From positions 1 through 64,000 of the forward strand of contig NZ_JANTHZ010000004.1 in assembly GCF_024752355.1 (NCBI RefSeq): a DNA stretch of 64,000 bases. The letters run 5' to 3'. Origin of the DNA: Ancylobacter mangrovi. GTDB taxonomy: Bacteria > Pseudomonadota > Alphaproteobacteria > Rhizobiales > Xanthobacteraceae. Below the pieces are notes generated by a model. It worked only from the letters and a program-made list of their open reading frames with translations, did not search any database and was not told the origin of the DNA. Below are positions 1-64,000 of this stretch, one piece after another (the first letter of the stretch is position 1; each line of letters begins with the position of its first letter). The position numbers were made by a program, and so were the translations under genes.

Positions 1-269
1 ACTATCGCTGGCGGCTCGGCCTCGCCCCCGGAGAGACTAGGTACAACGACATCGAGGCAAGGCTCGCGACCTTCCCTTCCATAGGCGTACCCACCATCAC
101 CATGGAGGGCGACGCGAACGGCGCGCCACATCCCGAGCCTGCCGCCTATGCCGGGAAGTTCACGGGCAAATACCAGTTCCGGCTGATTACCGGCAGCATC
201 GGCCACAACCTTCCGCAGGAGGCGCCGCAGCCCTTTGCACAGGCGATCCTCGATGTGGCGCAGCTGTAA
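1..269 (+). CDS. alpha/beta hydrolase, C-terminal fragment (cut by window edge)
   Basis: The frame is open from base 3 and ends at TAA 267-269, giving about 88 residues. It reads like the end of an alpha/beta-hydrolase fold: a strand-turn with an acidic residue (TITMEGDANG), then a conserved GSIGHNLPQEAP segment. The His there is in the usual place of the catalytic-triad His before the last helix. The start lies outside the window. Substrate is unknown. A secreted P460-like ORF follows 11 bases later on the same strand, so the two may be co-transcribed. Confidence 0.7.
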   Translation, partial: YRWRLGLAPGETRYNDIEARLATFPSIGVPTITMEGDANGAPHPEPAAYAGKFTGKYQFRLITGSIGHNLPQEAPQPFAQAILDVAQL

Positions 270-280
270 AAGGAAGGGCC

Positions 281-631
281 ATGAAAAGCAGGAGGATCAT
301 CTTGCTGGGTTGCGTCGCTGCTGTTCTGGCGCCGGGGATGGCTCTCGGGTTGATCGCGCCTAAGGAAGCGTCCCAACCGAACGCGTCACCCAACTATGGT
401 GTGACCATTCCCGATGGCTATCGGCGCTGGGCACTCGTGGCGCCGGCTCTGGAGGCGGCACCGATCAATGAACTGCGCGCCGTCGTTGCCAATGACACGG
501 CCATCGACGCCTATCGATCCGGCCCGCTTCGCACCCTAGTTGGGCCTGATTTCCCCTTCGCCTTCGCCGCCCTCAACCCGAGGGTCGCACAAGTCTCGTC
601 TTTCGAACGAGGAGCATTCAAACATGTCTAA
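281..631 (+). CDS. truncated cytochrome P460-like secreted protein
   Basis: This 116-aa ORF starts at ATG 281 after an AGGAAGG ribosome site. Residues 1-23 look like a signal peptide. The segment IPDGYRRWALVAPALEAAPI followed by a NELRAV..ND.AI.AYR pattern matches the N-terminal half of cytochrome P460-family proteins. The family continues to a C-terminal CxxCH haem site, which is absent here. From about residue 85 the sequence stops resembling the family, and the ORF runs 8 bases into the next gene. It is probably a 3'-deleted gene with no haem binding. A real short secreted protein is possible but less likely. Confidence 0.5.
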   Translation: MKSRRIILLGCVAAVLAPGMALGLIAPKEASQPNASPNYGVTIPDGYRRWALVAPALEAAPINELRAVVANDTAIDAYRSGPLRTLVGPDFPFAFAALNPRVAQVSSFERGAFKHV

Positions 632-1460
632 GGTCTGGTTCGTTACCGGCAGCACACGTGGTATCGGCCATGCGATCGTCGAGGCAGCCCTGCGCGACAA
701 CTATCGCGTGGTCGCGACAGCCCGTAACCCCGACGCCCTGCACGATCTTGTGCATGCTTACGGTACATCCATCCTGCCGATCGCTCTCGATGTCACCGAC
801 CCGGCAGCGGCACAAATGGCCGTCGATGCGGCCCTCTCCGACTTCGGGCGCATCGACGTGGTTGTGAACAATGCCGGCTATGGCAATATCGGCTCGGTCG
901 AAGACACGACGCTGGCCGATTTCCGGCAACAGATAGAGACAAATTTGTTTGGTACGATCATCGTCACCAAGGCGATGATCCCGATCCTGCGTCAGCAGCG
1001 ATCTGGTCACATTATCCAGTTCTCTTCGGTTGGTGGGCGTATCGGTGCGCCGGGGCGGGCAGCCTATTCTGCCGCCAAATGGGGCGTCGAGGGCTTCTCG
1101 GAGGTGCTGGCGCGAGAAATGGCTCTGATTGGCGTCTCCGTCACCATCATAGAACCCGGCGGCTTCCGCACGGATTTCGCCGGCGCTTCTACGCGGATCA
1201 ATCAAGGGCGCGAGGAGTATGGTGCCGTGGTCGGTGCGGCCGCCCGGATGCAGCGCGACTATGACGGTCAGCAACCGGGCGACCCCGCTCGCGCTGCTGC
1301 CGCCATACTTGCCCTTACGGCAACACGGGAGCCGCCGTTACGACTGGCCCTTGGCAGCGACGCCTATGCTGCGATCCTCAAAGCTGATCGCGAACGTTGT
1401 GACGCCATGCTGCGCTGGCGGGAACTGAGCCTGTCGACGGACTTTTTGGAAGACGATTGA
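624..1460 (+). CDS. SDR family NAD(P)-dependent oxidoreductase
   Basis: A 278-aa classical short-chain dehydrogenase. The cofactor motif TGSTRGIG is near residues 8-15, NNAGYG is near residue 87, and the catalytic YSAAK follows a Ser-rich strand (IQFSSVGG). A longer in-frame extension exists, but ATG 624 has a GAGGAG site about 10 bases upstream and starts directly with the Rossmann strand KVWFVTG, so it is preferred. The group with long C-terminal extensions acts on small carbonyl or alcohol substrates. The substrate cannot be read from sequence. Confidence 0.85.
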   Translation: MSKVWFVTGSTRGIGHAIVEAALRDNYRVVATARNPDALHDLVHAYGTSILPIALDVTDPAAAQMAVDAALSDFGRIDVVVNNAGYGNIGSVEDTTLADFRQQIETNLFGTIIVTKAMIPILRQQRSGHIIQFSSVGGRIGAPGRAAYSAAKWGVEGFSEVLAREMALIGVSVTIIEPGGFRTDFAGASTRINQGREEYGAVVGAAARMQRDYDGQQPGDPARAAAAILALTATREPPLRLALGSDAYAAILKADRERCDAMLRWRELSLSTDFLEDD

Positions 1461-1938
1461 ACGCGTCCGTCATTCGCAGCGCACCCCAACATACGACGTA
1501 GAATCGGCGACGATCCGATGTCCTTTCGACACCTCGTTGGCCGACCGAAAAGTCGACAGCTGTCGGATGCCCTTTGGGTCAGCATCAGATGCGGCTTTCG
1601 CCAAAGGTCTTGCACCTGTCGCGAGGGTTGCCAGGTGACGAATAACAGGTGTTTTGCGCCGCTTCGTCGAGGCGCGCCACGACCTGGGCAAATCCAGCTG
1701 GGAAAGCAGCCGAAAAACCCTGCCGAATTGGGTGGTTTGGCGAAAACGCGCGCATGGGGTTTTCGGGCGATGCAGGCTGGCGACCGGCTGGTGTTGACCC
1801 ATAGCGGCGCTTGGGAAGGTCCGGTTTTTGGCATCGATGAAAAGAACGCCCTTGCCTCGCAGGTAATCCAGCGCTCTCATACAACCACGAGTAAATCGGG
1901 GGAACTCGCTGATCACTGTTCCTCCGGCGGGGGGCGGC
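1461..1938 (+). other. 478-base stretch with no supported gene (possible island edge)
   Basis: Open frames exist on both strands but none has a convincing start, ribosome site or recognisable domain. The minus-strand frame contains plausible protein-like patches, so a decayed gene is possible. The stretch separates ordinary chromosomal genes from the accessory island and could contain an attachment site, but no clear duplicated attachment sequence was found by eye. Confidence 0.4.
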
Positions 1939-3129
1939 GTGCAAGAATCGGCCGGAGAGGAATGGGAAGATGACGAAGACGCCGCCGAGGCGTCCGACGA
2001 CTTCGTTGCAGTTTCCAACGTCGCCGAGCCATCTGCCGACCTAGTCCGCCCCGATCTCATCGAGCGGGTCTTCAAATCACTCGCTGCTGACGCCGAACGG
2101 GGTGACGGACATCTCAAGCGCAGTGACATCAATCGCACCTATCTCCGCAAGCAGCTTTCCATCGCGGAATGCATCGAGGTCGAAGGTCATCTAGTGGGCG
2201 CAGGCTGCGCCATCGTCGAAGACGATGAGGACGTCCCTGTCGACGACGACGCAGCCGAGTACGCCGGCTCTAAGCGGAAGGTCCGTTATCTCACCCACGC
2301 CGAAGAGCGTGAACTGGGCCGCCGCATCCAGCTTGCAGCCCAGCTACCACACGATACGTCACGTCTGGACGCGGATTACGTCCGACGTGTTAAACGGGAC
2401 GCGGAGATGGCTCGGGGCGCTTTCGTCGCGTCGAACCTCCGTTACGTGGAGATGCTTGCCCGACGTCGCGGTGAACACAGGTACATCGCGACCGATGACC
2501 TGAAGCAGGAGGGCGTGATCGGGCTCCTTCGGGCCGTTGAGCTCTACGATCCAGAGCGCGGGTTCCGGTTCAAGACCTACGCGACGTGGTGGATCGAGCA
2601 GCGCATGGAACGCGCCATCGCAGATGAGGACCGCATCGTCCGACTGCCGGTGCATCTGCATGAGAAGCTGGTCAAGATTCGGCGGGCTCGATCGAAGCTT
2701 ACCTTCGCCAACGGCAGGCCGCCGACCGAGGACGAACTCGCTGATGCATTGGGGATCGAGCGTGAGCGTTTGATGAAGTTGCTGTGGCGCGTACAGGCGA
2801 CGGAGGTCGCCGAGGGCGACTCGCTTATCGCAGAGGACGTCACTCTGCTATCGGTCGTGCCGGACCAAGGTCCGTCCCAGTTCGACATCCTCTCGCAACG
2901 CGAGCTGGAGGAACGATTCAAGGACCTGCTCTCCACCCTCACGCCGCGGGAGGAACGCATCCTACGGATGCGTTTCGGCGTCGGCCTGGATCATGATCGC
3001 ACCCTTCAAAGCATCGGCGACGAATACAACGTGACGCGCGAACGGATTCGCCAGATTGAGGAAAAGGCTCTGCGTAAGCTGAAGCATCCAAGCAGGAGCC
3101 GACATCTCCGGGACTTCCTGGACACCTGA
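1939..3129 (+). CDS. sigma-70 family RNA polymerase sigma factor, group-1-like, in a defence island
   Basis: A 396-aa protein from GTG 1939, with a G-rich stretch upstream. Residues 1-30 are very acidic. Residues about 33-95 (GHLKRSDINRTYLRKQLS to CAIVEDDED) resemble sigma region 1.1. Region 1.2 is near 118-150, region 2 near 160-240 (DDLKQEGVIGLLRAVELYDP), region 3 near 240-320 and region 4 near 325-393. Region 4.2 (NVTRERIRQIEEKALRKL) keeps the RpoD residues that read the -35 element. Region 2.4 is changed: where E. coli has WWIRQAITRS, this has WWIEQRMERA. Q437 is kept, and R436 and T440 both become Glu. It lacks RpoD's long non-conserved insert. One base separates its TGA from the next ATG, so it is co-transcribed with the NERD-helicase. 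It is an alternative sigma factor by inference. Confidence 0.85.
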   Translation: MQESAGEEWEDDEDAAEASDDFVAVSNVAEPSADLVRPDLIERVFKSLAADAERGDGHLKRSDINRTYLRKQLSIAECIEVEGHLVGAGCAIVEDDEDVPVDDDAAEYAGSKRKVRYLTHAEERELGRRIQLAAQLPHDTSRLDADYVRRVKRDAEMARGAFVASNLRYVEMLARRRGEHRYIATDDLKQEGVIGLLRAVELYDPERGFRFKTYATWWIEQRMERAIADEDRIVRLPVHLHEKLVKIRRARSKLTFANGRPPTEDELADALGIERERLMKLLWRVQATEVAEGDSLIAEDVTLLSVVPDQGPSQFDILSQRELEERFKDLLSTLTPREERILRMRFGVGLDHDRTLQSIGDEYNVTRERIRQIEEKALRKLKHPSRSRHLRDFLDT

Positions 3130-3130
3130 G

Positions 3131-4732
3131 ATGGCCCGTTACGTCGGACTTGGGGAAGAAGAACCGTCAGAGGATTCCGAACGTCGGGTAGCAATCGCTC
3201 TCCGCCGGCTGCCGGACGATTGGATTGTACTTCATCACGTAAGCTGGCAGTCGCGGCGGGGCGGACGGCAGGGTGACGGCGAAGCCGACTTCGTGGTCCT
3301 CCACCCTAAGAGGGGTCTGCTCGTACTTGAGGTCAAGGGTGGGGGTATTGAAATCCATGAGGGCCGCTGGTCGTCAATCAATCGGCGCGGCGAGCGGAAC
3401 GACATCAAGAACCCATACGAGCAGGCGACGGACTCGAAACACGCACTCCTGGGTTGGCTGAAGGAACGCGGTCTGGCTGGAAGGGTCCGAATCGGCCACG
3501 CGGTGGCGTTTCCCCACATGGCGGCTCTGCCGAACGTCGGCCCGGCGGGCCCTCCTGCAATCAGTTTCGCCAAGCCTGATCTAGATGCGATCGCTGCCAC
3601 AATCGATAGGTGTTTTGAACACTGGAGCCTGGAGGCCAAGCTCGCGGTCCATGACGTGACGAAGCTCGTCGGTCTCCTCGCTCCAACCGTATCTGTCACT
3701 CCCAATCTCGCTGGGAAGCTCGCAGAGGCCGAGAAGGAACTGCTCCTGTTCACCGCCGATCAGGTGGAGGCATTCGCTGGTCTGCGGGCAAGCCGCGGCG
3801 GGCTCATCCTCGGTGGCGCCGGCACCGGCAAGACCATACTCGCCGTCGCCCGGGCGCAGCAGCTGGCGAAGGATGGCTTCCGCACCCTGTTGGTCTGCTA
3901 CAACGAGCTGCTAGGCGCCGATTTGGCACGGCGAACCGCGTCCCCACCAGCGCTAACTGCCGGCACGTTCCATTCCATCTGTCTGGCCGAGGCTGCTAAG
4001 GCCCGTCTTCCTGTCCCGGCGCAGAGGAATGCAGGCTGGTGGGAACAGAAAGCGCCCGAACTATTGATTGAAGCCTGCGCCACGACCGATACGTCGTTCG
4101 ACGCGGTTGTTGTGGACGAGGCGCAGGACTTCTCGCCGCTATGGCTGGATGCTCTGCGCTGCCTTATCGGCACAGACAAGGACGCTCCTTTCTTTGAGTT
4201 TGCGGACCCCCGACAGGACATCTGGGCGCGGGCGTGGTCGACAGATTCGCGGCATGCGTTCGTCTACGAGCTCACCCGGAACATGCGGAACACCCGGCCG
4301 ATCGCCGAGCGCGTGGCCGCGACGATTGCTACGATCTGTAAGGACAGGGGCGTCATCGGACCTCAGCCGATCTGGCGGGTCACCAATGGTGCTCCACGGG
4401 AGTCCGACGTCATCGCATCGGTCGAGCGCCTGCTTGACGAAGGTCTGACACCGGTCAGCATCGTGGTGCTCTGCGAGGATGCGGCCTTGGCGAACCGGCT
4501 GCGCGAAAGGTCAATCGGCGCCTATTCCTTCGGGCGCTGGGGTAGCCGGGGCGTGCCGGTCGAAAGCATCTCCCGCTTCAAGGGACTGGATGCCGCCGCG
4601 GTCGTCCTCGCCCTTGCTGAGAACAAGGGGCCTGCCCACCAAGCGCAAGCCTATGTCGGTATCAGCCGGGCGCGGTCGCTGCTGGCGGTCGTCGGCTCCC
4701 AAGCGACGAGAAATGCGGTCAACTGGCCGTAG
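3131..4732 (+). CDS. NERD-domain nuclease fused to a UvrD/SF1-like helicase
   Basis: A 533-aa protein. Residues about 13-115 form a NERD nuclease-like domain with the core pattern EADFVVLHPKRGLLVLEVKG (D53, E67, K69). A P-loop GGAGTGKT is at 228-235, and a Walker B VVVDEAQDF lies near 336-344. Later motifs include LTRNMRNT and a C-terminal VSRFKGLD-like/YVGISRARSLLAVVG pair typical of SF1A motifs V-VI. Known NERD-helicases are linked to DNA processing and phage defence. It starts one base after the sigma-factor stop. Its last 14 bases overlap the tail of the opposing DrmB gene. Function as a defence effector is inferred from domains and neighbours. Confidence 0.85.
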   Translation: MARYVGLGEEEPSEDSERRVAIALRRLPDDWIVLHHVSWQSRRGGRQGDGEADFVVLHPKRGLLVLEVKGGGIEIHEGRWSSINRRGERNDIKNPYEQATDSKHALLGWLKERGLAGRVRIGHAVAFPHMAALPNVGPAGPPAISFAKPDLDAIAATIDRCFEHWSLEAKLAVHDVTKLVGLLAPTVSVTPNLAGKLAEAEKELLLFTADQVEAFAGLRASRGGLILGGAGTGKTILAVARAQQLAKDGFRTLLVCYNELLGADLARRTASPPALTAGTFHSICLAEAAKARLPVPAQRNAGWWEQKAPELLIEACATTDTSFDAVVVDEAQDFSPLWLDALRCLIGTDKDAPFFEFADPRQDIWARAWSTDSRHAFVYELTRNMRNTRPIAERVAATIATICKDRGVIGPQPIWRVTNGAPRESDVIASVERLLDEGLTPVSIVVLCEDAALANRLRERSIGAYSFGRWGSRGVPVESISRFKGLDAAAVVLALAENKGPAHQAQAYVGISRARSLLAVVGSQATRNAVNWP

Positions 4733-6425
4733 CCGTGATGTCGAAGTAGCCAGCGCCGCCCGCCAAGGCCTTGCGCGACAGGGCGGTGTTGAACATTCGG
4801 CACGAAGGCTCACCGAGGTGAAGGCACACCGCGCATGCCGCTCCGGTGTCTTCGCACCCCGGGTCCAGCGCACACCGGTGCTCGTCCTCGACTAGGCCGT
4901 TCAGAAGATGATGGAGCTCGGTCTCGAACAGGGCCTGCAAACCGCCCAGTACAAAATCACCCCGCGCCGCCGCATAGACAAAAAACGAAAGCGCAGTTGG
5001 CAGTACGAGTTCGGACAGTGAGCTACGCTCAATCCCGGCGAACACGGCAGCGCGCTTGATGAATGCGTGGGAATAGGAGTGAACCAGCTCGGTCACCCGG
5101 ACGGTCATGTCCGTCGGCGCTTCCGGTGGCCCCATGGCCGAGACGATCGCAGAAGCAGCTGCCCGAGCGTCCCTAGCAGGGGCGATAGGTAGGCCAAGCT
5201 CGATTAGCCAAGCATGTACCTTCACCGGGTCTAGACGGAGGAACAAGGCCTCGGTCTGGGCGAGTTCACCATAGACCGTGTAGTCGCCATTCGGATCGCG
5301 ATAGGTCCTTAGCCGCCCCTCACCGGCTGCCGAGGGACCGCGGGTGTAGCCGAACTGCGCAGTTAGAACAGGGAACCTATCGATGAGCTCGACGCGCCCC
5401 AAGCCTGCCCGCGCGAGCGATGAAGGGTACGCAGTCTCATACAACGACCGCACAGACGCAGTCTCTGCACGTCCAAGCAGGTCCGGGATCGTGATACGGC
5501 TCTCGAACGTGGCCAGCGCGATCTGTCGAGCTTCCCGTTCCGCCACGCCGCGGATCAACGTCGGAAGGGCTGGCCCAACCGCCTGAACGGCAGGCCCAGC
5601 GGGCATTGCGGCGACCATCGCGTCGATCGTCGCTGCGTCGAATCCACGTTCCTCAAGCAGCCGTCGGATCGACTCGGGGCTCTGCGCCGGCGCCGAGTCG
5701 GTCAATCGGCGTCCAGCCATCCCGGATAGCACCCACTCAAGGGCGCGTTCCCCGCCTCCTGCTTGCTCGATTTGGGTCAAGATCTCGCGCTTCGGGGGAT
5801 TGATCATGCTGATGCCGCGCGGTTTGAAGACCGTGCCGGATCGGTGGACCGTAAACGACAGCGCCCCGCCCTGGTCGCAGTCGCACGCTGCGCCAAATCC
5901 ACGATGGATCACGTCATTGCAGACGGGGCAGTAGAAGATCAGTTCCGCAGCCGAGGCTGTCCCTGGGAATCGGACCGCTCTCTGGCCGTGCCTCGGGCAC
6001 TTCCGGACGTAGGGCGTCTTTATGGACCCACAGGCATCGTGATATCCGACGAACGGGAGCTGCCCCCTTCGGCGACGTGAACCGCATTCGCATCGGCCCA
6101 TGGGATCATCGTGCAGGCGCTTGCAAGTCTGGCAGAGATAGAGACGCGGGAATGGTTCGCACCAGATGCCCTCGTCCTTGTTGAGCGATCGGACCCGGAC
6201 GGGACGCTGCTGGTAGAGGTCATCGACAAAGCCGCCGTCCTGTGCGTTATCGCGCCAAGGCGACGCCGCTCGGATCAACTCCTCCCGGAGGGCACCCGTG
6301 TCGATCGTCGACTCTGCCTTAGGGTCGTTCCAGCGCTTGACTTTCCAGATGCCCCCATCTGCGTCAACCGTCTGCTCCGGCAGATGGCCGAAGAGAATCT
6401 GGGACGCACTGCGATATTCCCTCAT
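4719..6425 (-). CDS. drmB: DrmB-like protein (DUF1998), DISARM-associated
   Basis: A 568-aa protein. Cys pairs near residues 98/101 and 112/114 (LCQTCKRL...CECG) and 166/169 and 181/183 suggest zinc ribbons. The last 55 residues hold the DUF1998 ending: C518, C524, C531, C534, C542, then RMFNTALSRKALAGG. This is the usual layout of DrmB of DISARM. Its ATG overlaps the DrmA stop by 4 bases, so the pair is translationally coupled. In DISARM, DrmA and DrmB form the core complex that handles incoming DNA. The protein is complete. Its 3' end overlaps that of the NERD-helicase by 14 bases. Confidence 0.82.
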   Translation of the reverse strand: MREYRSASQILFGHLPEQTVDADGGIWKVKRWNDPKAESTIDTGALREELIRAASPWRDNAQDGGFVDDLYQQRPVRVRSLNKDEGIWCEPFPRLYLCQTCKRLHDDPMGRCECGSRRRRGQLPFVGYHDACGSIKTPYVRKCPRHGQRAVRFPGTASAAELIFYCPVCNDVIHRGFGAACDCDQGGALSFTVHRSGTVFKPRGISMINPPKREILTQIEQAGGGERALEWVLSGMAGRRLTDSAPAQSPESIRRLLEERGFDAATIDAMVAAMPAGPAVQAVGPALPTLIRGVAEREARQIALATFESRITIPDLLGRAETASVRSLYETAYPSSLARAGLGRVELIDRFPVLTAQFGYTRGPSAAGEGRLRTYRDPNGDYTVYGELAQTEALFLRLDPVKVHAWLIELGLPIAPARDARAAASAIVSAMGPPEAPTDMTVRVTELVHSYSHAFIKRAAVFAGIERSSLSELVLPTALSFFVYAAARGDFVLGGLQALFETELHHLLNGLVEDEHRCALDPGCEDTGAACAVCLHLGEPSCRMFNTALSRKALAGGAGYFDITATAS

Positions 6426-9400
6426 CGTGTGCTGTCTCCCTTGACTGGCGCCTGTTCCTCAACATCCCGCAACGAGGTCATGGGCTGACCAGTCGGAGAT
6501 AAGTCGGATGGGAACCGGGAGTCGGCCGGGGGCTCCCTCATATTGCGTTCGAACATCTCAAACCAGCGGTGCAACTGGTCGCAAATGAACTCGTCGTCCT
6601 CAGTCAAGCCGAGCTCCGCCGCGATCGCCGCCTCATCCTGCTGGAGGAGATCAGGCCTTTGCCGGACCACGTTGTTGAGCGCCTTGATAGTGGTGATCCG
6701 GTCTCCCGTGGCAGGCTCATGCACCAGCGTGATGCGGGCAAGCTCCAACCCCGAAATCGTCCTTTCGAGGACGCGGCGGCTTTTACGGGTGATGGGGATC
6801 GGTTCGACGAATCGATCTCCGTGCGACACGAATTGCGGAAAGGCACGATAGACGCTTGCGTCCCGCTCACGGGTCATCTTCGGCACAACGATCACCAAGG
6901 CCGGCCACCTGCGGCCGACACGCGCCGTCGCCTGGATGAACTCGGCGACGCCCAACGGAAAGGCCAACATGATCATCACGTTGAGCCGGTCGATATCGAC
7001 GCCATGGGACATCATCGAGGAAGCGGCGATCAGGTGGAGGCGCTGATCAAAGTCTGCCTCGGGATGCTCAAGCCGGTCGAGAGTCTTACGGACGTCCTCG
7101 AAATCCGTCCGACCGGTCAGGGTCTCCACATTGGGCGGCGGCGTGAGCTCGGCGTACTGCGTCTCCGACGAGCGAACTACGGCGTCGATGTCCTGCAAGG
7201 TATTCCCGTAGACGACGTTGGTTCCGTACAAGTCGATCAGGAAGTCCGCGTAGCTGGGATCGACCCCAAGCTCGTCGAATAACTTATTGGGCTCATGCAC
7301 CAGTCGGCGGATCGCCGATTGCAGCGTCACGATTAGACGGTCGACGACGAACTCCACGGTCAGACGGCGAGGAGCAAATGCCACGTATCGACGCATGAGC
7401 CTGTCCGAGTCCGCCGCCCAGAAGCCTGCGCCATCCGACGGCGGCAACTGCGGGAAGACTCGGGCTTCCCGGCGGTAAAGGACATCTACCTGCTTCAAGT
7501 ACCCAGATAGTGTCGCCGAGGATGCCAGGATTTTCGGCTTCTGTCCGGACAACTCCTCCTGGATGCCGTCCATGGCGCACTCATAATGCGCATCGACGGC
7601 CCCAAGGCTGTCGCGCAAGAGGTGTAGCTCGTCCTGTAGGCGAAAGCTCGGCGGGAAGAGATCGGCCGCCATCGGCAACGCCGACGAAGCTGCCTTGCAA
7701 TCCGGAACCAAGCAGCCAGTGGGGAACTCAGTCCGCTTGGCGTAGGTATAGCCGTGTCCCGGTCTTGAGCATTTGCCCATCGGCGCACCAACGAGGCCAC
7801 GCATGCCTGTGTGACGGGAGATGTTGGCTGCCTTGTCGAGCGTACCGATGACGATGGTCGGGAGGAACCTCCAAATCTCATCGTCGACCACGTGGATCGG
7901 CAGTGCTTCGCCGGCCATAGGGCAACTGGCATTTCCGCACCGATGGTCCAGCCTCCAGAGTGCGCGATCGAAGCTGGTGGTGACGCTCCGCTCCCGGCAG
8001 AACGGACATGCATCCAGGAGCTTGAAGGGGTTCTCCATCTCCTCGATCTTGTCCGCGTCTTCGTTCGCCCGCTGGCTCTCCTTCTTGATGCGATTCGGCG
8101 TGGCGCCGCCGCCGACGAGGAAGCCGAGGGAGAACGGGTCGCCCGTGATCCCAACGTCGCGCCGGACCAACTCCGCGGCGGCTAGCGCATTGGCAAAACG
8201 CTGGGTCTGCTGGAGGGACAACATCCTGAGCGGGAAGCGGGACCAGGCTGTGACCCCGGAGAGCTTCCCTCGCATCCGATCCAGGAAGGCGGCGGTTAGC
8301 AGCAGTCCCAGATAGGTCTCGGTCTTTCCGCCGCCGGTGGCAAACCACACGATGTCGACAATGCCGCTTTCGTCGGCCCGGTCGACCAAGCAACGGAGAT
8401 TCGCTAGGAGGAAGGCAAACTGGAACGGACGCCACTTCGTGTACCGCCCGCGTGCCGAAATCGCCATGGCGCGATTCATCAGACGGAAAGCTGTCCGAAG
8501 CTGCTCATCGGTCGCCAGTAGCCCAGCGCCTTCGCGGATGCGTTTGATCTCAGTCTCGAATTCACCCCGAGCTTTAGCGGCCTCGGCGCGCATCCCGTCG
8601 GACCACCCCTCTCCGGCAGCGCGTGCAGCCAATGCGCCTTCGCTCCAGACTCGGTCCCCCCAAGCACCGAAGATCCGCAGCAAATCTTGAGCGGTGGTCA
8701 CCGGATCAGCGGCGAGCGCATCGAAGTCCATGCTCGGTTCTGGTTCGTCCGATGGCCAGAACTCTGGTCGGGCGCGGTCCTTGGCCGGGCCGTCACTCGT
8801 CCGGATGCGACCATCGTCATCAACGACGACGCCACAGTTGATGCCGTAGGCTTCCACGTCGCGGTTGAACCGGAAGCTGTCAGGCAGGGTCTCAAGTTCG
8901 AAGGGCATGCGGAGGAAACCTTCAACCGACAGCTCCGCTTCGAAGAACCGACCATCGGCCAGGTCTTCGTCCTCGGGGCTGGTGTTGACGAAGGTCACCT
9001 CCAGGGTGGGATAGCCGCCGCGATCTGAAACCCTCGTCCTGATCTCAGCGGAGAGCGATGGGACGCCCGCCGCTATGAAGGCGGTGTCGAAGATATCGGC
9101 GCCATGCACCTTGTCACCGACCACGTGCGGGGTGTTGAGGTCCAGCGAGACCTCGATGCGTTCGGACTTGTCCCAAGCCCAGCGAAAGCCGCTGCCCTCG
9201 TCAGCCCGGCGCCGGCGCCAGAGCACGAAGCCGATGTGGACGGTGAAGCGCCATGGCCCCGCGTCCGCCGGTCTCAGCCGCAGCCCGATTGCACATGGCT
9301 CAAGGCGGTCCTGTCGTTCATCAGCCAAGGTGACGAAGTCCTTGGGACCGAGGCGACCCAGCCAGAACCGGCCGGTGGGGTCGACGGGCGAGAAAGAGAC

Positions 9401-9514
9401 TTCATCGCCTCGGGCTTCGACTTGGACCCGGTGCTCCAACCAGCGGACGAACCGCTCCGCGACCCGGTAGCGGACGGCTTCATCGTCAGCTGCTTCGATG
9501 AATTCGTGCACCAT
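6422..9514 (-). CDS. drmA: DrmA-like DISARM helicase
   Basis: A 1030-aa SF2 helicase. A long N-terminal region of about 350 residues precedes the motor. Walker A is ATGGGKTETYLGLLL (TGGGKT at 393-398), followed by the family pattern SRFPLRMLSLQQTQRF near 425-439. Motif II is QDELHLL (DELH 628-631) and motif III is SSATLS (665-670). The second RecA lobe has SHGVDID near 836 and QATARVGR at 861-868. Zinc-like Cys clusters are near 503-531 and 582-606. The order and length match DrmA, which translocates on DNA in DISARM. Vsr ends 42 bases upstream and DrmB overlaps by 4 bases. Confidence 0.85.
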   Translation of the reverse strand: MVHEFIEAADDEAVRYRVAERFVRWLEHRVQVEARGDEVSFSPVDPTGRFWLGRLGPKDFVTLADERQDRLEPCAIGLRLRPADAGPWRFTVHIGFVLWRRRRADEGSGFRWAWDKSERIEVSLDLNTPHVVGDKVHGADIFDTAFIAAGVPSLSAEIRTRVSDRGGYPTLEVTFVNTSPEDEDLADGRFFEAELSVEGFLRMPFELETLPDSFRFNRDVEAYGINCGVVVDDDGRIRTSDGPAKDRARPEFWPSDEPEPSMDFDALAADPVTTAQDLLRIFGAWGDRVWSEGALAARAAGEGWSDGMRAEAAKARGEFETEIKRIREGAGLLATDEQLRTAFRLMNRAMAISARGRYTKWRPFQFAFLLANLRCLVDRADESGIVDIVWFATGGGKTETYLGLLLTAAFLDRMRGKLSGVTAWSRFPLRMLSLQQTQRFANALAAAELVRRDVGITGDPFSLGFLVGGGATPNRIKKESQRANEDADKIEEMENPFKLLDACPFCRERSVTTSFDRALWRLDHRCGNASCPMAGEALPIHVVDDEIWRFLPTIVIGTLDKAANISRHTGMRGLVGAPMGKCSRPGHGYTYAKRTEFPTGCLVPDCKAASSALPMAADLFPPSFRLQDELHLLRDSLGAVDAHYECAMDGIQEELSGQKPKILASSATLSGYLKQVDVLYRREARVFPQLPPSDGAGFWAADSDRLMRRYVAFAPRRLTVEFVVDRLIVTLQSAIRRLVHEPNKLFDELGVDPSYADFLIDLYGTNVVYGNTLQDIDAVVRSSETQYAELTPPPNVETLTGRTDFEDVRKTLDRLEHPEADFDQRLHLIAASSMMSHGVDIDRLNVMIMLAFPLGVAEFIQATARVGRRWPALVIVVPKMTRERDASVYRAFPQFVSHGDRFVEPIPITRKSRRVLERTISGLELARITLVHEPATGDRITTIKALNNVVRQRPDLLQQDEAAIAAELGLTEDDEFICDQLHRWFEMFERNMREPPADSRFPSDLSPTGQPMTSLRDVEEQAPVKGDSTR

Positions 9515-9556
9515 GTTCCGCCCCCGAGAACTGTCTAGCCGCGATTGATATCAGCT

Positions 9557-9976
9557 CTATAGGCGGGCCGGTCCAAGGAAATCGGCGAGCTTGACCTGCA
9601 GCCTCCCAATGTCCTTCAGCTCGCATTCCCAGACGATCAGGCTCTGCCATCCGGCCTCAGTAGCGTCTTCCTCTAGACGACGGTCGCGTTCTCGATTCCG
9701 GGCGAACTTCGCCGCCCAGAATTCCGTGCGCGTGGTCGGCATCCGAGCAGACGGACAGCCCTCATGAAAATGCCAGAAGCAGCCATGTACCTGGATGATC
9801 TTGCGCCGCCGAGTGAACGCCAGATCCGGGCGGCCGGGAACACCCTTCAATTGGACCCGGAAGCGGTATCCCAGGCCGTGAAGCATTCGACGAATGACCA
9901 GCTCTGGCTTGGTGTCCGACCGCCGGATACGTCCCATGAGCTTGCTGCGCTGCGCAGTGGTGATCCGGTCGGCCAT
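9557..9976 (-). CDS. vsr: very short patch repair endonuclease (Vsr)
   Basis: A 139-aa protein with the complete Vsr signature. MGRIRRSDTKPELVIRRMLH is near residues 14-33, PGRPDLAF (catalytic Asp of the PD-type site) near 47-54, the zinc/active-site segment HGCFWHFHEGC near 64-74, and EFWAAKFARNRERDRR after that. Vsr nicks 5' of T in T:G mismatches left by deamination of 5-methylcytosine. It sits 36 bases after the C5 methyltransferase, the classic dcm-vsr pairing. Its place inside a DISARM-like set suggests it limits mutation caused by that methylase; a defence-nuclease role is possible but unproven. Confidence 0.9.
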   Translation of the reverse strand: MADRITTAQRSKLMGRIRRSDTKPELVIRRMLHGLGYRFRVQLKGVPGRPDLAFTRRRKIIQVHGCFWHFHEGCPSARMPTTRTEFWAAKFARNRERDRRLEEDATEAGWQSLIVWECELKDIGRLQVKLADFLGPARL

Positions 9977-10012
9977 TCCAACAGGCTACCACACGTCACG
10001 CCCCGAATGGTC

Positions 10013-11674
10013 TCAGTGCGACCGAGCAATAGCGGAACGGCCAGCCGTTGAGCGGACGCGTGCTCGGATCGTCGAATTCACGGTCGATCCGACAAGGAGA
10101 CCCGCCGCAATCAAAGGCGCATTTCGCACAAGCTTGGCCAAGCCCACCAACGGCTTGTCGTCGCCGAACACCAAGCTTATCGCCGCATCGACAACCGCGG
10201 CCGCCACCATGGGCTCCGGTTGAAGCACTTCGATCAAGCGCGTCCCGGCCCTGTCAAGTTCGTCGAGCAGCATGAACGGACGGGTGCCGCCCACGCCTCT
10301 GTGGGTCCAGACCCGCTGCATGTTTTCGATATCTGCTTCGGTCACGTAGGTAGAAACGCCCGAAAGCACGGCTTCAACCTTCGGACGCAGACCCGTCGTG
10401 ACCACCTTCAACAATCGGATGAGCAAGGCGCCGTCCATCGGCACCGCAATGATGTCCTTTGAGGTGCCGAAGTAGAAGTCAACGGCCCAATCGGCGGTGC
10501 TATCCACGATCCGGTTGCGTAGCTCAAACCTGACCCCACTCTTCAGCTGTAGGCTTTGGATCGCGAAGCGGAAGCTCCGGTGGGAAGGGTATGTGGAGCC
10601 TGGTTGATGCGGCGGTGTCAGAACCGGCATAGGCTTGGGTGCCGAAAGACGCTCGGAATGGCTAGAAAGCACCGGCAGCACCTCGGCCTCGGTGCCTTGG
10701 AAGACGTGGCCCATGAGGTAGCTGAAGGCGGGAGGGATCGCGTTCCCCACCATCCGCAGCTTCTGGCCATAGGTGGCCCCGTAGAACTGGAAAGTGATGG
10801 GGAACCCCTGCAGGCTGGCGCGCTCCCGAACGGTCAGCCGGCGCACGCTTTCCGGCTCCTCAGGGGGATTGATGACGATACTTTCCCGCGAGACGCGGGT
10901 GCAGGTGGCCGTGATGGTGCGGACCGCCCGTTCCATTGGATCGGGAAATGGCATGGCGTTGTAGACTACATGGGCCCTCTTGTTGGCGCGGTTTATCCGG
11001 AGTTCTTCCGGATTCAGCGGCATCTCGGGAACGTGGTCCACCAGCTGTGATTTGGGGAGAGAGACGCCGTATAGCGGATCGCGAACGGGGTCTTGGCTCA
11101 GTGCAGTGATTACGTCTCCGAGTGTGGAACGGTCCAGTCGGGGCACGTAGGCCTGCAGCAGATTCATGTCAAAGTTCCCTGCCACGCAGCGCTTCCGCCG
11201 TTGAGGGAGACCGAAGTCCTCCATGTTCAGGATGTGGGGCCGTATGCCCAAATGGGAAAATGCATGCAGCCGGCCGCCGTCCTTCATTTCCTTATCGATG
11301 ATCGCTGCGACGCGTGGGACATTCTCCATCGCCCACATCCTCGGTTTCAGGTGATCAACGATCTTGAGGAAGGTGATGATGTCCTCAAGACCGTCCTCCA
11401 AGTCGCCATTGCCACCGCGGTTAGAAAACGAGAACTCCGTGCAGGGCGGGCTGCCAACCACAACGTCGATCCCCCCCGGTAGGTCGGCAAACGACAGGCG
11501 GCGGATATCCACCGTCTGCGCCTGGTGGTGGTTGTTCTTAAAATTGGTCTCGTTGGCTGGTCCCCAACGCTCGTAGGAAGCGACGACCTCGATCCCGGCA
11601 AGACGAAGTCCGAGTGACCAGCCACCGATCCCGGAATAAAGGTCGATAGCCTTCAGCGCGCGTTCGACGGACAT
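10013..11674 (-). CDS. DNA cytosine-5 methyltransferase, DrmMII-like
   Basis: A 553-aa protein with standard C5-methylase motifs: I DLYSGIGGWSLG (about 11-22), IV GSPPCTEFS with the catalytic Cys, VI ENVPR, VIII QRRKR, then SLQGFP and X GNAIPPAFSY. About 220 residues follow motif X with no recognised domain, giving a long C-terminal extension. ATG 11674 is chosen over an in-frame codon at 11698 because GGGGGAAA lies just upstream. In class 2 DISARM a C5 methylase (DrmMII) marks host DNA. Gene order methylase-vsr-drmA-drmB on one strand supports that role. Target sequence cannot be read. Confidence 0.85.
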   Translation of the reverse strand: MSVERALKAIDLYSGIGGWSLGLRLAGIEVVASYERWGPANETNFKNNHHQAQTVDIRRLSFADLPGGIDVVVGSPPCTEFSFSNRGGNGDLEDGLEDIITFLKIVDHLKPRMWAMENVPRVAAIIDKEMKDGGRLHAFSHLGIRPHILNMEDFGLPQRRKRCVAGNFDMNLLQAYVPRLDRSTLGDVITALSQDPVRDPLYGVSLPKSQLVDHVPEMPLNPEELRINRANKRAHVVYNAMPFPDPMERAVRTITATCTRVSRESIVINPPEEPESVRRLTVRERASLQGFPITFQFYGATYGQKLRMVGNAIPPAFSYLMGHVFQGTEAEVLPVLSSHSERLSAPKPMPVLTPPHQPGSTYPSHRSFRFAIQSLQLKSGVRFELRNRIVDSTADWAVDFYFGTSKDIIAVPMDGALLIRLLKVVTTGLRPKVEAVLSGVSTYVTEADIENMQRVWTHRGVGGTRPFMLLDELDRAGTRLIEVLQPEPMVAAAVVDAAISLVFGDDKPLVGLAKLVRNAPLIAAGLLVGSTVNSTIRARVRSTAGRSAIARSH

Positions 11675-12200
11675 TTTTCCCCCAGACCGGTAGATCAACC
11701 GTACTCGGGGAGGATTGCAAGATCCAGTCGGTTAAGGTCACACCTAATCCCGAAAACCGTCACCAGATCGGTGGTTATCCACGCATGCGCGCTCGAGCGG
11801 TCGCCGTCGTGCCCTTGGCTTGAGGTGAACGATCATAGGATCCATTTGGGCATGCCGCGCAGCGCCGCCACCCTGTGGCGCGGGCGCCGGCCTTCCTGAG
11901 GTCATCCAATGGAAGCTGTTGGCGCAATGGAGAGCTGACTGCTGGCGCCGACGATCGAGTGGTTGTCGGCGCCGCTGATCCTCAACCGAATTCTAACGTG
12001 TCCTCCCTTGGGCAGCTTCTCGGACCGGTAACGCTGGTGGACCGTTCTCAACTTAGCTGTGGAGGTCCGCAATCGGTACGGCTTGGAAGCGACGAGACTT
12101 GCTTCGTATTCACGTTCTGTTCTGTTACCTAAGAATGACGTCGCCGAATCCGCAGACTCGGAGCGGTCGAGTAAAGGGCAATAACGCCTAGGGCTGGTGG
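11675..12200 (+). promoter_or_regulatory. 526-base divergent intergenic region
   Basis: This stretch separates the methylase start (minus) from the SIR2-pAgo operon (plus) and should hold both promoters. A plus-strand open frame at about 11875-12132 has no recognisable domain or good ribosome site and is not called a gene. Several TTCT/AAC-rich patches occur near 12050-12130, but no promoter could be assigned with confidence. Confidence 0.35.
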
Positions 12201-15023
12201 ATGAATAAAGTTGGGGTGCCCAAAACCGGGTCAGTGTGGAGAACGTCCGCCATGCGGACGTCTACGCCTGCCAGGCTGCGATCGCTACTGATGGACAGCT
12301 CCGAGCCAGTGCTCCTTCTTGGCGCCGGCGCCTCTATCACTTCCGGCATCCCTGCTGCGGCCAAAACGGTCGAGAAGGTGGCGCGCTGGGCGTGGTGCAA
12401 GGAGAACGGCCGCCATCCGGATGACTTCACTATCCGCCGGTCCGACTATTGGCCGTGGCTCACCGCCCAGCCTTGGTACAGGCCGGAGCTCTCCCCTGCC
12501 GATCTCTACCCCGACGCTATCGACAACCTGTTAGGAGTGAAGAGCGATCGTCGAGAGTTCTTCGAAAAGCTAATTAACCCACCAGAGGTACCGCCTTCAC
12601 GGGGGTACGTCGCCCTGACGCAAATCTTGCATCAGGGTTGGATTTCGACCGTCTTGACTACCAACTTCGATCGGTGCCTCGAACGGGCAGCGATCCAACA
12701 GAATCGGCCCCACCGGCTAGTCAGCATTAGCACGCCTGCGGACTACGTAATGTTCAATTCTGCGCCGCACGATCCACAGCTCGTATTTTTGCATGGATCG
12801 GTGAAGCACTACACAGATAAGAACCTGACCGACGAGGTGCAATCGCTAGACCCGCTTTTGGTCGAACGCCTGCGGCCGTTGCTTCGCGACCATCCTGTCA
12901 TCACGGTTGGCTATCGGGGTGCCGAGGCGTCCGTCATGAACGATCTGTTCCTAGCTCAGGCCAAGGCGGGCAGCTTCCTGCACGGCGTCTATTGGTGCGT
13001 CCTTGAGAACGACTTGGCCGGCCCTCACTCGCCTTCGGTCGAGCAGCTTGCGGCCACGATCGGCTCCAACTTCCAGCTCGTGCCGATCCGGGGTTTCGAT
13101 GACTTGTTCGAAAAGGATCTGCTGGCCAGCATGATTGCCGCCGGGGCGAGGCCTACGCGTCGGCCTTCCGGCCACAGCGTCGGCGGCATGCCTGCGGACA
13201 TGCGGCCGCTCGACGGCCTCGACCTGTCCGGGTTCGAGCAGCCGCTGCTGCAGGCGCGCTTGCGGCAATATGCGGACCGGACTGATCTCTGGAGGCCGGG
13301 GGACATCGATGCCGCCTGGGTAGAGGAGATGACCGACCGGCTCGACCTAGTGCGGCCGGTTGGTGGGAGTGTCACCCCGACGCTCGCGGGTTGGCTGCTG
13401 TTCTCGCGCAACCCTTCCGTCGAATTCCCTCAGGCCCGAGTCGAGTTCTGCGCGATGGGCCCTGGCCACTGGCTGCGGGGCCGCTTCGGCGAGGACGTTG
13501 AACTGGAGCCGACGGCTCGCGACGACGAGTTCACCGTCCGGAGGACCATCACCGGCAACCTTTGGAGCCAACTCGACGATCTGATCGACCTTCTGGCGCT
13601 GGTGAACTTCCAGTTCAGGCTCAAGGCCGAAGTGTCGCGCACGGTGAACGCGTACAACGCCATTGCCATCAAGGAGATGCTCGTCAATGCGATCGTGCAC
13701 CGCGATTACGACCGAGACGAGGCCGTCCAGGTCGTCGTCGAACCCAAGTCGATCACTGTCATCAGCCCCGGCGGCCTCATAGAGGAGATCGCGGTCCAGG
13801 TCGCGGGACAATCCTTCCAGGACGCGATCGCGGAGCGGACCAGCCCGATCAAGGGCTATCGAAACCCCGCCATATCGGACCTCTTCTACGGCGGCGGCCA
13901 AATGGACCGTCGGGGATCAGGCCTCTCCGACATGGTCCTTGCAACCGTGAACAACAACGGGTCAGTCAGCTTCGGGCCATCGGCCGACAACACCCGATTC
14001 ACGGTCACCCTCGAGGCGCGGCCGGAAGCTGTCGACGAGATCACTAATACTGCGCTGCCGATGGCCGAGGAGACCGTCCGCTATTCCTCCAACCTGATCG
14101 CGATCGAGAGCATGCCGGCGAAGGTCTGGCACGCCGCCACCAGCGCCGGTTCCAACCGTAGCTTCTATCGCGCCGCGGAGGGTCTGGCGGTTCCGCCGGG
14201 CCATGTGAGCGACGGCCGCTTCTACTCCCTCTATGACTTGGAAGAGCTCGCTGAGGTGATGGTCACGCCGTTCGACCCCGGCGAGATCGAGGCGTTGGAC
14301 TTCAATGAGCTCATCGAAATGCCTGGGGGCGAATCCGTCGCCTTGAAGCTGCTTCATGAGCTGCTGTTCGAGCACCTGAAGACCAAGGGTCTACAGATTG
14401 AGTACGACCGGCGACGCGCCTACTTCGCGAGGGGCGACGAGCCGGAGCTGAAGGTCAGCTATCAGGGACGCCTACGCAAAGCGACCCGGACCGTGGTCAA
14501 GGCGCGCACGAAGCGCGATTCCGACGACATCGTCTACTACGAGCACAAGGCAGTCAGCTTCTCGGTCCTGCGCTTCGGCAGCGACTGGGCGGTCGTTCTG
14601 ACGCCCGGATACGCTTTCACCCGGGACGGCCTGCGCAACCCGATTAGCCGGGAGCGGACCAACGCGCTCTCCACCCGGCGCGCGGCGCGCGATTTCAATC
14701 CAAGTGTTCTCCAGGACGTGTCGTTCTGGCTCGCGATCCTGTCCGGCGAGGCCGAGGGCCTGTTCGCCCTCGAGCATCGCCCCGACAACGACCTCGCGCG
14801 GTTCGCCCCGTCCGTGCTCCTCTCGCATCGCATGCCGACGATCTCGTTCAACGTGTCGGCCTTCAACGAGCTGGCCCAGCGCGACACGGAGATCGACGAG
14901 GACCTCCAGAGGCTCGACGACGAGCTGGAAGCGCTCGCGCTCGAGCCCGACGAAGAGGACGGAGGGGGCTTGGGCCGGGACGGGGATGATCCCGGCGAAG
15001 GTGAGCCCGACGATGTCGATTGA
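12201..15023 (+). CDS. SIR2 - GHKL ATPase (RecG C-terminus-like) - APAZ-like fusion, pAgo partner
   Basis: A 940-aa protein; ATG 12252 (residue 18) is an alternative start. Residues about 30-310 form a SIR2 domain with GAGAS (41-45), TTNFD (153-157), a likely catalytic His in FLHGS (H198) and TVGYRG (235-240). Residues about 440-610 form a GHKL ATPase of the type at the end of RecG-like regulators: N-box EMLVNAIVHRDY (E492, N496, H500), ISPGGL (521-526), RNPAI and RRGSGL (570-575). Residues about 710-850 resemble the C-terminal part of APAZ: EYDRRRAYFA, YEHKAVSFSVLRFGSDW, VVLTPGYAFTRDG (798-810), then FNPSVLQDVSFW. An acidic tail follows. It overlaps the Argonaute gene by 11 bases. SIR2-APAZ proteins deplete NAD when short pAgo senses invaders; that role is inferred here. 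The GHKL insert is unusual. Confidence 0.8.
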   Translation: MNKVGVPKTGSVWRTSAMRTSTPARLRSLLMDSSEPVLLLGAGASITSGIPAAAKTVEKVARWAWCKENGRHPDDFTIRRSDYWPWLTAQPWYRPELSPADLYPDAIDNLLGVKSDRREFFEKLINPPEVPPSRGYVALTQILHQGWISTVLTTNFDRCLERAAIQQNRPHRLVSISTPADYVMFNSAPHDPQLVFLHGSVKHYTDKNLTDEVQSLDPLLVERLRPLLRDHPVITVGYRGAEASVMNDLFLAQAKAGSFLHGVYWCVLENDLAGPHSPSVEQLAATIGSNFQLVPIRGFDDLFEKDLLASMIAAGARPTRRPSGHSVGGMPADMRPLDGLDLSGFEQPLLQARLRQYADRTDLWRPGDIDAAWVEEMTDRLDLVRPVGGSVTPTLAGWLLFSRNPSVEFPQARVEFCAMGPGHWLRGRFGEDVELEPTARDDEFTVRRTITGNLWSQLDDLIDLLALVNFQFRLKAEVSRTVNAYNAIAIKEMLVNAIVHRDYDRDEAVQVVVEPKSITVISPGGLIEEIAVQVAGQSFQDAIAERTSPIKGYRNPAISDLFYGGGQMDRRGSGLSDMVLATVNNNGSVSFGPSADNTRFTVTLEARPEAVDEITNTALPMAEETVRYSSNLIAIESMPAKVWHAATSAGSNRSFYRAAEGLAVPPGHVSDGRFYSLYDLEELAEVMVTPFDPGEIEALDFNELIEMPGGESVALKLLHELLFEHLKTKGLQIEYDRRRAYFARGDEPELKVSYQGRLRKATRTVVKARTKRDSDDIVYYEHKAVSFSVLRFGSDWAVVLTPGYAFTRDGLRNPISRERTNALSTRRAARDFNPSVLQDVSFWLAILSGEAEGLFALEHRPDNDLARFAPSVLLSHRMPTISFNVSAFNELAQRDTEIDEDLQRLDDELEALALEPDEEDGGGLGRDGDDPGEGEPDDVD

Positions 15024-16512
15024 GCTGGCCATCGTTGAACTGTCTCCGCCGCGGCTTCAATTCGGCGGCGCGAGCACGCACACCGATCCCAAGGTCGGGC
15101 TCCTCTCCGCGGGTCCTTTCGACCTGCGCTTCGGGTCGGCCCGGAAGGACCATGTCCATGTCGGGATCATCGGCCCAGCCGAGCAGGTGGGAGCGGCGCG
15201 GCGCTGGCTGGAGCGCTGCAGTCGGGAGGTCCCGATCCTAGGTGAACTCAGCCTGCTCAAGAAGCCTTTTCCCGGCTTCGAGGAGGCTTTTCATAAGAAG
15301 CTGGTGGCTCCCGACACGTCCTCGATCGCGCTCAACTCGGAGAACCACGACGAACTCGCTCGAGCCTTGCAGGGGGACGCCTACCAGGCTTTTCAGCGCG
15401 TGGTCGATCTCTACGCCGAAGCGCATTCGCGCCTGGCGTCGCGCGACCTGAACCGTCCCGACATCGTGCTGATGTGCATTCCCGACGATGTCTTCAGCAA
15501 GGTCAGCTCCGTCGAGCGCAAGGCGACCGAAATAGAGCGTAAGCGCGCCAAGGAAATCCGGCGCGCTCGCCCGAGTGGTCAGCTAGACCTGTTCGACACC
15601 CTTGATGAGGTCGAGCAGACGCCCGAGGACTTCCTGAAGCGGGACCTCAGGCTGGCGCTCAAGGCGCGCGCGCTACGGAGCCGATTGCCGATCCAGCTGG
15701 TCACGGACGCCCTACTCAGCGACAATGTGAAGAATCAGGATCCGGCGACCCGTGCCTGGAACTTCGCGGTCGGCCTCTACTACAAGGCCGGGGGCGTGCC
15801 ATGGCGGCTGCCACCGACGGGACCGGACACATGCTTTGTTGGCATCAGCTTCCATCACTTCCGAACGACGCAGCGCGCCATCGTCCGTTCCAGCCTGGCT
15901 CAAGCCTTCTCGAGCGACGGTGAAGGGTTCGCCATCCGCGGAGACGGCGTTCCTGTGGAACCCGAACAGGGCCGGAACGTGCACCTCTCCGAGCAACAGG
16001 CGTTCGAGCTCGCCCAGAACGTTCTCGCCGAATACGAGCTGAGAACAGGTGGAGCGCCGCTCCGGGTCGTGCTGCACAAAACTTCCTACTTCGATGTTGC
16101 CGAGCAGGCGGGCTTCGCGGCGGCGCTCAAGGACACACCCATCGTGTCGATGGTCACCTTGGTGCCCAGCCTTTTCCGGCTCCTGCGGTACGGCCCTTAT
16201 CCGCCGAAGGTAGGGACGGTCTGCACGGTCAACAGCGACCGATCCTACCTTTTCACCTCCGGCTTCATGCCGGAACTCGGCACCTACCCGGGCCCGCATG
16301 TGCCTCAGCCGTTCGAGGTGCGCTGTCTCGGTGCAGAGAGCGCCGTCGCCGCCGCGCAAGATGTTCTGAACCTCACTCGGATGAATTGGAACACGGCGGA
16401 TATCCGGGGGAAATGGCCGGTGTCCTTGTCCTTCGCCCGGCGGGTCGGCGGTATCCTTGACGAGTATGGTGACGACGATCTCACCGAAACTTCGTTCCGT
16501 TATTTTGTCTAA
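15013..16512 (+). CDS. short prokaryotic Argonaute (MID-PIWI), catalytically inactive
   Basis: A 499-aa protein starting at ATG 15013, inside the upstream gene. Residues 1-40 carry the pre-MID pattern DPKVGLLSAGPFD. The MID region includes LKARALRSRLPIQLV near 216-230, in the place of the 5'-phosphate pocket. The PIWI domain starts at GLYYKAGGVPWRL (254-266) and includes VVLHKTS (352-358), YLFTSGF (412-418), TYPGPHVPQPFEV (424-436) and LTRMNWN (454-460). The first catalytic Asp, expected after VGI, is Ser (S279), so target cleavage is not expected. No N or PAZ domain is present. It is predicted to bind guide and target and trigger the SIR2 partner, as in SPARSA. Confidence 0.88.
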   Translation: MSIELAIVELSPPRLQFGGASTHTDPKVGLLSAGPFDLRFGSARKDHVHVGIIGPAEQVGAARRWLERCSREVPILGELSLLKKPFPGFEEAFHKKLVAPDTSSIALNSENHDELARALQGDAYQAFQRVVDLYAEAHSRLASRDLNRPDIVLMCIPDDVFSKVSSVERKATEIERKRAKEIRRARPSGQLDLFDTLDEVEQTPEDFLKRDLRLALKARALRSRLPIQLVTDALLSDNVKNQDPATRAWNFAVGLYYKAGGVPWRLPPTGPDTCFVGISFHHFRTTQRAIVRSSLAQAFSSDGEGFAIRGDGVPVEPEQGRNVHLSEQQAFELAQNVLAEYELRTGGAPLRVVLHKTSYFDVAEQAGFAAALKDTPIVSMVTLVPSLFRLLRYGPYPPKVGTVCTVNSDRSYLFTSGFMPELGTYPGPHVPQPFEVRCLGAESAVAAAQDVLNLTRMNWNTADIRGKWPVSLSFARRVGGILDEYGDDDLTETSFRYFV

Positions 16513-16636
16513 TGATAGTAACGCTTCGCTGTTCCGGGATGCGACCGAAGATGACCCTAAACTCAGACTTACCGTTGAGCTCGATGGGCTGGTTGACGTT
16601 GCTAATCGAGTATTAAAATTCGTTCTGGCCCACTGA
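16505..16636 (+). CDS. possible 43-aa ORF overlapping the Argonaute 3' end
   Basis: From TTG 16505 in the +2 frame relative to Argonaute, this reads 43 residues to TGA 16634-16636. The sequence is protein-like: an acidic patch (RDATEDDPKLRL) then a helix-like stretch (ELDGLVDVANRVLKFVLAH). There is no clear ribosome site. It could be a tiny gene coupled to Argonaute, the end of a decayed gene, or chance. Confidence 0.25.
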   Translation: MSNDSNASLFRDATEDDPKLRLTVELDGLVDVANRVLKFVLAH

Positions 16637-16648
16637 GAGGACCAGAGC

Positions 16649-16815
16649 ATCAAGCGCAGTCGCTTTTCAGAAGAGCAGATTATCGGCTCCTGAAGGAGCA
16701 TAAGGCCATCGTACCGGTCGCGGAGCAGTGCCGGAAACGTGGCGTCAGCGATGCCAGCACCTACAAGTGGAAGACACGGTTTGACGGCCTGGACGTGTAG
16801 GAGGACAAGCGGTCG
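16649..16815 (+). pseudogene. IS3-family transposase OrfA remnant
   Basis: Translation gives KRSRFSEEQIIG, then a one-base deletion at about 16687. In the shifted frame LKEHKAIVPVAEQCRKRGVS, DASTYKWKTRFDGLDV and EDKR follow. This is the start of the OrfA helix-turn-helix protein of IS3-family elements of the IS407/IS1222 type. The expected ATG is ATC, an in-frame TAG sits at 16798, and nothing of OrfB is seen. It is a dead fragment, marking past insertion next to the Argonaute operon. Confidence 0.75.
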
Positions 16816-16892
16816 AGATCTTCATGTCCAAGTGGACATGGAACCGCCGTCCGAGGCGTACACTTCAGCTCGCATGACGGTCGGGGGACTCA

Positions 16893-17444
16893 ATGCCACT
16901 TCAACTGCATTACATCGATGAGATTATCGCCGCCCGGAAAGCCCTTCACGGCGGTGGCAGGGGCGCGCCCAGGTTGCTGGCGTCGAACGCAGGAAGCCAA
17001 CAGGCCGAGCGCGTTGGGGCGGCGCTCAATCGAAGTTGCATCGTCCTCTTGAGCGCGGTTCTCCAAAGCTTCGTTGAGGACGTCTTCAAGGCTGAGGCCA
17101 GGCATAGATACCAGCGTCTCAATACCGACCCGCTGTTCGAGACGTACTGGAAGCAGATGAAGATGTGGGGAAACCCAAGTGATGAGAATGTGACCGCTCT
17201 CTTCCTCCGGATCGGCATTCCCGACGTCTTCGCTGGTCTCTCATGGCAGCGTACGCCAACTGCGGCAATCAAGAAGAAGCTGCGGCACCTGAACCAGATC
17301 CGGAACGGCATCGCCCATGGGAACGCGCATCTGCGCGTCGATAACGCGAACTACTCGTTGACGATGGCCAAGATTGAGAACTTCAGGAATTTTGCGGAGG
17401 CTTTCGGGGACCGATTCGAGGCGCACGTGCAAGGGTTCCGCTAA
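16893..17444 (+). CDS. HEPN-domain protein (RiboL-PSP-HEPN / MAE_28990 type)
   Basis: A 183-aa, mostly helical protein. Residues 46-66 (NRSCIVLLSAVLQSFVEDVF) and the motif RNGIAHG (R137-N138...H142) match HEPN proteins of the MAE_28990/RiboL-PSP type; Rx4H is the RNase active-site motif of HEPN toxins. No partner nucleotidyltransferase or antitoxin is adjacent. The IS remnant lies upstream and a recombinase downstream. Known HEPN proteins cut RNA in toxin-antitoxin or abortive-infection systems. Here it is an orphan whose target is unknown. Confidence 0.75.
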   Translation: MPLQLHYIDEIIAARKALHGGGRGAPRLLASNAGSQQAERVGAALNRSCIVLLSAVLQSFVEDVFKAEARHRYQRLNTDPLFETYWKQMKMWGNPSDENVTALFLRIGIPDVFAGLSWQRTPTAAIKKKLRHLNQIRNGIAHGNAHLRVDNANYSLTMAKIENFRNFAEAFGDRFEAHVQGFR

Positions 17445-17596
17445 ACGGTTGCCCTTGTCTTCGTGGCCGCGAAAGAGTGTCCGCTTTCCGCTTCGAAGCC
17501 AATGTCAGTTCCTGGCGCTGGCATCCCGCCGACCTCTTCGCGGCCGGCTCTTATGGCATTAGCCTAATTGGGGCTGCTCCTCGGAAGGAGGATGCC

Positions 17597-18223
17597 ATGC
17601 ACGTCAATCAAGAGATCCACTCACAGCACGAGCCTTGGAACGCCGGCCGGATCGTCGGAGCCAAGCCTCCCCTGAAGCCCAAGCACATATGGGCCCTGCG
17701 CACGCGGCTGCAAATTGCCAACCGGGTGCGCGATCTCGCTATGTTCAACCTTGCCATCGACAGCAAGCTGCGTGGCTGCGATCTGGTCACACTGAAAGTC
17801 GGCGACGTATTCTCCGGCAGCGGCATTCGCGCGAGATCAGTGGTCGTCCAGCACAAGACCGGCCAGCCGGTCCCCTTCGAGATCACCGAACCGACGAAGG
17901 ACGCTCTCGCTGCGTGGCTCGCAATCCGGCGCGCAAAGGGAAGCGATTGGCTTTGGCCAAGCCGCAGCCATAGTGGAGGACACGTCACAACTCGGCAGTA
18001 TGGGCGACTCGTCGACCAATGGGTCAGCCTGATCGGCCTCAACCCGGCGGATTACGGGACGCACAGCCTGCGGCGAACAAAAGTCTCCATCCTTTACAAG
18101 CGGACCGGAAATCTGCGTGCCTGCCAGCTCCTGCTCGGTCACACCAAGCTCGAAAGCACCGTGCGGTATCTCGGGATCGAAGTGGATGACGCCTTGAGCC
18201 TATCTGAGCAAACGGAGATTTGA
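17597..18223 (+). CDS. short tyrosine-type site-specific recombinase
   Basis: A 208-aa protein with a strong GGAAGGAGG ribosome site 5 bases before ATG 17597. All catalytic positions are visible: R59 (SKLRGCDLV), K87 (QHKTGQ), H156-x-x-R159 (THSLRR), H182 (LLGHTKLE) and Y191 (VRYLGI). It lacks a full N-terminal arm/core-binding domain, like other small stand-alone integrase-family proteins found in alphaproteobacterial mobile regions. It may move this island or resolve multimers; no attachment site was identified. Confidence 0.85.
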   Translation: MHVNQEIHSQHEPWNAGRIVGAKPPLKPKHIWALRTRLQIANRVRDLAMFNLAIDSKLRGCDLVTLKVGDVFSGSGIRARSVVVQHKTGQPVPFEITEPTKDALAAWLAIRRAKGSDWLWPSRSHSGGHVTTRQYGRLVDQWVSLIGLNPADYGTHSLRRTKVSILYKRTGNLRACQLLLGHTKLESTVRYLGIEVDDALSLSEQTEI

Positions 18224-18298
18224 GGTTCGGCACATCAGCGACGCTTGCCGTGGCACCCAAGCTAATCCTCGGAGTATTGGGCCGCATTGCTCCCGGAA

Positions 18299-19420
18299 TC
18301 ATGGTTTGCAGGCTGCTCCCGGCAGATTCAGATGGTAGCGCGTATATCGGCGCTCGCCGGTTCGCGTCAGGGCGCCTTTCTCGACCAGATCGTGCAGGTC
18401 ACGCGTGGCGGTCGGACGAGAAGTGCCGGTGATCGCGATGTAGTTCTCCGCGCTCAGGCCACCCGTGAATTCGCCGGGGCCTTCACGGAATAGCCGGGCG
18501 ATCACCTTCTCCTGGCGGTCGTTCATTTTGTCGCGGAAGCGATCGTAAAAGTGCGTCTTGGTGATGTGGAAGGCGACGCGGCCCAGTGTCGTCCGCTGGG
18601 CTGTGATGATCGTCTCGGCGAAGTAGGTCAGCCAACCGGTGATATCGAGTGTCCGCTGGTGGACCTCGAGCTGTTCATAATAGGCCTTGCGGTGCTGCTC
18701 GATGGTATGGGCGAGTGCGATCAGCGTCGGTTGTCCGATGTTCTGCGCGAGGGACTTTTCCGCGACGGCGCGACCAATCCGGCCATTGCCATCCTCGAAG
18801 GGGTGGATGCTCTCGAAATAGAGATGTCCAATCCCGGCACGGGTTAGGGCGGGCAGCGGCGTGCCACCGTTCGGTGCCGAGCCGTTGAACCAAGCGAGAT
18901 AGGCGGTCATCTCCCCGGGAACCCGAAAGGATGGCGGGGCCTCAAAATGCACCGTGGGCCGATCGTAACGGCCGGACACGATCTGCATCGCGTCTTCGTG
19001 ACGGCGGTAACCGCCAATCGTCTCCAGATGCTGGCTGTCAGCCATGAGCATGCGATGCCAGCGGAACAGGGTATCGTCTTCCAGCGGATCCGCCCAACTC
19101 CGGTACAGATCGGCCATCATCTCCGCGATACCGCGCTCCTTCGGCTTCACGGTGCGATTGTCGGTGTCGAGGCCGAATTGCCGGCGCAGCGAGGATTGCA
19201 CGCTCAGGCGATCCAGGGCCTCGCCCTCGATCGCGCTGGTCTTGACCGCCTCGTCACTGAGAAGTTCGATCCGCAGCAGGTCGCGGTCATCGTCGCCCAC
19301 ATGCCGGACCGCGCCGATCACCTCACCGGAGAGCAGCAGGAAGTGCCGCTCCAGCGACTCAAGGGCGGCTGGATCATAGGTAAAGTGCGGCCAATGGGGC
19401 TGCGTCCAATTCCATGCCAT
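18299..19420 (-). CDS. Fic family protein with DUF4172-type N-terminus
   Basis: A 373-aa protein. The N-terminus (WNWTQPHWPHFTYD) is the DUF4172-type start of this Fic group. The inhibitory motif TSAIEG (61-66, S/TxxxE-G) precedes the Fic core, making it a self-inhibited class II enzyme. The active site HPFEDGNGR is intact at 206-214. The C-terminal 90 residues form a winged-helix-like region. Fic enzymes move AMP from ATP to protein hydroxyls. A GAGGAGG site precedes the ATG. It is divergent from the HNH gene across an AT-rich spacer. Confidence 0.9.
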   Translation of the reverse strand: MAWNWTQPHWPHFTYDPAALESLERHFLLLSGEVIGAVRHVGDDDRDLLRIELLSDEAVKTSAIEGEALDRLSVQSSLRRQFGLDTDNRTVKPKERGIAEMMADLYRSWADPLEDDTLFRWHRMLMADSQHLETIGGYRRHEDAMQIVSGRYDRPTVHFEAPPSFRVPGEMTAYLAWFNGSAPNGGTPLPALTRAGIGHLYFESIHPFEDGNGRIGRAVAEKSLAQNIGQPTLIALAHTIEQHRKAYYEQLEVHQRTLDITGWLTYFAETIITAQRTTLGRVAFHITKTHFYDRFRDKMNDRQEKVIARLFREGPGEFTGGLSAENYIAITGTSRPTATRDLHDLVEKGALTRTGERRYTRYHLNLPGAACKP

Positions 19421-19493
19421 GAGCGATAGAGACCTCCTCTATAGCTCATATATTAGCAGATATATAATTTATAGAAAGCCGTCCTATCGCTCA
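19421..19493 (+). promoter_or_regulatory. AT-rich divergent promoter region between fic and HNH genes
   Basis: This is among the most AT-rich short segments in the window. TATAAT occurs at 19463-19468 on the plus strand, and TATA-rich sequence also reads on the minus strand, fitting back-to-back promoters. No clear -35 element is seen. Confidence 0.45.
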
Positions 19494-19593
19494 CATGGCC
19501 CACGGGGCCGAAGTGCATTGTGGAACGAAGGGCGCAGCTTTCTCCTCCTTGGCGCCGAAAACTCAATATGATGACGCGGATCAAGGATGGGAC

Positions 19594-20493
19594 ATGGGAT
19601 TCGGCGTCTTCATTCACCGCTCGGACTCGATCTACGATGACAGTCCGGCGGAGCGATATCAGTTTCCACCACAGTATCTCGGGCGGGTCGAGGCCTGTGT
19701 CGGCGACTGGATCGTTTATTACGAGCCACGGAAGATCACGGAGACACGCGGCTATTTCGCGATCGCCAAGGTTGAACGTGTGGTGCCCGATCCGACGGCG
19801 CCCGGCATGTATCTGGCGCTGATCAAGCCCGGCAGCTATCTCGATTTCGTCCATCCGGTGCCGTTCAGCGATGCGGATGGTGTCATCGAGCGTGGCGTGC
19901 TGAATGAAGAGGGGCGGATTTCAGGTCGCGCACAGGCCGCCGTGCGCTCGCTCTCGCCGGACGATTTCGATCGCATCATCCGGCTCGGGCTGGATGACAG
20001 CGAACCGTTGCTTCCGCGCGTCGACGATGACGCGCCCATTGCCGGCTTTCATGAAGAGCAGGCACCGTTCGTATTCGAGCAGAACCGGGAACGCATCAGC
20101 ACTCTGTCATCGCGGATCGTGCGGGATCGGATCTTCCGGCGGGTGGTGCTGCGCGCCTATGACCAGCGCTGTGCGATCAGCGGGCTTAAGCTGATCAATG
20201 GCGGAGGACGGGCCGAGGTGGCCGCGGCCCATATCCGACCGGTGGAAGCGAACGGACCCGACATCATCAGCAACGGCCTGGCATTGTCGGGCACCGCGCA
20301 CTGGATGTTCGATCGCGGTCTGATCAGCCTCTCGGATAATCTGGAGATCCTCATCTCCCGGCAGGTCAACGACCCGGATGGTGTGCGGGCCTTCATCAAC
20401 CGGAGCGGCCGCGCCATCGCGCCGAAAAAGACGTTCGAGCGGCCGCATCCGCATTTCCTGCAATGGCACCGGGAACACTGTTTCAAGCAGTGA
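19594..20493 (+). CDS. HNH endonuclease family protein
   Basis: A 299-aa protein from ATG 19594; an in-frame ATG at 19495 would add 33 unlikely residues. AAGGATGGG precedes 19594, and GFGVFIHRSDSIYDDSPAER looks like a genuine start. Residues 1-100 form an EVE/PUA-like fold candidate (GDWIVYYEPRK, GYFAIAKVERV). The C-terminal part is an HNH_2-type nuclease: CAISGLKLINGG, EVAAAHIRPVE, NGLALSGTAHWMFDRGLI. Related proteins are modification-dependent restriction enzymes or orphan nucleases. Its stop lies 10 bases from the end of the convergent recombinase. Confidence 0.8.
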   Translation: MGFGVFIHRSDSIYDDSPAERYQFPPQYLGRVEACVGDWIVYYEPRKITETRGYFAIAKVERVVPDPTAPGMYLALIKPGSYLDFVHPVPFSDADGVIERGVLNEEGRISGRAQAAVRSLSPDDFDRIIRLGLDDSEPLLPRVDDDAPIAGFHEEQAPFVFEQNRERISTLSSRIVRDRIFRRVVLRAYDQRCAISGLKLINGGGRAEVAAAHIRPVEANGPDIISNGLALSGTAHWMFDRGLISLSDNLEILISRQVNDPDGVRAFINRSGRAIAPKKTFERPHPHFLQWHREHCFKQ

Positions 20494-20503
20494 AGCGATA
20501 CTG

Positions 20504-22816
20504 CTACGCCGCCTCCCAGACGCGGTTCAGGATCTGTGCGGCGAGCGCCGCCTTGTCCTGCGGCAGGAAGCGCCCATAGTGCTTGGCCACCATGTCGGGC
20601 GTGTCCTGGATCGCATAGCTCGCCTGCTCGTAGGAGCCGGTCTGCTTCAGGATATGGGTGGCGAGCACGTCGCGGACATTGTGCGGTCCATGGGGCAATA
20701 GCCCCTTGATTGCGCCGCGATCCGTATAGGGATTGTCGATACCGTAGCGCTGGATTGCGAGCCGCCACGCCTCATAGAAGGTGTTCTGGTCGTACGCGGC
20801 GTCCTTGCTGGTCAGTTTTACCGTCTTTACGAACAGCGTGCCGGGATCGGCGGCATTCTTAAGCAGTGCTCTCCGGTGCCGGTCGATATAGGCGTCGAGA
20901 TAGTGGTAGAGACCGCCCAAGTCCGGCAGGATCAGCCGGAACGGCTTGCTGCCGAAGAAGGACGAATTCGCGTTCTTGAACGCGACGGAGGGGATGAACA
21001 CTTCCCAGCCTCGATCGCGTTCGCTCCAGCGCAACTCGCCGCGCTTCAGTTCCGTGAGCCGACGTTCCGAGCTCGGAATGTGTCCGCGCGGGCAGACGAG
21101 GAGCTGGCGCAGGTTCTTCTGGCGCAGCCCGAGATGCAGGCCGAGCCGGAGCATCAGGAAGGCTCGCACCGCCTCGGCCGCGGCGCGGGGGTAGCGCTTC
21201 TCGTCCGGCATCAGCCGCAGGATCTCCTCGGTGATCTTGCGGTACTCACCAACGGGACTGTCGGCTTCCAGCACGACCATGACCGGCTCGAAGGGATCGC
21301 GATGGATGCGCGCGACACGTTGGACTTCCTTGGCGCGGGCAAGTCCATGCTTGTGCATCTGCTCGCAGGCGCCGGCCCAGTCGGCGCGGATTGCGGCGAT
21401 GTCGCACTCGGTGATGAGATTGGGAATGGGCTTGATCCGATCAGCGAGTTGCGAGCTCTGGCGCAGCCACCCGGTGTCGACCCGCGTCAGTGCGATGGCG
21501 ATGCGCAGCATGTCGACTTCCCATGCGGTGTAGAAGCCACGCCGACGTTCGCGCCATTGGATGTACCAGTCCCAGACGATCGGAAAGACGAGAAGACCGA
21601 CGGTCAGGCTTTCCAGTGGCACGCCGAAACCGTGCACGGCCCCGCTCGGCGCTGCCGCCAGGGCGCCGAACATCAGGCCGAGATGCTCGACCTTCTGCGA
21701 GGCGGTCTCCTCGCCCCAGACGCCGTTGCGCTGATAGCCGAAGGCTGTCAGCGTCGCCGTCTTGAAGCGGACAAGGTCCGCCATCTCCTCGGAAAGCTGG
21801 GCCGGTGCATCCACGGCCGCGACCGCAAGCTCGGGATCGGGCAGGCTACCATCCTCTTCCCGGCAGAAGCGATAGAGCCCGCGCGGACGCGTGGATTCGC
21901 CGAGCAGGCCGGGAAAGCGCACTGCGTAGCGCTGTCTCATCGCGGCAGCCTGGAACCGACGATATTCCGTCGAGCCGGAAATCACTACGCGCTGCACCCA
22001 TTCGAGAATTTCTTCCCGTTCCTTCAATGGACGGCGATCGAAGTCGAAGGGCAGATGCCAGGCGAGGCGCCGCCGTTCGGCACGGGTGATGCCGGCAATG
22101 GTGCCGGCCGAGGTGCAGCGGTCAGTCATCGGTAGTTTCTGCCTGAAGTAGCCGAGTGGCAGGCGATAGCGCCGCTCGATGAATTCCAGCGCCGCAAGGC
22201 TACGGGCTGCGCGCGGCACCTTCACGCCGCGCCGCCACATGTTGAGGGTCGTCTCGTCGACCTGACTGGCGCCGTTCGCCAGGACGCGTGCGAGATGCTT
22301 CGAACTATCGCCGTGTCGGCGCATGTGAAGCTCCAAGGCATCGGTGAAGGTTGCGGGATTCTCCCACAGCTTGCCGTCGCTCTCTGGAAAATCCACGATG
22401 GGCTTGGGGCGGACACCGGGCTTGCGGCGCGGCGGAGCGGACGTCTCCGGTCGCGGATTGGAATCTGCCGACTCTGCAGGGGTATGGCGCGCAGTCGCAC
22501 GAGGTATCCGGCGAGATGCGGCGCGGCTCGCCTTCCTCGGGTGGAGTCCTCCATTCTGGCGAACGTCCCGCGTCAGAGCATCGAGGCCGGGCGAGAGGAC
22601 ACGCGTGGCGCGTTTGAGGTCGGCATGATCGACGCCGCAGGCATTCGAGATGGCGAGCCAGTCGTAGTCGTGCCCGGCCTTTGGCGGAGACATCCGGGCG
22701 ACGAGCAGCCCGAGAAGCCAGTTCTGGAACAACGCTGCATCGCGCGGCGACAGAATGGTGGTGACGCGCTGCTGGCAGAATTTCTCCAGCATGCGCGCGA
22801 AGGTCAGTCGAGGCAT
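20504..22816 (-). CDS. large tyrosine recombinase-like protein
   Basis: A 770-aa protein. The C-terminus holds integrase-fold motifs: LGLHLGLRQKNLRQLL (Arg, near 575), HGPHNVRD (H712, R715) and DTPDMVAKHYGR (candidate nucleophile Y747). Residues about 165-235 look like a helix-turn-helix region (DETTLNMWRRGVKVP). Most of the centre is unrecognised. Similar very long recombinase-like proteins occur on mobile islands; the enlarged middle could bind DNA. Catalytic activity is plausible but not proven by motif alone. Confidence 0.65.
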   Translation of the reverse strand: MPRLTFARMLEKFCQQRVTTILSPRDAALFQNWLLGLLVARMSPPKAGHDYDWLAISNACGVDHADLKRATRVLSPGLDALTRDVRQNGGLHPRKASRAASRRIPRATARHTPAESADSNPRPETSAPPRRKPGVRPKPIVDFPESDGKLWENPATFTDALELHMRRHGDSSKHLARVLANGASQVDETTLNMWRRGVKVPRAARSLAALEFIERRYRLPLGYFRQKLPMTDRCTSAGTIAGITRAERRRLAWHLPFDFDRRPLKEREEILEWVQRVVISGSTEYRRFQAAAMRQRYAVRFPGLLGESTRPRGLYRFCREEDGSLPDPELAVAAVDAPAQLSEEMADLVRFKTATLTAFGYQRNGVWGEETASQKVEHLGLMFGALAAAPSGAVHGFGVPLESLTVGLLVFPIVWDWYIQWRERRRGFYTAWEVDMLRIAIALTRVDTGWLRQSSQLADRIKPIPNLITECDIAAIRADWAGACEQMHKHGLARAKEVQRVARIHRDPFEPVMVVLEADSPVGEYRKITEEILRLMPDEKRYPRAAAEAVRAFLMLRLGLHLGLRQKNLRQLLVCPRGHIPSSERRLTELKRGELRWSERDRGWEVFIPSVAFKNANSSFFGSKPFRLILPDLGGLYHYLDAYIDRHRRALLKNAADPGTLFVKTVKLTSKDAAYDQNTFYEAWRLAIQRYGIDNPYTDRGAIKGLLPHGPHNVRDVLATHILKQTGSYEQASYAIQDTPDMVAKHYGRFLPQDKAALAAQILNRVWEAA

Positions 22817-23127
22817 GTTTGATCAGAAGAACGCAATGGTGAGGAGGCGAATCGCCTCGGATCGGGCAGCATTTCTCGGCAATGGAGATCGCTCGCGAAA
22901 GCCCTTCAAGCCGTTGATCCACTGATCGATTAAGCGAATTGCGATGTCGGCCCGCTGCGTGATCGGAGCGTTGACGAACGCGCGGTCACGCTCAACTACA
23001 TCTGCCTACAACGTCCGGTTTCGGACATCTCATCAACGTCAGCTCCCGCCAACAAGCGGAAGTTGTGCCAACGCAACAGGGACCTTGGCTGGAGTCGCGT
23101 CGTCGCGATCTTCCCTTCACGGGCGAC
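22817..23127. other. 311-base stretch with no gene; likely right edge of the island
   Basis: No coding frame, tRNA or clear attachment repeat was seen. A tight hairpin lies at 22844-22858 (GAGGCG, loop AAT, CGCCTC). It separates the recombinase start from the oxidoreductase operon end, so it contains the recombinase promoter and the downstream end of the opposite operon. Confidence 0.4.
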
Positions 23128-23475
23128 CTAAGGCGCCTTGCGCATCTGCCCGGAATAGCCGAGAAGCCTCCGCACTTCGGGCAGCATGTAATAGGCCCCC
23201 GCGATCAGCTGCAGCGCGGCGAGAAGGACAGCCTGATCGTCCTTTTCGATCTCCCGGACGACGTCCTGCCCATGGCGCCCATGCGCCCGGGCGACCAGAT
23301 CGCGCACAGGATCCAGAAGCTCCGGCCGTGCGGCGAGCGCCCGATCGATCGGCCCCTCGCACAATCCGACATCGGAAGCGGACGGCATGCCTCCATGGCG
23401 CGGTATCAGGATATCGGCGATCTCCGCGAGTACAGCGCGCTCACGGGATGTCAGCGATAGAGGTTCGCCGTTCAT
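23128..23475 (-). CDS. gluconate 2-dehydrogenase subunit 3-like protein
   Basis: A 115-aa protein with the subunit-3 pattern: LTSRERAVLAEIADILIPRH near 8-27, then PSASDVG and a C-terminal helix. It has no Tat or Sec signal. Its ATG overlaps the GMC oxidoreductase stop (ATGA), so the two are made together. In membrane-bound gluconate/sorbitol dehydrogenases the small subunit helps secretion or assembly of the flavoprotein. Here both lack signals, so a cytoplasmic complex is likely. The substrate is unknown. Confidence 0.8.
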   Translation of the reverse strand: MNGEPLSLTSRERAVLAEIADILIPRHGGMPSASDVGLCEGPIDRALAARPELLDPVRDLVARAHGRHGQDVVREIEKDDQAVLLAALQLIAGAYYMLPEVRRLLGYSGQMRKAP

Positions 23476-25094
23476 CAGGACCACCCCCGCGTGGCAATCA
23501 GCTGCTCGGCCGTTCGCAGGGCGAGAGCGGCAATCGTTGCCGCAGGATTGGCGCAGGAGCCGGTCACCAGGATGCTGCCATCCACGATGTGCAACCCCGG
23601 CACATCGTGCGAGGCCCCGAAGCGGTCGACGACCGACGTCGTGGGGTCGTCGCCCATACGGCATGTTCCCAGTGGATGCCATCCATAATCCGGCAGCAGC
23701 GGCACGGTGAGGGTATGGATGGCTCCGGAGGCCTGCAGCGACTCCTCCGCCCGCGCAAGGTTGAAGGTGAGCATCGCCCTCGAGTTTTCCGAGAGCCTGT
23801 AGTGCAGGATGGGGATGGGATTTCCATCGGTATCGAGCCTCGCGGGATCGATCTCCACCCGGTTTTCGTCTTCCGGCAGGTCTTCGCAGATGATGCCCCA
23901 GACACCGCTGCGGCCGAGCCAGGCCTGGACATGGCGGTGCAGCGCTTCGCCCCAGAGTGGTTCGTTTGGCCAGGGAAACATCGCGGCGCCAAGCGGGCCG
24001 CCCGACGGGCCAAGATTCCACTTCGCGCCGCGAACGAAGCCCACATCTGGGCGGGTTGCGGCAAATTCGAGGGAATAGACGGTCTGCCCCCAATGCCCCT
24101 GCCAGCTTTCGAGCGGCTCGTCGAACAGGCCGACCGCCCGGCTGAACGGGTGCAGCATCAGCCGCCTGCCGACCATGCCGGAGCGATTGGCGAGCCCGTC
24201 GGGAAACGACGCCGAGCGCGAGGCGAGGAGAAGGCGTGCGGTGCCGATGGCATTGCCGGCGACGATCACCGTTCCCGCACGCGCCTTGCGTTCGACGCCG
24301 TCCGATGCCCGGAGCACGACGCCATCGACGCGCCCGTACGCGTCCAGCGTTACGCGGGAGACGCGCGCTCCGGTGAGAAGCCGCGCGCCGCGCGCCTCGG
24401 CCACGGGCCAGTGCGTGATGTCGACGCTGGTCTTGGCCCCGACCGGGCAACCCTGCCCGCATACGCCGAGCTGAACGCAGGGCTGGCGTCCCTGATAGGT
24501 GCGGCTGGTGATCGCGTTCGAGCCCGGCCAGCAGTGCCAGCCGAGCCTGGCGTGCCCCTGCATGATCTTGCGGCCGACGGGCGACAATGGCAGCGCCTCC
24601 ATCGGATAATCGGGCTGGGGCGGCATGGCCGGATCGCCGTTGCGGCCGGAGACGCCGAAATCGATATCGATCCGGTCATAGAAGGGCGCGAGCTCCTCGT
24701 AGGAAACCGGCCAATCGTCGCCCACTCCGTCGGTCGAGTAGGTGCGGAAGTCGGATGGCATGAAGCGCATCCACTGCGCGCCATAGAGCACGGTGCCGCC
24801 ACCGACGCCGTTGTACATCATCGGCTTGATCTCGGAGCGGCTGTCATCGATGGGGTAATCGCCGGGCCCGCGGCGGATATTCGGGCTGGCACTCCAGGGG
24901 CCGAAGGAGGTCAACTCCCAGTCGTCGTGCTCTCCACGATAGGAGGCGGGGTCCGGACGTGGCCCCTGTTCGAGGCACAGGACATCCACGCCGGCTTCCG
25001 CCAGTCGCCGGGCGGCCACGCTTCCCGATAGCCCGGCCCCGACGATCACCACCTCGGCGGCAAGAATGTCGCGGTCGAGAGGATCGGGGCTCAC
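23475..25094 (-). CDS. GMC family FAD-dependent oxidoreductase
   Basis: A 539-aa flavoprotein. The FAD-binding [17 protein letters not shown] starts at residue 19. The middle has GGGTVLYG and a [11 protein letters not shown] flavin-contact segment. The C-terminal active-site region has [12 protein letters not shown], then [24 protein letters not shown] enzymes oxidise alcohols or sugars. It overlaps the transporter gene upstream by 4 bases and the small subunit downstream by 1 base. Context suggests it oxidises the substrate imported by the ABC transporter or a product of it. Confidence 0.88.
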
Positions 25095-26683
25095 GCGACC
25101 TCCTCGTCGTCGCTTTCGTTGCTGATGGCGCTCAGGAACTGCCGCGTACGTTCCATCTTAGGCCTGTCGAGCACGTCGGCAGGCGCTCCCTCCTCGACGA
25201 TGTTGCCATCGTCGAAGAACACGACGCGGTCGGCGACTTCTCGTGCGAAGCGGATCTCGTGGGTGACGATGACCATCGTCATGCCGGCCTCGGCAAGTGC
25301 GCGCATCACGCTCAGCACCTCGCCAACCAGCTCGGGATCGAGCGCGGAGGTCGGCTCGTCGAACAGCATGAGACGCGGCTTGACCGCGAGCGCGCGGGCG
25401 ATGGCGACACGCTGCTGCTGGCCGCCGGACAGGTGCTGGGGCAAATGGTCGGCATGGCTGGAGAGGCCGACCGCGGCAAGGAGCCGGCGCGCCAGCGCCT
25501 CCGCCTCGGCTTTCGGCACGCCGTGGACGCGGACCGGCGCTTCCATGATGTTCTCGAGCGCGGTCAGGTTCGCGAACAGGTTGAAGGACTGGAACACCAT
25601 GCTGACCCCTACTTCCGCACGCGCTCTGGCGCGGCCCGAGATCGGCTTGAGATGTCCATTCTCCTTGACGTAGCCGACATAGCGGCCGCCGACCCGGATC
25701 TCGCCCTGGTCGATGGATTCGAGATGGTTGACGAGGCGCAGGAGCGTCGACTTGCCCGATCCGCTCGGCCCGATGACGGCCACCACCTCGCCGGGCTTCA
25801 CGTCGAAGCTGATGCCCTTGAGCACGTCGCGCTCGCCATAGGCCTTCCAGACGTTGGTGCATTGAAGGAACGGCTGGTCGGACGAAGTTGCCGACGCCGC
25901 CGGAATGAGCTCGCGCACGGTTTCGACGCGGGAAGCCTTCCTCGCCGGACCCGCAGTGGCCACCGGCAAGGCGACCTGTCCCCTGCGTCCGAAGCCGAGC
26001 CGTCCGCGCGGCCCCGCCTGCTGGCGCCGGTCCGGATCGAGCGAGCGCTCGAGCGTCATCTGGACGATGGAAATGATGCTTGTGAGGAGCAGATAGATGA
26101 GGCCCGCCCCGGCGAAGACGGTGAAGAACTTGAAGTTCTCGCCGACGATCTGCTGGGCGCGGAACGTGAGTTCGTTGACGAAGATGACGGACGCGACCGA
26201 CGTCATCTTGAGCATGCCGATCGTGTCGTTGGCGAGCGCCGGCAGGATGGCGCGCATCGCCTGCGGAAGCACGATGCGCCGCAAGGTCAGCATCGGCCCC
26301 ATGCCGAGCGAGGAGGCCGCAACCGCCTGCTGCGGGCTTACCGAGAGGATGCCGCCGCGCAGGATCTCCGCCGAGAACGCGGCCTGATTGAGCGAGAAGC
26401 CGATGACGGCCGTGGTGAAGCTGTCGAATTTGAGCCCGACGAGCGGCAAGGCGTCGAAGATGAACACCAGCTGCAGCAGCAGCGGCGTGCCGCGCATGAC
26501 CCAGATATAGACCCAGGCGACGCCGGCGATCGGGCGATATTCGCTCATGCGCATCAGGGCGAGGACGAGGCCGAAGGTAAGCCCGATGACCATCGACACG
26601 ACGGTGATCTTCACGGCAAGGACGGCACCGGCCCAAAGAAAGTCTGATGTGAAATAGCTGAGGACTTCAGTCGCCCACTCCAC
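25091..26683 (-). CDS. polar amino acid ABC transporter, permease-ATPase fusion
   Basis: A 530-aa protein combining two usual genes. Residues 1-220 are a HisM/GlnP-type permease with several membrane segments and the ATPase-coupling loop ([20 protein letters not shown]). A linker of about 60 residues follows. Residues about 285-525 are the ATPase: Walker [10 protein letters not shown], signature [15 protein letters not shown], Walker [13 protein letters not shown] and the switch His in VTHE. Fused forms are known in the PAAT family and work as homodimers. It lies between the binding protein and the GMC gene in one operon. Confidence 0.9.
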
Positions 26684-26761
26684 CGGATCACTCCCAGGAG
26701 AAAGAAGGAGGCGCGCCGCGAACCGGCGACCTCGTTGAGGCCGCCGGACGAGTGCGCGTGT

Positions 26762-26796
26762 CGATCAGTCTTGCCCGATCAGTCTTGCCCGATCAG
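26762..26796 (+). repeat. 14-base tandem repeat at the end of the binding-protein gene
   Basis: The unit CGATCAGTCTTGCC occurs at 26762-26775 and 26776-26789, and a third copy starts at 26790 and runs to 26796. The stop codon of the binding-protein gene falls in this partial copy, so repeat slippage may have created extra downstream copies without changing the protein. Confidence 0.8.
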
Positions 26797-27644
26797 TTGG
26801 TCTTGAGTTCGGCGGGAAGCTCGAGCGCCGGATCGACACCGTACTTCTTGAAGACCTCCTGCTCGCCGCCGGAGGCCTGCACGGCCTTCAGCCCGTCGAG
26901 GAGGGCGTCCGCCAGCACCTTGTTGCCCTTCTTCACCGCGGCGCCGATCTGGAAGCCGCTGATGATGCCATAGGCGCGCACATACACGTCCGGATTGTCG
27001 GCGACGGTCCGGTCGACCAGCGCAAGGTCGGTCAGCATGACGTCGGCGCGCTTGTTGGCGACCAGGCGGAAGCCGGCGGCATGATCGGGATAGGTCATCA
27101 CCGTGACCGTCTCCTTGCCCGCGGCGACACACTTGCCGCCCAGCTCCTTCATCTGCGCTTCTTCGACCGTGCCGAGGCCCACGGCGACGGTCTTGCCGCA
27201 CAGATCGTCGTTCGACTTGATGTTCTTCGGGTTGCCCTTCTGGGTGATCGCGCCGGTGCCGGCCTTCATGTAGACGACGAAGTCGGCCTGCTGCACCCGC
27301 TTTGCGTTGTAGTAGATGTAGAACATCAGATCCATCTGACCGGCGACGACGGCCGGGAAGATGCCGGACCAGGCGGCCGGACGGATTTCGTATTTCACGC
27401 CGATGCAGTCGAAGACCTTCTTGGCGAGATCGATATCGGAGCCGACCAGGGTGTTGGTCTTGGAGTCGAGATAGGCATAGGGCGGGGTCTGGCCGTCGGC
27501 CCCCATCAGCAGCGTCTTGCCGGCGAGTTCCGGATACTTCTCGGCGACCTTCTCAGGTTCGCATTTGGGCGCATCGGCCAGAACCGGCGCGCTTGCCAGC
27601 GCGATCGAAGCAGCGATGGCAAGGCTTAGCACAGACGAACGCAT
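26793..27644 (-). CDS. amino acid ABC transporter substrate-binding protein
   Basis: A 283-aa periplasmic protein with a Sec signal peptide (cleavage after APVLADA, about residue 25). It has the family-3 solute-binding pattern: GADGQTPPYAYLDSKTN, GSDIDLAKKVFDCIG, then WSGIFPAVVAGQMDLMF and KTVAVGLGTVEE. It binds a polar amino acid or similar small nitrogen compound. Four Cys residues are present after the signal. It lies upstream of the fused permease-ATPase, its expected partner, 109 bases away. Confidence 0.9.
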   Translation of the reverse strand: MRSSVLSLAIAASIALASAPVLADAPKCEPEKVAEKYPELAGKTLLMGADGQTPPYAYLDSKTNTLVGSDIDLAKKVFDCIGVKYEIRPAAWSGIFPAVVAGQMDLMFYIYYNAKRVQQADFVVYMKAGTGAITQKGNPKNIKSNDDLCGKTVAVGLGTVEEAQMKELGGKCVAAGKETVTVMTYPDHAAGFRLVANKRADVMLTDLALVDRTVADNPDVYVRAYGIISGFQIGAAVKKGNKVLADALLDGLKAVQASGGEQEVFKKYGVDPALELPAELKTN

Positions 27645-27746
27645 GGCTGTTCTCCATGAAAGAATGGCAACTGGAAGTTGTGGTTATCAGGACGTTGTCT
27701 CGCCGTGGCGCCGGTTCTCCGCCGGCCTGCAGGGCGATCTGCTCGC

Positions 27747-28403
27747 CTATTTCTCCGTCCGCCCGGGCCGGGCCGAAGGATGCATGAACCGCTCGACCGG
27801 CGCGGAAGCGCCCCGCGGATTATAGGAGACCGACAGTATATGTGCCGCACTCTTGCTCACGCAGACGTAGACGTGCCGCATGCCGCTGTCGAAATAGGCA
27901 CTTCCCCCGGGGCCGACGCGAAACGGCGCGTACTGGTCCGTATGAATCTCGATTTCTCCCGAGATCACATAGACGAACTCTTCGCCTTCATGCTGGCCCC
28001 AGTCCGCGAACTCGTCCGGAGAGCGCGCCGTTACCCACATCTCCAGCGGAATCATGTTCTTGCGGGAGATTTCGGTCGAATGGGCGAGATAGGCATACTG
28101 CTCGGTGGAGAACGGCACGCCCTGGCCGCGCTCGGTCTGGGTCTTGCGACCGCTGACGGTCGGCTTCAGCCCCGGCGTGACGAACTGCTCGATGGCGATA
28201 CCGAGGCCTTCGCACAGCCGGATCACCACGTCGAAAGACGGCGACACCTCACCGCGCTCGATCTTCGAGAGGTTGGAGACGGAGACGCCGGTGCGCTGGG
28301 CCACATCGGCCAGCGTCAGCCCGGAATCCTGCCGCACCAGCTTCAGGCGCTCGCCCACAGCGTTCGTGCCGAGAGAGGTCTTCTGCAATTGCGGCTTAGT
28401 CAT
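27747..28403 (-). CDS. XRE-cupin transcriptional regulator
   Basis: A 218-aa protein. Residues about 15-72 form a Cro/C1-type helix-turn-helix (RLKLVRQDSGLTLADVAQRT, then VSNLSKIERGEVSP). Residues about 120-200 form a cupin (HEGEEFVYVISGEIEIHTD, GGSAYFDSGMRHVY). XRE-cupin proteins are local regulators whose cupin senses the pathway metabolite; PuuR is a known example. It is first in the minus-strand transporter operon and divergent from the enolase-HyuAB operon, so it probably controls both. Confidence 0.9.
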   Translation of the reverse strand: MTKPQLQKTSLGTNAVGERLKLVRQDSGLTLADVAQRTGVSVSNLSKIERGEVSPSFDVVIRLCEGLGIAIEQFVTPGLKPTVSGRKTQTERGQGVPFSTEQYAYLAHSTEISRKNMIPLEMWVTARSPDEFADWGQHEGEEFVYVISGEIEIHTDQYAPFRVGPGGSAYFDSGMRHVYVCVSKSAAHILSVSYNPRGASAPVERFMHPSARPGRTEK

Positions 28404-28443
28404 TGGCCTGCACGCATTCCTTCATCGATCCCGCCATCCACAC

Positions 28444-28506
28444 TGAGAAGATAATTTCACCGACAGGAAAAAATCAACTTGATTCTCGCATGAGAAATAA
28501 TTTTCA
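28444..28506 (+). promoter_or_regulatory. paired TGAGAA palindromes, candidate XRE-cupin operators
   Basis: Two 16-base imperfect palindromes of the same design lie between the divergent genes: TGAGAAGATAATTTCA (28444-28459) and TGAGAAATAATTTTCA (28491-28506), with starts 47 bases apart. The surrounding sequence is much more AT-rich than the window. One is close to each start, as expected for shared operators. Confidence 0.55.
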
Positions 28507-28549
28507 TATCGGCGAATGATCGTCAGTTGCGCCATCGAGGAGAGTTCGC

Positions 28550-29698
28550 GTGAAGATCAAGGCCGTGGAAGCCGTTCCGTTCGCATTGCCCGTCCGGCGG
28601 CGCTTTCGTTGGAACGGCCTCGATCAGGAGCTCGGCGAATTCGTGCTGATCCGCGTTGTTTCCGATACGGGAATCGTCGGCTATGGCGAGGCGACCCCGC
28701 TCGCGACCTGGGGCGGCGAGCACGGCCGCCACGGCGGGGAGACGCTGGCCACCGTCAGTCACATGGTGGGATCGGTGATCGGCCCTCATCTGGTCGGCCG
28801 GGATCCGACGTTGATCGGATCCATCATCCCGCTCATGGACGAGCTCGCCATCGGTCACACCTATGCGAAATGCGCCGTCGAAATGGCCTTGCACGACCTG
28901 TGGGGCAAGGCGCTCGGCCTGCCGGTTCATCGCCTGCTGGGCGGGGCTGTCCGGCCCGGCGTCGTGGTGGCGCACATGGTCGGGCTGATGGAGGTGGGAG
29001 AGGCGATCGCCGAAGCGGAGGCCGCCGCTGCCGACGGCCTCAAGGCCTTGCAGATCAAGGGCGGCCAGGACGCCGAGCGCGACGTCGAGCTGATGCGCGA
29101 ACTGCGCCGCCGACTGCCGCAGATGTGGCTGCGTCTCGACGCCAACCAGGGCTATCGGCCGCTGAAGGCGGCGTTCGACCTGGCGCGGCGCCTCGACGGC
29201 GAAGGTATCGAGTACATCGAGCAGCCCGTCGCCGGACTTCCCGACATGGCGCGGATGACGGCGGAAAGCCGCATAAAGATCATTGCCGACGAGAGCTGCT
29301 GGTCGCCGCGAGACGCACTTGATCTGGTTGCCGCGCGCGGCGCCGACGCGATCTCCATCTATCTCGCCAAGGCCGGCGGCATGCGCCGGGCGGGTGAAGT
29401 CGCTGCCATCGCCGAAGCGGCCGGGCTGCCCTGCGACGTCAACGGCTCCATCGAATCGGGTATCGGCAATGCCGCCAATCTGGCCGTCGCGCTGTCGGCG
29501 CGCGCTGTCAGCCTCCCATCGGTGATCCCCGTCTCGGCGCCGGCCGGTACCCATCCGTGCAGGGTCGGCGGGCACTATTTCGAGGACGACGTCATCTCCG
29601 CGCCCTTCCCCTTCGCCGACGGCATGCTGCTGCCGCTGGAAGCTCCCGGTCTCGGGATCGAGGTGGACGAGGCCAAGGTCCGGAAGTACGCGCTGTGA
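28550..29698 (+). CDS. mandelate racemase/muconate lactonizing enzyme family protein
   Basis: A 382-aa enolase-superfamily enzyme from GTG 28550 with GAGGAGAG upstream. Metal ligands are visible: D197 (LRLDAN), E224 (YIEQP) and D247 (IADES). The general bases are K170 (LQIKGG) and K274 (YLAKAGG). The first Lys of the usual KxK motif is Gln (Q168). It abstracts a proton next to a carboxylate: racemisation, epimerisation or cycloisomerisation. Its GTG-led HyuA neighbour overlaps by 4 bases. In this operon it may prepare the stereoisomer that HyuAB uses. Confidence 0.85.
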   Translation: MKIKAVEAVPFALPVRRRFRWNGLDQELGEFVLIRVVSDTGIVGYGEATPLATWGGEHGRHGGETLATVSHMVGSVIGPHLVGRDPTLIGSIIPLMDELAIGHTYAKCAVEMALHDLWGKALGLPVHRLLGGAVRPGVVVAHMVGLMEVGEAIAEAEAAAADGLKALQIKGGQDAERDVELMRELRRRLPQMWLRLDANQGYRPLKAAFDLARRLDGEGIEYIEQPVAGLPDMARMTAESRIKIIADESCWSPRDALDLVAARGADAISIYLAKAGGMRRAGEVAAIAEAAGLPCDVNGSIESGIGNAANLAVALSARAVSLPSVIPVSAPAGTHPCRVGGHYFEDDVISAPFPFADGMLLPLEAPGLGIEVDEAKVRKYAL

Positions 29699-31803
29699 GC
29701 ACGCCGATCGCGTCGAGCGCTACCGGCGCTTTCCGCCTCGCCGTGGACATCGGCGGCACCTTCACGGATGTGGTGCTGATGGCCCCGGACGGGCGCCTCG
29801 CCACCACCAAGGTTCCCTCGACCCCGGACGACTATGCCCGGGGCGTCATCGAGGGTTGCCGGCAAATTCTTCTACGCGAGAATGTCGCCCCCTCCGAAGT
29901 CGCGGAGATGCTGCACGCCTCGACGGTGGCCACCAACGCCATCCTCGAAGGCAAGGGGGCCCGCACCGCTCTCGTCACCACCGAAGGCTTTCGCGACGTG
30001 CTGGAGCTGCGGCGCATCCGCGTGCCGCGGCTCTATGAGCCGCTCTATCGCAAGCCGCCGCCTCTGGTGCCGCGGCGCCACCGCTTCGAGGTCGCCGAGC
30101 GCATGGGGCCGCGCGGCGAGGTGCTGCGGCCTCTCGATGAAACGGCATTGCAGCCTATCGCTCGACAGATCGATGCCGCCGGAATAGAAGCCGTGGCGGT
30201 CTGCTTTCTGCATTCCTACGCGAACCCGGATCACGAGCGCCGCGCCGGAGAGGTGTTGCGCGCGCTGCTCCCCGGCCGCTTCGTGACGCTGTCGGTCGAT
30301 GTATTGCCCGAAATCCGGGAATATGAGCGAACCAGCACCACCGTCATCAACGCCTATGTCGCCCCGCCGGTCAGCCGCTACCTGACCTCGCTGCGCGCCG
30401 GCCTGGACAGGGAGGGGATCACGGCGCCCCTCTTCATGATGCAGTCCTCCGGCGGCATCCTCGATCTCGAGACCGTCCTGCAACGGCCTGCTCTCGTCGT
30501 GGAGAGCGGCCCGGCGGCCGGCGTGATCGGCGCAGGCTATGTCGGGCGCCGTGCCGGCTTCGAGAACGTCATCGCGCTCGATGTCGGCGGCACGACGGCC
30601 AAGGCCTCGGTGGTCGAGCGCGGGCGCTATCTCACCACCGACGAATATGAAGTCGGCGGAGGCATCTCGCTGTCGAGCCGCCTCGTGAAGGGCGGCGGCT
30701 ATGCGTTGCGCCTTCCCGTCATCGACGTCTCCGAGGTCGGAACCGGCGGCGGCAGCCTCGTGCGCCTGAATGCCGCCGGCAACATCAGCGTCGGGCCGCA
30801 GAGCGCGGGAGCCATGCCCGGACCCGTCGCCTATGGAAGGGGTGGCGTGGAGCCGACCGTTACGGACGCCAATGTCGCGATGGGTTATCTCAATCCGGTG
30901 GCCATTGCCGATGGCACGGTCGCGATCGACCTTGCGGGGGCCCGTGCCTCGGTCATAAGCGAGGTGGCCGCCCCGCTGGGGCGCACGGTCGAGGAAGCCT
31001 CCTATGGCGTCCTCGCCATCGCCAATGCGCTCATGGCGCGTTCGGTGCGCTCGGTCACCACCTCGCGCGGCCGCGACCCGCGGGACTTCGCACTGCTCGC
31101 CTTCGGCGGCGGCGGCGGTCTGCATGCAGTGGGCCTTGCCGCCTCGCTCGGCATGCGCCGGGTCATCATCCCCCCGGCCGCCGGCGTGTTCAGCGCCTTC
31201 GGCCTGCTCTATTCGGAAATCGAGTTCGCGCAGTCGCAGGGCTTTCTCGCTCCGCTCGATGCGGCCGAACCGGCTGCGCTGGAGAACGCCTTCGCCGTGC
31301 TGGAAGCCGGCGTCCTCCATCATCTCGGGCGTCCGGCGGACACCATCCGACTGCGTCGACGCGTCGACCTGCGCTATGCCGGACAGGCGTTCGAACTCGC
31401 TGTCGACATGCCGAAGGGCGCGTTCGACGCCGCGATGCGCGATGCTCTCGCCGCCGCATTCGACGAGGAACATGCGCGCACCTACGGCCACAGCCTGCCG
31501 CGAGCCAATCCCCGCGAAATCGTGACGTTGCGCGTGATCGGGACGGTCATCGCCGAGCGGCCGGCGAGCCATCTCGCGCCGCGCCCGGAACAGCGGGAAG
31601 CCGCCACCCGTCCGGCCTATTTCGGCGAGGACGGCTGGCTCGACACGCGCATCGTCGAGCGCCACGACCTCGCCACGCCGCTCGCCGGCCCGCTGATCGT
31701 CGAGGAGCCGGACGCGACCACCATCGTTCCGCCCGGTTGGACCGCGAGCCTCGACGACGGGTTCAACATCCTTATCGACCAGACCGTGGAGGTGCCGGCA
31801 TGA
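29695..31803 (+). CDS. hyuA: hydantoinase/oxoprolinase subunit A
   Basis: A 702-aa protein from GTG 29695, overlapping the enolase stop. The ATP-binding start FRLAVDIGGTFTDVVLM and a second phosphate motif IALDVGGTTAKASVV mark the ASKHA fold. LHASTVATNAILEGKGART is typical of HyuA. A C-terminal beta domain is present. HyuA with HyuB opens cyclic amides (hydantoin, 5-oxoproline) or carboxylates ketones using ATP. Overlap with hyuB (4 bases) shows tight coupling. Confidence 0.92.
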   Translation: MSTPIASSATGAFRLAVDIGGTFTDVVLMAPDGRLATTKVPSTPDDYARGVIEGCRQILLRENVAPSEVAEMLHASTVATNAILEGKGARTALVTTEGFRDVLELRRIRVPRLYEPLYRKPPPLVPRRHRFEVAERMGPRGEVLRPLDETALQPIARQIDAAGIEAVAVCFLHSYANPDHERRAGEVLRALLPGRFVTLSVDVLPEIREYERTSTTVINAYVAPPVSRYLTSLRAGLDREGITAPLFMMQSSGGILDLETVLQRPALVVESGPAAGVIGAGYVGRRAGFENVIALDVGGTTAKASVVERGRYLTTDEYEVGGGISLSSRLVKGGGYALRLPVIDVSEVGTGGGSLVRLNAAGNISVGPQSAGAMPGPVAYGRGGVEPTVTDANVAMGYLNPVAIADGTVAIDLAGARASVISEVAAPLGRTVEEASYGVLAIANALMARSVRSVTTSRGRDPRDFALLAFGGGGGLHAVGLAASLGMRRVIIPPAAGVFSAFGLLYSEIEFAQSQGFLAPLDAAEPAALENAFAVLEAGVLHHLGRPADTIRLRRRVDLRYAGQAFELAVDMPKGAFDAAMRDALAAAFDEEHARTYGHSLPRANPREIVTLRVIGTVIAERPASHLAPRPEQREAATRPAYFGEDGWLDTRIVERHDLATPLAGPLIVEEPDATTIVPPGWTASLDDGFNILIDQTVEVPA

Positions 31804-33557
31804 GCGACCCAACCGCTCGGCAAAGCGGCGAGACCACTGATCCGCTCCTGCTGGAAGTCATCCGCAACGGCCTCGACACCGTCGCGGACGAGATGGCGCT
31901 GATCCTCATGCGGACCGCCTATTCGGCGATCATCCGCGACTCGATGGATTATTCGACGGCGGTCTGCGACGCCGAGGGCGAGATCGTCGGACAGGGCCTG
32001 ACGACGCCGATGCATCTGGGCAGTTTCCACGATGCGATGCGCCATCTGATCCGCGAATATGACGGCGATATCGGCGACGGCGACATCTTCATCGGCAACG
32101 ACCCGTATCTGGCGAGCGGCCAGCACCTGCCGGACATCTATATCATCAAGCCGTTCTTCCACCGGGGACGGCTGGAGGGCTGGGCGACCACCATCGCCCA
32201 CCATGTCGATGTCGGCGGGCTGGTGCCCGGTTCCAACTCCATAGGCGCCACCGAGATCTATCAGGAGGGGTTGCGCCTGCCGTTCCTCAAACTGCGCGAG
32301 GACGGTGTCGACGATCCCAAGATCTGGCGCATCGTCGAGGCCAATGTGCGCGTGCCCCATCTCGTGCTGGGCGATCTTCGTGCGCAGGTCGCGGCGGCGG
32401 AAGCCGGCGTGCGGGGCCTCGACGAACTCTACACGCGCTTCGGGGCCGACCGCACGCGGCAGGCGCTCGCCGATCTGCACGACCTCGCCGAGCGGATGGC
32501 CCGCCATCACATCGCGGCCATTCCCGATGGCGTCTATCGCTTTACCGATCATATCGATGGTCTCGGCGACCATCCCGAGCCGATCGTTCTCAATGTCGCC
32601 CTGACGGTGAGCGGTGACACCATCATCGCCGACTGGGAAGGTACCGCAGCGCAAGTGAAGGGCGGCATCAATGCGCCGCTGTCGTTCACCAAGTCGAACG
32701 TCTACGCCGCGCTGCGCTCGGTCATGCCGCAGGAAATGCCGAACTGCCATGGCTACACGCGGCCGATCACGGTACGCGCGCCCGAGGGAACGCTGGTCAA
32801 CTGCACCCTGCCGGCGCCGTGCGGGGCGCGCGGGATCACAGGCTACCGCATCATCGACTGCATTTTCGGCGCCCTCGCTCCCGCGCTGCCCGACCGGGTG
32901 ACGGCGGACGGGGCCGGCGGCTCCACCCTGCCGACCTTTGCCGGACGTCTGGACGGGAAGCCCTTCGTATTCTCCGAATGCATCATGGGCACATGGGGCG
33001 CCAGCCAGGACGAGGACGGGCAGGACGGCGTCCCGCATATGGGCTCCAACCAGTCCAACGCGCCGGTGGAGATGATCGAGGCCGGCTACCCGCTGCGCAT
33101 CGAATATTACGGGCTGGTGCCGGACACGGGCGGCGTCGGACGGCGGCGGGGCGGGCTGGCGCTGCGGCGCGACTACCGCGTACTGACCGACGACTGTTTC
33201 CTCGGCGTGCGGTCGGACAAGCGAGCCTTCCCGCCGCACGGGCTGTTCGGCGGCGGCGAGGGGACGCCCTCCATGAATGTGGTCGAGGACGGCAATCAAC
33301 GCACCGTGCTTCCCGTGCTGCCGACCGTGCCGCTGACGCTCCGGCGGGGAGCGCTGTTCAGCCATGTCATGGCGGGCGGCGGCGGCTTCGGCAACCCGCT
33401 CGAACGTGAGCCGGAGCGCGTGCTCGACGACGTACTGGACGGACGCCTCTCGCGCGAAGCCGCACTGCGCGACTATGCGGTCGCCTTGGACTGCGAGGGA
33501 GGCATCGACCGGGAGGCGACCCGTGCCGCCCGGGCGGCACGGGAGAGCGTGTCATAG
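31800..33557 (+). CDS. hyuB: hydantoinase/oxoprolinase subunit B
   Basis: A 585-aa protein with the HyuB pattern: DPLLLEVIRNGLDTVADEMA at the start, then RTAYSAIIRDSMDYSTAVCD, GDIFIGNDPYLASGQHLPDI and TTIAHHVDVGG. The C-terminal SGGGGFGNP-like end appears as AGGGGFGNPLEREPE. It is the metal-binding partner of HyuA. It overlaps hyuA by 4 bases and the downstream SDR by 4 bases. Confidence 0.92.
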   Translation: MSDPTARQSGETTDPLLLEVIRNGLDTVADEMALILMRTAYSAIIRDSMDYSTAVCDAEGEIVGQGLTTPMHLGSFHDAMRHLIREYDGDIGDGDIFIGNDPYLASGQHLPDIYIIKPFFHRGRLEGWATTIAHHVDVGGLVPGSNSIGATEIYQEGLRLPFLKLREDGVDDPKIWRIVEANVRVPHLVLGDLRAQVAAAEAGVRGLDELYTRFGADRTRQALADLHDLAERMARHHIAAIPDGVYRFTDHIDGLGDHPEPIVLNVALTVSGDTIIADWEGTAAQVKGGINAPLSFTKSNVYAALRSVMPQEMPNCHGYTRPITVRAPEGTLVNCTLPAPCGARGITGYRIIDCIFGALAPALPDRVTADGAGGSTLPTFAGRLDGKPFVFSECIMGTWGASQDEDGQDGVPHMGSNQSNAPVEMIEAGYPLRIEYYGLVPDTGGVGRRRGGLALRRDYRVLTDDCFLGVRSDKRAFPPHGLFGGGEGTPSMNVVEDGNQRTVLPVLPTVPLTLRRGALFSHVMAGGGGFGNPLEREPERVLDDVLDGRLSREAALRDYAVALDCEGGIDREATRAARAARESVS

Positions 33558-34297
33558 CCAACATTCTCATAGCGGGCGGGGCGACCGGCATCGGGCGCGC
33601 GAGCCTGCGCGCCTTCCGCGCGCAGGGCGACAATGTCCTGCTGGTCGACATCAACCGGGCGGAAGCCGAGGCGGCCTGCCGCGAACCGGGCGCGGGCAGA
33701 GCACTGGCGCTCGTAGGCGATCTCACGGACGCTGCGCTCCCGAAGTCCGCCGTTACTGCCGCACTGGACGCTTTTGGCGGCCTCGACACCGTGTTCGTGA
33801 ATGCCGGCCTGCTGCGCGCGGCGCCGCTCGCGGACTGGACGCTCGCCGACTGGCAGGCGAGCCTTGCGGTGAATCTCACGGCGCCGTTCCTGTTCGCGCA
33901 GGCGGCGGCGCCGGCGCTGCGGGCCTCGCCGAGCCCGAGCCTGCTCTTCACCTCGTCGACCGGCGCACTGCGCGGGCATGCAGGCATGCCCGCCTATCAT
34001 GCGACCAAGGCCGGCCTCGTGGGGCTTTGCCGCAGTCTTGCCGACGAGCTTTCGCCGCAGGGAATTCGCGTCAACTGCCTGCTGCCGGGCTGGGTGGACA
34101 CGCCGTTCAACGGTCCGTTCTGGTCACACCAGCCGGACAGGCGGATGGCCGAGCGTGATCTCGTCGGAGCGATACCGCTGCGTCGGCAGGGCACGCCGGA
34201 AGAACTCGCCGCCACCGTGCTGTTCCTCGCCTCGCCCGCCGCCGCCTATATCACCGGCACCTCGCTGGTGGTCGATGGCGGCTACACCGCCGTCTGA
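33554..34297 (+). CDS. SDR family oxidoreductase with apparent ATA start
   Basis: A 247-aa classical SDR: GGATGIG near residues 9-15, VNAGLL near 82, YHATK near 147, and an ending ITGTSLVVDGGYTAV. No ATG, GTG or TTG fits its N-terminus. The best start is ATA 33554, with GGGAGAG 7 bases upstream and overlapping the hyuB stop in the same geometry as the operon's other 4-base overlaps. ATT 33563 is another option. This may be a rare AUA start or an ATG-to-ATA variant. The substrate is unknown, but the operon suggests oxidation of a pathway intermediate. Confidence 0.8.
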   Translation: MANILIAGGATGIGRASLRAFRAQGDNVLLVDINRAEAEAACREPGAGRALALVGDLTDAALPKSAVTAALDAFGGLDTVFVNAGLLRAAPLADWTLADWQASLAVNLTAPFLFAQAAAPALRASPSPSLLFTSSTGALRGHAGMPAYHATKAGLVGLCRSLADELSPQGIRVNCLLPGWVDTPFNGPFWSHQPDRRMAERDLVGAIPLRRQGTPEELAATVLFLASPAAAYITGTSLVVDGGYTAV

Positions 34298-34315
34298 ATT
34301 GCCGGGAGCTTCCCC

Positions 34316-35791
34316 ATGCGCATCGCCGACCCGTTTTCCTCGCGCCAGCGCCCCGTCCTGTTCGGCAATCGCGGGGCCGTCTCCGCGGCCCATCCGCTGG
34401 CGGTCACGGCGGCGACCGAGATGCTGACTGCCGGCGGGTCCGCCGTCGACGCCACCATCGCGGCGCAGGCCGTTCTCTGCGTGCTCTCGCCGGACAATTG
34501 CGGGCTTGGCGGCGACCAGCTCTGCCTGGTGCGAAGCGGTGACGGCCAGGTGATGGCCGTCAACGGCACCGGAGCCGCTCCGGCCGCCATGAGCCGGGCG
34601 GATACCGATGGCGGGAACAGCGTCTCCGTCCCCGGGATCGTCGACGCCTGGGTGGAGATGAGCCGCCTGTGGGGGCGGTTGCCGCTCCAGCGCGTCCTTG
34701 TGCCCGCAATTCGTCTGGCGGAGGGCGGCATGCTGGTCGCTGAGGATCTCGCGCAGACCTTCCGCCATTGCGAGGAGCGGCTGGTGCGAGGCGGTGCGCA
34801 GGACTGGCCCCTGCGTTCGGCACGAGCCGGCACACGCCAGTCCCAGCCGGAACTGGCGCGATTGCTCGCCGATATCGGTGAGAAAGGCCGAGAAGCCTTC
34901 TATTCGGGCGCGATGGCCGATGCCATCTGCGGCGCGATCCAGCGCCATTGCGGTGCGATGGCTCCCTCCGATCTTGCCGGTCATGCGAGTGTGGTCGCTC
35001 CGCCTCTGGCCACGAACTGGCGCGGCCGCCGGCTTCATGTCCAACCGCCGATCTCGCAGGGCGTCCTGCTCTCCATGGTGCTGGCGGCCGAGGAGAGGCT
35101 GCCTGATCTCGCGCCGGAGCTGCGAGACCATGTCGGCATCGAGCTGACCGCGAGCAGCTTCGCCTTCCGCGATCGCGCCGGCGAAGGAGCGGCGCTGCTG
35201 TCGGAACGGCTTGCCGTCGATATCGAGAAGGCGAGCGGGCGAACCGGGCCGCGGGCCTATCTCCACACGGCGGGCGTTGCGGTCGCCGACGGCGACGGCC
35301 TCGTCGTATCCTCGCTCATCAGCGTGTTCGACAGCTTCGGCTCGGCGGTGTTCGTGCCCGAAGGCGGCTTCACGCTCAACAACCGGGCGGCCGGCTTCAC
35401 CGTGGCCCCCAATGACAGCGCCGGCGGCAAGCGGCCGGTCCACACCCTGGCCCCGGCATTGCTCGAGACGACCGATGGCTGCCTCGCGCTTGCGACACCG
35501 GGCGCCGACGGGCAGGTGCAGACCCTTACCCAGGTTCTCAGCCATATGTTCGCCGAGGATGACGACCTCGCGACCGCCATTGCCCGTCCGCGCTGGCGTA
35601 GTCAGGACGGCAAGTTGCTGGTCGAGCGCGCGCATCCCCATGCGGCGCAGCTGAAGGCCAAAGGCCACGACGTCATCCTCACGCAGGACGGCGACCTGCG
35701 CTTCGGTGCGGTGGTCTGCGCCGGCATGCGGGATGGCCAACTTTTCTCTTGCGCGGACTGGCGGCGAGAGACCTGGGCGGGAGCGGCTTGA
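34316..35791 (+). CDS. gamma-glutamyltransferase family protein
   Basis: A 491-aa Ntn-type protein with GGSAVDATIAAQAVLCVLSP and NCGLGGDQL near residues 40-68, typical of the family. The autocleavage Thr is T318 in LHTAGVAVAD; the usual TTH has become TAG, so the second Thr and the His are missing. FGSAVFVPEGGFTLNNR follows. No signal peptide is seen, unlike periplasmic GGT. Self-processing and gamma-glutamyl hydrolysis are therefore uncertain. GGGAG precedes ATG 34316. With HyuAB it suggests handling of gamma-glutamyl or oxoproline-like compounds. Confidence 0.82.
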   Translation: MRIADPFSSRQRPVLFGNRGAVSAAHPLAVTAATEMLTAGGSAVDATIAAQAVLCVLSPDNCGLGGDQLCLVRSGDGQVMAVNGTGAAPAAMSRADTDGGNSVSVPGIVDAWVEMSRLWGRLPLQRVLVPAIRLAEGGMLVAEDLAQTFRHCEERLVRGGAQDWPLRSARAGTRQSQPELARLLADIGEKGREAFYSGAMADAICGAIQRHCGAMAPSDLAGHASVVAPPLATNWRGRRLHVQPPISQGVLLSMVLAAEERLPDLAPELRDHVGIELTASSFAFRDRAGEGAALLSERLAVDIEKASGRTGPRAYLHTAGVAVADGDGLVVSSLISVFDSFGSAVFVPEGGFTLNNRAAGFTVAPNDSAGGKRPVHTLAPALLETTDGCLALATPGADGQVQTLTQVLSHMFAEDDDLATAIARPRWRSQDGKLLVERAHPHAAQLKAKGHDVILTQDGDLRFGAVVCAGMRDGQLFSCADWRRETWAGAA

Positions 35792-35894
35792 ACGATCGGG
35801 AGGCGCCGCTTCAGCGACCCACCATAGCGCGCTAGAATGCAGCGTTCGACCCTGCCGAGCGAGATCGCGGACAACGCTGCAAGCTCGCAGGGCT

Positions 35895-35914
35895 CGCGCC
35901 GAACAAACGGCGCG
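35895..35914. terminator. hairpin between convergent operon end and pirin gene
   Basis: CGCGCCG (35895-35901), loop AACAAA, CGGCGCG (35908-35914) form a perfect GC-rich stem between the convergent GGT-like and pirin genes. There is no T-tract, so it may act in either direction only weakly or with a factor. Confidence 0.4.
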
Positions 35915-35937
35915 GGCCATCGACGGAAGGGCTCCCG

Positions 35938-36873
35938 TCAGTCCGGAAGCGGAATGTGCTCGTCCCGGTCATCGACCGGCAAGTCGAACAGCCCCCTGCC
36001 CCAGTTCTGCGCGCGCCATTGGGCCTTAGCCTCTTCGATGCGCTCGCGCGACGAGGCGACGAAGTTCCACCAGATGTAGCGCGGACCGGGAAGCGTCGCG
36101 CCGCCAAGGATCATCAGGCGCGCGCCCCTGTCGCCGGCGGCAACCGTGATCCGGTCGCCGGGGCGGAAGACCATCATCCGGCCGGCCTCGAAATCCTGGC
36201 CGGCGATCGAGATCGGGCCTTCGACGATGTAGATGCCCCGGTCCTCGTGGTCGTCGGGCATCGGCAGCCGGCTGCCCGCTTCCAACGCCACGTCGGCGTA
36301 GAAGGTCTGCGAGTACATCGTCGCGGGAGCCGACTCCCCATAGGCGTTGCCGAGGATGAGCCGGACCGAGACGCCGCGATCCTCGATCAGCGGCAGCGCC
36401 GCCCCGCCATGATGCTCGAACATCGGCGCCATATCTTCGTCGCGCTCGGGCAGCGCCAGCCAGGTCTGGATGCCGAACAGGCTGTTCGGGCCGCTTCGGG
36501 CTTCCGCCGACGTGCGTTCGGAATGGGTCACGCCGCGCCCGGCGACCATCCAGTTCAGCTCGCCCGGACGGATCGTCTGGTCGGCGCCGGTACTGTCCCG
36601 GTGATGGAAGTCGCCGCGAAAGAGGTACGTGACGGTGCCGAGACCGATATGGGGGTGCGGGCGGACATCGACGCCCTGCCCGGTTAGGAACTCGGCCGGC
36701 CCGGCCTGATCGAAGAAGATGAACGGCCCGACCATCTGACGCTTGGGTGCCGGCAGGGCGCGCCGAACCTCGAAGCCGCCGAGATCGCGCGAGCGCGGAA
36801 CGATGAGCGTTTCGATCGCGTCGAGGCCAACCTCATCGGGACAGCCCGGTTCGATTGCCGGATTCCAACTCAT
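35938..36873 (-). CDS. pirin family protein
   Basis: A 311-aa bicupin. The metal site is RPHPHIGLGTVTY with HHRDSTG, then GELNWMVAGRGVTHSER, the classic pirin pattern. ATG 36873 (MSWNPAIEP) is preferred; GGATGAGG lies upstream. In-frame ATG codons further upstream add a few residues. Bacterial pirins can be quercetinases or redox sensors. It lies near a LysR regulator on the same strand, and a shared role is possible. Confidence 0.88.
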   Translation of the reverse strand: MSWNPAIEPGCPDEVGLDAIETLIVPRSRDLGGFEVRRALPAPKRQMVGPFIFFDQAGPAEFLTGQGVDVRPHPHIGLGTVTYLFRGDFHHRDSTGADQTIRPGELNWMVAGRGVTHSERTSAEARSGPNSLFGIQTWLALPERDEDMAPMFEHHGGAALPLIEDRGVSVRLILGNAYGESAPATMYSQTFYADVALEAGSRLPMPDDHEDRGIYIVEGPISIAGQDFEAGRMMVFRPGDRITVAAGDRGARLMILGGATLPGPRYIWWNFVASSRERIEEAKAQWRAQNWGRGLFDLPVDDRDEHIPLPD

Positions 36874-37085
36874 GCGCCTCATCCTCTCCCGGGCTTGCGG
36901 CGGGCCTCGCCCTCGCCGATGCAAATGCGCAAACTGGCGGATGAGCGTCGACCCGGCTAGGCCCGCGATGCGTCGAGCTGTGTCGCGGCAGGCGGAACAT
37001 GCGGGCCATGTCGTCGACCCTGGCGGCCGGCGGGTGAGCCGCCGCCGGACACCCTACGCCGACGACGCTTCGTCCCGTTCCCGTT

Positions 37086-37979
37086 TCAGCGGTCGAGACC
37101 CCAAACGTCCGGATTTCGCGCGAAGTACTCCGCCAGCATGTCGATGAGGACGCGCACTTTCCGGGCCGGGTGCTGTCCGGGTGGCCGGACGACATACACG
37201 CCCGCCGACGGCGGCGGATAACGCGTCATCACCGCAACGAGCGCGCCCGAGGCCACATATTCGTAGGTGACGCAGTCGGGGAGCCAGGCAATGCCGAGAC
37301 CAGCCGCGGCGGCGGCAGCAAGCGCGGTCGCATTGTCGGCCTTGAACCGGCCCTGCGGCTGCACCGTCGCGATCCTGTCGCCATCCATGAACTGCCAGGG
37401 TTCGGTTCCCTGCATCAGGGCCTGATGGTCGGCGAGCTGCTCCAGCGTCTCGGGTGCGCCATGCGCCCTGATGTAGTCCGGGCTGGCGACGAGCTTTCCA
37501 TAGATCGGCCCGACGCGCTTCGCGATCAAATTGGAGTCCTGAAGGTAGCCGACACGGATCGCGCAATCGAAGCCCTCGGCGATCAGGTCGACGAAGCGAT
37601 CGCTGTAGACGGTATGGATGTGAAGCTGCGCGTGCCGGCGCGCCATCTCCGCAAGCACGGGGGCGAAGTGGGTCGGGCCGAAGGTGAGCGGCATCGCGAC
37701 CCTCAGGCGCCCGCGCAGCTCGCCTGTCGGGAGGATCGCTTCCCTTGCCGTATCGATCTCGGCACTGGCCCGGGCCGCATGATCCCTGAACGTCATCCCC
37801 GCTTCGGTGAGCGCGGCGCCGCGGGTCGTGCGCGCAAGAAGCTGGACGCCGAGCTCCGCCTCGATCCGGAAGAGCCGCCGGCTGACGATTGACTTGGAGA
37901 TGCCGAGCCGGCGCGCGGCGGGCGATACGCCGCCCGCATCGGCGACGGCGACGAAGGTCTGCAGTTCCTCGATGTCCAA
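37086..37979 (-). CDS. LysR family transcriptional regulator
   Basis: A 297-aa protein. The N-terminal winged helix reads MDIEELQTFVAVADAGGVSP then ISKSIVSRRLFRIEAELGVQ. The effector domain follows (LRGRLRVAMPLTFG, CAIRVGYLQDSNLIAKRVG). It is divergent from the isochorismatase-like gene, the usual layout for a LysR target. A CGTTCCG (37992-37998)/CGGAACG (38040-38046) inverted pair lies between them and may be part of its binding region. Confidence 0.9.
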   Translation of the reverse strand: MDIEELQTFVAVADAGGVSPAARRLGISKSIVSRRLFRIEAELGVQLLARTTRGAALTEAGMTFRDHAARASAEIDTAREAILPTGELRGRLRVAMPLTFGPTHFAPVLAEMARRHAQLHIHTVYSDRFVDLIAEGFDCAIRVGYLQDSNLIAKRVGPIYGKLVASPDYIRAHGAPETLEQLADHQALMQGTEPWQFMDGDRIATVQPQGRFKADNATALAAAAAAGLGIAWLPDCVTYEYVASGALVAVMTRYPPPSAGVYVVRPPGQHPARKVRVLIDMLAEYFARNPDVWGLDR

Positions 37980-38131
37980 TTCGACGTTCCCCGTTCCGCG
38001 ACACAGCGTGCCCGATCATGGCACTACCTCATCACCTAACGGAACGACAAATTGCGCCCGGCACGCGTCGCCCGTCGACGCATGCCTTCGCAAACCCAGC
38101 GCCGCTCCAAACGGCAGCAAAGGACGCAGCA

Positions 38132-38785
38132 ATGACTTTTCGTAACGGCCTCGCTTCGCTTCTTCGCCCCGAAGATTCGGTCCTCGTTCTGATCGATCAC
38201 CAGCCCTACCAGCTCGCGAACCTGAACAGCCACGAGCCGCAGATGGTCATCAACAACACGGCGGGACTGGCGAAGGCCGCCAGGGCCTTCGGTGTCCCCA
38301 CGATCCTGACCACCGTCATCGCCGAGCGGGGCGGGCTGCTGTTTCCGCAGATCACCGACGTCTTCCCTGGCCAGGAGATCATCGACCGGACGCTGATCAA
38401 CACCTGGGAGGACCCGAAGGTGGTGGACGTGGTCAAGGCGACCGGCCGCAAGCAGCTGATCATCGCCGGCCTGTGGACCGAGGTGTGCGTGGCGATGCCG
38501 GCGATCCAGGCGCTCGGCGAGGGCTGGGACGTGACGGTGGTCACCGATGCCTGCGGTGGCGTTTCGGTCGAATCCCATGAGGTCGCCATAAAGCGCATGA
38601 TCGCGGCCGGCGCCAACATGATGACCTGGATCGCGGTGGCGGCCGAATGGCAGCGCGACTGGGCCCGGCTCGACACGGCCGGCAAGCTCACCGAGGTGTT
38701 CGCACAGCACGGGGGCGGCAGCGGCATCGCCTATCTGTGGGAGCAGCAGTTGCTCAACACGCCGGTGCCGACCGCCGCGGGCTGA
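38132..38785 (+). CDS. isochorismatase-like cysteine hydrolase (YcaC type)
   Basis: A 217-aa protein. The triad is visible: Asp in VLVLIDHQPYQ (about D22), Lys replaced by or near ERGG, and Cys in LWTEVCVAMPA (about C117). The segment VTDACGGVSVESHEVAIKRM fits the YcaC subgroup. It hydrolyses small amides or related bonds; the substrate is unknown. It starts at ATG 38132 with AAAGGA upstream and is divergent from the LysR gene. A strong hairpin follows its stop. Confidence 0.85.
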   Translation: MTFRNGLASLLRPEDSVLVLIDHQPYQLANLNSHEPQMVINNTAGLAKAARAFGVPTILTTVIAERGGLLFPQITDVFPGQEIIDRTLINTWEDPKVVDVVKATGRKQLIIAGLWTEVCVAMPAIQALGEGWDVTVVTDACGGVSVESHEVAIKRMIAAGANMMTWIAVAAEWQRDWARLDTAGKLTEVFAQHGGGSGIAYLWEQQLLNTPVPTAAG

Positions 38786-38808
38786 TCAGACAGGAAACGA
38801 GGCGCCCT

Positions 38809-38869
38809 AGCGAGGCAATTCACCGGAGCCGCCGTCGCCCTCAACGGCGGCGTGACCGCTTGCCTCGCT
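38809..38869. terminator. long two-tier hairpin between convergent genes
   Basis: An outer 10-base stem AGCGAGGCAA (38809-38818)/TTGCCTCGCT (38860-38869) encloses TCAC (38820-38823)/GTGA (38852-38855) and GCCGCCGT (38828-38835)/ACGGCGGC (38844-38851). The stems nest in order to give one extended hairpin. It lies between the convergent isochorismatase-like and batD genes and suits a bidirectional terminator. Confidence 0.65.
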
Positions 38870-38918
38870 CCCGCTTCCTTCCGACGCGCGTGGCGGACGC
38901 GAGGGGGAGCGGCGCACC

Positions 38919-40079
38919 TCATCCATGTCGAAAGAGTGCCGTCGCGGCCTTGTCTGCCCCGACTCCCGGCGCAGCGCCCGTTCGTCCGTATAGCACTGCG
39001 TCGAGAGCGGCGGTTTCCCGTCCGCTCACGGGCAGGCCCAGTTCGCGGCGGCGATGCAGATAGCGTTCGGCCGCGCGCCGCACCGCCGGAAGATCGCCGT
39101 GGCGAATGGCACGTTTCAGCGCGCGCCGGGTCGGGTCGAAGGGCAGCAGCCGGCGCAGGTTGCGCCACGCATCCTCCCTTCGCCGAGGCGACAGCCCGGC
39201 CACGACGACCATCAGGCCAGCGACCACTCCCGCCGCCAGAGCAAGCAGGGCGACGCCCGCCTGCCCGCCGGAAAGACCGCCCGCGCCGGTGCGATTGTCG
39301 CGGAAGCTCGCATAGCCGAATGGGATCGCCGCGATCTCGGCGCTGCGCATCTCTCGCGCGAGCGTATCGAACCACGGGATGGAGACCCCCTGTAGCACGC
39401 CCGGTTCGCCGGTCTTGGGGCGCAGGTGCCATTCCCAGACGACCGTCGTCACCGGCCCGGTCGGCGAGGGCCGCATCTCGCGCCGCTCGGGCGCGGCGAA
39501 GCTGATCAGCCAGGGCTCGCGCATCGCCGGGCGCGGCGGCAGCAGGTGCGGCAGCGCGCCGTCCGCCGTGAGCGTGACGCGGCGCACCAGCGTCTCGCCG
39601 TCGCGCAACGCGCCGGGCGCGGCCGACAGCGTGTCCTCGACGGTCAAGCCATGCGCGGCCAACGGCGTGCCCTCCGCCGGAAAGGGCGCGACGTCCAGGC
39701 GGACCGGCGGCGCGGTCACGTCCAGCGGCTCGCGCAGGGTGTCCGGGCGGACCACGGTGAGGCGATGCGTGACCGGCCCGATCTCGAGCGGGCCGGCCTT
39801 GCGGGGAAACACCGCGATGCGCCGCTCGAACACCCGGACGGTGCGCCCGCCTATCTCCTCGTCACGCCACTGGTCGCGGGCGAGCTGCATCCAGTCATAG
39901 TCTTCGGAATTGGGAAAGGTCAGCGCCTCCAGCGCGATCCGGCTCGTATACTCGCCCCTCAGCGTCACCGGGACCATCTCGCCGACGACCGGCCGCATCC
40001 GCGGCACCTCGAGGCGCAGGCTGTCGGCATGGGCACCGCCCGCGAGCAGGATGAGAAGGACGGGGATCCACTTCACCAT
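38919..40079 (-). CDS. BatD-like protein
   Basis: A 386-aa protein with a Sec signal (MVKWIPVLLILLAGGAHA). Beta-rich repeats follow (RPVVGEMVPVTLRGEYTSRI; GPLEIGPVTHRLTV). A single membrane helix lies near 275-297, then a basic cytoplasmic tail. It fits BatD, which carries oxygen-tolerance repeats and anchors the Bat complex. It is last in the MoxR operon and overlaps the TPR gene by 7 bases. Confidence 0.75.
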   Translation of the reverse strand: MVKWIPVLLILLAGGAHADSLRLEVPRMRPVVGEMVPVTLRGEYTSRIALEALTFPNSEDYDWMQLARDQWRDEEIGGRTVRVFERRIAVFPRKAGPLEIGPVTHRLTVVRPDTLREPLDVTAPPVRLDVAPFPAEGTPLAAHGLTVEDTLSAAPGALRDGETLVRRVTLTADGALPHLLPPRPAMREPWLISFAAPERREMRPSPTGPVTTVVWEWHLRPKTGEPGVLQGVSIPWFDTLAREMRSAEIAAIPFGYASFRDNRTGAGGLSGGQAGVALLALAAGVVAGLMVVVAGLSPRRREDAWRNLRRLLPFDPTRRALKRAIRHGDLPAVRRAAERYLHRRRELGLPVSGRETAALDAVLYGRTGAAPGVGADKAATALFRHG

Positions 40080-40687
40080 CTGTCGCCCTCCTCCGGCCGG
40101 AGCAGGCCGAGGCCCGCCCGGCGCTCATATTCCTTGCGCAGCCGCACGCGCAGGAACGCGCCGGGATCGTCGGCGAGCGTGTCGAGCCAGGCGTCGGACG
40201 CCGCGAAGCCACGCGCCTCGATGGGCTTCTTCCCCGCAGGGTCCGGGGTGGTGGCCATCATCCGGCCGCTCGCCTCGCCCGAGGCGTCGAGGCCACCATG
40301 ACCGGGAAGCCGACCGGGCACCGACCCGTCACCGGTCGTCTTGGGAACCAGCGTATCGACGAGATCGCGCAGGCGGCGCGCCTCGGCGTCGCCCGGGGCG
40401 GCGAAGAGCACGGCGTCGAAATAGGCGACGGACAAGGCGTGCCTGCCGGTCGCGGCCAGGGTGAGGGCGCGGTTGAAGGTCTGGCTGCGGCCCGCCTCGG
40501 CGAAGGCGGCATCGGCGGCGGCATAGGCGCCGTCGCGATAGAGCGCGAGGCCGCGCGCGGCGGCGCCGTCGAGCAGCGTCGCGCCACCCGGAGCGCCGGT
40601 CCACACGGCGAGACGCCCCCAGGCGGCCGGGCCGGCAAGAACGATGCAGGCGAGGCCGGCCGCGGCGAGCAGGGCGACGCGGTTCAT
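40073..40687 (-). CDS. TPR-like membrane protein (BatC/BatE- or MxaK-like)
   Basis: A 204-aa protein. Residues 1-24 form a signal or membrane anchor. A TPR-like pair follows (GLALYRDGAYAAADAAFAEA; FNRALTLAATGRHALSVAYF). The remainder is charged and Pro/Gly-rich. TPR proteins in this position accompany VWA proteins in Bat and Mxa operons. It overlaps BatB by 4 bases and BatD by 7. Confidence 0.7.
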   Translation of the reverse strand: MNRVALLAAAGLACIVLAGPAAWGRLAVWTGAPGGATLLDGAAARGLALYRDGAYAAADAAFAEAGRSQTFNRALTLAATGRHALSVAYFDAVLFAAPGDAEARRLRDLVDTLVPKTTGDGSVPGRLPGHGGLDASGEASGRMMATTPDPAGKKPIEARGFAASDAWLDTLADDPGAFLRVRLRKEYERRAGLGLLRPEEGDRW

Positions 40688-41568
40688 CTGCGCCTCCGGA
40701 ACAGGCCGAGCAGCGGAAAGACGGCGAGCGCCGCGACGAACGGGCCAAGATCACGGAATTCCAGTGCCGCCAGCTCCGGATCGCGTTCCAGCCCGCCCCC
40801 GCGCGACAGGCGTCGCAGCACCGGCTCCGGCGCGCGGGCGGGGGCGGCGACGCTGCAAAGCGCCTCGAGCGCCGCGAGGTCGGCCGTGCCGCCCGCGCCT
40901 GCCGCGAGCGTCAGCACCGACAAGCCGATGCCCGCATCGGCGAGACGCCCGGCCTCGGCGCGGGTGGCGTCGTCGATGCCACCCCCGTCCGAGATCAACA
41001 CCAGGTCGGCATTGCGGCCCGCCTCCAGCATCTGTCGGCCCAGGGCGAGCGCGGCGGCGGGCCGGCTGCCGCCGCCCGGCATGGTGTCGGGGCCGAGGAC
41101 GGCGATCTGGCTTTCCAGCGTCGCCGGGTCCGCCGTGGGGGCGGCGATCGGGTAGGCCTCGCCGGCATAGAGCAGCAGGCCCACCGGGCGCCCGTTGGCG
41201 GCAGCCAGCACGCCCGCCGCGGCGGCCTGCGCGTCCGCTCTGGCCGGGCCTTCGGCGACCGAAGGCGAAAGGTCGAGGGCGATCAGGATCTCGCCGCTCC
41301 CCGCGAGCAGCGGCGCATCGGCACGCGGCACCGCCGGGCCGCAAAGGCCGAGGCCGATCAGCCCCGCCGCGACGAGTGGCGCGAGGCCCGCATAGACGGC
41401 GGCACCGCGCAGATGGCCGAGCGCCCGCATCGCCGCGAGCGTGGCGGGCGGCATCACCCGCTCCCAGCCGCCCGCGGCCGGGCCGCGCCACCAGCGCCAG
41501 AGCGCGACGGCCAGGAGAAGGGGAAGCACCGCCAGCCATCCGGGGCGCAGCAGGACGAGATCGTTCAT
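40684..41568 (-). CDS. VWA domain protein, BatB-like
   Basis: A 294-aa protein from ATG 41568. Membrane helices flank the domain near 9-24 and 58-76, with one more at the C-terminus. The MIDAS motif is D99-L-S-P-S103, so metal binding is retained (DxSxS), and LVLISDGGG follows. It is shorter in the VWA core than BatA. VWA proteins partner MoxR AAA ATPases to remodel or load metals into targets. It overlaps both neighbours by 4 bases. Confidence 0.8.
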   Translation of the reverse strand: MNDLVLLRPGWLAVLPLLLAVALWRWWRGPAAGGWERVMPPATLAAMRALGHLRGAAVYAGLAPLVAAGLIGLGLCGPAVPRADAPLLAGSGEILIALDLSPSVAEGPARADAQAAAAGVLAAANGRPVGLLLYAGEAYPIAAPTADPATLESQIAVLGPDTMPGGGSRPAAALALGRQMLEAGRNADLVLISDGGGIDDATRAEAGRLADAGIGLSVLTLAAGAGGTADLAALEALCSVAAPARAPEPVLRRLSRGGGLERDPELAALEFRDLGPFVAALAVFPLLGLFRRRR

Positions 41569-42506
41569 GCCTGCCTCCGCAGTGCCAGCAACAGGGCGGC
41601 CGCCATGGCGACACCGGCCGGCCAGATCCAGAGCGGACGCCAGTAGCTGAGCGGGGGACGGTTCATCGGATTGGGCTCGAGCGCGTCGAGCGACGCGGCC
41701 ATGGCCTCGAGGTCCTCCATGCTGCGGACCCGGAAGCTCGTGCCGTGGCCGGCCCTGGCCATGGCGTCGAGCGCGGCGGCGTCCACGGCGTCGCGGGACT
41801 CCGGCTGGTTCTCCAGATCGTCCGGCCCGAGCGCGATGGTATGGATCCGCACGCCGTGGGTGGCGGCAAGCCGCGCCGCGTCGATCGCCTGCACCTTGCT
41901 GGAAGTGTCGAGGCCGTCCGACAGCAGCACGACGACCTTGCTCTTCGCGTCGGACTGCATCAGCCGCCGCGTGGCAAGGCCGAGCCCGTCCGAAATTGCG
42001 GTGGAGCGGCCGGACACGCCGATCTGGGCGGCGTTGATGGCGTAGGCCACCGACTCCACGTCGAAGGTCGGCGGCTGCGCGACATAGGCCTGGTCGCCGA
42101 AAATGACGAGGCCGATGCGGTCGCCGCGCCGGGCGGCGACGAAGCGGGAAGCGACGCGCTTGACCGCATCCAGCCGCGACAGCGGCTTGCCGTCGAGCAC
42201 GAAATCCTCGTTCACCATGCTGCCGGACAGGTCCAGCGCCAGCACGATCTCGCGCCCCGATGCGGTGACGACATTTTTCACCGCCGGAACCCGCGGACCC
42301 GCCAGCGCCAGGACCAGCGCCGCCCATGAAGCGACCATCAGCGCGAGGCCCACCCGGTCGTCCCGGCCCCGCGCGGGCGTGGCGGCGCCAAGGACATCGG
42401 CCGGGACGCGCAAGGCCGCAGCCTCCGGGGCCCGCACGGCCAGCAGGCGCCAGACAAGGAGGGGCAGCGGAAGCAGCAGCAAGGCAAGGGGGAAGGCGAA
42501 GCTCAT
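41565..42506 (-). CDS. VWA domain protein, BatA-like
   Basis: A 313-aa protein. Two N-terminal membrane helices (about 5-23 and 53-70) precede a VWA domain with MIDAS DLSGSM (92-97), a GRSTAISDGLGLA motif and VVLLSDGLDTSS. A C-terminal membrane helix is near 293-308. This is the standard BatA layout. It overlaps the gene upstream and BatB by 4 bases. Confidence 0.88.
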   Translation of the reverse strand: MSFAFPLALLLLPLPLLVWRLLAVRAPEAAALRVPADVLGAATPARGRDDRVGLALMVASWAALVLALAGPRVPAVKNVVTASGREIVLALDLSGSMVNEDFVLDGKPLSRLDAVKRVASRFVAARRGDRIGLVIFGDQAYVAQPPTFDVESVAYAINAAQIGVSGRSTAISDGLGLATRRLMQSDAKSKVVVLLSDGLDTSSKVQAIDAARLAATHGVRIHTIALGPDDLENQPESRDAVDAAALDAMARAGHGTSFRVRSMEDLEAMAASLDALEPNPMNRPPLSYWRPLWIWPAGVAMAAALLLALRRQA

Positions 42507-42844
42507 CGCGGTCGGCGCCTCGCCGTCAGCGCGATGCGCTCGACAACCGCCGGGTCGGGCGGCGGAGCGGCGCCGTAGGCCCCCGCGCGCAGCTCGTCCG
42601 GCAAATGGCCGAGGATGCGGGCGATCGCCAGCGCGCGCTCCTGGGGCGGCATGGCGCGTGTGGCACGGATGAGCGCGCGCCGTGACGGCCGGCGCTCCAG
42701 CATCGGCATCGCCAGCATCGACACGAGCGCGGCGAGCAATAGCCCGGCACCGAACAGGAGCACCAGGTCGGTGGCATGAAGCTGCATCAGCTCGGGCGGC
42801 AGGCGCCCCTTTGGAAGCGCGGCGATCAGCTCAGCCTGCGTCAT
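42503..42844 (-). CDS. small single-pass membrane protein of the MoxR operon
   Basis: A 113-aa protein. One membrane helix (about 26-48) follows a short N-terminus, then a basic, Arg-rich tail. It sits where DUF4381-type proteins occur in similar operons, but no clear match is visible. It overlaps the DUF58 gene by 14 bases and batA by 4, so it is a genuine operon member. Confidence 0.65.
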   Translation of the reverse strand: MTQAELIAALPKGRLPPELMQLHATDLVLLFGAGLLLAALVSMLAMPMLERRPSRRALIRATRAMPPQERALAIARILGHLPDELRAGAYGAAPPPDPAVVERIALTARRRPR

Positions 42845-43670
42845 GGCCGATCGCCTCGAGGCTGACGTTCAGAACCCGCAGCCGCCGTGCCAGCGCGGCG
42901 GGATCGAAGGGCTGCAGCCGCGCGAGGCGATGCTGCGTGCCCGCCCGCACCGGCAGCGCCCGTCCGGGCGGGGCCGTTTCCAGCGGGTCCAGCGGCAGGA
43001 GCAGGCGGACCTTGCGCCGTCGCGCCAGCCGCGCAAGCGCCGGCTCGTCCTGCGGAGCGATGCCGTCCGTGCCGCTGGCGATCAGCACCTCGGCGCCGAG
43101 CGGAGCGAGCCGCATGGCACGCAGGATCGCCTCGGAGAGGGAGGGAGCGTCGGCGCCGGCAGCGAGGGCCCGGTCATGGCGACTGGCCAGCATATGGCTG
43201 ATCCGGCCCATCTGCGGCACGCCGCCGCCGAGCGGAACGCTGGCCAGCCCGCTCGCGTCGAGGCTCATTGCCGCGAGCGAGGCCCCGCGCGCGGCGGCCT
43301 GCCAACCCCACCGCACCAGCAGCCGCGCCGCGCGAACCGAGCGCAGCGTCGCGCCGGTGCCCCAGAGCATGGGCGGGCGGAAATCGGCGATCAGCAGCAG
43401 CGTGTCGTCGCGATCCTCGTGGAAGCTGCGGATGTGCGGCGTGCCGGTGCGGGCGGTGGCGGCCGGATCGATCCGCCGCGCGTCGTCGCCCTCCACGAAG
43501 CCGCGGATTTCGCGCAGATCCATGCCCGCGCCGGGCGCCCTGGCGGGGACGGCGCCCGGCCGGCGCGTGGCGGGGCGATGGCGGACCGGCTGCGGCAGCC
43601 CTTCGCGCAGGGCCAGCAGCTCGGCGACCTGAAGACGGATGCCGGGCGCCGCGAGCGCCGCGCTCACCAT
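42831..43670 (-). CDS. DUF58 domain-containing protein
   Basis: A 279-aa protein. The DUF58 core is DLREIRGFVEGDDARRIDPAAT (residues about 51-72) and the following HIRSFHEDRDDTLLLIADF. DUF58 proteins are VWA-related and always accompany MoxR ATPases (MxaS in methylotrophs). No membrane helix is seen. It overlaps MoxR by 7 bases. Confidence 0.88.
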   Translation of the reverse strand: MVSAALAAPGIRLQVAELLALREGLPQPVRHRPATRRPGAVPARAPGAGMDLREIRGFVEGDDARRIDPAATARTGTPHIRSFHEDRDDTLLLIADFRPPMLWGTGATLRSVRAARLLVRWGWQAAARGASLAAMSLDASGLASVPLGGGVPQMGRISHMLASRHDRALAAGADAPSLSEAILRAMRLAPLGAEVLIASGTDGIAPQDEPALARLARRRKVRLLLPLDPLETAPPGRALPVRAGTQHRLARLQPFDPAALARRLRVLNVSLEAIGHDAG

Positions 43671-44614
43671 GGCTCGACCATCCGCAGCATGTCGGCGACG
43701 AGGCTGCGCCCCGTGCGGCCTTCGCCGAGCGCCGTCCAGCTCGGGATCAGGCGATGCGCCAGCGCGTCGGGAGCGAGAGCGGTGACGTCCTCGGGCAGCA
43801 CGTAATCACGCGCCTTCAGCCAGGCCCGCGCCTGCGCGGCGACGGCGAGGGCCAGCGTGCCGCGCGGCGAGATGGGGTGCTCGACCCACTGCGCGACCGC
43901 ACCGCCCGGCCGCGACGCCATGACCAGGCGGACGATGAAATCCTTGAGCGCCGGCGCGAGATGCACGCGCGCGACCTCGGCCCTGGCCTCGAGCAGCACG
44001 TCGGCGGCGAGCGGCGGCGCCGCGAGGGCGGGAGGCGCGATGCGCTCGGCGGCCACCAGATCCAGAATGGCCCGCTCCTGCTCGGCCAGGGGCAGGCCGA
44101 GCGAGAGATGCAGCAGGAAACGGTCCATCTGCGCCTCGGGCAGCGGGAAGGTGCCTTCGTGCTCGATGGGGTTCTGGGTGGCGACGACCATGAAGGGATC
44201 GGGCAGCGGACGGCTTATTCCGGCGGTCGTCACCTGGCCCTCGGCCATGGCCTCCAGCAGGGCCGACTGAACCTTCGGCGGCGCGCGGTTGATCTCGTCG
44301 ACCAGCACCAGCGCGTGGAACAGCGGACCGGGCACGAAGTCGAAACCGCCGGTTTCCGGGCGGAACACCTGCGTGCCGGTGAGGTCGGAGGGCAGCAGGT
44401 CCGGCGTGCACTGGATGCGCGCATGGCTTCCCGGCAGGCAGGCGGCGAGCCGCTTGACGGCACGGGTCTTGGCGATACCGGGCGGTCCCTCGATCAGCAC
44501 GTGCCCGCCCGCGAGCAGGGCGACGAGCAGACGCTCGACCATCTCCTCATGGCCGATCAGCCCGGCCGCGACCTCGCCGCCGAGCCGCGCGATCGGATGG
44601 CTCATGTCGTTCAT
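43664..44614 (-). CDS. MoxR family AAA+ ATPase
   Basis: A 316-aa AAA+ protein. Walker A is GPPGIAKT (43-50), the pore-side segment is IQCTPDLLPSDLTGTQVF, Walker B is LVLVDEINRAPP (near 106-117), and sensor 1 is VVATQNPIEHEGTFPLPEAQ. It is first of seven tightly linked genes encoding MoxR, DUF58, VWA and Bat proteins. MoxR machines are chaperones for cofactor or metal insertion and stress tolerance. Its client here is unknown. Confidence 0.92.
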   Translation of the reverse strand: MNDMSHPIARLGGEVAAGLIGHEEMVERLLVALLAGGHVLIEGPPGIAKTRAVKRLAACLPGSHARIQCTPDLLPSDLTGTQVFRPETGGFDFVPGPLFHALVLVDEINRAPPKVQSALLEAMAEGQVTTAGISRPLPDPFMVVATQNPIEHEGTFPLPEAQMDRFLLHLSLGLPLAEQERAILDLVAAERIAPPALAAPPLAADVLLEARAEVARVHLAPALKDFIVRLVMASRPGGAVAQWVEHPISPRGTLALAVAAQARAWLKARDYVLPEDVTALAPDALAHRLIPSWTALGEGRTGRSLVADMLRMVEPW

Positions 44615-44704
44615 GCGGCACCTCCCCGTGTCGAGGGAGGATGCGCCGGCGCGGAAGCGGTCGCCAGAGAGGGCTTCCCGGCCGACCCGGGAAGATCACC
44701 CGGA

Positions 44705-46066
44705 TCAGTGCGGCAGGCGGGCTATGGCACGCATGCCGCCCTCGACCGGCGCGAGGGTGAAGCTGCCGCCGAGCGCGTCGACCCGTTCGCGTATGCCGAG
44801 CAGGCCATAGCCGTCGCCAATCGGGCCGTCATGACGAGGCGAGCCGTCATGGCGAGGCGAGCCGTCATGGCGAGGCGAGCCGTCATCGGTGGCGGTCAGC
44901 GTGATGGCGTCGGCGACCTCGATCCGCAGCGCGACGGCCTTCGGCGCGCCGTGACGGATGGCATTGGTCACGCATTCCTGGGCGATGCGGTAAAGGCTGA
45001 GCGCCAGCTCGTCCGACACGCCGTCGATGTCGCCGACAAGCTCCAGGGCGAAGCGGATCGCCGGCGCGCGGTTGCGCCAGTCGGCGATCAGCCGCTCCAG
45101 CGCCGGGCGCAACCCGAGATCGTCGAGATCGGGCGGGCGCAGCCGGGAGAGCTCGGCGCGCAGGCTGTCCATCATCTGACCGGAAATCTCGGCGATGCGG
45201 GTTCCGTCCTGCGCGGTGGATTCGCCCGAATGGGCGATCGCGGCGGCGAGCGCGCGCGTCGCCGTCAGGCACTGGCCGAACTCGTCGTGCAGCTCGCGCG
45301 CCAATGCCCGCCTCTCGCTCTCCTGCACGGTGAACAGGCGGCGGGTGAGCTCCGTACGCATCGCCTGCGCCTCCTGAAGGGTGGCGGCGGTGTCGTTCAG
45401 CGCCGTGCTAAGCCGGTCGAATTCCGTCACGCGCAGACGCGGCAGATGGGTGGCGAAGTCCCCGCGCTGCAGGCGCTCGATACCCCGCAGGATGAGGCGG
45501 AACGGCGCCAGCAGCCGGACGACGAGCAGGCCGGTGAGGAGGGCGCCGCCGATCGCCATCCCCACCGCCACGCGCATGAGGTCGCCGGTGCGGGCCCAGG
45601 CACGGGCCACGATAACGCCGGGATCGGCGCTTGCGGTGACGCGGGCATCGGTCGCGTAGCGCATGCGCACCGGCGTGATGCTCGGGGCCGGCACCAGTCC
45701 GATCCGCTGTGCCAGCCAGACGAACCAGCCGGGCGGAGATCCCTCCGCCGCGAGATAGGGACCGCAGCGCCGGTGCGCGGGCTGATCGCGTGCGCCGAAC
45801 TCGACGCATACGCCCGGCGCGATCAGCGTCCAGGCGGGGAACTCCTGCCAGTCGCGGAATACCGGGGTCGGCGCCACGCCGCCGAAGGCGAGGCCGATGA
45901 AGTCCGGCCGCGCGGCGATGGCGTCGGCGACGCGGGTGGAGGTGATCCCCACGTCGTGGCGGGCGGCGTTGGCCGTGTCCCACAGCACCCAGCCGGCGGC
46001 GACGATCACGGTGACGAACCCGGCCGCCAGCACCCGAAGGACGAGCTGGGGCAGCAGCCTGCGCAT
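44705..46066 (-). CDS. NarX/UhpB-type sensor histidine kinase
   Basis: A 453-aa membrane kinase. Helices near 10-30 and 165-187 flank a periplasmic sensor with two Cys (C87, C101). A HAMP domain follows. The HisKA_3 phospho-acceptor is H260 in ARELHDEFGQ. The ATPase has an N-box near 363-373 (QECVTNAIRHG), G1 as TDDG (393-396) and G2 as GYGLLGIRERV. Three SPRHDG-like repeats (397-414) lengthen the ATP lid between G1 and G2. Its ATG overlaps the stop of the response regulator by one base. The MoxR operon follows 90 bases downstream and may be its target. Confidence 0.9.
   Translation of the reverse strand: MRRLLPQLVLRVLAAGFVTVIVAAGWVLWDTANAARHDVGITSTRVADAIAARPDFIGLAFGGVAPTPVFRDWQEFPAWTLIAPGVCVEFGARDQPAHRRCGPYLAAEGSPPGWFVWLAQRIGLVPAPSITPVRMRYATDARVTASADPGVIVARAWARTGDLMRVAVGMAIGGALLTGLLVVRLLAPFRLILRGIERLQRGDFATHLPRLRVTEFDRLSTALNDTAATLQEAQAMRTELTRRLFTVQESERRALARELHDEFGQCLTATRALAAAIAHSGESTAQDGTRIAEISGQMMDSLRAELSRLRPPDLDDLGLRPALERLIADWRNRAPAIRFALELVGDIDGVSDELALSLYRIAQECVTNAIRHGAPKAVALRIEVADAITLTATDDGSPRHDGSPRHDGSPRHDGPIGDGYGLLGIRERVDALGGSFTLAPVEGGMRAIARLPH
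44825..44886 (+). repeat. 18-base tandem repeat in the kinase ATP lid
   Basis: Three 18-base units (GCCGTCATGRCGAGGCGA) at 44825-44842, 44843-44860 and 44861-44878, plus a partial 8-base fourth. On the coding strand they give repeated SPRHDG. The unit length is a multiple of three, so copy-number change keeps the frame. Confidence 0.9.
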
Positions 46067-46701
46067 TACAGGGCCGGGACGAGGCCGGCGCGTTGCGCCT
46101 TGAGCACGAGGTCGGCGTCGCCGGAGGCGCCGAGCTTGGCGCGGATCTGCGACAGGTTGTTCTGCACCGTCTTCGACGAGAGACCGAGGTCGAGGGCGAT
46201 GGCACGGCCGTTCTTGCCGCGCACCAGCAGGAACAGGATGTCGCGTTCGCGCGGCGTCAGGCTGGCGAAATCGTCATCCTCGATCGAGGTGCGGGCGAAC
46301 TCCTGCGCCACGTCGGACGAGAGCGCCCGCCGTCCCGATATGACGGTCCTGATGGCCCGGACGAGCTCGTCCGGCGGGCTGCTCTTGGAGACGAAGCCGC
46401 GCGCCCCGGCGGCCATCGCCTTCTGCGCGAATATGGCGCCCTGGTGCATGGACACGACGAGGATGCGGGCCTGGGGATCGCGCGCCAGAATGGCCTCCAC
46501 CGCCGCAAACCCGCCCCCGCCCGGCATGGAAAGGTCCATCAGCACGATGTCCGGCCGGTGTGCGGCGAAGGCGGCCGCCGCGCCCTCGCCGTCGCCGGCC
46601 TCCGCCACGACCGAGAAGCCGGGATGACGTTCGAGCAGGCGTCGATAGCCCTCGCGCACGATCGGATGATCATCGACCAGAATGATGCGGATCAGATCCA
46701 T
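46066..46701 (-). CDS. NarL/FixJ-type response regulator
   Basis: A 211-aa protein from ATG 46701 (an upstream GTG would add 10 residues). The receiver has VDDHP at 9-13, the phospho-Asp D56 (VLMDLSMP) and K105 or so in FVSKSS. The C-terminal LuxR helix-turn-helix reads LTPRERDILFLLVRGKNGRA, then SSKTVQNNLSQIRAKLG. It is co-transcribed with the kinase gene. It likely controls this kinase locus and the MoxR operon. Confidence 0.9.
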   Translation of the reverse strand: MDLIRIILVDDHPIVREGYRRLLERHPGFSVVAEAGDGEGAAAAFAAHRPDIVLMDLSMPGGGGFAAVEAILARDPQARILVVSMHQGAIFAQKAMAAGARGFVSKSSPPDELVRAIRTVISGRRALSSDVAQEFARTSIEDDDFASLTPRERDILFLLVRGKNGRAIALDLGLSSKTVQNNLSQIRAKLGASGDADLVLKAQRAGLVPAL

Positions 46702-46838
46702 GCCGTCAGGATATAGCGAGCCCGTCACCACGCAAACGGCGACGGGGGTGCGAGCGCACGGGTTGCGCGCGCCCTCGGCATGGGCATGGGCATGGGCATA
46801 TCGCGGCCCGGGTGAGGCCGGGAGGGGAGCGGCGGCTC

Positions 46839-46875
46839 GGATATTTTCACAAAAGCTGGATATTTTAACAAAACA
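46839..46875 (+). repeat. two direct repeats with 19-base period in a divergent promoter region
   Basis: GGATATTTTCACAAAA (46839-46854) and GGATATTTTAACAAAA (46858-46873) are near-identical, starts 19 bases apart, about two helical turns. They are AT-rich in a GC-rich region between divergent response-regulator genes. The layout suits a regulator binding one face of DNA. Confidence 0.5.
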
Positions 46876-46876
46876 T

Positions 46877-46901
46877 GGAACCTTGGGTCGCGATCGCAGT
46901 T
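46877..46901 (+). promoter_or_regulatory. possible sigma-EcfG-type promoter
   Basis: GGAACC (46877-46882) and AGTT (46898-46901) are spaced as GGAAC-N16-aGTT, close to the general-stress consensus GGAAC-N16/17-cGTT of alphaproteobacteria. It lies 75 bases before the single-domain receiver. The first base of the -10 differs from consensus. Confidence 0.3.
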
Positions 46902-46975
46902 AGTGGGCGCCGGGAGGGGCGGCAATCACCTGCGCCGGCGTGCCATAGACCGATAGTGCAACTCAAGGTTTGTAG

Positions 46976-47365
46976 ATGTCTCTCTGCCGTGAGAGTGGGA
47001 CCTCGACGGTTCTTGTTGTCGACGATGAGTTCTTCGTAAGAATAGATACCATCAATGCGGTCGAATCGGCCGGGTTCGCGACCATCGAAGCGTCAACCGC
47101 CGATGACGGGCTGGCGCTTCTCTCGTCCCGTCCCGATGTTCGCGTGCTGATCACCGACATAGAAATGCCGGGAACGATGGACGGCCTGCAGTTCGCCAGA
47201 AGAGTGCGCGAGCGTTGGCCCTCGATTCATGTGATCGTCATCTCCGGCCGGCGCCCTGTCGCCAGCGAGGAGATTCCCGCGAACGGGATTTTCCTGAACA
47301 AGCCCCTGTCCAAGACCCAGCTGTCGCAGACGCTGCGCGGCCTGATCGGCGACGGGGACGAATGA
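46976..47365 (+). CDS. single-domain response regulator
   Basis: A 129-aa protein made only of a receiver domain: acidic pair D16-D17 (VVDDE), phospho-Asp D61 (VLITDIEMPG), Ser/Thr in VIVISGR, Lys in FLNKPLS. There is no output domain, so it likely works by phosphotransfer or protein binding with the hybrid kinase 110 bases downstream. The start follows a candidate EcfG-type promoter. Confidence 0.88.
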   Translation: MSLCRESGTSTVLVVDDEFFVRIDTINAVESAGFATIEASTADDGLALLSSRPDVRVLITDIEMPGTMDGLQFARRVRERWPSIHVIVISGRRPVASEEIPANGIFLNKPLSKTQLSQTLRGLIGDGDE

Positions 47366-47474
47366 TGGTGTCGCCCTTTCGGTGCCCCGTGCGTGCCGGC
47401 CGGCGGTTGCCGCGCAAGGCGGGCCATCGTTCTCGCACCCTTTCTGAAAGCCACTTCTCGCGAACGGCAGCGTC

Positions 47475-50400
47475 ATGACACAAGGTTCGGCAATGGGTGC
47501 AAGGGAGCGCGGGCTCGAACGCGGGCTTGAGCGCGGGTTGGGGCGCGGGCTGGAGCTGGGGCGCGGGCTGGGGCTCGACCCCGCGGTCGCGATCGGCCTT
47601 CTCGGAGCGATCGTGTTCTTCCTGCTCAGCGGCACGATCGCCTATTTGAATCTTCAGGCGCTGAAGGACAACAGCCAGAAGATCTTTCATTCGCACGAGG
47701 TCATCGTCGCTCTGGCGGCGATCCGCTCGAGCGCCCAGGACGCGGAGACGGGCCAGCGCGGCTTTCTGCTGTCGAATGACGAGAAATACCTCGAGCCGTA
47801 CCAGCTCGCGCTTGCCGCCATTCCGGCCAAGATCGACGAGGTCGCGGAGCTGACCAGCGACAACGCGTCCCAGAAGCCGAGGCTGGCGCTGCTGCGGCTG
47901 CATGTGGCCGCCAAGCTGAACGAGCTCGGCGAAACCATCAACCTTCGCCGGACCGATGGGCTGCCGGCGGCTCTCGCCGTCGTCAACTCCGACCGCGGCA
48001 AGGTCGAGATGGACGCGATCCGCACGCAGCTTGCGGCCATGACGCAGGAAGAAGTCCGGTTGCGTGGCGAAAGACTGGCTCAGATGAACCGGTCCCAGCA
48101 GGTCGCCCTCGCCAGCAGCCTGCTGTCCGGCCTTCTCGGCATTTTACTCACCTTTTCGATCGCCTTCCTCATCCGCCGGGCCACCCTGGCGCGACGCCGG
48201 GACCAATGGCTCCAGGGCGGTCAGGTGGGGCTCGCCGCCGCGATGATGGGCGACCAGAACATCGAGCAGCTCTCGCAGACCATATTGGCGTTCCTCACCA
48301 AATATCTCGGCGCCGTCGCCGGCGCGCTCTTCGTCGCCGACAGTTCCCGCTATCGGCGCACGGCCACCTATGGCGTGCCCGACGATGCGAACATTCCCGC
48401 CGAGCTGCGCGTCGGCGAGGGGCTTCTCGGACAGGCGGTGGTCGAGAACCGGCCGCGTCTCATCGACGACGTGCCGGACGGCTACCTCGCCTTCGGCTCG
48501 GCGATGGGGCAGGACAAGCCGAGGACCATCGCCATCTCGCCCGGCGGCGTCGACGGCAACGTCAATTCGGTGATGGAGCTCGGCTTCCTGCAGCCGGTCG
48601 ACGCCGCGACGCTCGAACTGCTCGACCGGGCATCGCAATCCATCGCGCTCGCGGTGCGCTCGGCGAGGTATCGCAGCGAATTGCAGGCCCTTCTCGACGA
48701 AACGCAGCGCCAGTCGGAAGAATTGCAGACGCAGAGCGAGGAGCTTCGCGTCTCGAACGAGGAGCTGGAGGAACAGAGCCGCGCACTGAAGGAATCGCAG
48801 GCCCGGCTCGAGCAGCAGCAGGTGGAGCTGGAGCAGACCAATTCCCAGCTGGAAGAGCAGACCCAGTTGCTGGAGGCCCAGCGCGACGACCTGGAGCGCG
48901 CCAATGCCTCGGTCCAGCTCAAGGCGCGCGAACTCGAGCAGGCCAGCCGCTACAAGTCCGACTTCCTCGCCAACATGTCGCATGAGCTGCGCACGCCGCT
49001 GAACTCCTCGCTGATCCTCGCCAAGCTGCTGGCCGACAATCCCGACGACAACCTGACCGAGGAGCAGGTCAAATACGCCCGCACGATCCAGTCGTCGGGC
49101 AACGACCTGCTGAACCTCATCAACGACATTCTCGACCTGTCCAAGATCGAGGCCGGCCATGTGGAGATCCAGCCGGAAACGCTTCCGCTGCAGCGCGTCG
49201 CCAACAATCTGCGCCCGCTGTTTCAGCCGGTGGCGGCGCAGAAGCGCCTGGACTTCGTCGTCGAGCTCGCGCCCGATTGCCCCGCCACTATCGACACCGA
49301 CGGCCTGCGCCTCGAACAGGTGCTGAAGAACCTTCTGTCGAACGCCTTCAAGTTCACGGAAACGGGCAAGGTCGGCCTGTCGATCAGTCCGGTGGGCGAC
49401 GGGCGGATCGCCTTCGCGGTGTCCGACACCGGCATCGGCATCAGCGCCGAGCAACAGAACTCGATTTTCGAGGCCTTCCATCAGGCCGACGGCACGATCA
49501 GCCGCAAATATGGAGGCACCGGCCTCGGGCTTTCCATCTCGCGCCAGCTCGCGCGGCTTCTGGGCGGCTCGATCGAGCTGAAGAGCCGAGAAGGCGCGGG
49601 AAGCACCTTCACCCTGATCATTCCCAACCAATACGACCCCGCCAACGTCGCGCCGCGTGACCCGCCGGCGCCGCGCGCGGCCGTGGCGGCGCCGGCGGAG
49701 CCCGAGACCGGGCGGGCGGCGCCCGCGAGGCCCCACCGCAAGGTGGACGACGACCGCGACGCGCCCGCCGACGAGAAGCGCGTGCTGCTCGTGGTCGAGG
49801 ACGACGACACCTTCGCGGAAATCCTGCGCGATCTCTCGCGCGAAATGGGCTTCCGCGCGCTGATCGCCGGCACGGCCGAGGAGGCGCTGGCGATGGCGCG
49901 GCAGTTCATGCCCAACGCCATCGTGCTCGATGTCGGCCTGCCCGATCAGTCCGGCCTCTCGGTGCTCGACCGGCTCAAGCACGATGTCCGCACCCGCCAC
50001 ATTCCCATTCACATCGTCTCGGCCACCGACAACATGGAGACGGCGCTTTCGCTCGGCGCCGTCGGCTATGCGCTCAAGCCGATACAGCGCGAGCAACTGG
50101 TCGAGGTGTTGAAGAAGCTCGAGGCGAAGCTCCTGCAGCGCCTTCACAGGGTGCTCATCGTCGAGGACGATCCGGTGCAGCGGGACGCCGTCGCGCAGCT
50201 CCTGTCCTCGCACGACGTCCAGACCGTCACCGCGGGAACGGCGGCCGAATGCCTCAAGCTGCTCGAGGAGCAGACCTTCGACTGTATGGTGCTCGACCTG
50301 ACCTTGCCGGACGCCTCCGGCTACTCGCTGCTGGAGACGCTGAGCCAGGAAAGCGCCTACGCCTTCCCGCCGGCCATCGTCTACACCGGCCGCGACTTGT

Positions 50401-50963
50401 CGATGGACGACGAGGAGAAGCTCCGCCGCTATTCGAAATCGATCATCATCAAGGGCGCCAAGTCGCCCGAACGCCTGCTCGACGAGGTGAGCCTCTTCCT
50501 GCACCAGGTGGTGTCGGAACTGCCGGACGAGCAGCAGAAGATGATCCGCAAGGCGCGCAACCGCGATGCCCTGCTGGAGGGCCGGCGGATCCTCGTGGTC
50601 GAGGACGACGTTCGCAACGTCTACGCGCTGACCAACATCCTCGAACCGAGGGGAGCGATCGTCGAGATCGCCCGCAACGGCCAGGAAGCCCTCGACGCGC
50701 TGGCGAAGTCGGCCGACGCGGCGGCGGGTTCCATCGACCTTGTCCTGATGGACGTGATGATGCCGGTGATGGACGGGCTCACCGCCATGCGCGAAATCCG
50801 CCGGAACGCGGCCTTCAGGAAACTGCCGATCATCGCCCTCACCGCGAAGGCGATGCCCGACGACCAGCAACGATGCGTCGATGCCGGCGCCAACGACTAC
50901 ATGGCCAAGCCGCTCGACGTCGAAAAGCTCCTGTCCCTCGTACGCGTATGGATGCCGCGGTGA
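47475..50963 (+). CDS. hybrid histidine kinase: CHASE3-GAF-coiled coil-HisKA-HATPase-REC-REC-REC
   Basis: A 1162-aa protein. Residues 12-34 are an RGLE/RGLG-type tandem repeat. Membrane helices near 37-59 and 213-233 flank a CHASE3 sensor (AETGQRGFLLSNDEKYL). GAF is about 255-398. A Glu/Gln-rich coiled coil runs 400-490. The phospho-acceptor is H503 (FLANMSHELRTPLN). ATP-binding boxes are N near 623, G1 SDTGIGIS and G2 GTGLGLSIS. Three receivers follow with D819, D941 and D1093. ATG 47493 is a second possible start. It probably feeds CheR, CheB and the HWE kinase encoded just downstream. Confidence 0.92.
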   Translation: MTQGSAMGARERGLERGLERGLGRGLELGRGLGLDPAVAIGLLGAIVFFLLSGTIAYLNLQALKDNSQKIFHSHEVIVALAAIRSSAQDAETGQRGFLLSNDEKYLEPYQLALAAIPAKIDEVAELTSDNASQKPRLALLRLHVAAKLNELGETINLRRTDGLPAALAVVNSDRGKVEMDAIRTQLAAMTQEEVRLRGERLAQMNRSQQVALASSLLSGLLGILLTFSIAFLIRRATLARRRDQWLQGGQVGLAAAMMGDQNIEQLSQTILAFLTKYLGAVAGALFVADSSRYRRTATYGVPDDANIPAELRVGEGLLGQAVVENRPRLIDDVPDGYLAFGSAMGQDKPRTIAISPGGVDGNVNSVMELGFLQPVDAATLELLDRASQSIALAVRSARYRSELQALLDETQRQSEELQTQSEELRVSNEELEEQSRALKESQARLEQQQVELEQTNSQLEEQTQLLEAQRDDLERANASVQLKARELEQASRYKSDFLANMSHELRTPLNSSLILAKLLADNPDDNLTEEQVKYARTIQSSGNDLLNLINDILDLSKIEAGHVEIQPETLPLQRVANNLRPLFQPVAAQKRLDFVVELAPDCPATIDTDGLRLEQVLKNLLSNAFKFTETGKVGLSISPVGDGRIAFAVSDTGIGISAEQQNSIFEAFHQADGTISRKYGGTGLGLSISRQLARLLGGSIELKSREGAGSTFTLIIPNQYDPANVAPRDPPAPRAAVAAPAEPETGRAAPARPHRKVDDDRDAPADEKRVLLVVEDDDTFAEILRDLSREMGFRALIAGTAEEALAMARQFMPNAIVLDVGLPDQSGLSVLDRLKHDVRTRHIPIHIVSATDNMETALSLGAVGYALKPIQREQLVEVLKKLEAKLLQRLHRVLIVEDDPVQRDAVAQLLSSHDVQTVTAGTAAECLKLLEEQTFDCMVLDLTLPDASGYSLLETLSQESAYAFPPAIVYTGRDLSMDDEEKLRRYSKSIIIKGAKSPERLLDEVSLFLHQVVSELPDEQQKMIRKARNRDALLEGRRILVVEDDVRNVYALTNILEPRGAIVEIARNGQEALDALAKSADAAAGSIDLVLMDVMMPVMDGLTAMREIRRNAAFRKLPIIALTAKAMPDDQQRCVDAGANDYMAKPLDVEKLLSLVRVWMPR

Positions 50964-51799
50964 CAGACGATCTTGCCCATGAGCGGACCGAGGACATCGA
51001 GATCCGGCTGCTGCTGGACGCCCTCTATTACCGCTACCACTATGATTTCCGCGACTACGCCATGGCCTCGATAAAGCGGCGGCTGCGGCAGGGACGCCAG
51101 CAGCTGGGGTTTGCCAGCTTCTCGGCCATGCAGGACGCGCTGATGCGCGATCCCGACATGCTGCCGCGCCTCCTCGGCTTCCTGACCGTGCAGGTCAGCG
51201 AGATGTTCCGCGACCCTTCCTATTTCCGCGCCATCCGGGAGAAGGTCGTGCCGCATCTGCGCACCTACCCTTCCCTCAAGGTGTGGATCGCGGGCTGCAG
51301 CGCGGGCGAGGAGCTCTATTCCATGGTCATCCTGTTTCGCGAGGAGGGCCTCGAAGAGCGGACGCTGTTCTACGCCACCGACATCAATCAGGAGGCGCTT
51401 CGCGCCGCGGATACCGGCATCTTCAGCCTCGATCGCATTCCCCTCTTCACCGAGAACCACCGCAAGTCGGGCGGGCGTCACTCGCTGTCGGAATATTATC
51501 ACGCGGCCTATGGCCGGGCGTCCTTCGACAAGAGCCTGCGCCGGAAGGTGGTCTTCTCCGACCACAGCCTGGTGACGGACGCGGTCTTCGGCGAGATGCA
51601 TCTCATCTCGTGCCGGAACGTCCTCATCTATTTCAATCGCTCCGCGCAGGATCGCGCGCTGGGTCTGTTCGAGGGTTCGCTGGTGCGAAAGGGCTTCCTG
51701 GGACTGGGCGCGAAGGAGAGCCTGCGCTTCTCCAGCCAAGCCGGCTCCTTCGTCGACTTCGTGCGCGAGGAGAAGATCTACCAGAGGAGCGCGCAATGA
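50960..51799 (+). CDS. CheR family protein-glutamate methyltransferase
   Basis: A 279-aa protein from GTG 50960 overlapping the kinase stop (GTGA); ATG 50948 is an alternative start adding four residues. The N-terminal helical part (DIEIRLLLDALYYRYHYDFR) is typical of stand-alone CheR. The SAM site is VWIAGCSAGEELYSMVILF, then ATDINQEAL and CRNVLIYF. There are no chemoreceptor genes nearby, so methylation of another target or a signalling-only role is likely. Confidence 0.9.
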   Translation: MTDDLAHERTEDIEIRLLLDALYYRYHYDFRDYAMASIKRRLRQGRQQLGFASFSAMQDALMRDPDMLPRLLGFLTVQVSEMFRDPSYFRAIREKVVPHLRTYPSLKVWIAGCSAGEELYSMVILFREEGLEERTLFYATDINQEALRAADTGIFSLDRIPLFTENHRKSGGRHSLSEYYHAAYGRASFDKSLRRKVVFSDHSLVTDAVFGEMHLISCRNVLIYFNRSAQDRALGLFEGSLVRKGFLGLGAKESLRFSSQAGSFVDFVREEKIYQRSAQ

Positions 51800-52359
51800 C
51801 GGCGCGCTCGGAAGCGGTCGTGATCGGCGCCTCGGCCGGGGCGCTGGAGGCGCTGTCGGCCATTCTGCCCCAGCTGCCGGCCGGGTTCAGGCTGCCGATC
51901 ATGGTGGTCGTGCATGTGCCCGCCGACAAGCAGAGCGTGCTGGCGGAACTGTTCCAGAACAAGTGCCTGGTCGAGGTGCGCGAGGCGGAGGACAAGGAGC
52001 CGATCACCGGCGGCACGGTCTATTTCGCCCCGCCGGACTATCATCTCCTCGTGGAAATGGACCGGACCCTCTCGCTGTCCAGCGACGAGCCGGTGCTGTT
52101 CTCCCGCCCCTCCATCGATGTGCTGTTCGAGAGCGCGGCCGACGCCTATGGGTCGGCGCTGATCGCCATCGTGCTCACCGGCGCCAACCAGGACGGCGCG
52201 CACGGGCTGAGCACGGTCGTCGATCTCGGCGGCACGGCGCTGGTGCAAAATCCCGACGAGGCATTCGCGTCGGCGATGCCCGAGGCGGCGATCGTTCTTT
52301 GTCCGGACGCGCAGGTCATGTCCCTGAGCGCGATAGCTGAATATTTGCGGGAGGTTTGA
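51796..52359 (+). CDS. CheB-type protein-glutamate methylesterase, no receiver
   Basis: A 187-aa catalytic domain. The triad is S13 (GASAGALEAL), H40 (VVVHVPAD) and Asp in LTGANQDGAHG (about D134). It lacks the N-terminal receiver of chemotaxis CheB. Its ATG overlaps the CheR stop, so the pair is coupled. It probably reverses the CheR mark in the same stress or sensory pathway. Confidence 0.9.
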   Translation: MTARSEAVVIGASAGALEALSAILPQLPAGFRLPIMVVVHVPADKQSVLAELFQNKCLVEVREAEDKEPITGGTVYFAPPDYHLLVEMDRTLSLSSDEPVLFSRPSIDVLFESAADAYGSALIAIVLTGANQDGAHGLSTVVDLGGTALVQNPDEAFASAMPEAAIVLCPDAQVMSLSAIAEYLREV

Positions 52360-52367
52360 ACGCGACC

Positions 52368-53489
52368 ATGAGCCCCGTTCCCTTCCTGCTGGTCGACGAT
52401 CTCGAAGACAATCTCGTCTCTCTCGAAGCCCTGCTGCGCCGAGACGATCTGCTGCTGCTGAAAGCCCGCTCCGGCGATGAGGCGCTGGAGCTCCTGCTGC
52501 ACAACGATGTCGCGCTGGCCCTCATCGACGTCCAGATGCCCGGGCTGAACGGGTTCGAACTCGCCGAGCTCATGCGCGGCAATGAGCGGACGCGGCGCAT
52601 TCCCATCATCTTCGTGACCGCCGGCAGCGCCGACAACCAGCGACGCTTCCGCGGCTACGGGGCAGGTGCGGTCGACTTCATCCAGAAGCCGATCGAACCG
52701 GACATCCTGCGCAGCAAGGCGGACGTCTTTTTCGAGCTCTACCAGCAACGGCAGATGATCGCCGCCCAGCGCGACGAGCTGGAAGTGCAGGCCGAGGCGC
52801 TCCGCGAGGCCGGCCGGCGCAAGGACGAGTTCCTGATCACCCTGACCCACGACGTCCATCGCCATCAGCATGCCCGCGAGCAGCAGGAAATGCTGCTGCG
52901 CGAGATAAATCACCGCATCAAGAACCTGTTCGCCGTCGCCGTCGGCCTGATCGAATTCAGCACGCGGGCGGCCGGCAGCGCGGAGGAGCTCGCCAGCGAC
53001 CTGCGCGCCCGGCTCCAGGCGCTGGCGCGCGTGCACGATCTCACCCTGCCGGACCTGAGCAGCGACGGCGAAGCGCAATCCGAGACGACCGCCGTCGCCC
53101 TGCTGAACGCCATCCTGGCCCCCTATCGCTGCCCGCAGAGCACGCGGATCTCGGTCAGCGGAGACGACATCGTGCTGGCCGGCAACGCGCTGACCTCGCT
53201 GGCGCTGCTGCTTCACGAATTCACGACCAACGCGGCGAAGTATGGCGCCCTCTCGCAAGCGCAGGGACGGCTGACCATTCATGTCACCTCGGTCGACGAC
53301 CGGTTCCACATGACATGGGTCGAACAGGCCTCCCTCGAGAGCGGCACCTCGCCCTCGCGTGAAGGCTTCGGCTCGGTGCTCGAGAAAGCGGTGCTGAGGG
53401 CGATGGGCGGCACGGTTTCCCGCGACTGGACGCAGGACGGCCTCTCGCTCACGCTCGAAATTCCGATGATGAATATCGCCCAGACGTGA
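52368..53489 (+). CDS. receiver-HWE histidine kinase
   Basis: A 373-aa protein from ATG 52368, with GGGAGG upstream. The receiver has acidic residues near 10-14 and phospho-Asp D54 (ALIDVQMPG). A linker coiled coil follows. The HWE kinase has H182 (REINHRIKNLFAV), the marker HEFTTNAAKYGALS and WVE (WxE). HWE kinases often act with the PhyR-NepR-EcfG stress circuit in alphaproteobacteria. The order kinase, CheR, CheB, receiver-kinase suggests a relay. Confidence 0.9.
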   Translation: MSPVPFLLVDDLEDNLVSLEALLRRDDLLLLKARSGDEALELLLHNDVALALIDVQMPGLNGFELAELMRGNERTRRIPIIFVTAGSADNQRRFRGYGAGAVDFIQKPIEPDILRSKADVFFELYQQRQMIAAQRDELEVQAEALREAGRRKDEFLITLTHDVHRHQHAREQQEMLLREINHRIKNLFAVAVGLIEFSTRAAGSAEELASDLRARLQALARVHDLTLPDLSSDGEAQSETTAVALLNAILAPYRCPQSTRISVSGDDIVLAGNALTSLALLLHEFTTNAAKYGALSQAQGRLTIHVTSVDDRFHMTWVEQASLESGTSPSREGFGSVLEKAVLRAMGGTVSRDWTQDGLSLTLEIPMMNIAQT

Positions 53490-54009
53490 GGCGCTCGCCA
53501 TGCGGCGACCGCCGGTGGCGGGGGCGTCCCGATGGCCAGCTGGTCGCCATTCGGGAAGAAGCCGCGGCCACGAACGATGAAGAGAACATGATCGCGACGC
53601 GCGGGCGCCCCCCGGGGCACGGGCATGGCTTACCTGCTTCATTCACAGCAAAGTCCCGCGTGCGCACAAGAATTACCTCGCCGTACGCGGGCGCATTTCT
53701 ATACCTACCTTTAAGTCAGCGGGCGTTGTAGACTGGCATCGTCGAGCATTGGCCGCTCGATATCCGATGGTTGTCGCCTGCGCGACAATGCCGGGAGACC
53801 GGAGCATGACCGCTTTCGGTACAGTTCTCGCCATCGCCGACGCCCTCCTGCCGCGCAGGGCCGGCCCAGCACTTTCCCGGGGAGAACCTTCCGCACGCGC
53901 CCCCACGGCGCGGATGGATGGTGAGCGCCATCAGGAACCACTGGAAGCTGATCCCTCCGTTCGACGCGACATGAGGTCGGTCCGCGAGGCAGCGGGAGTG
54001 CGGGTCATC
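53490..54009 (+). promoter_or_regulatory. 520-base stretch upstream of DUF3300 gene
   Basis: No supported gene. The DUF3300 frame stays open back to 53749, but the extension lacks family features. A perfect hairpin TTGTCGC (53771-53777)/GCGACAA (53782-53788) with loop CTGC lies in it. AT-richer sequence near 53695-53715 may hold a promoter. Confidence 0.4.
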
Positions 54010-55536
54010 ATGACAGAACCTTCCCGGATGCCGCAGACAGCCACGCCCGCCCACCGATGGTTCGCCGCCGCCCGAGGCCGGGCCCTCCTGTACGTCGTCC
54101 TCCTCACCCTTTGCCCGATATCGATCGGCGTGGTCGCGGCGTCACTGGCCATCGGCCCGCGCGCCGCCTTCGCCCAGACCGCAGACACGACCGACGCAGG
54201 GGACGCGACGGATACAGGAGACGCAGCCGACGCGGCCGACGAGCCATTGAGCGAGCAGGAACTGCAGATCCTCGTCGCCCGGATCGCGCTTTATCCCGAC
54301 GACCTCGTCGCCGCCATCGCGGCCGCCTCCCTCTATCCGCTGCAGATCGTCGAGGCCGCCCGCTTCCTCGAGGCTCGCAAGAAGGATCCGAAGCTCGAGC
54401 CGAAGGCGAGCTGGGACGGCAGCGTCGTCGCGCTCCTGAACTATCCCGAGATCGTCGCGATGATGAGCGAGGATCTCGACTGGACGCAGGCGCTCGGCGA
54501 GGCATTGGCGAACCAGCAGAAGGACGTTCTGCTCGCCATCCAGCAGCTGCGTGACGAGGCGGTGGCGGCCAACATCATCAAGTCCGACGACAAGGTGACG
54601 GTGACCAAGGAGAACGACAACATCGTCATCCAGCCCGCCACGCCCGAGCAGGTCTACATTCCCCAATACGCTCCCGAGATGCTGTACGAGCCGGGCTATG
54701 CGGTAGCGCCGGTCACCTACGCCGCCGACCCCTATCCTTCCTATTTGTGGCCGACGGCGACCTTCTTCACCGGTGCCGTGACCGGCGCGGCGTGGGCGGC
54801 GGCCGTCGACTGGAACGACTGGGGCGTGTGGAGCGGCCGCTGGCGCGGCGACGTCGATTTCAACTGCAACAACTGCTTCCACAACCGCAATTTCAGCGGC
54901 CGGATCCATGCCAACGACATCGACTGGAAGGATGTCGACCGGAGCAAGCTCCACATCGACCGCGACCAGCTCGGCAAGCTGGATCGCAACAATATCCGGC
55001 AGGGCCTGCGCAGCGACCGTGGAAACGACCTGCGGGCCAGGGCGGCCGACGTGCGCCGCAACCATCAGGTGCCGCCGGGCGCGGGCAAGATCGGCGACAT
55101 CCGCAAGAACGCGCTTCAGAACCGCCCGGGCGGCGACCGACCGGGCCGCCTGCCGGGCGGCCAGGGCAGGCCCGGCGTCGCCAACGCCGTTGCGCAGCAC
55201 CCCAACGTGGCGGGTCGCGTCCAGGGTGGTGGCGGAAAGGGCGGGCAGATCCAGCGGCCGGCGGGCGGCGCCGGCGCAAAGGCCAAGGCCGCTGCGGCCG
55301 GTCGCGCGAAGGCGCCCGCCTCGATCAATCGCCCCGTCCACGCACCCAAGCCCGGCGGTCGCATCGACCATCGGCCGAAGGTGCCCTCGGGCCTCGGCGA
55401 AGTCCGTTCCGGACGCTCGGCGCAGATCCATTCGGCGCGCGGGGCCGCCGTGCGGGGCGGAGGGCAGCGGGCGGTGCCGCATCGTCAGGCGGGCGGCGGA
55501 CGGCCTCGTCCGCACCCGGGCGGCCGACGGCACTGA
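54010..55536 (+). CDS. DUF3300 domain-containing protein
   Basis: A 508-aa exported protein; the start is set at ATG 54010 since a signal-like segment follows (about residues 26-55, ending AAFA-Q). ATG 53971 is an alternative. The DUF3300 core is LVARIALYPDDLVAAIAAAS then DWTQALGEA and YIPQYAPEMLYEPGYA. A basic Gly/Arg/Pro-rich, low-complexity tail covers the last 150 residues. Function is unknown; it is usually paired with DUF2950, as here 17 bases downstream. Confidence 0.85.
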   Translation: MTEPSRMPQTATPAHRWFAAARGRALLYVVLLTLCPISIGVVAASLAIGPRAAFAQTADTTDAGDATDTGDAADAADEPLSEQELQILVARIALYPDDLVAAIAAASLYPLQIVEAARFLEARKKDPKLEPKASWDGSVVALLNYPEIVAMMSEDLDWTQALGEALANQQKDVLLAIQQLRDEAVAANIIKSDDKVTVTKENDNIVIQPATPEQVYIPQYAPEMLYEPGYAVAPVTYAADPYPSYLWPTATFFTGAVTGAAWAAAVDWNDWGVWSGRWRGDVDFNCNNCFHNRNFSGRIHANDIDWKDVDRSKLHIDRDQLGKLDRNNIRQGLRSDRGNDLRARAADVRRNHQVPPGAGKIGDIRKNALQNRPGGDRPGRLPGGQGRPGVANAVAQHPNVAGRVQGGGGKGGQIQRPAGGAGAKAKAAAAGRAKAPASINRPVHAPKPGGRIDHRPKVPSGLGEVRSGRSAQIHSARGAAVRGGGQRAVPHRQAGGGRPRPHPGGRRH

Positions 55537-55553
55537 GGATGAGGAGAGCGGTG

Positions 55554-56486
55554 ATGCCAAACCATCTGTCCCGTCTTCTGGTCCTCGCCGTCGCCACCCT
55601 CGCGACCGCCGGCCTGATGCCGGTCCGGGCACTCGAACTGAGCGCCTATCGCGCCGAGCAGCCGCCCCCCGGCTTTGCCGAGCCGGGTGGCGCGATCGAC
55701 GCGTTCAAGGCCGCGCTCGCCAGCGACGACCTCGATGCGCTGGCCCGCCTGCTCGGTCTCGATGCCGCCCGGCTGCGCGCGAATGAAGGGGTGATGGACA
55801 CGTTCTCGAAAATGCGGGAAGGCGCCGCCCAGCGCGTCGACGTCGAGGACGTCGGCACCGACCGCAAGATTCTCGACATCGGACGCGAGCTGTGGCCGCT
55901 GCCCTTTCCCCTGGTGAAGGCCAAGGACGGCAAATGGGCGTTCGACACGGAGGCCGGCCTCGACGAGATCGCCAACCGGCGCATCGGCGAGAACGAGATC
56001 GAGGTCATCGCCACGCTGCGCGCCTATGTCGACGCGCAGCGGCTCTATGCGTCGGAGGATCACGACGGCGACGGCGTGGACGAATTCGCGCAGAAGCTGA
56101 TCAGCTCCCCGGGCAAGACCGACGGCCTCTACTGGCCGCCCGGACAGGGGGACGGCGACAGCCCCGCCGGCGCCTCCATCGACCCGGGAAACCTCGACAA
56201 GGCAAAGCAGGGCGAGGGCTATTTCGGCTACCGGTTCCGCATCCTCCGCGGCCAGGGCAACCACGTCGCCGGCGGGCGGTATGATTACGTCATCAACGGC
56301 AACATGATCGCCGGCTTCGGCCTCGTCGCGTGGCCGGTGACCTATGGCGAAACCGGCGTGCACACCTTTGCGGTCAATCAGGCCGGCATCGTTTACGAGA
56401 AGGATCTGGGCAGGGATACTGCCGCCATCGTGGCGAAGATTCGCCGCTTCGATCCCGATGACAGCTGGACCGTGTCGGAACACTAG
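55554..56486 (+). CDS. DUF2950 family protein
   Basis: A 310-aa exported protein with a signal peptide (to about residue 26). The family pattern is visible: QRLYASEDHDGDGVDEFAQK, SSPGKTDGLYWPP, GYFGYRFRIL, and a C-terminal TVSEH. GAGGAGAG lies 6 bases before ATG 55554. It is paired with DUF3300; the two are often found together in proteobacteria. The role is unknown, probably envelope-related. Confidence 0.88.
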   Translation: MPNHLSRLLVLAVATLATAGLMPVRALELSAYRAEQPPPGFAEPGGAIDAFKAALASDDLDALARLLGLDAARLRANEGVMDTFSKMREGAAQRVDVEDVGTDRKILDIGRELWPLPFPLVKAKDGKWAFDTEAGLDEIANRRIGENEIEVIATLRAYVDAQRLYASEDHDGDGVDEFAQKLISSPGKTDGLYWPPGQGDGDSPAGASIDPGNLDKAKQGEGYFGYRFRILRGQGNHVAGGRYDYVINGNMIAGFGLVAWPVTYGETGVHTFAVNQAGIVYEKDLGRDTAAIVAKIRRFDPDDSWTVSEH

Positions 56487-56497
56487 GACGGCGTAGA

Positions 56498-57352
56498 ATG
56501 ACAGCCGTTGCGCTCATCGCCGTCAAGCTGGCCGTCGCCGTGCTGATCATGGCGATCGGCATGGGTTCGTCCTTCGTCGACGTGACCTATCTGCTGCGCC
56601 GGCCGGCGCTGTTGCTGCGCTCGCTCGGCGCGATGTACGTGCTCGTCCCGCTCGTGACCGTGCTGATGGTGGCGTTCCTGCCGCTGAACACCGGCGTCAA
56701 GGCCGCGCTTATGGTCCTCGCCGTTTCGGCCGGCGCGCCTCTCCTGCCGCGCAAGCTCCAGCAGTTCGGGGATGGGGCCTACGGCTTCAGCCTGGTGGTG
56801 GTCTCGTCGGCCGTCGCCATCGTGGTGACACCGCTGTGGGTCGCCCTGCTCGCCCGGCATTTCGGCGTGTCCGCCGAGCTGTCCTGGCGCGACGCCGCCC
56901 TGGCGATCGGCACCGCCTTTCTGGCGCCGCTGATGGTCGGGATGGCCCTCGGCGCCTATTTCCCTCGCCTCGCGGCCGACTACGCGGAGCGCCTGTCCGC
57001 CGCGGCCGCACTGGTGCTCATGACGGCAGGCGTCGTGCTCCTCGCCGTCAACTGGCACATCCTGGTGGAGGTGCGGCTGTCGGGCATGCTGGCCCTGCTC
57101 GGCGTGATGGTGATGGCGCTGGTCATCGGCCATATCTGCGGCGGACCGAAGGAAATGGACCGGACGACGCTGGCCATCGCCTGCGCCACGCGCCACATCG
57201 GCATCGCGGTGATCGTCGCGACAGCCTTCCGGGGCCCGCGGACCATCGTCATCCTCGCCGCCTATGTCGTGGCGTCGGCCCTGGTGTCGATACCCTATCT
57301 GCGGTGGCGGCGAGGCTCGCCGCGCGTGGCGAAAAGCGGGGAACCGGCGTGA
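56498..57352 (+). CDS. BASS-type (bile acid:sodium symporter-like) transporter
   Basis: A 284-aa protein with about 9 membrane helices. The sequence GPKEMDRTTLAIACATRHIG sits where the BASS conserved core crosses the membrane. It follows DUF2950 by 11 bases. The substrate is unknown; BASS proteins take up organic anions with sodium. The link with DUF3300/2950 may be only by transcription. Confidence 0.7.
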   Translation: MTAVALIAVKLAVAVLIMAIGMGSSFVDVTYLLRRPALLLRSLGAMYVLVPLVTVLMVAFLPLNTGVKAALMVLAVSAGAPLLPRKLQQFGDGAYGFSLVVVSSAVAIVVTPLWVALLARHFGVSAELSWRDAALAIGTAFLAPLMVGMALGAYFPRLAADYAERLSAAAALVLMTAGVVLLAVNWHILVEVRLSGMLALLGVMVMALVIGHICGGPKEMDRTTLAIACATRHIGIAVIVATAFRGPRTIVILAAYVVASALVSIPYLRWRRGSPRVAKSGEPA

Positions 57353-57622
57353 ATCCTGCCGTTCGATCCCGTTCAACGACACGAGTATTTTTAGCTTCGC
57401 CTCGACCGCCGTCGCTGCGCGACACCGGCCTGGCCGGACGTCGTTGGAACGCCGGCCCCGCATTCTCCGACACGCTGATGGCCCGACATGCATAGCGCCA
57501 CCGACATGGCTTCGGGAAAATGCGTGACGGCGACAGATCGATCCGGCAGCAATACGTCTTCTGGGCTAATCAGACATCGCGCCGGCTTGCCGATCCCGCC
57601 GTAACTCACATCCCCGTCCCGC

Positions 57623-59320
57623 ATGACCGCACGCTACGATCTGCTCTCCCGCCCTCCGCCTTCCGTGCTGCTCGCCGCGGTCGCGCAGCATATGGGGCTG
57701 ATGGCGGTCACGCTGGTCTTTCCGCTGCTCGTCGCCCAGACGGCCGGCGTCGGGCAAGCCGTACAGGTCCACTACCTCCAGCTTTCCATGCTGGCCATGG
57801 GCCTTGCGACGCTGGCGCAGGCGTGGGGCGGAGTGTTGTTCGGCCGGGCGCGGATCGGCAGCGGCTTCCTGCTGCCGGCCGTGTTCACCGCGGCCTATCT
57901 GCCGGCCGCGCTGGCGGCGGCGCGCAGCGGCGGGCTCGAAGCCGTCGCCGGGCTCACCATCGCCGCCGGCCTGACGGAGATCGTCCTCAGCCGGTTCATC
58001 GGCCGGCTGCGGCCCTACCTGCCGGTGGAGATCGTCGGGCTGACCGTGCTCATGATCGGCATCATCCTCGGCATCGTCGCGCTGAAGCTCATGCTTGGCT
58101 ACGACCGGTCGCAGCCGCTCGCCGTCACGGAGACGGGACCCGCCCTCGCGGCGCTCGCCATCATGGTCGCCCTCGCCATATGGGGCGGCGCGCGCCTGCG
58201 CAGCATGGCGGTCCTGGTGGGGCTTGCGGCGGGCATCGGCCTGCATATGGGCTACGGCTTCGCCGCCGGCGACGCGCACCTGAACGTTCCCGTCATCGTG
58301 CCGGAGCTGTTCACCTGGCCGCTCGTCACGCCGCACTTCGAGGCGGCGCTGCTGCCGGGATTCCTCGTCGGTGCGCTCGCCTGCACGCTGCGCGCCTTCG
58401 GCGACATGGTGGCCAGCCAGAAGGTCAATGACCGCGACTGGAAGCGGCCCGACTACGCCAATATCGAAGCCGGCGTGCTGGCGGACGGGATCGGCACGCT
58501 GATAGCCGGCGTGATCGGCACGATGGGGCTCAACACCTATTCGGCCAGCGTCGGCCTTTCGGTGGCGACCGAGGTGCTGGCCCGCCGCGTCGCCATCGGC
58601 GTCGGCATCGGCTGGATCGTGCTCGCCTTCCTGCCGCGCGCGGCGGGCGTGCTGATCGCCATTCCCCAGGGCGTGCTCGGCGCCGCCCTTCTCTTCGCCT
58701 CGACCTATGTGGTGCTGTCCGGCATGTCGATCCTCGGGCAGCGCCTGCTCGACGCGCGTCGCACGCTGGCGGTCGGGCTGAGCTTCTTCCTCGGCATCTC
58801 CTTCGACGAGATGCCCGGCTTCTATGCCGACCATCTGCCGCCGGCCCTGCATCCGCTCATCACCTCCTCGCTGGTGCTGGCGCTGCTGACGGCGCTGGTC
58901 CTGAACGCCCTGTTCCGCATCGGCACGCGCAAGCGGCACCGGCTGAGCTGGCAACCCGCGGCGGGCGTCGCGCCGCTGCTGCAGTTTCTGGCCGACGCCG
59001 GCAGCCAGGACGGCGCGCGCGGGACGGCCGTGCTCCGCCTGTCGCAGATCGCCGAGGAATTCGCCGAGGCCGCCCCGCAGCTCGCAGACGACCGCATGGA
59101 GGTCGCCACGCGCTTCGACGAGTATACGCTCGAACTCGCCTTCTCCTGGCACGGCCGGCCGCTGACGGGCGGTGCGGCGCCCAGCCTCGACGAGACGGCC
59201 GACGAAGACGCGATCATGAACGGCGTCGCGCTGGCGCTGATGACGCGGCTGGCCGACCGGCTGACGACGCGCTCGCATGCCGGCGGGCAGCATGAGCTGG
59301 TCTGCCAGGTCGAGCAGTAG
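57623..59320 (+). CDS. NCS2 nucleobase permease-like protein with soluble C-terminal domain
   Basis: A 565-aa protein. Residues 1-440 form the 14-helix NCS2 fold (QHMGLMAVTLVFPLLV; GTMGLNTYSASVGLSVATEV; SSGM-like LSGMSILGQRLL). Residues about 450-565 are soluble and look like a GHKL/RsbW-type fold remnant (LSQIAEEFAEAAPQ, ATRFDEYTLELAFSWHGRPL). The standard permease ends before this. Transport of xanthine, uracil or similar is likely. The extra domain might sense or regulate. Confidence 0.8.
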   Translation: MTARYDLLSRPPPSVLLAAVAQHMGLMAVTLVFPLLVAQTAGVGQAVQVHYLQLSMLAMGLATLAQAWGGVLFGRARIGSGFLLPAVFTAAYLPAALAAARSGGLEAVAGLTIAAGLTEIVLSRFIGRLRPYLPVEIVGLTVLMIGIILGIVALKLMLGYDRSQPLAVTETGPALAALAIMVALAIWGGARLRSMAVLVGLAAGIGLHMGYGFAAGDAHLNVPVIVPELFTWPLVTPHFEAALLPGFLVGALACTLRAFGDMVASQKVNDRDWKRPDYANIEAGVLADGIGTLIAGVIGTMGLNTYSASVGLSVATEVLARRVAIGVGIGWIVLAFLPRAAGVLIAIPQGVLGAALLFASTYVVLSGMSILGQRLLDARRTLAVGLSFFLGISFDEMPGFYADHLPPALHPLITSSLVLALLTALVLNALFRIGTRKRHRLSWQPAAGVAPLLQFLADAGSQDGARGTAVLRLSQIAEEFAEAAPQLADDRMEVATRFDEYTLELAFSWHGRPLTGGAAPSLDETADEDAIMNGVALALMTRLADRLTTRSHAGGQHELVCQVEQ

Positions 59321-59524
59321 CCGCGCGGACTGGTCCGGATCTGGTGCCGGACAGCGCCGGAAGCATGTCCGGCTAACGTTACGACATGTCACCCCTCATC
59401 CCGCCATGGGTGCATCTCGAAGGCAACGAAGAACCCTTCTCTACCCATAAAGGCTGCCCTCCTAGGGAGAATAGAATCGGCGTCTCGTTCGGATATGCTT
59501 CGACATGTTCCTTGAGGTCGATCG

Positions 59525-60604
59525 ATGGCAGCCGAGGCACGTCGTTTCCGTACGTTGGACGCCATGCGCGGCTTCGCTGCATTGCTTGTCGTCGTCTATC
59601 ACCTTCAGCAATATTTTCCGGGACGGGTGATCCCTGGCTATCTCGCGGTGGATCTCTTTTTCGCGCTCAGCGGATTCGTTATTGCACTTAACTATAGTCA
59701 CCGCCTCGCAGCGGGACTTTCGGTCCCGCGCTTCGTCGAGGCCCGGCTCGTCCGGCTGTTCCCGCTGTTCCTCGCCGGCTGGATGCTTGGGTCGGCGAAG
59801 CAGATCGTCGGCCATCTGATCGGCGACGAACGGGCGATGGCGTGGCCCCGGCTTGCCGTCGCGCTCGTCAGCAACCTGCTGATGCTGCCGACGCCGGCGA
59901 GCCCCGTGCTGTTCCCGCTGAACGGGCCGGCCTGGTCGCTGTTCTTTGAGATGGTGGTCAACATCCTGTTCGCGCTGGCGCTCTGCCGCGCGCGCGGCAG
60001 GGAGATCGTCGCCGTCGCGGCCATCGCCGCGGTCTATCTCGTCGCGACGATCGGGGCGCCCGAATACTTCAATGTCGGCTGGTCGTGGGAGACCGCGCTC
60101 GGCGGTCTCGCCCGCGCACTTTACTCCTTCTCGGTCGGCATCCTCATCTTCCGTTTCCTGGACATAGGCTCGCGCCGCGTCTCCCCGCTGTCCGCGCTCG
60201 TCGTCGTCCTGATGATCGCGCCCATGGCGCTGGCCCTTCCCCAGGGCGTGCGGCCCGAAGGCGAGCTGGCCTTCGTGCTCGTCCTGTTCCCGCTGCTGGT
60301 GATCGCGGGCGCGAGGTACGAGATGATGCCCGCCCTGCAGGGAACGGCCGACCTGCTCGGCGACCTGTCGTACCCGATCTACGCCATCCGCTGGCCGCTG
60401 ATCGCGCTGATGGGGCCGATCCTGGCGAAGGCGCGGCTCGGCATCGCCGCCAGCTGCCTCGTCTACGTGGCGACGATCGTGGCGCTCGGCTATCTCGTCG
60501 CACGCTTCTTCGACGCGCCGGTCCGGCGCTGGGTCGGCGACCAGCTCAAGGCCCGCAGTTCCCCCACGCGGACGCCGCCGAGCTCGGCCGTCGATGTCGC
60601 CTGA
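59525..60604 (+). CDS. acyltransferase-3 family membrane protein (OafA/YrhL type)
   Basis: A 359-aa protein with about 10 membrane helices. The start is TLDAMRGFAALLVVVYHLQQ, then YLAVDLFFALSGFVIAL and RLVRLFPLF, diagnostic of family 3. The catalytic His is in the first motif (YH). It O-acylates sugars or lipids at the inner membrane. No polysaccharide genes are adjacent, so the acceptor is unknown. It begins at ATG 59525. Confidence 0.9.
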   Translation: MAAEARRFRTLDAMRGFAALLVVVYHLQQYFPGRVIPGYLAVDLFFALSGFVIALNYSHRLAAGLSVPRFVEARLVRLFPLFLAGWMLGSAKQIVGHLIGDERAMAWPRLAVALVSNLLMLPTPASPVLFPLNGPAWSLFFEMVVNILFALALCRARGREIVAVAAIAAVYLVATIGAPEYFNVGWSWETALGGLARALYSFSVGILIFRFLDIGSRRVSPLSALVVVLMIAPMALALPQGVRPEGELAFVLVLFPLLVIAGARYEMMPALQGTADLLGDLSYPIYAIRWPLIALMGPILAKARLGIAASCLVYVATIVALGYLVARFFDAPVRRWVGDQLKARSSPTRTPPSSAVDVA

Positions 60605-60697
60605 TCGCCGTCTCTGCTGAATCGGCGGGTCCTGGACGGGGTCGACGACACGCTCGGCGTCAGCGCCGGAGCCCCGATACGAAGACCCCGCCCGCGC

Positions 60698-61294
60698 TCA
60701 CGAGGTCTGCCCGCGCCGCGCCGCGCCCATGCCGGTCCAGCGCCGGCAGGCATCGTGATCGATGCCGAACAGGTCCAGCGCCCGCCCGACCGAGTGGTCG
60801 ACCATCTCCTCCAGCGAGGCCGGCTGTGCGTAGAAGGCCGGTACCGGCGGCATGATGACTGCGCCCATCTCCGTGAGTGCGGTCATGGTGCGCAGATGGC
60901 CGAGATGCAGCGGCGTCTCGCGCACCATCAGCACCAGCCGGCGGCGCTCCTTCAGCACCACGTCGGCGGCGCGGCTCATCAGGCTGGAGGTCACGCCGGT
61001 CGCGATCTCCGACATGGTGCGCACCGAACAGGGCGCGATCAGCATGCCGAGCGTGCGGAACGAGCCGCTGGAAATGGAGGCGCCAACATCGGCCACGTTG
61101 TGGACCACGTCCGCCTTCTCGGCCAACGCCGACGGCCCGAGGCCGAGCTCCTGCGACAGGGTGAGATGGGCGGAGCGGGTGACGACGAGGTGCGTCTCCA
61201 CCCCCGCCGCCCTCATCAGCGCCAGCGCCCGCACGCCGTAGACGGCGCCCGAGGCGCCGCTGATGCCGACGACGATGCGCGGGCGCTCTTCCAT
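60698..61294 (-). CDS. ubiX: UbiX family flavin prenyltransferase
   Basis: A 198-aa protein. GISGASGAVYG (residues about 9-19) binds FMN, and PCSVRTMSEIATG and LMVRETPLH match UbiX. It makes prenylated FMN from FMN and dimethylallyl phosphate. It lies 23 bases after UbiD on the same strand, and UbiD needs this cofactor. Confidence 0.92.
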   Translation of the reverse strand: MEERPRIVVGISGASGAVYGVRALALMRAAGVETHLVVTRSAHLTLSQELGLGPSALAEKADVVHNVADVGASISSGSFRTLGMLIAPCSVRTMSEIATGVTSSLMSRAADVVLKERRRLVLMVRETPLHLGHLRTMTALTEMGAVIMPPVPAFYAQPASLEEMVDHSVGRALDLFGIDHDACRRWTGMGAARRGQTS

Positions 61295-61317
61295 GGCACT
61301 TGCGTCCCCGCCCACGC

Positions 61318-62637
61318 TCAGGCGTTCTCGAACCAGTCGGCCAGGTTCACCTGGTCGGCGAGGCGGATCTTCTTGCGCTCGAACTCGGTGCGGCGGGCGA
61401 ACGGCTTGGTGGCGTCGATCAGCAGCCGCCCCCAATGGTCTTTGTGCTCGTCGCGGTAGAAGGAGGGCGTGTCGGGAATGATGATCATGTCCTTGTCCGG
61501 CCGGCAGCGCGTGAGCACGGCCCACATCACGTCGTCCATGCTGTAGATGTCGACGTCCTCGTCGACGACGGTGATCACCTTGGCCCAGATCGGCTCAGCG
61601 CCGATGGTCGCCAGCATCACCTGCCGGGCATGGCCCTCGAACTGCGGGTCGATCTTGACGATGGCATGGGTCACGAAGGGCTGGCAGGTGACATCGAGAA
61701 TGCCGGGCAGCGCGGCGGAAAGGCGCTGGTAGATGTTGGCCGAGACCGAGAGCTCGAGCGTCAGCACCTCCTCCGGCGAGCCGCACAGGATGGAGTGGAA
61801 CATCGCGTCCTTGCGCACCGTGACGCCGAGCACCTCGAACACCGCGTTCGGGCCCTCGGGCACGTAGTAGCCCATGAACTCGCCGAACGGGCCTTCCGGG
61901 CGGCGCTCGTTCGGCAGGAACCGGCCCTCGATGACGATCTCGGTGTCCGCCGGCACCTCGAGATCGATGTACTTGCACTTGCGCATGGCGATCGGGCCGC
62001 CCTTCAGCCGCGCCGCGACCTCGAGCTCGTCGACGTCGTAGGGCAGCGGGGCGGCGGCGGTGAGGAAGGAGGTCGCCGGCGCGCCGATCAGCATCGCCGC
62101 CTCCAGCGGCTTGCCCATCTTCTCGGCCTTCTCGTGATAGATGGTGAGATGGTGGCGCGGGGCGAGGCGGCAGCGCAGCTCGTCGTCGCTGACGAACATC
62201 GAGCGGTGATAGGACAGGTTGCCGACCCCGGTCTCGGGGTCCTTGGCGATGAACATGGCCGAGGTGAAATAGGGCGCGGCGTCGCGGTCCGAATAGGTGA
62301 TCAGCGGCAGCTCGGAGAGCTTCACCTCGGTCAGCTCGTCGTCCTCGACCTCGACGAAGGGCTCGCCGGTGCCCTTGCCGAGGCTGGCGAGGTTGCTCCA
62401 TTGCCGGCAGAAATCCTTCGCATCGATGCCGATCACCTCCGCCAGGCGCTCGCGCGAGCCGTAGACATTGGTGACGACCGGGAAGCGGGTGCCCTTCACA
62501 TTGGTGAACAGGATGGGCTTGCCCCAGCGCTTCTGCGCCGCATGGGTGACGGCGGCCAGCTCGTGGAACGGGTCGATCTCCTTGTCGACCACGAGCAGGT
62601 CGCCGCGTTCGCGCAGGCGTGAGATGTAGTCGCGCAT
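61318..62637 (-). CDS. ubiD: UbiD family decarboxylase
   Basis: A 439-aa protein. The catalytic segment is RRPEGPFGEFMGYY (E248, E253). Earlier motifs include NVYGSRERLAEVIG and NLSYHRSMFV. UbiD enzymes decarboxylate aromatic or unsaturated acids with prenyl-FMN. The UbiX partner follows and an SsuBC-type transporter precedes, so it is more likely catabolic than ubiquinone-related. Confidence 0.9.
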   Translation of the reverse strand: MRDYISRLRERGDLLVVDKEIDPFHELAAVTHAAQKRWGKPILFTNVKGTRFPVVTNVYGSRERLAEVIGIDAKDFCRQWSNLASLGKGTGEPFVEVEDDELTEVKLSELPLITYSDRDAAPYFTSAMFIAKDPETGVGNLSYHRSMFVSDDELRCRLAPRHHLTIYHEKAEKMGKPLEAAMLIGAPATSFLTAAAPLPYDVDELEVAARLKGGPIAMRKCKYIDLEVPADTEIVIEGRFLPNERRPEGPFGEFMGYYVPEGPNAVFEVLGVTVRKDAMFHSILCGSPEEVLTLELSVSANIYQRLSAALPGILDVTCQPFVTHAIVKIDPQFEGHARQVMLATIGAEPIWAKVITVVDEDVDIYSMDDVMWAVLTRCRPDKDMIIIPDTPSFYRDEHKDHWGRLLIDATKPFARRTEFERKKIRLADQVNLADWFENA

Positions 62638-62677
62638 TCGTCAGATACTCCGGAAGACAGGGGCGCGGGGCGTGGCG

Positions 62678-63454
62678 TCACCGCCGGCGCTGGGAGGGTC
62701 GCCAGGTCAGGAAGGCGTTCTCGAACAGGGACACGGCGCCGATGCCGAGCGTCGTGAACAGGGTGATGGACAGCAGCGTCGCGAACACCAGCGGCGTGTC
62801 GAGGTTGAACTGGCCCGACAGGATGATGTGGCCGATGCCGCTGTTGCCGCCGATGAACTCGCCGACGATGGAGCCGACCAGCGCCAGCGGGAAGGCGACC
62901 TTCACCGCGTCGGCGATGTAGGGCACGGCGTTCATCAGCCGCACCTTGACGAAGATCCGCCACCTGTTGCCGCCGGCCAGCGTCGACAGGTCGATCAGGT
63001 CCGCCTCGATCTCGCCGAGCCCGGTGACCGAGTTCACGAAGATCGGGAACAGCGCCAGCAGGAAGGCGAGCAGCACCTTGGATTCGTAGCCGAGGCCGAA
63101 CCAGATGACGAAGAGCGGGGCGATGGCGATCTTCGGGATCGAATTGAAGGCGGCGAGCAGCGGCGTGATCATCGAGCCGAGCAGCGGCACGTAGATGATC
63201 AGCAGCGCCAGCAGGACCCCCACCACCAGCGCCAGCCCGAGGCCGGCGAGCGTGGTGAACGCCGTCATCGCCAGCCCCTGCATCTGCACCGAGAAGGTCT
63301 CGATGAAGCGCTGGGCGATCTCGGTCGGCAACGGCAGCACATAGGAAGGGATGCCCGCGAGCGGGGCGCCGTACTGCCAGATCAGCACCAGCACCGCGAA
63401 GCACGCGAGCGGCTTGGCGATCGCGGCGAGCCGCTTCGACATGGACTCGCTCAT
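62678..63454 (-). CDS. ABC transporter permease (SsuC/TauC type)
   Basis: A 258-aa protein with about 6 membrane helices. The coupling loop reads GEIEADLIDLSTLAGGNRWR then RLMNAVPYI, typical of nitrate/sulfonate/taurine permeases. It lies 4 bases after the ATPase and 40 before UbiD. It probably imports an aromatic acid used by UbiD; that is inferred from context. Confidence 0.88.
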   Translation of the reverse strand: MSESMSKRLAAIAKPLACFAVLVLIWQYGAPLAGIPSYVLPLPTEIAQRFIETFSVQMQGLAMTAFTTLAGLGLALVVGVLLALLIIYVPLLGSMITPLLAAFNSIPKIAIAPLFVIWFGLGYESKVLLAFLLALFPIFVNSVTGLGEIEADLIDLSTLAGGNRWRIFVKVRLMNAVPYIADAVKVAFPLALVGSIVGEFIGGNSGIGHIILSGQFNLDTPLVFATLLSITLFTTLGIGAVSLFENAFLTWRPSQRRR

Positions 63455-63458
63455 GGTC

Positions 63459-64000
63459 TCACTCCATCCACTGCGCTTCGATGCCCTCGCGCACGCGCTC
63501 GGACAGTTCGAGGAAACGCGGCTCGCGCAGCGTGCCCGGATGGCGCGGCCGCGGCAGGTCGATCGGCACGATGTCGCGGATGCGGCCGGGCCGCGGGGTC
63601 ATCACCACCACCGTGTCGGAGAGCAGGACAGCCTCGGTGATGCTGTGGGTGACGAACAGCACCGTGCTGCGGCTCTCGTCCCACAGCGTCTGCAGGGCGT
63701 AGCCCATGCGCTCGCGGGTGATGACGTCGAGCGCGCCGAACGGCTCGTCCATCAGGATCAGCGGCGGTTTGAGCAGCATCGCCCGGCAGATCGAGGCGCG
63801 CTGCTGCATGCCGCCCGAAAGCTCGTGCGGATAGCTCGCCTCGAAGCCGCCGAGCCCGGCGAGCTGCATCAGCTCGAGCGCGCGCTCGCGCCATTGCGAG
63901 GTCTTCAGCCCGCCCATCTCGGCGACGAACAGGATGTTGTCGAGGGTGCGCCGCCAGGGCAGCAGCACCGGCGACTGGAACACCATGCCGATGTTGCGCA
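63459..64000 (-). CDS. ABC transporter ATP-binding protein, 5' end outside window
   Basis: The visible part (180 residues) covers the Q-loop (MVFQSPVLLPWRRTLDNI), signature LSGGMQQRASICRAM, Walker B LILMDEPFGALD and the switch His in VTHS. Walker A lies beyond the window. It is the SsuB/TauB type and pairs with the permease 4 bases downstream. Confidence 0.9.
   Translation of the reverse strand, partial: RNIGMVFQSPVLLPWRRTLDNILFVAEMGGLKTSQWRERALELMQLAGLGGFEASYPHELSGGMQQRASICRAMLLKPPLILMDEPFGALDVITRERMGYALQTLWDESRSTVLFVTHSITEAVLLSDTVVVMTPRPGRIRDIVPIDLPRPRHPGTLREPRFLELSERVREGIEAQWME

Follow-up and report, generated by a model that had tools for sequence, protein, structure and literature searches.

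The gene pair at positions 12201–16512 of the window, a 64,000-nucleotide stretch of Ancylobacter mangrovi DNA, almost certainly encodes a composite short-Argonaute immune system, whose partner protein carries a GHKL module between a SIR2 effector and an APAZ domain. Judged by profile and fold matches, this module is real and is maintained in the SIR2-GHKL-APAZ family. Both genes lie on the forward strand: the first encodes the partner protein (Aga; 12201–15023, 940 aa), and the second, with an ATG start, a short Argonaute of MID-PIWI type (15013–16512, 499 aa; PADLOC pAgo_I, 1.1e-144). The ORF coordinates agree with the earlier note, which had read the locus as two frames joined by an 11-base overlap (15013–15023). 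From this overlap we infer translational coupling of the two frames; in 14 tabulated relatives the overlap is 4–23 bases when the open frame is taken to begin at its earliest start codon. The start codon of the partner gene is uncertain, either 12201 or an in-frame ATG at 12252 (residue 18): relatives L001–L003 align from residue 1, and the other 16 near-full-length relatives from residues 7–20 only.

The N-terminal SIR2 domain (12288–13115, residues ~30–305) is recognized well above chance by Pfam SIR2_2 (2e-10), and among PDB sequences it matches the SIR2 of SPARSA (8in8_B, residues 30–305 at 1.3e-09). The motifs GAGAS (residues 41–45), TTNFD (153–157) and FLHGS (196–200) sit where they had been placed from the sequence, with N155, D157 and H198 as key residues, all three invariant in 22/22 aligned proteins (22 of the 26 known near-full-length proteins; L028, L029, L030 and L056 were left out). 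The Asn and His align with the catalytic dyad of SPARSA, N142/H186, which is reported to be required for NAD+ loss (PMC10781750), and the effector is probably a NADase. A nuclease, the first proposal for Argonaute-linked SIR2 and the prediction of early surveys (PMC2743648, PMC6299218), or an ADP-ribosyl transferase would be an improbable reading of a domain whose residues aligned to the dyad are invariant, given that the dyad is needed for NAD+ hydrolysis in SPARSA. In the SIR2 tree, the family members form a single clade (97/96), and the branches outside it are weak (66/78).

The module that follows is of COG2865 type and consists of a pre-GHKL part (13188–13625, residues ~330–475) and the GHKL (HATPase_c_4) domain itself (13626–14030, residues ~476–610). 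The sequence matches of the window partner are modest, with 2e-05 for Pfam HATPase_c_4 (24.9 bits, just below the curated cut-off of 26 bits) and 7.1e-05 for 3lmm in the PDB. The AlphaFold model of residues 320–615 (pLDDT 82.1, pTM 0.83) resembles DIP2311 (3lmm) in a Foldseek search at 5.7e-11 over ~280 columns, followed by much weaker matches to histidine-kinase catalytic cores, from 8.3e-04. The pre-GHKL part also aligns with the post-AlbA_2 part of the AlbA_2-GHKL proteins L023 and L024, and is weakly conserved, with 14/141 positions invariant. HATPase_c_4 is found at E 0.01 or better in 19/20 family members. In a separate scan the deep member L031 is missed by Pfam, yet its GHKL region aligns. 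The earlier note had placed SIR2, GHKL and APAZ in one partner and had taken the GHKL region as an addition to the plain SIR2-APAZ protein of SPARSA; both statements hold, the SPARSA protein having 587 residues (8in8_B).

The GHKL motifs likewise occur at the positions claimed for them, EMLVNAIVHRDY at residues 492–503 and RRGSGL at 570–575. The N-box ExxxN (E492/N496/H500/R501/Y503) and the G2 box G-x-G (G572/G574) are both present, together with SPGG at 522–525 and R554-N555; E492, N496, H500, R501, Y503, G524, G525, R554, N555, G572 and G574 are invariant in 22/22 proteins, and two deep members are just 30–32% identical within the domain. L023 and L024, which are not Argonaute partners, share several residues of the N-box set E, N, H, R and Y, so N-box conservation may reflect the fold as much as gating. 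Classic GHKL enzymes have a G1 box of the form DxGxG. Its aspartate is absent from the family alignment, which has SPGG or NPGG instead, one member having another residue for P; DxGxG is missing from L023 and L024 too, where SPGR and SPGK stand in its place. In the literature searched, no paper was listed on whether this GHKL subfamily binds ATP.

The APAZ domain (14094–14855, residues ~632–885) is supported by sequence matches to 9om4_A (residues 613–848, 2.6e-13) and 9qbl_A (671–885, 2.8e-06), and by a Foldseek match to 9qbp_C (4.5e-13). An APAZ-like stretch had been proposed at residues ~735–850, around EYDRRRAYFA (from residue 734) and VVLTPGYAFTRDG (from residue 798); an APAZ fold is indeed present, and its extent is larger, beginning at ~613–632 and ending near 885. 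The sequence matches of the APAZ part in the PDB search are to HNH- and DUF4365-type partners of short Argonautes, and none is to the APAZ of SPARSA. The protein ends in an acidic, poorly conserved tail (14940–15020, residues ~914–940) with no invariant position in the alignment. The model of the full-length partner is moderate (pLDDT 69.7, pTM 0.41), with low values around the SIR2 active-site loops.

The second protein bears out the proposal of a short-Argonaute operon, with PDB matches to short Argonautes as low as 9e-61 for 9om4_B and 9e-54 for 9jsb_A, the HNH/DUF4365 systems being nearest among solved structures. In PADLOC, residues 7–499 match the class I short pAgo profile PDLC02376 at 481 bits against 166 on PDLC02377, which is the nuclease-type pattern, whereas three S1B Argonautes show the opposite pattern (195–217 bits on PDLC02376, 619–709 on PDLC02377). 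Pfam Piwi PF02171 detected no Argonaute in the source genome (0/1) and is therefore no test for this protein; NCBIfam held no family for either the partner or the Argonaute at E 0.01.

Phylogenetic analysis placed the six S1 (SIR2-APAZ) Argonautes of the second tree (40 rows, with seven near-duplicate family rows removed) in one group at 100/100 with the window Argonaute outside it, while its own family, including the deep members, groups at 92/82 and stands beside DUF4365/SMEK-type rows with support of 57/86 only. The partner types of eight added rows (L057–L060, L064–L067) were assigned by eye from neighbouring ORFs or tree position, and that of the fused row among them from ORF length, with no profile scan. 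AU tests rejected neither union in either tree: joining the family to the SIR2-APAZ Argonautes gave p 0.061 in the second tree and 0.32 in the first (39 rows, with fewer S1 rows), and joining it to the TIR-type gave 0.31 and 0.29; the program issued long-branch warnings for both trees. By sequence, the window Argonaute lies outside the S1 group, with a sister relation to S1 not formally rejected. For the Argonaute and for APAZ, the highest scores are against nuclease-type (SPARDA/SPARHA) systems, the deep placement in the trees being less firm. The earlier label "SPARSA-like" consequently fits the effector and not the chassis. Membership of, or close sisterhood to, the S1B SPARSA clade with an acquired GHKL insert would explain the identical effector type and accords with the unrejected single clade, but it is very improbable in view of the 100/100 S1 group, the PADLOC score pattern and an APAZ that matches nuclease-type partners.

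The earlier note had also expected the two genes to be conserved together, and the Argonaute adjoins the partner in 25/25 further near-full-length loci, 29–91% identical and with a few near-duplicates among them. These comprise L001–L019 (19/19), L025, L028–L031 and L056, and are partly non-independent: L006 and L028 share the same scores and lie zero distance apart, the Argonautes of L011 and L016 are identical, and those of L002 and L003 nearly so. Of the 21 loci, L020 and L021 hold only partner fragments (residues 18–127 and 18–185) without an Argonaute; as the remainder of the partner is absent from them as well, they were kept out of the count. At the DNA level, similarity with the closest four relatives (L001–L004) is confined to the gene pair, starting at 12240–12277 and ending at 16475–16499; the sole other match is 82 bases near 25352, in L002. 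The dN/dS ratio is 0.03–0.17 in 15/16 domain comparisons, the sixteenth being not computable, and is about equally low in GHKL (0.035–0.074, three of four comparisons computable) and SIR2 (0.034–0.084). These sequence comparisons show that the pair is co-inherited and under purifying selection.

As for the surroundings, a wider linked operon was considered and rejected: of the 11 flanking genes in the window, just DrmA matches any of the 21 relative loci (L005, 32%), within searched flanks that extend no more than 9 kb to either side and in some loci far less. In a plasmid collection, none of 18 records contained 80% of the partner at a single site, and one of the 18, L025, proved on reading to be a true deep family member. 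One search profile also matched 5/14 control genomes, so its count of any match is not specific.

The likely explanation, and the best overall, is guided NAD depletion by a self-contained gene pair, leading to abortive infection, with GHKL as a nucleotide-dependent assembly switch. By analogy with solved relatives, MID-PIWI and APAZ would hold a small guide (RNA in those relatives) and recognize complementary invader DNA. The PIWI domain would not cut, its catalytic inactivity being taken from the short-Argonaute class (PMC12205087). Guide RNA and target DNA are reported to switch on SIR2-APAZ/Ago and TIR-APAZ/Ago (PMC10781750, PMC10474274); here, target binding would relieve inhibition of SIR2, which would hydrolyse NAD+ until the infected cell dies or stalls. 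We are less sure of two further steps, that an AlbA_2-GHKL regulator was the source of the GHKL module, SIR2 having replaced AlbA_2 and APAZ the C-terminal region, and that this module binds nucleotide and acts as the assembly switch between target recognition by APAZ/Argonaute and the SIR2 effector. ATP-gated assembly by GHKL is put forward as a hypothesis; a need for nucleotide-bound GHKL in activation is conceivable though somewhat doubtful, and a need for nucleotide hydrolysis is unlikely.

Two other roles of GHKL have to be weighed. The module might be a structural spacer or constitutive dimerization scaffold, binding no nucleotide, that adapts SIR2 to a nuclease-type APAZ/Argonaute chassis. 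The missing G1-box aspartate fits this, as does plain SPARSA, described as functioning without GHKL (PMC10474274), and with nuclease-type systems as the nearest to both APAZ and Argonaute, SIR2 could need an adaptor. However, at ~30% domain identity to deep members, the N-box residues, the G-x-G box, RN and the GG within SPGG do not vary in any of the 22 proteins, and the dN/dS of GHKL is comparable to the low values of SIR2. A spacer would be expected to drift more at pocket positions, which leaves this reading somewhat doubtful. Alternatively, GHKL could sense metabolite levels, holding SIR2 inactive as long as ATP or another nucleotide is abundant and releasing it once infection depletes the supply, alongside target recognition or even in its place. 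Its position directly between SIR2 and APAZ would suit such a role, and homologous AlbA_2-GHKL proteins carry the same GHKL behind another N-terminal domain, yet the Argonaute stays adjacent at every one of the 25 loci, so guided recognition remains central, and we regard a sensor as quite unlikely.

Short Argonautes appear as a modular kit of a recognition half and a swappable effector. To this the SIR2-GHKL-APAZ family would add a part of another, third kind: a GHKL module derived from a regulator and maintained by strict selection at a site between the sensor and the effector. Carrying the assembly switch further, we speculate, with some reserve, on a two-key RNA-guided NADase, in which Argonaute-APAZ recognition alone would be insufficient and a GHKL clamp closing on nucleotide would dimerize the SIR2 effectors. 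Suicide would then be licensed by a matched invader together with the nucleotide state of the cell, and this would be, to our knowledge, the first known short-Argonaute system with a nucleotide-driven switch inside the effector protein. If GHKL binds nucleotide, energy-state gating of guided suicide systems becomes directly testable, and AlbA_2-GHKL proteins gain a candidate function as a portable switch driving different N-terminal effectors.

Comparison with catalogued systems revealed that the architecture of SIR2-GHKL-APAZ with a short Argonaute is, by profile matches, already recorded and not new, contrary to the suggestion that it might be uncatalogued, which limits the surprise. In PADLOC-DB 2023, residues 23–918 of the window partner match Aga_SIR2-PNTD1-PNTD2 (PDLC02402) nearly end to end (profile positions 2–866 of 876, 1393 bits), and residues 163–920, without the first SIR2 part, match Aga_SIR2-Kinase-PNTD1-PNTD2 (PDLC02418; 1–750 of 756, 1212 bits); the deep member L025 matches PDLC02402 at 10–824 of 876. 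The PADLOC models with pAgo_I show no testable architectural difference, PADLOC being a catalogue entry and not a mechanism. In the literature library that was searched, no functional study of the family was found.

Ryazansky 2018 (PMC6299218) describes orthogroup og_40, a SIR2_1 domain fused with Schlafen and APAZ, and 13 SIR2 proteins in APAZ group IIb, with SIR2, a Schlafen-annotated region and APAZ in pAgo operons; these are very probably the present family. As for the Schlafen label, 20/20 family members have no AlbA_2 or Schlafen match in Pfam, and the GHKL half is the part common with Schlafen-type proteins. S2B short pAgos with "DHS-like-APAZ" partners are a candidate close system. DHS-like denotes a fold class that includes SIR2.

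Among characterized systems, SPARSA (S1B; 8in8, 8jkz, 8y80) has the same SIR2 with its Asn-His dyad, APAZ, short MID-PIWI and two-gene operon, but its ~590-aa protein joins SIR2 to APAZ by a short linker (residues 309–331 in GsSir2-APAZ; PMC10781750), whereas in the window partner ~300 extra residues of GHKL module lie between them, and its Argonaute falls outside S1. SPARDA/SPARHA (DUF4365-, SMEK- or HNH-APAZ; 9qbp, 9qcc, 9jsb, 9om4) offer the closest solved Argonaute and APAZ but have a nuclease where the window has SIR2; by Pfam, just SIR2 and HATPase_c_4 accompany APAZ, with no fused nuclease domain. The AlbA_2-GHKL proteins (3lmm; L023, L024) share the pre-GHKL and GHKL module by alignment and fold. 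We take such DIP2311-like proteins to be COG2865. AlbA_2, present in L023 and L024, gives way to SIR2 in the window partner, APAZ stands in place of their C-terminal region, and the resulting protein is paired with an Argonaute.

The gene pair comprises two forward-strand reading frames, a partner protein of 940 residues (12201-15023) and an Argonaute of 499 residues (15013-16512); the 11-base overlap claimed in an earlier note is present, and all the motifs it listed are found where it placed them. Pfam searches revealed SIR2_2 (2e-10) and HATPase_c_4 (2e-05; at 24.9 bits, below the curated cut-off of 26) in the partner protein and gave no match for the Argonaute protein, which PADLOC assigns to pAgo_I (1.1e-144). 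In a search against solved structures, residues 30-305 of the partner protein matched the SPARSA SIR2 domain, residues 456-582 matched DIP2311 (PDB 3lmm), and residues 613-848 and 671-885 matched the APAZ of HNH-type and DUF4365-type partners, respectively.

An AlphaFold model of the whole partner protein, built from 20 family sequences, is of moderate quality (pLDDT 69.7, pTM 0.41) and has low confidence near the active-site loops of SIR2; its Foldseek matches are led by SPARDA chains (4.5e-13), with a SPARSA chain at 1.8e-11 and 3lmm at 2.4e-08. Residues 320-615, modeled separately, give a confident structure (pLDDT 82.1, pTM 0.83) that most closely resembles DIP2311 (5.7e-11, TM-score of 0.52 by query length), followed, far more weakly, by histidine kinase catalytic cores (from 8.3e-04), which identifies the middle of the protein as a GHKL domain plus the pre-GHKL part found in COG2865/DIP2311 proteins. 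COG2865 is the name applied to the DIP2311-like AlbA_2-GHKL family. Two proteins composed of AlbA_2 and HATPase_c_4, from a second genome of the genus and from a genome of the same order, match the partner protein in its middle only, aligning with residues ~330-610 from just past AlbA_2 to the end of GHKL. Many partial matches of the class-wide scan fall within this same part of the profile and lie in other, shorter reading frames. The simplest reading of these alignments is that the GHKL module came from a domain swap, in which SIR2 would have replaced AlbA_2 and APAZ the C-terminal region.

Alignment of 22 proteins, including two deep members (identity of 38-39% in SIR2 and 30-32% in GHKL), revealed that G41, A42, G43, S45, N155, D157, H198 and G199 of SIR2, as well as E492, N496, H500, R501, Y503, G524, G525, R554, N555, G572 and G574 of GHKL, are identical throughout, and that P523 of GHKL is replaced in one protein. 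Invariant positions number 52 of 269 in SIR2, 14 of 141 in the pre-GHKL part, 21 of 127 in GHKL and 22 of 249 in APAZ. Against four relatives, dN/dS ranges from 0.03 to 0.17 (16 values; one GHKL value is not computable owing to saturated synonymous sites), the individual values being rough because dS is above 1 in several of the other comparisons.

Scanning species genomes yielded 21 loci, in hosts that range from rhizobia to sphingomonads and include one planctomycete. At 19 of these loci the partner is nearly full length, and at all 19 an Argonaute adjoins it on the same strand, in agreement with the co-conservation that the earlier note's reading implied; the other two carry partner fragments and no Argonaute. 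The two frames overlap by 4-23 bases in the 14 tabulated cases. Six further near-full-length loci have an Argonaute, one of them on a Mesorhizobium plasmid and one on an IMG/VR contig that also has a recombinase and a terminase-like gene; the resulting 25 include a few near-duplicates (L028 resembles L006). On the IMG/VR contig (143-9294), the pair, 81% and 86% identical, sits beside the serine recombinase and the terminase-like gene, and this copy is possibly phage-borne. The two deep members, L025 (the plasmid copy, 5474-9503) and L031, are 29-35% identical with the same architecture and lack ~27 residues of the pre-GHKL part. A 690-residue protein at another locus (L032, 1447-3519) has a SIR2 domain 31% identical to that of the partner protein, with no Argonaute match within its 3.8-kb locus. 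In a class-wide sample, 46 of 385 genomes gave any match and five, the own genome counted, a near-full-length one; among the own genome and 60 relatives (61 genomes), three gave any match, and the own genome alone a near-full-length one.

The two genes look as if they travel as one block, because DNA similarity to four relative loci (L001-L004) is bounded by the pair, starting at 12240-12277 and stopping at 16475-16499. The pair is set in a stretch rich in defence genes, ordered NERD-UvrD helicase, DrmB-like, DrmA-like, Vsr, C5 methyltransferase, the pair, HEPN, integrase, Fic and HNH. When 11 flanking genes were searched at the 21 relative loci, the sole match was the DrmA-like gene, at one locus. 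The NERD-UvrD helicase-like protein (3131-4732, +) matches the DRT-associated PADLOC model RTasNERD-Hel (1.7e-51). A DISARM-like cassette (4719-11698, -) holds DrmB-like, DrmA-like helicase, Vsr and C5 DNA methyltransferase genes, the helicase scoring 369 bits, far below the NCBIfam equivalog cut-off of 950. Directly 3' of the Argonaute is a HEPN gene of RiboL-PSP type (16893-17444, +), followed by a tyrosine integrase (17477-18223), neither of which was found in a search of the 21 relative loci. Further on are a Fic protein with DUF4172 (18299-19420, -; PADLOC SoFic, 4.9e-42) and, within 20504-25031, two large reading frames of 770 (-) and 695 (+) residues with no match in Pfam or PADLOC.

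Among solved structures, the Argonaute matches the HNH-type (9e-61), DUF4365-type (9e-54 to 3e-46) and TIR (from 2e-37) proteins, and the SPARSA Argonaute more weakly (6e-19). A tree built from 40 Argonautes unites the six S1 rows (SIR2-APAZ or fused) in a single, fully supported group from which the SIR2-GHKL-APAZ family is excluded. The family's Argonautes, deep members too, cluster at 92/82, and their placement next to DUF4365/SMEK-type Argonautes is weakly supported (57/86). Constrained union of the family with S1 gave p 0.061 in this tree and p 0.32 in an earlier one that contained fewer S1 rows, neither a formal rejection; nor is union with the TIR type formally rejected (p 0.31). The window Argonaute scores 481 bits with the PADLOC model PDLC02376 and 166 with PDLC02377, compared to 554-620 and 164-202 for four nuclease-type Argonautes, 195-217 and 619-709 for three S1B Argonautes (both types assigned by eye), and 343-351 and 112-115 for two TIR-type Argonautes. 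Thus, the description of the pair as SPARSA-like holds for the effector; the chassis scores as nuclease-type.

In solved relatives, according to passages of three reports, guide RNA and target DNA are held between MID-PIWI and APAZ, and target binding switches the effector on (PMC11156904, PMC10474274, PMC12205087); these passages and PDB titles describe activation via tetramerisation in TIR systems and via filaments in SPARDA. For SPARSA, one report gives an unchanged oligomeric state (PMC10474274), at variance with the tetramers cited by another (PMC12205087). NAD+ loss in SPARSA is described as requiring the dyad N142/H186 (PMC10781750), the counterparts of which in our alignment are N155 and H198. 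We infer that guide RNA-directed binding of target DNA would activate SIR2 and cause NAD+ loss, as in SPARSA. The GHKL domain is placed where a nucleotide-dependent clamp could draw SIR2 domains together; counting against such a clamp, the G1-box aspartate is absent, and no study of ATP binding by this GHKL subfamily was among the matches listed in a literature search.

Among the matches listed in a literature search of limited coverage, we recognised no functional study of a SIR2-GHKL-APAZ protein, and the architecture is already in PADLOC-DB 2.0.0, with one entry labeled 'Kinase'; the locus thus adds a member to a kind already catalogued. Passages of Ryazansky 2018 (PMC6299218) describe an APAZ orthogroup, og_40, with SIR2 and Schlafen and place 13 SIR2 proteins within APAZ group IIb; a passage of another report mentions DHS-like-APAZ partners in S2B (PMC12205087). 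All three probably correspond to the SIR2-GHKL-APAZ family.
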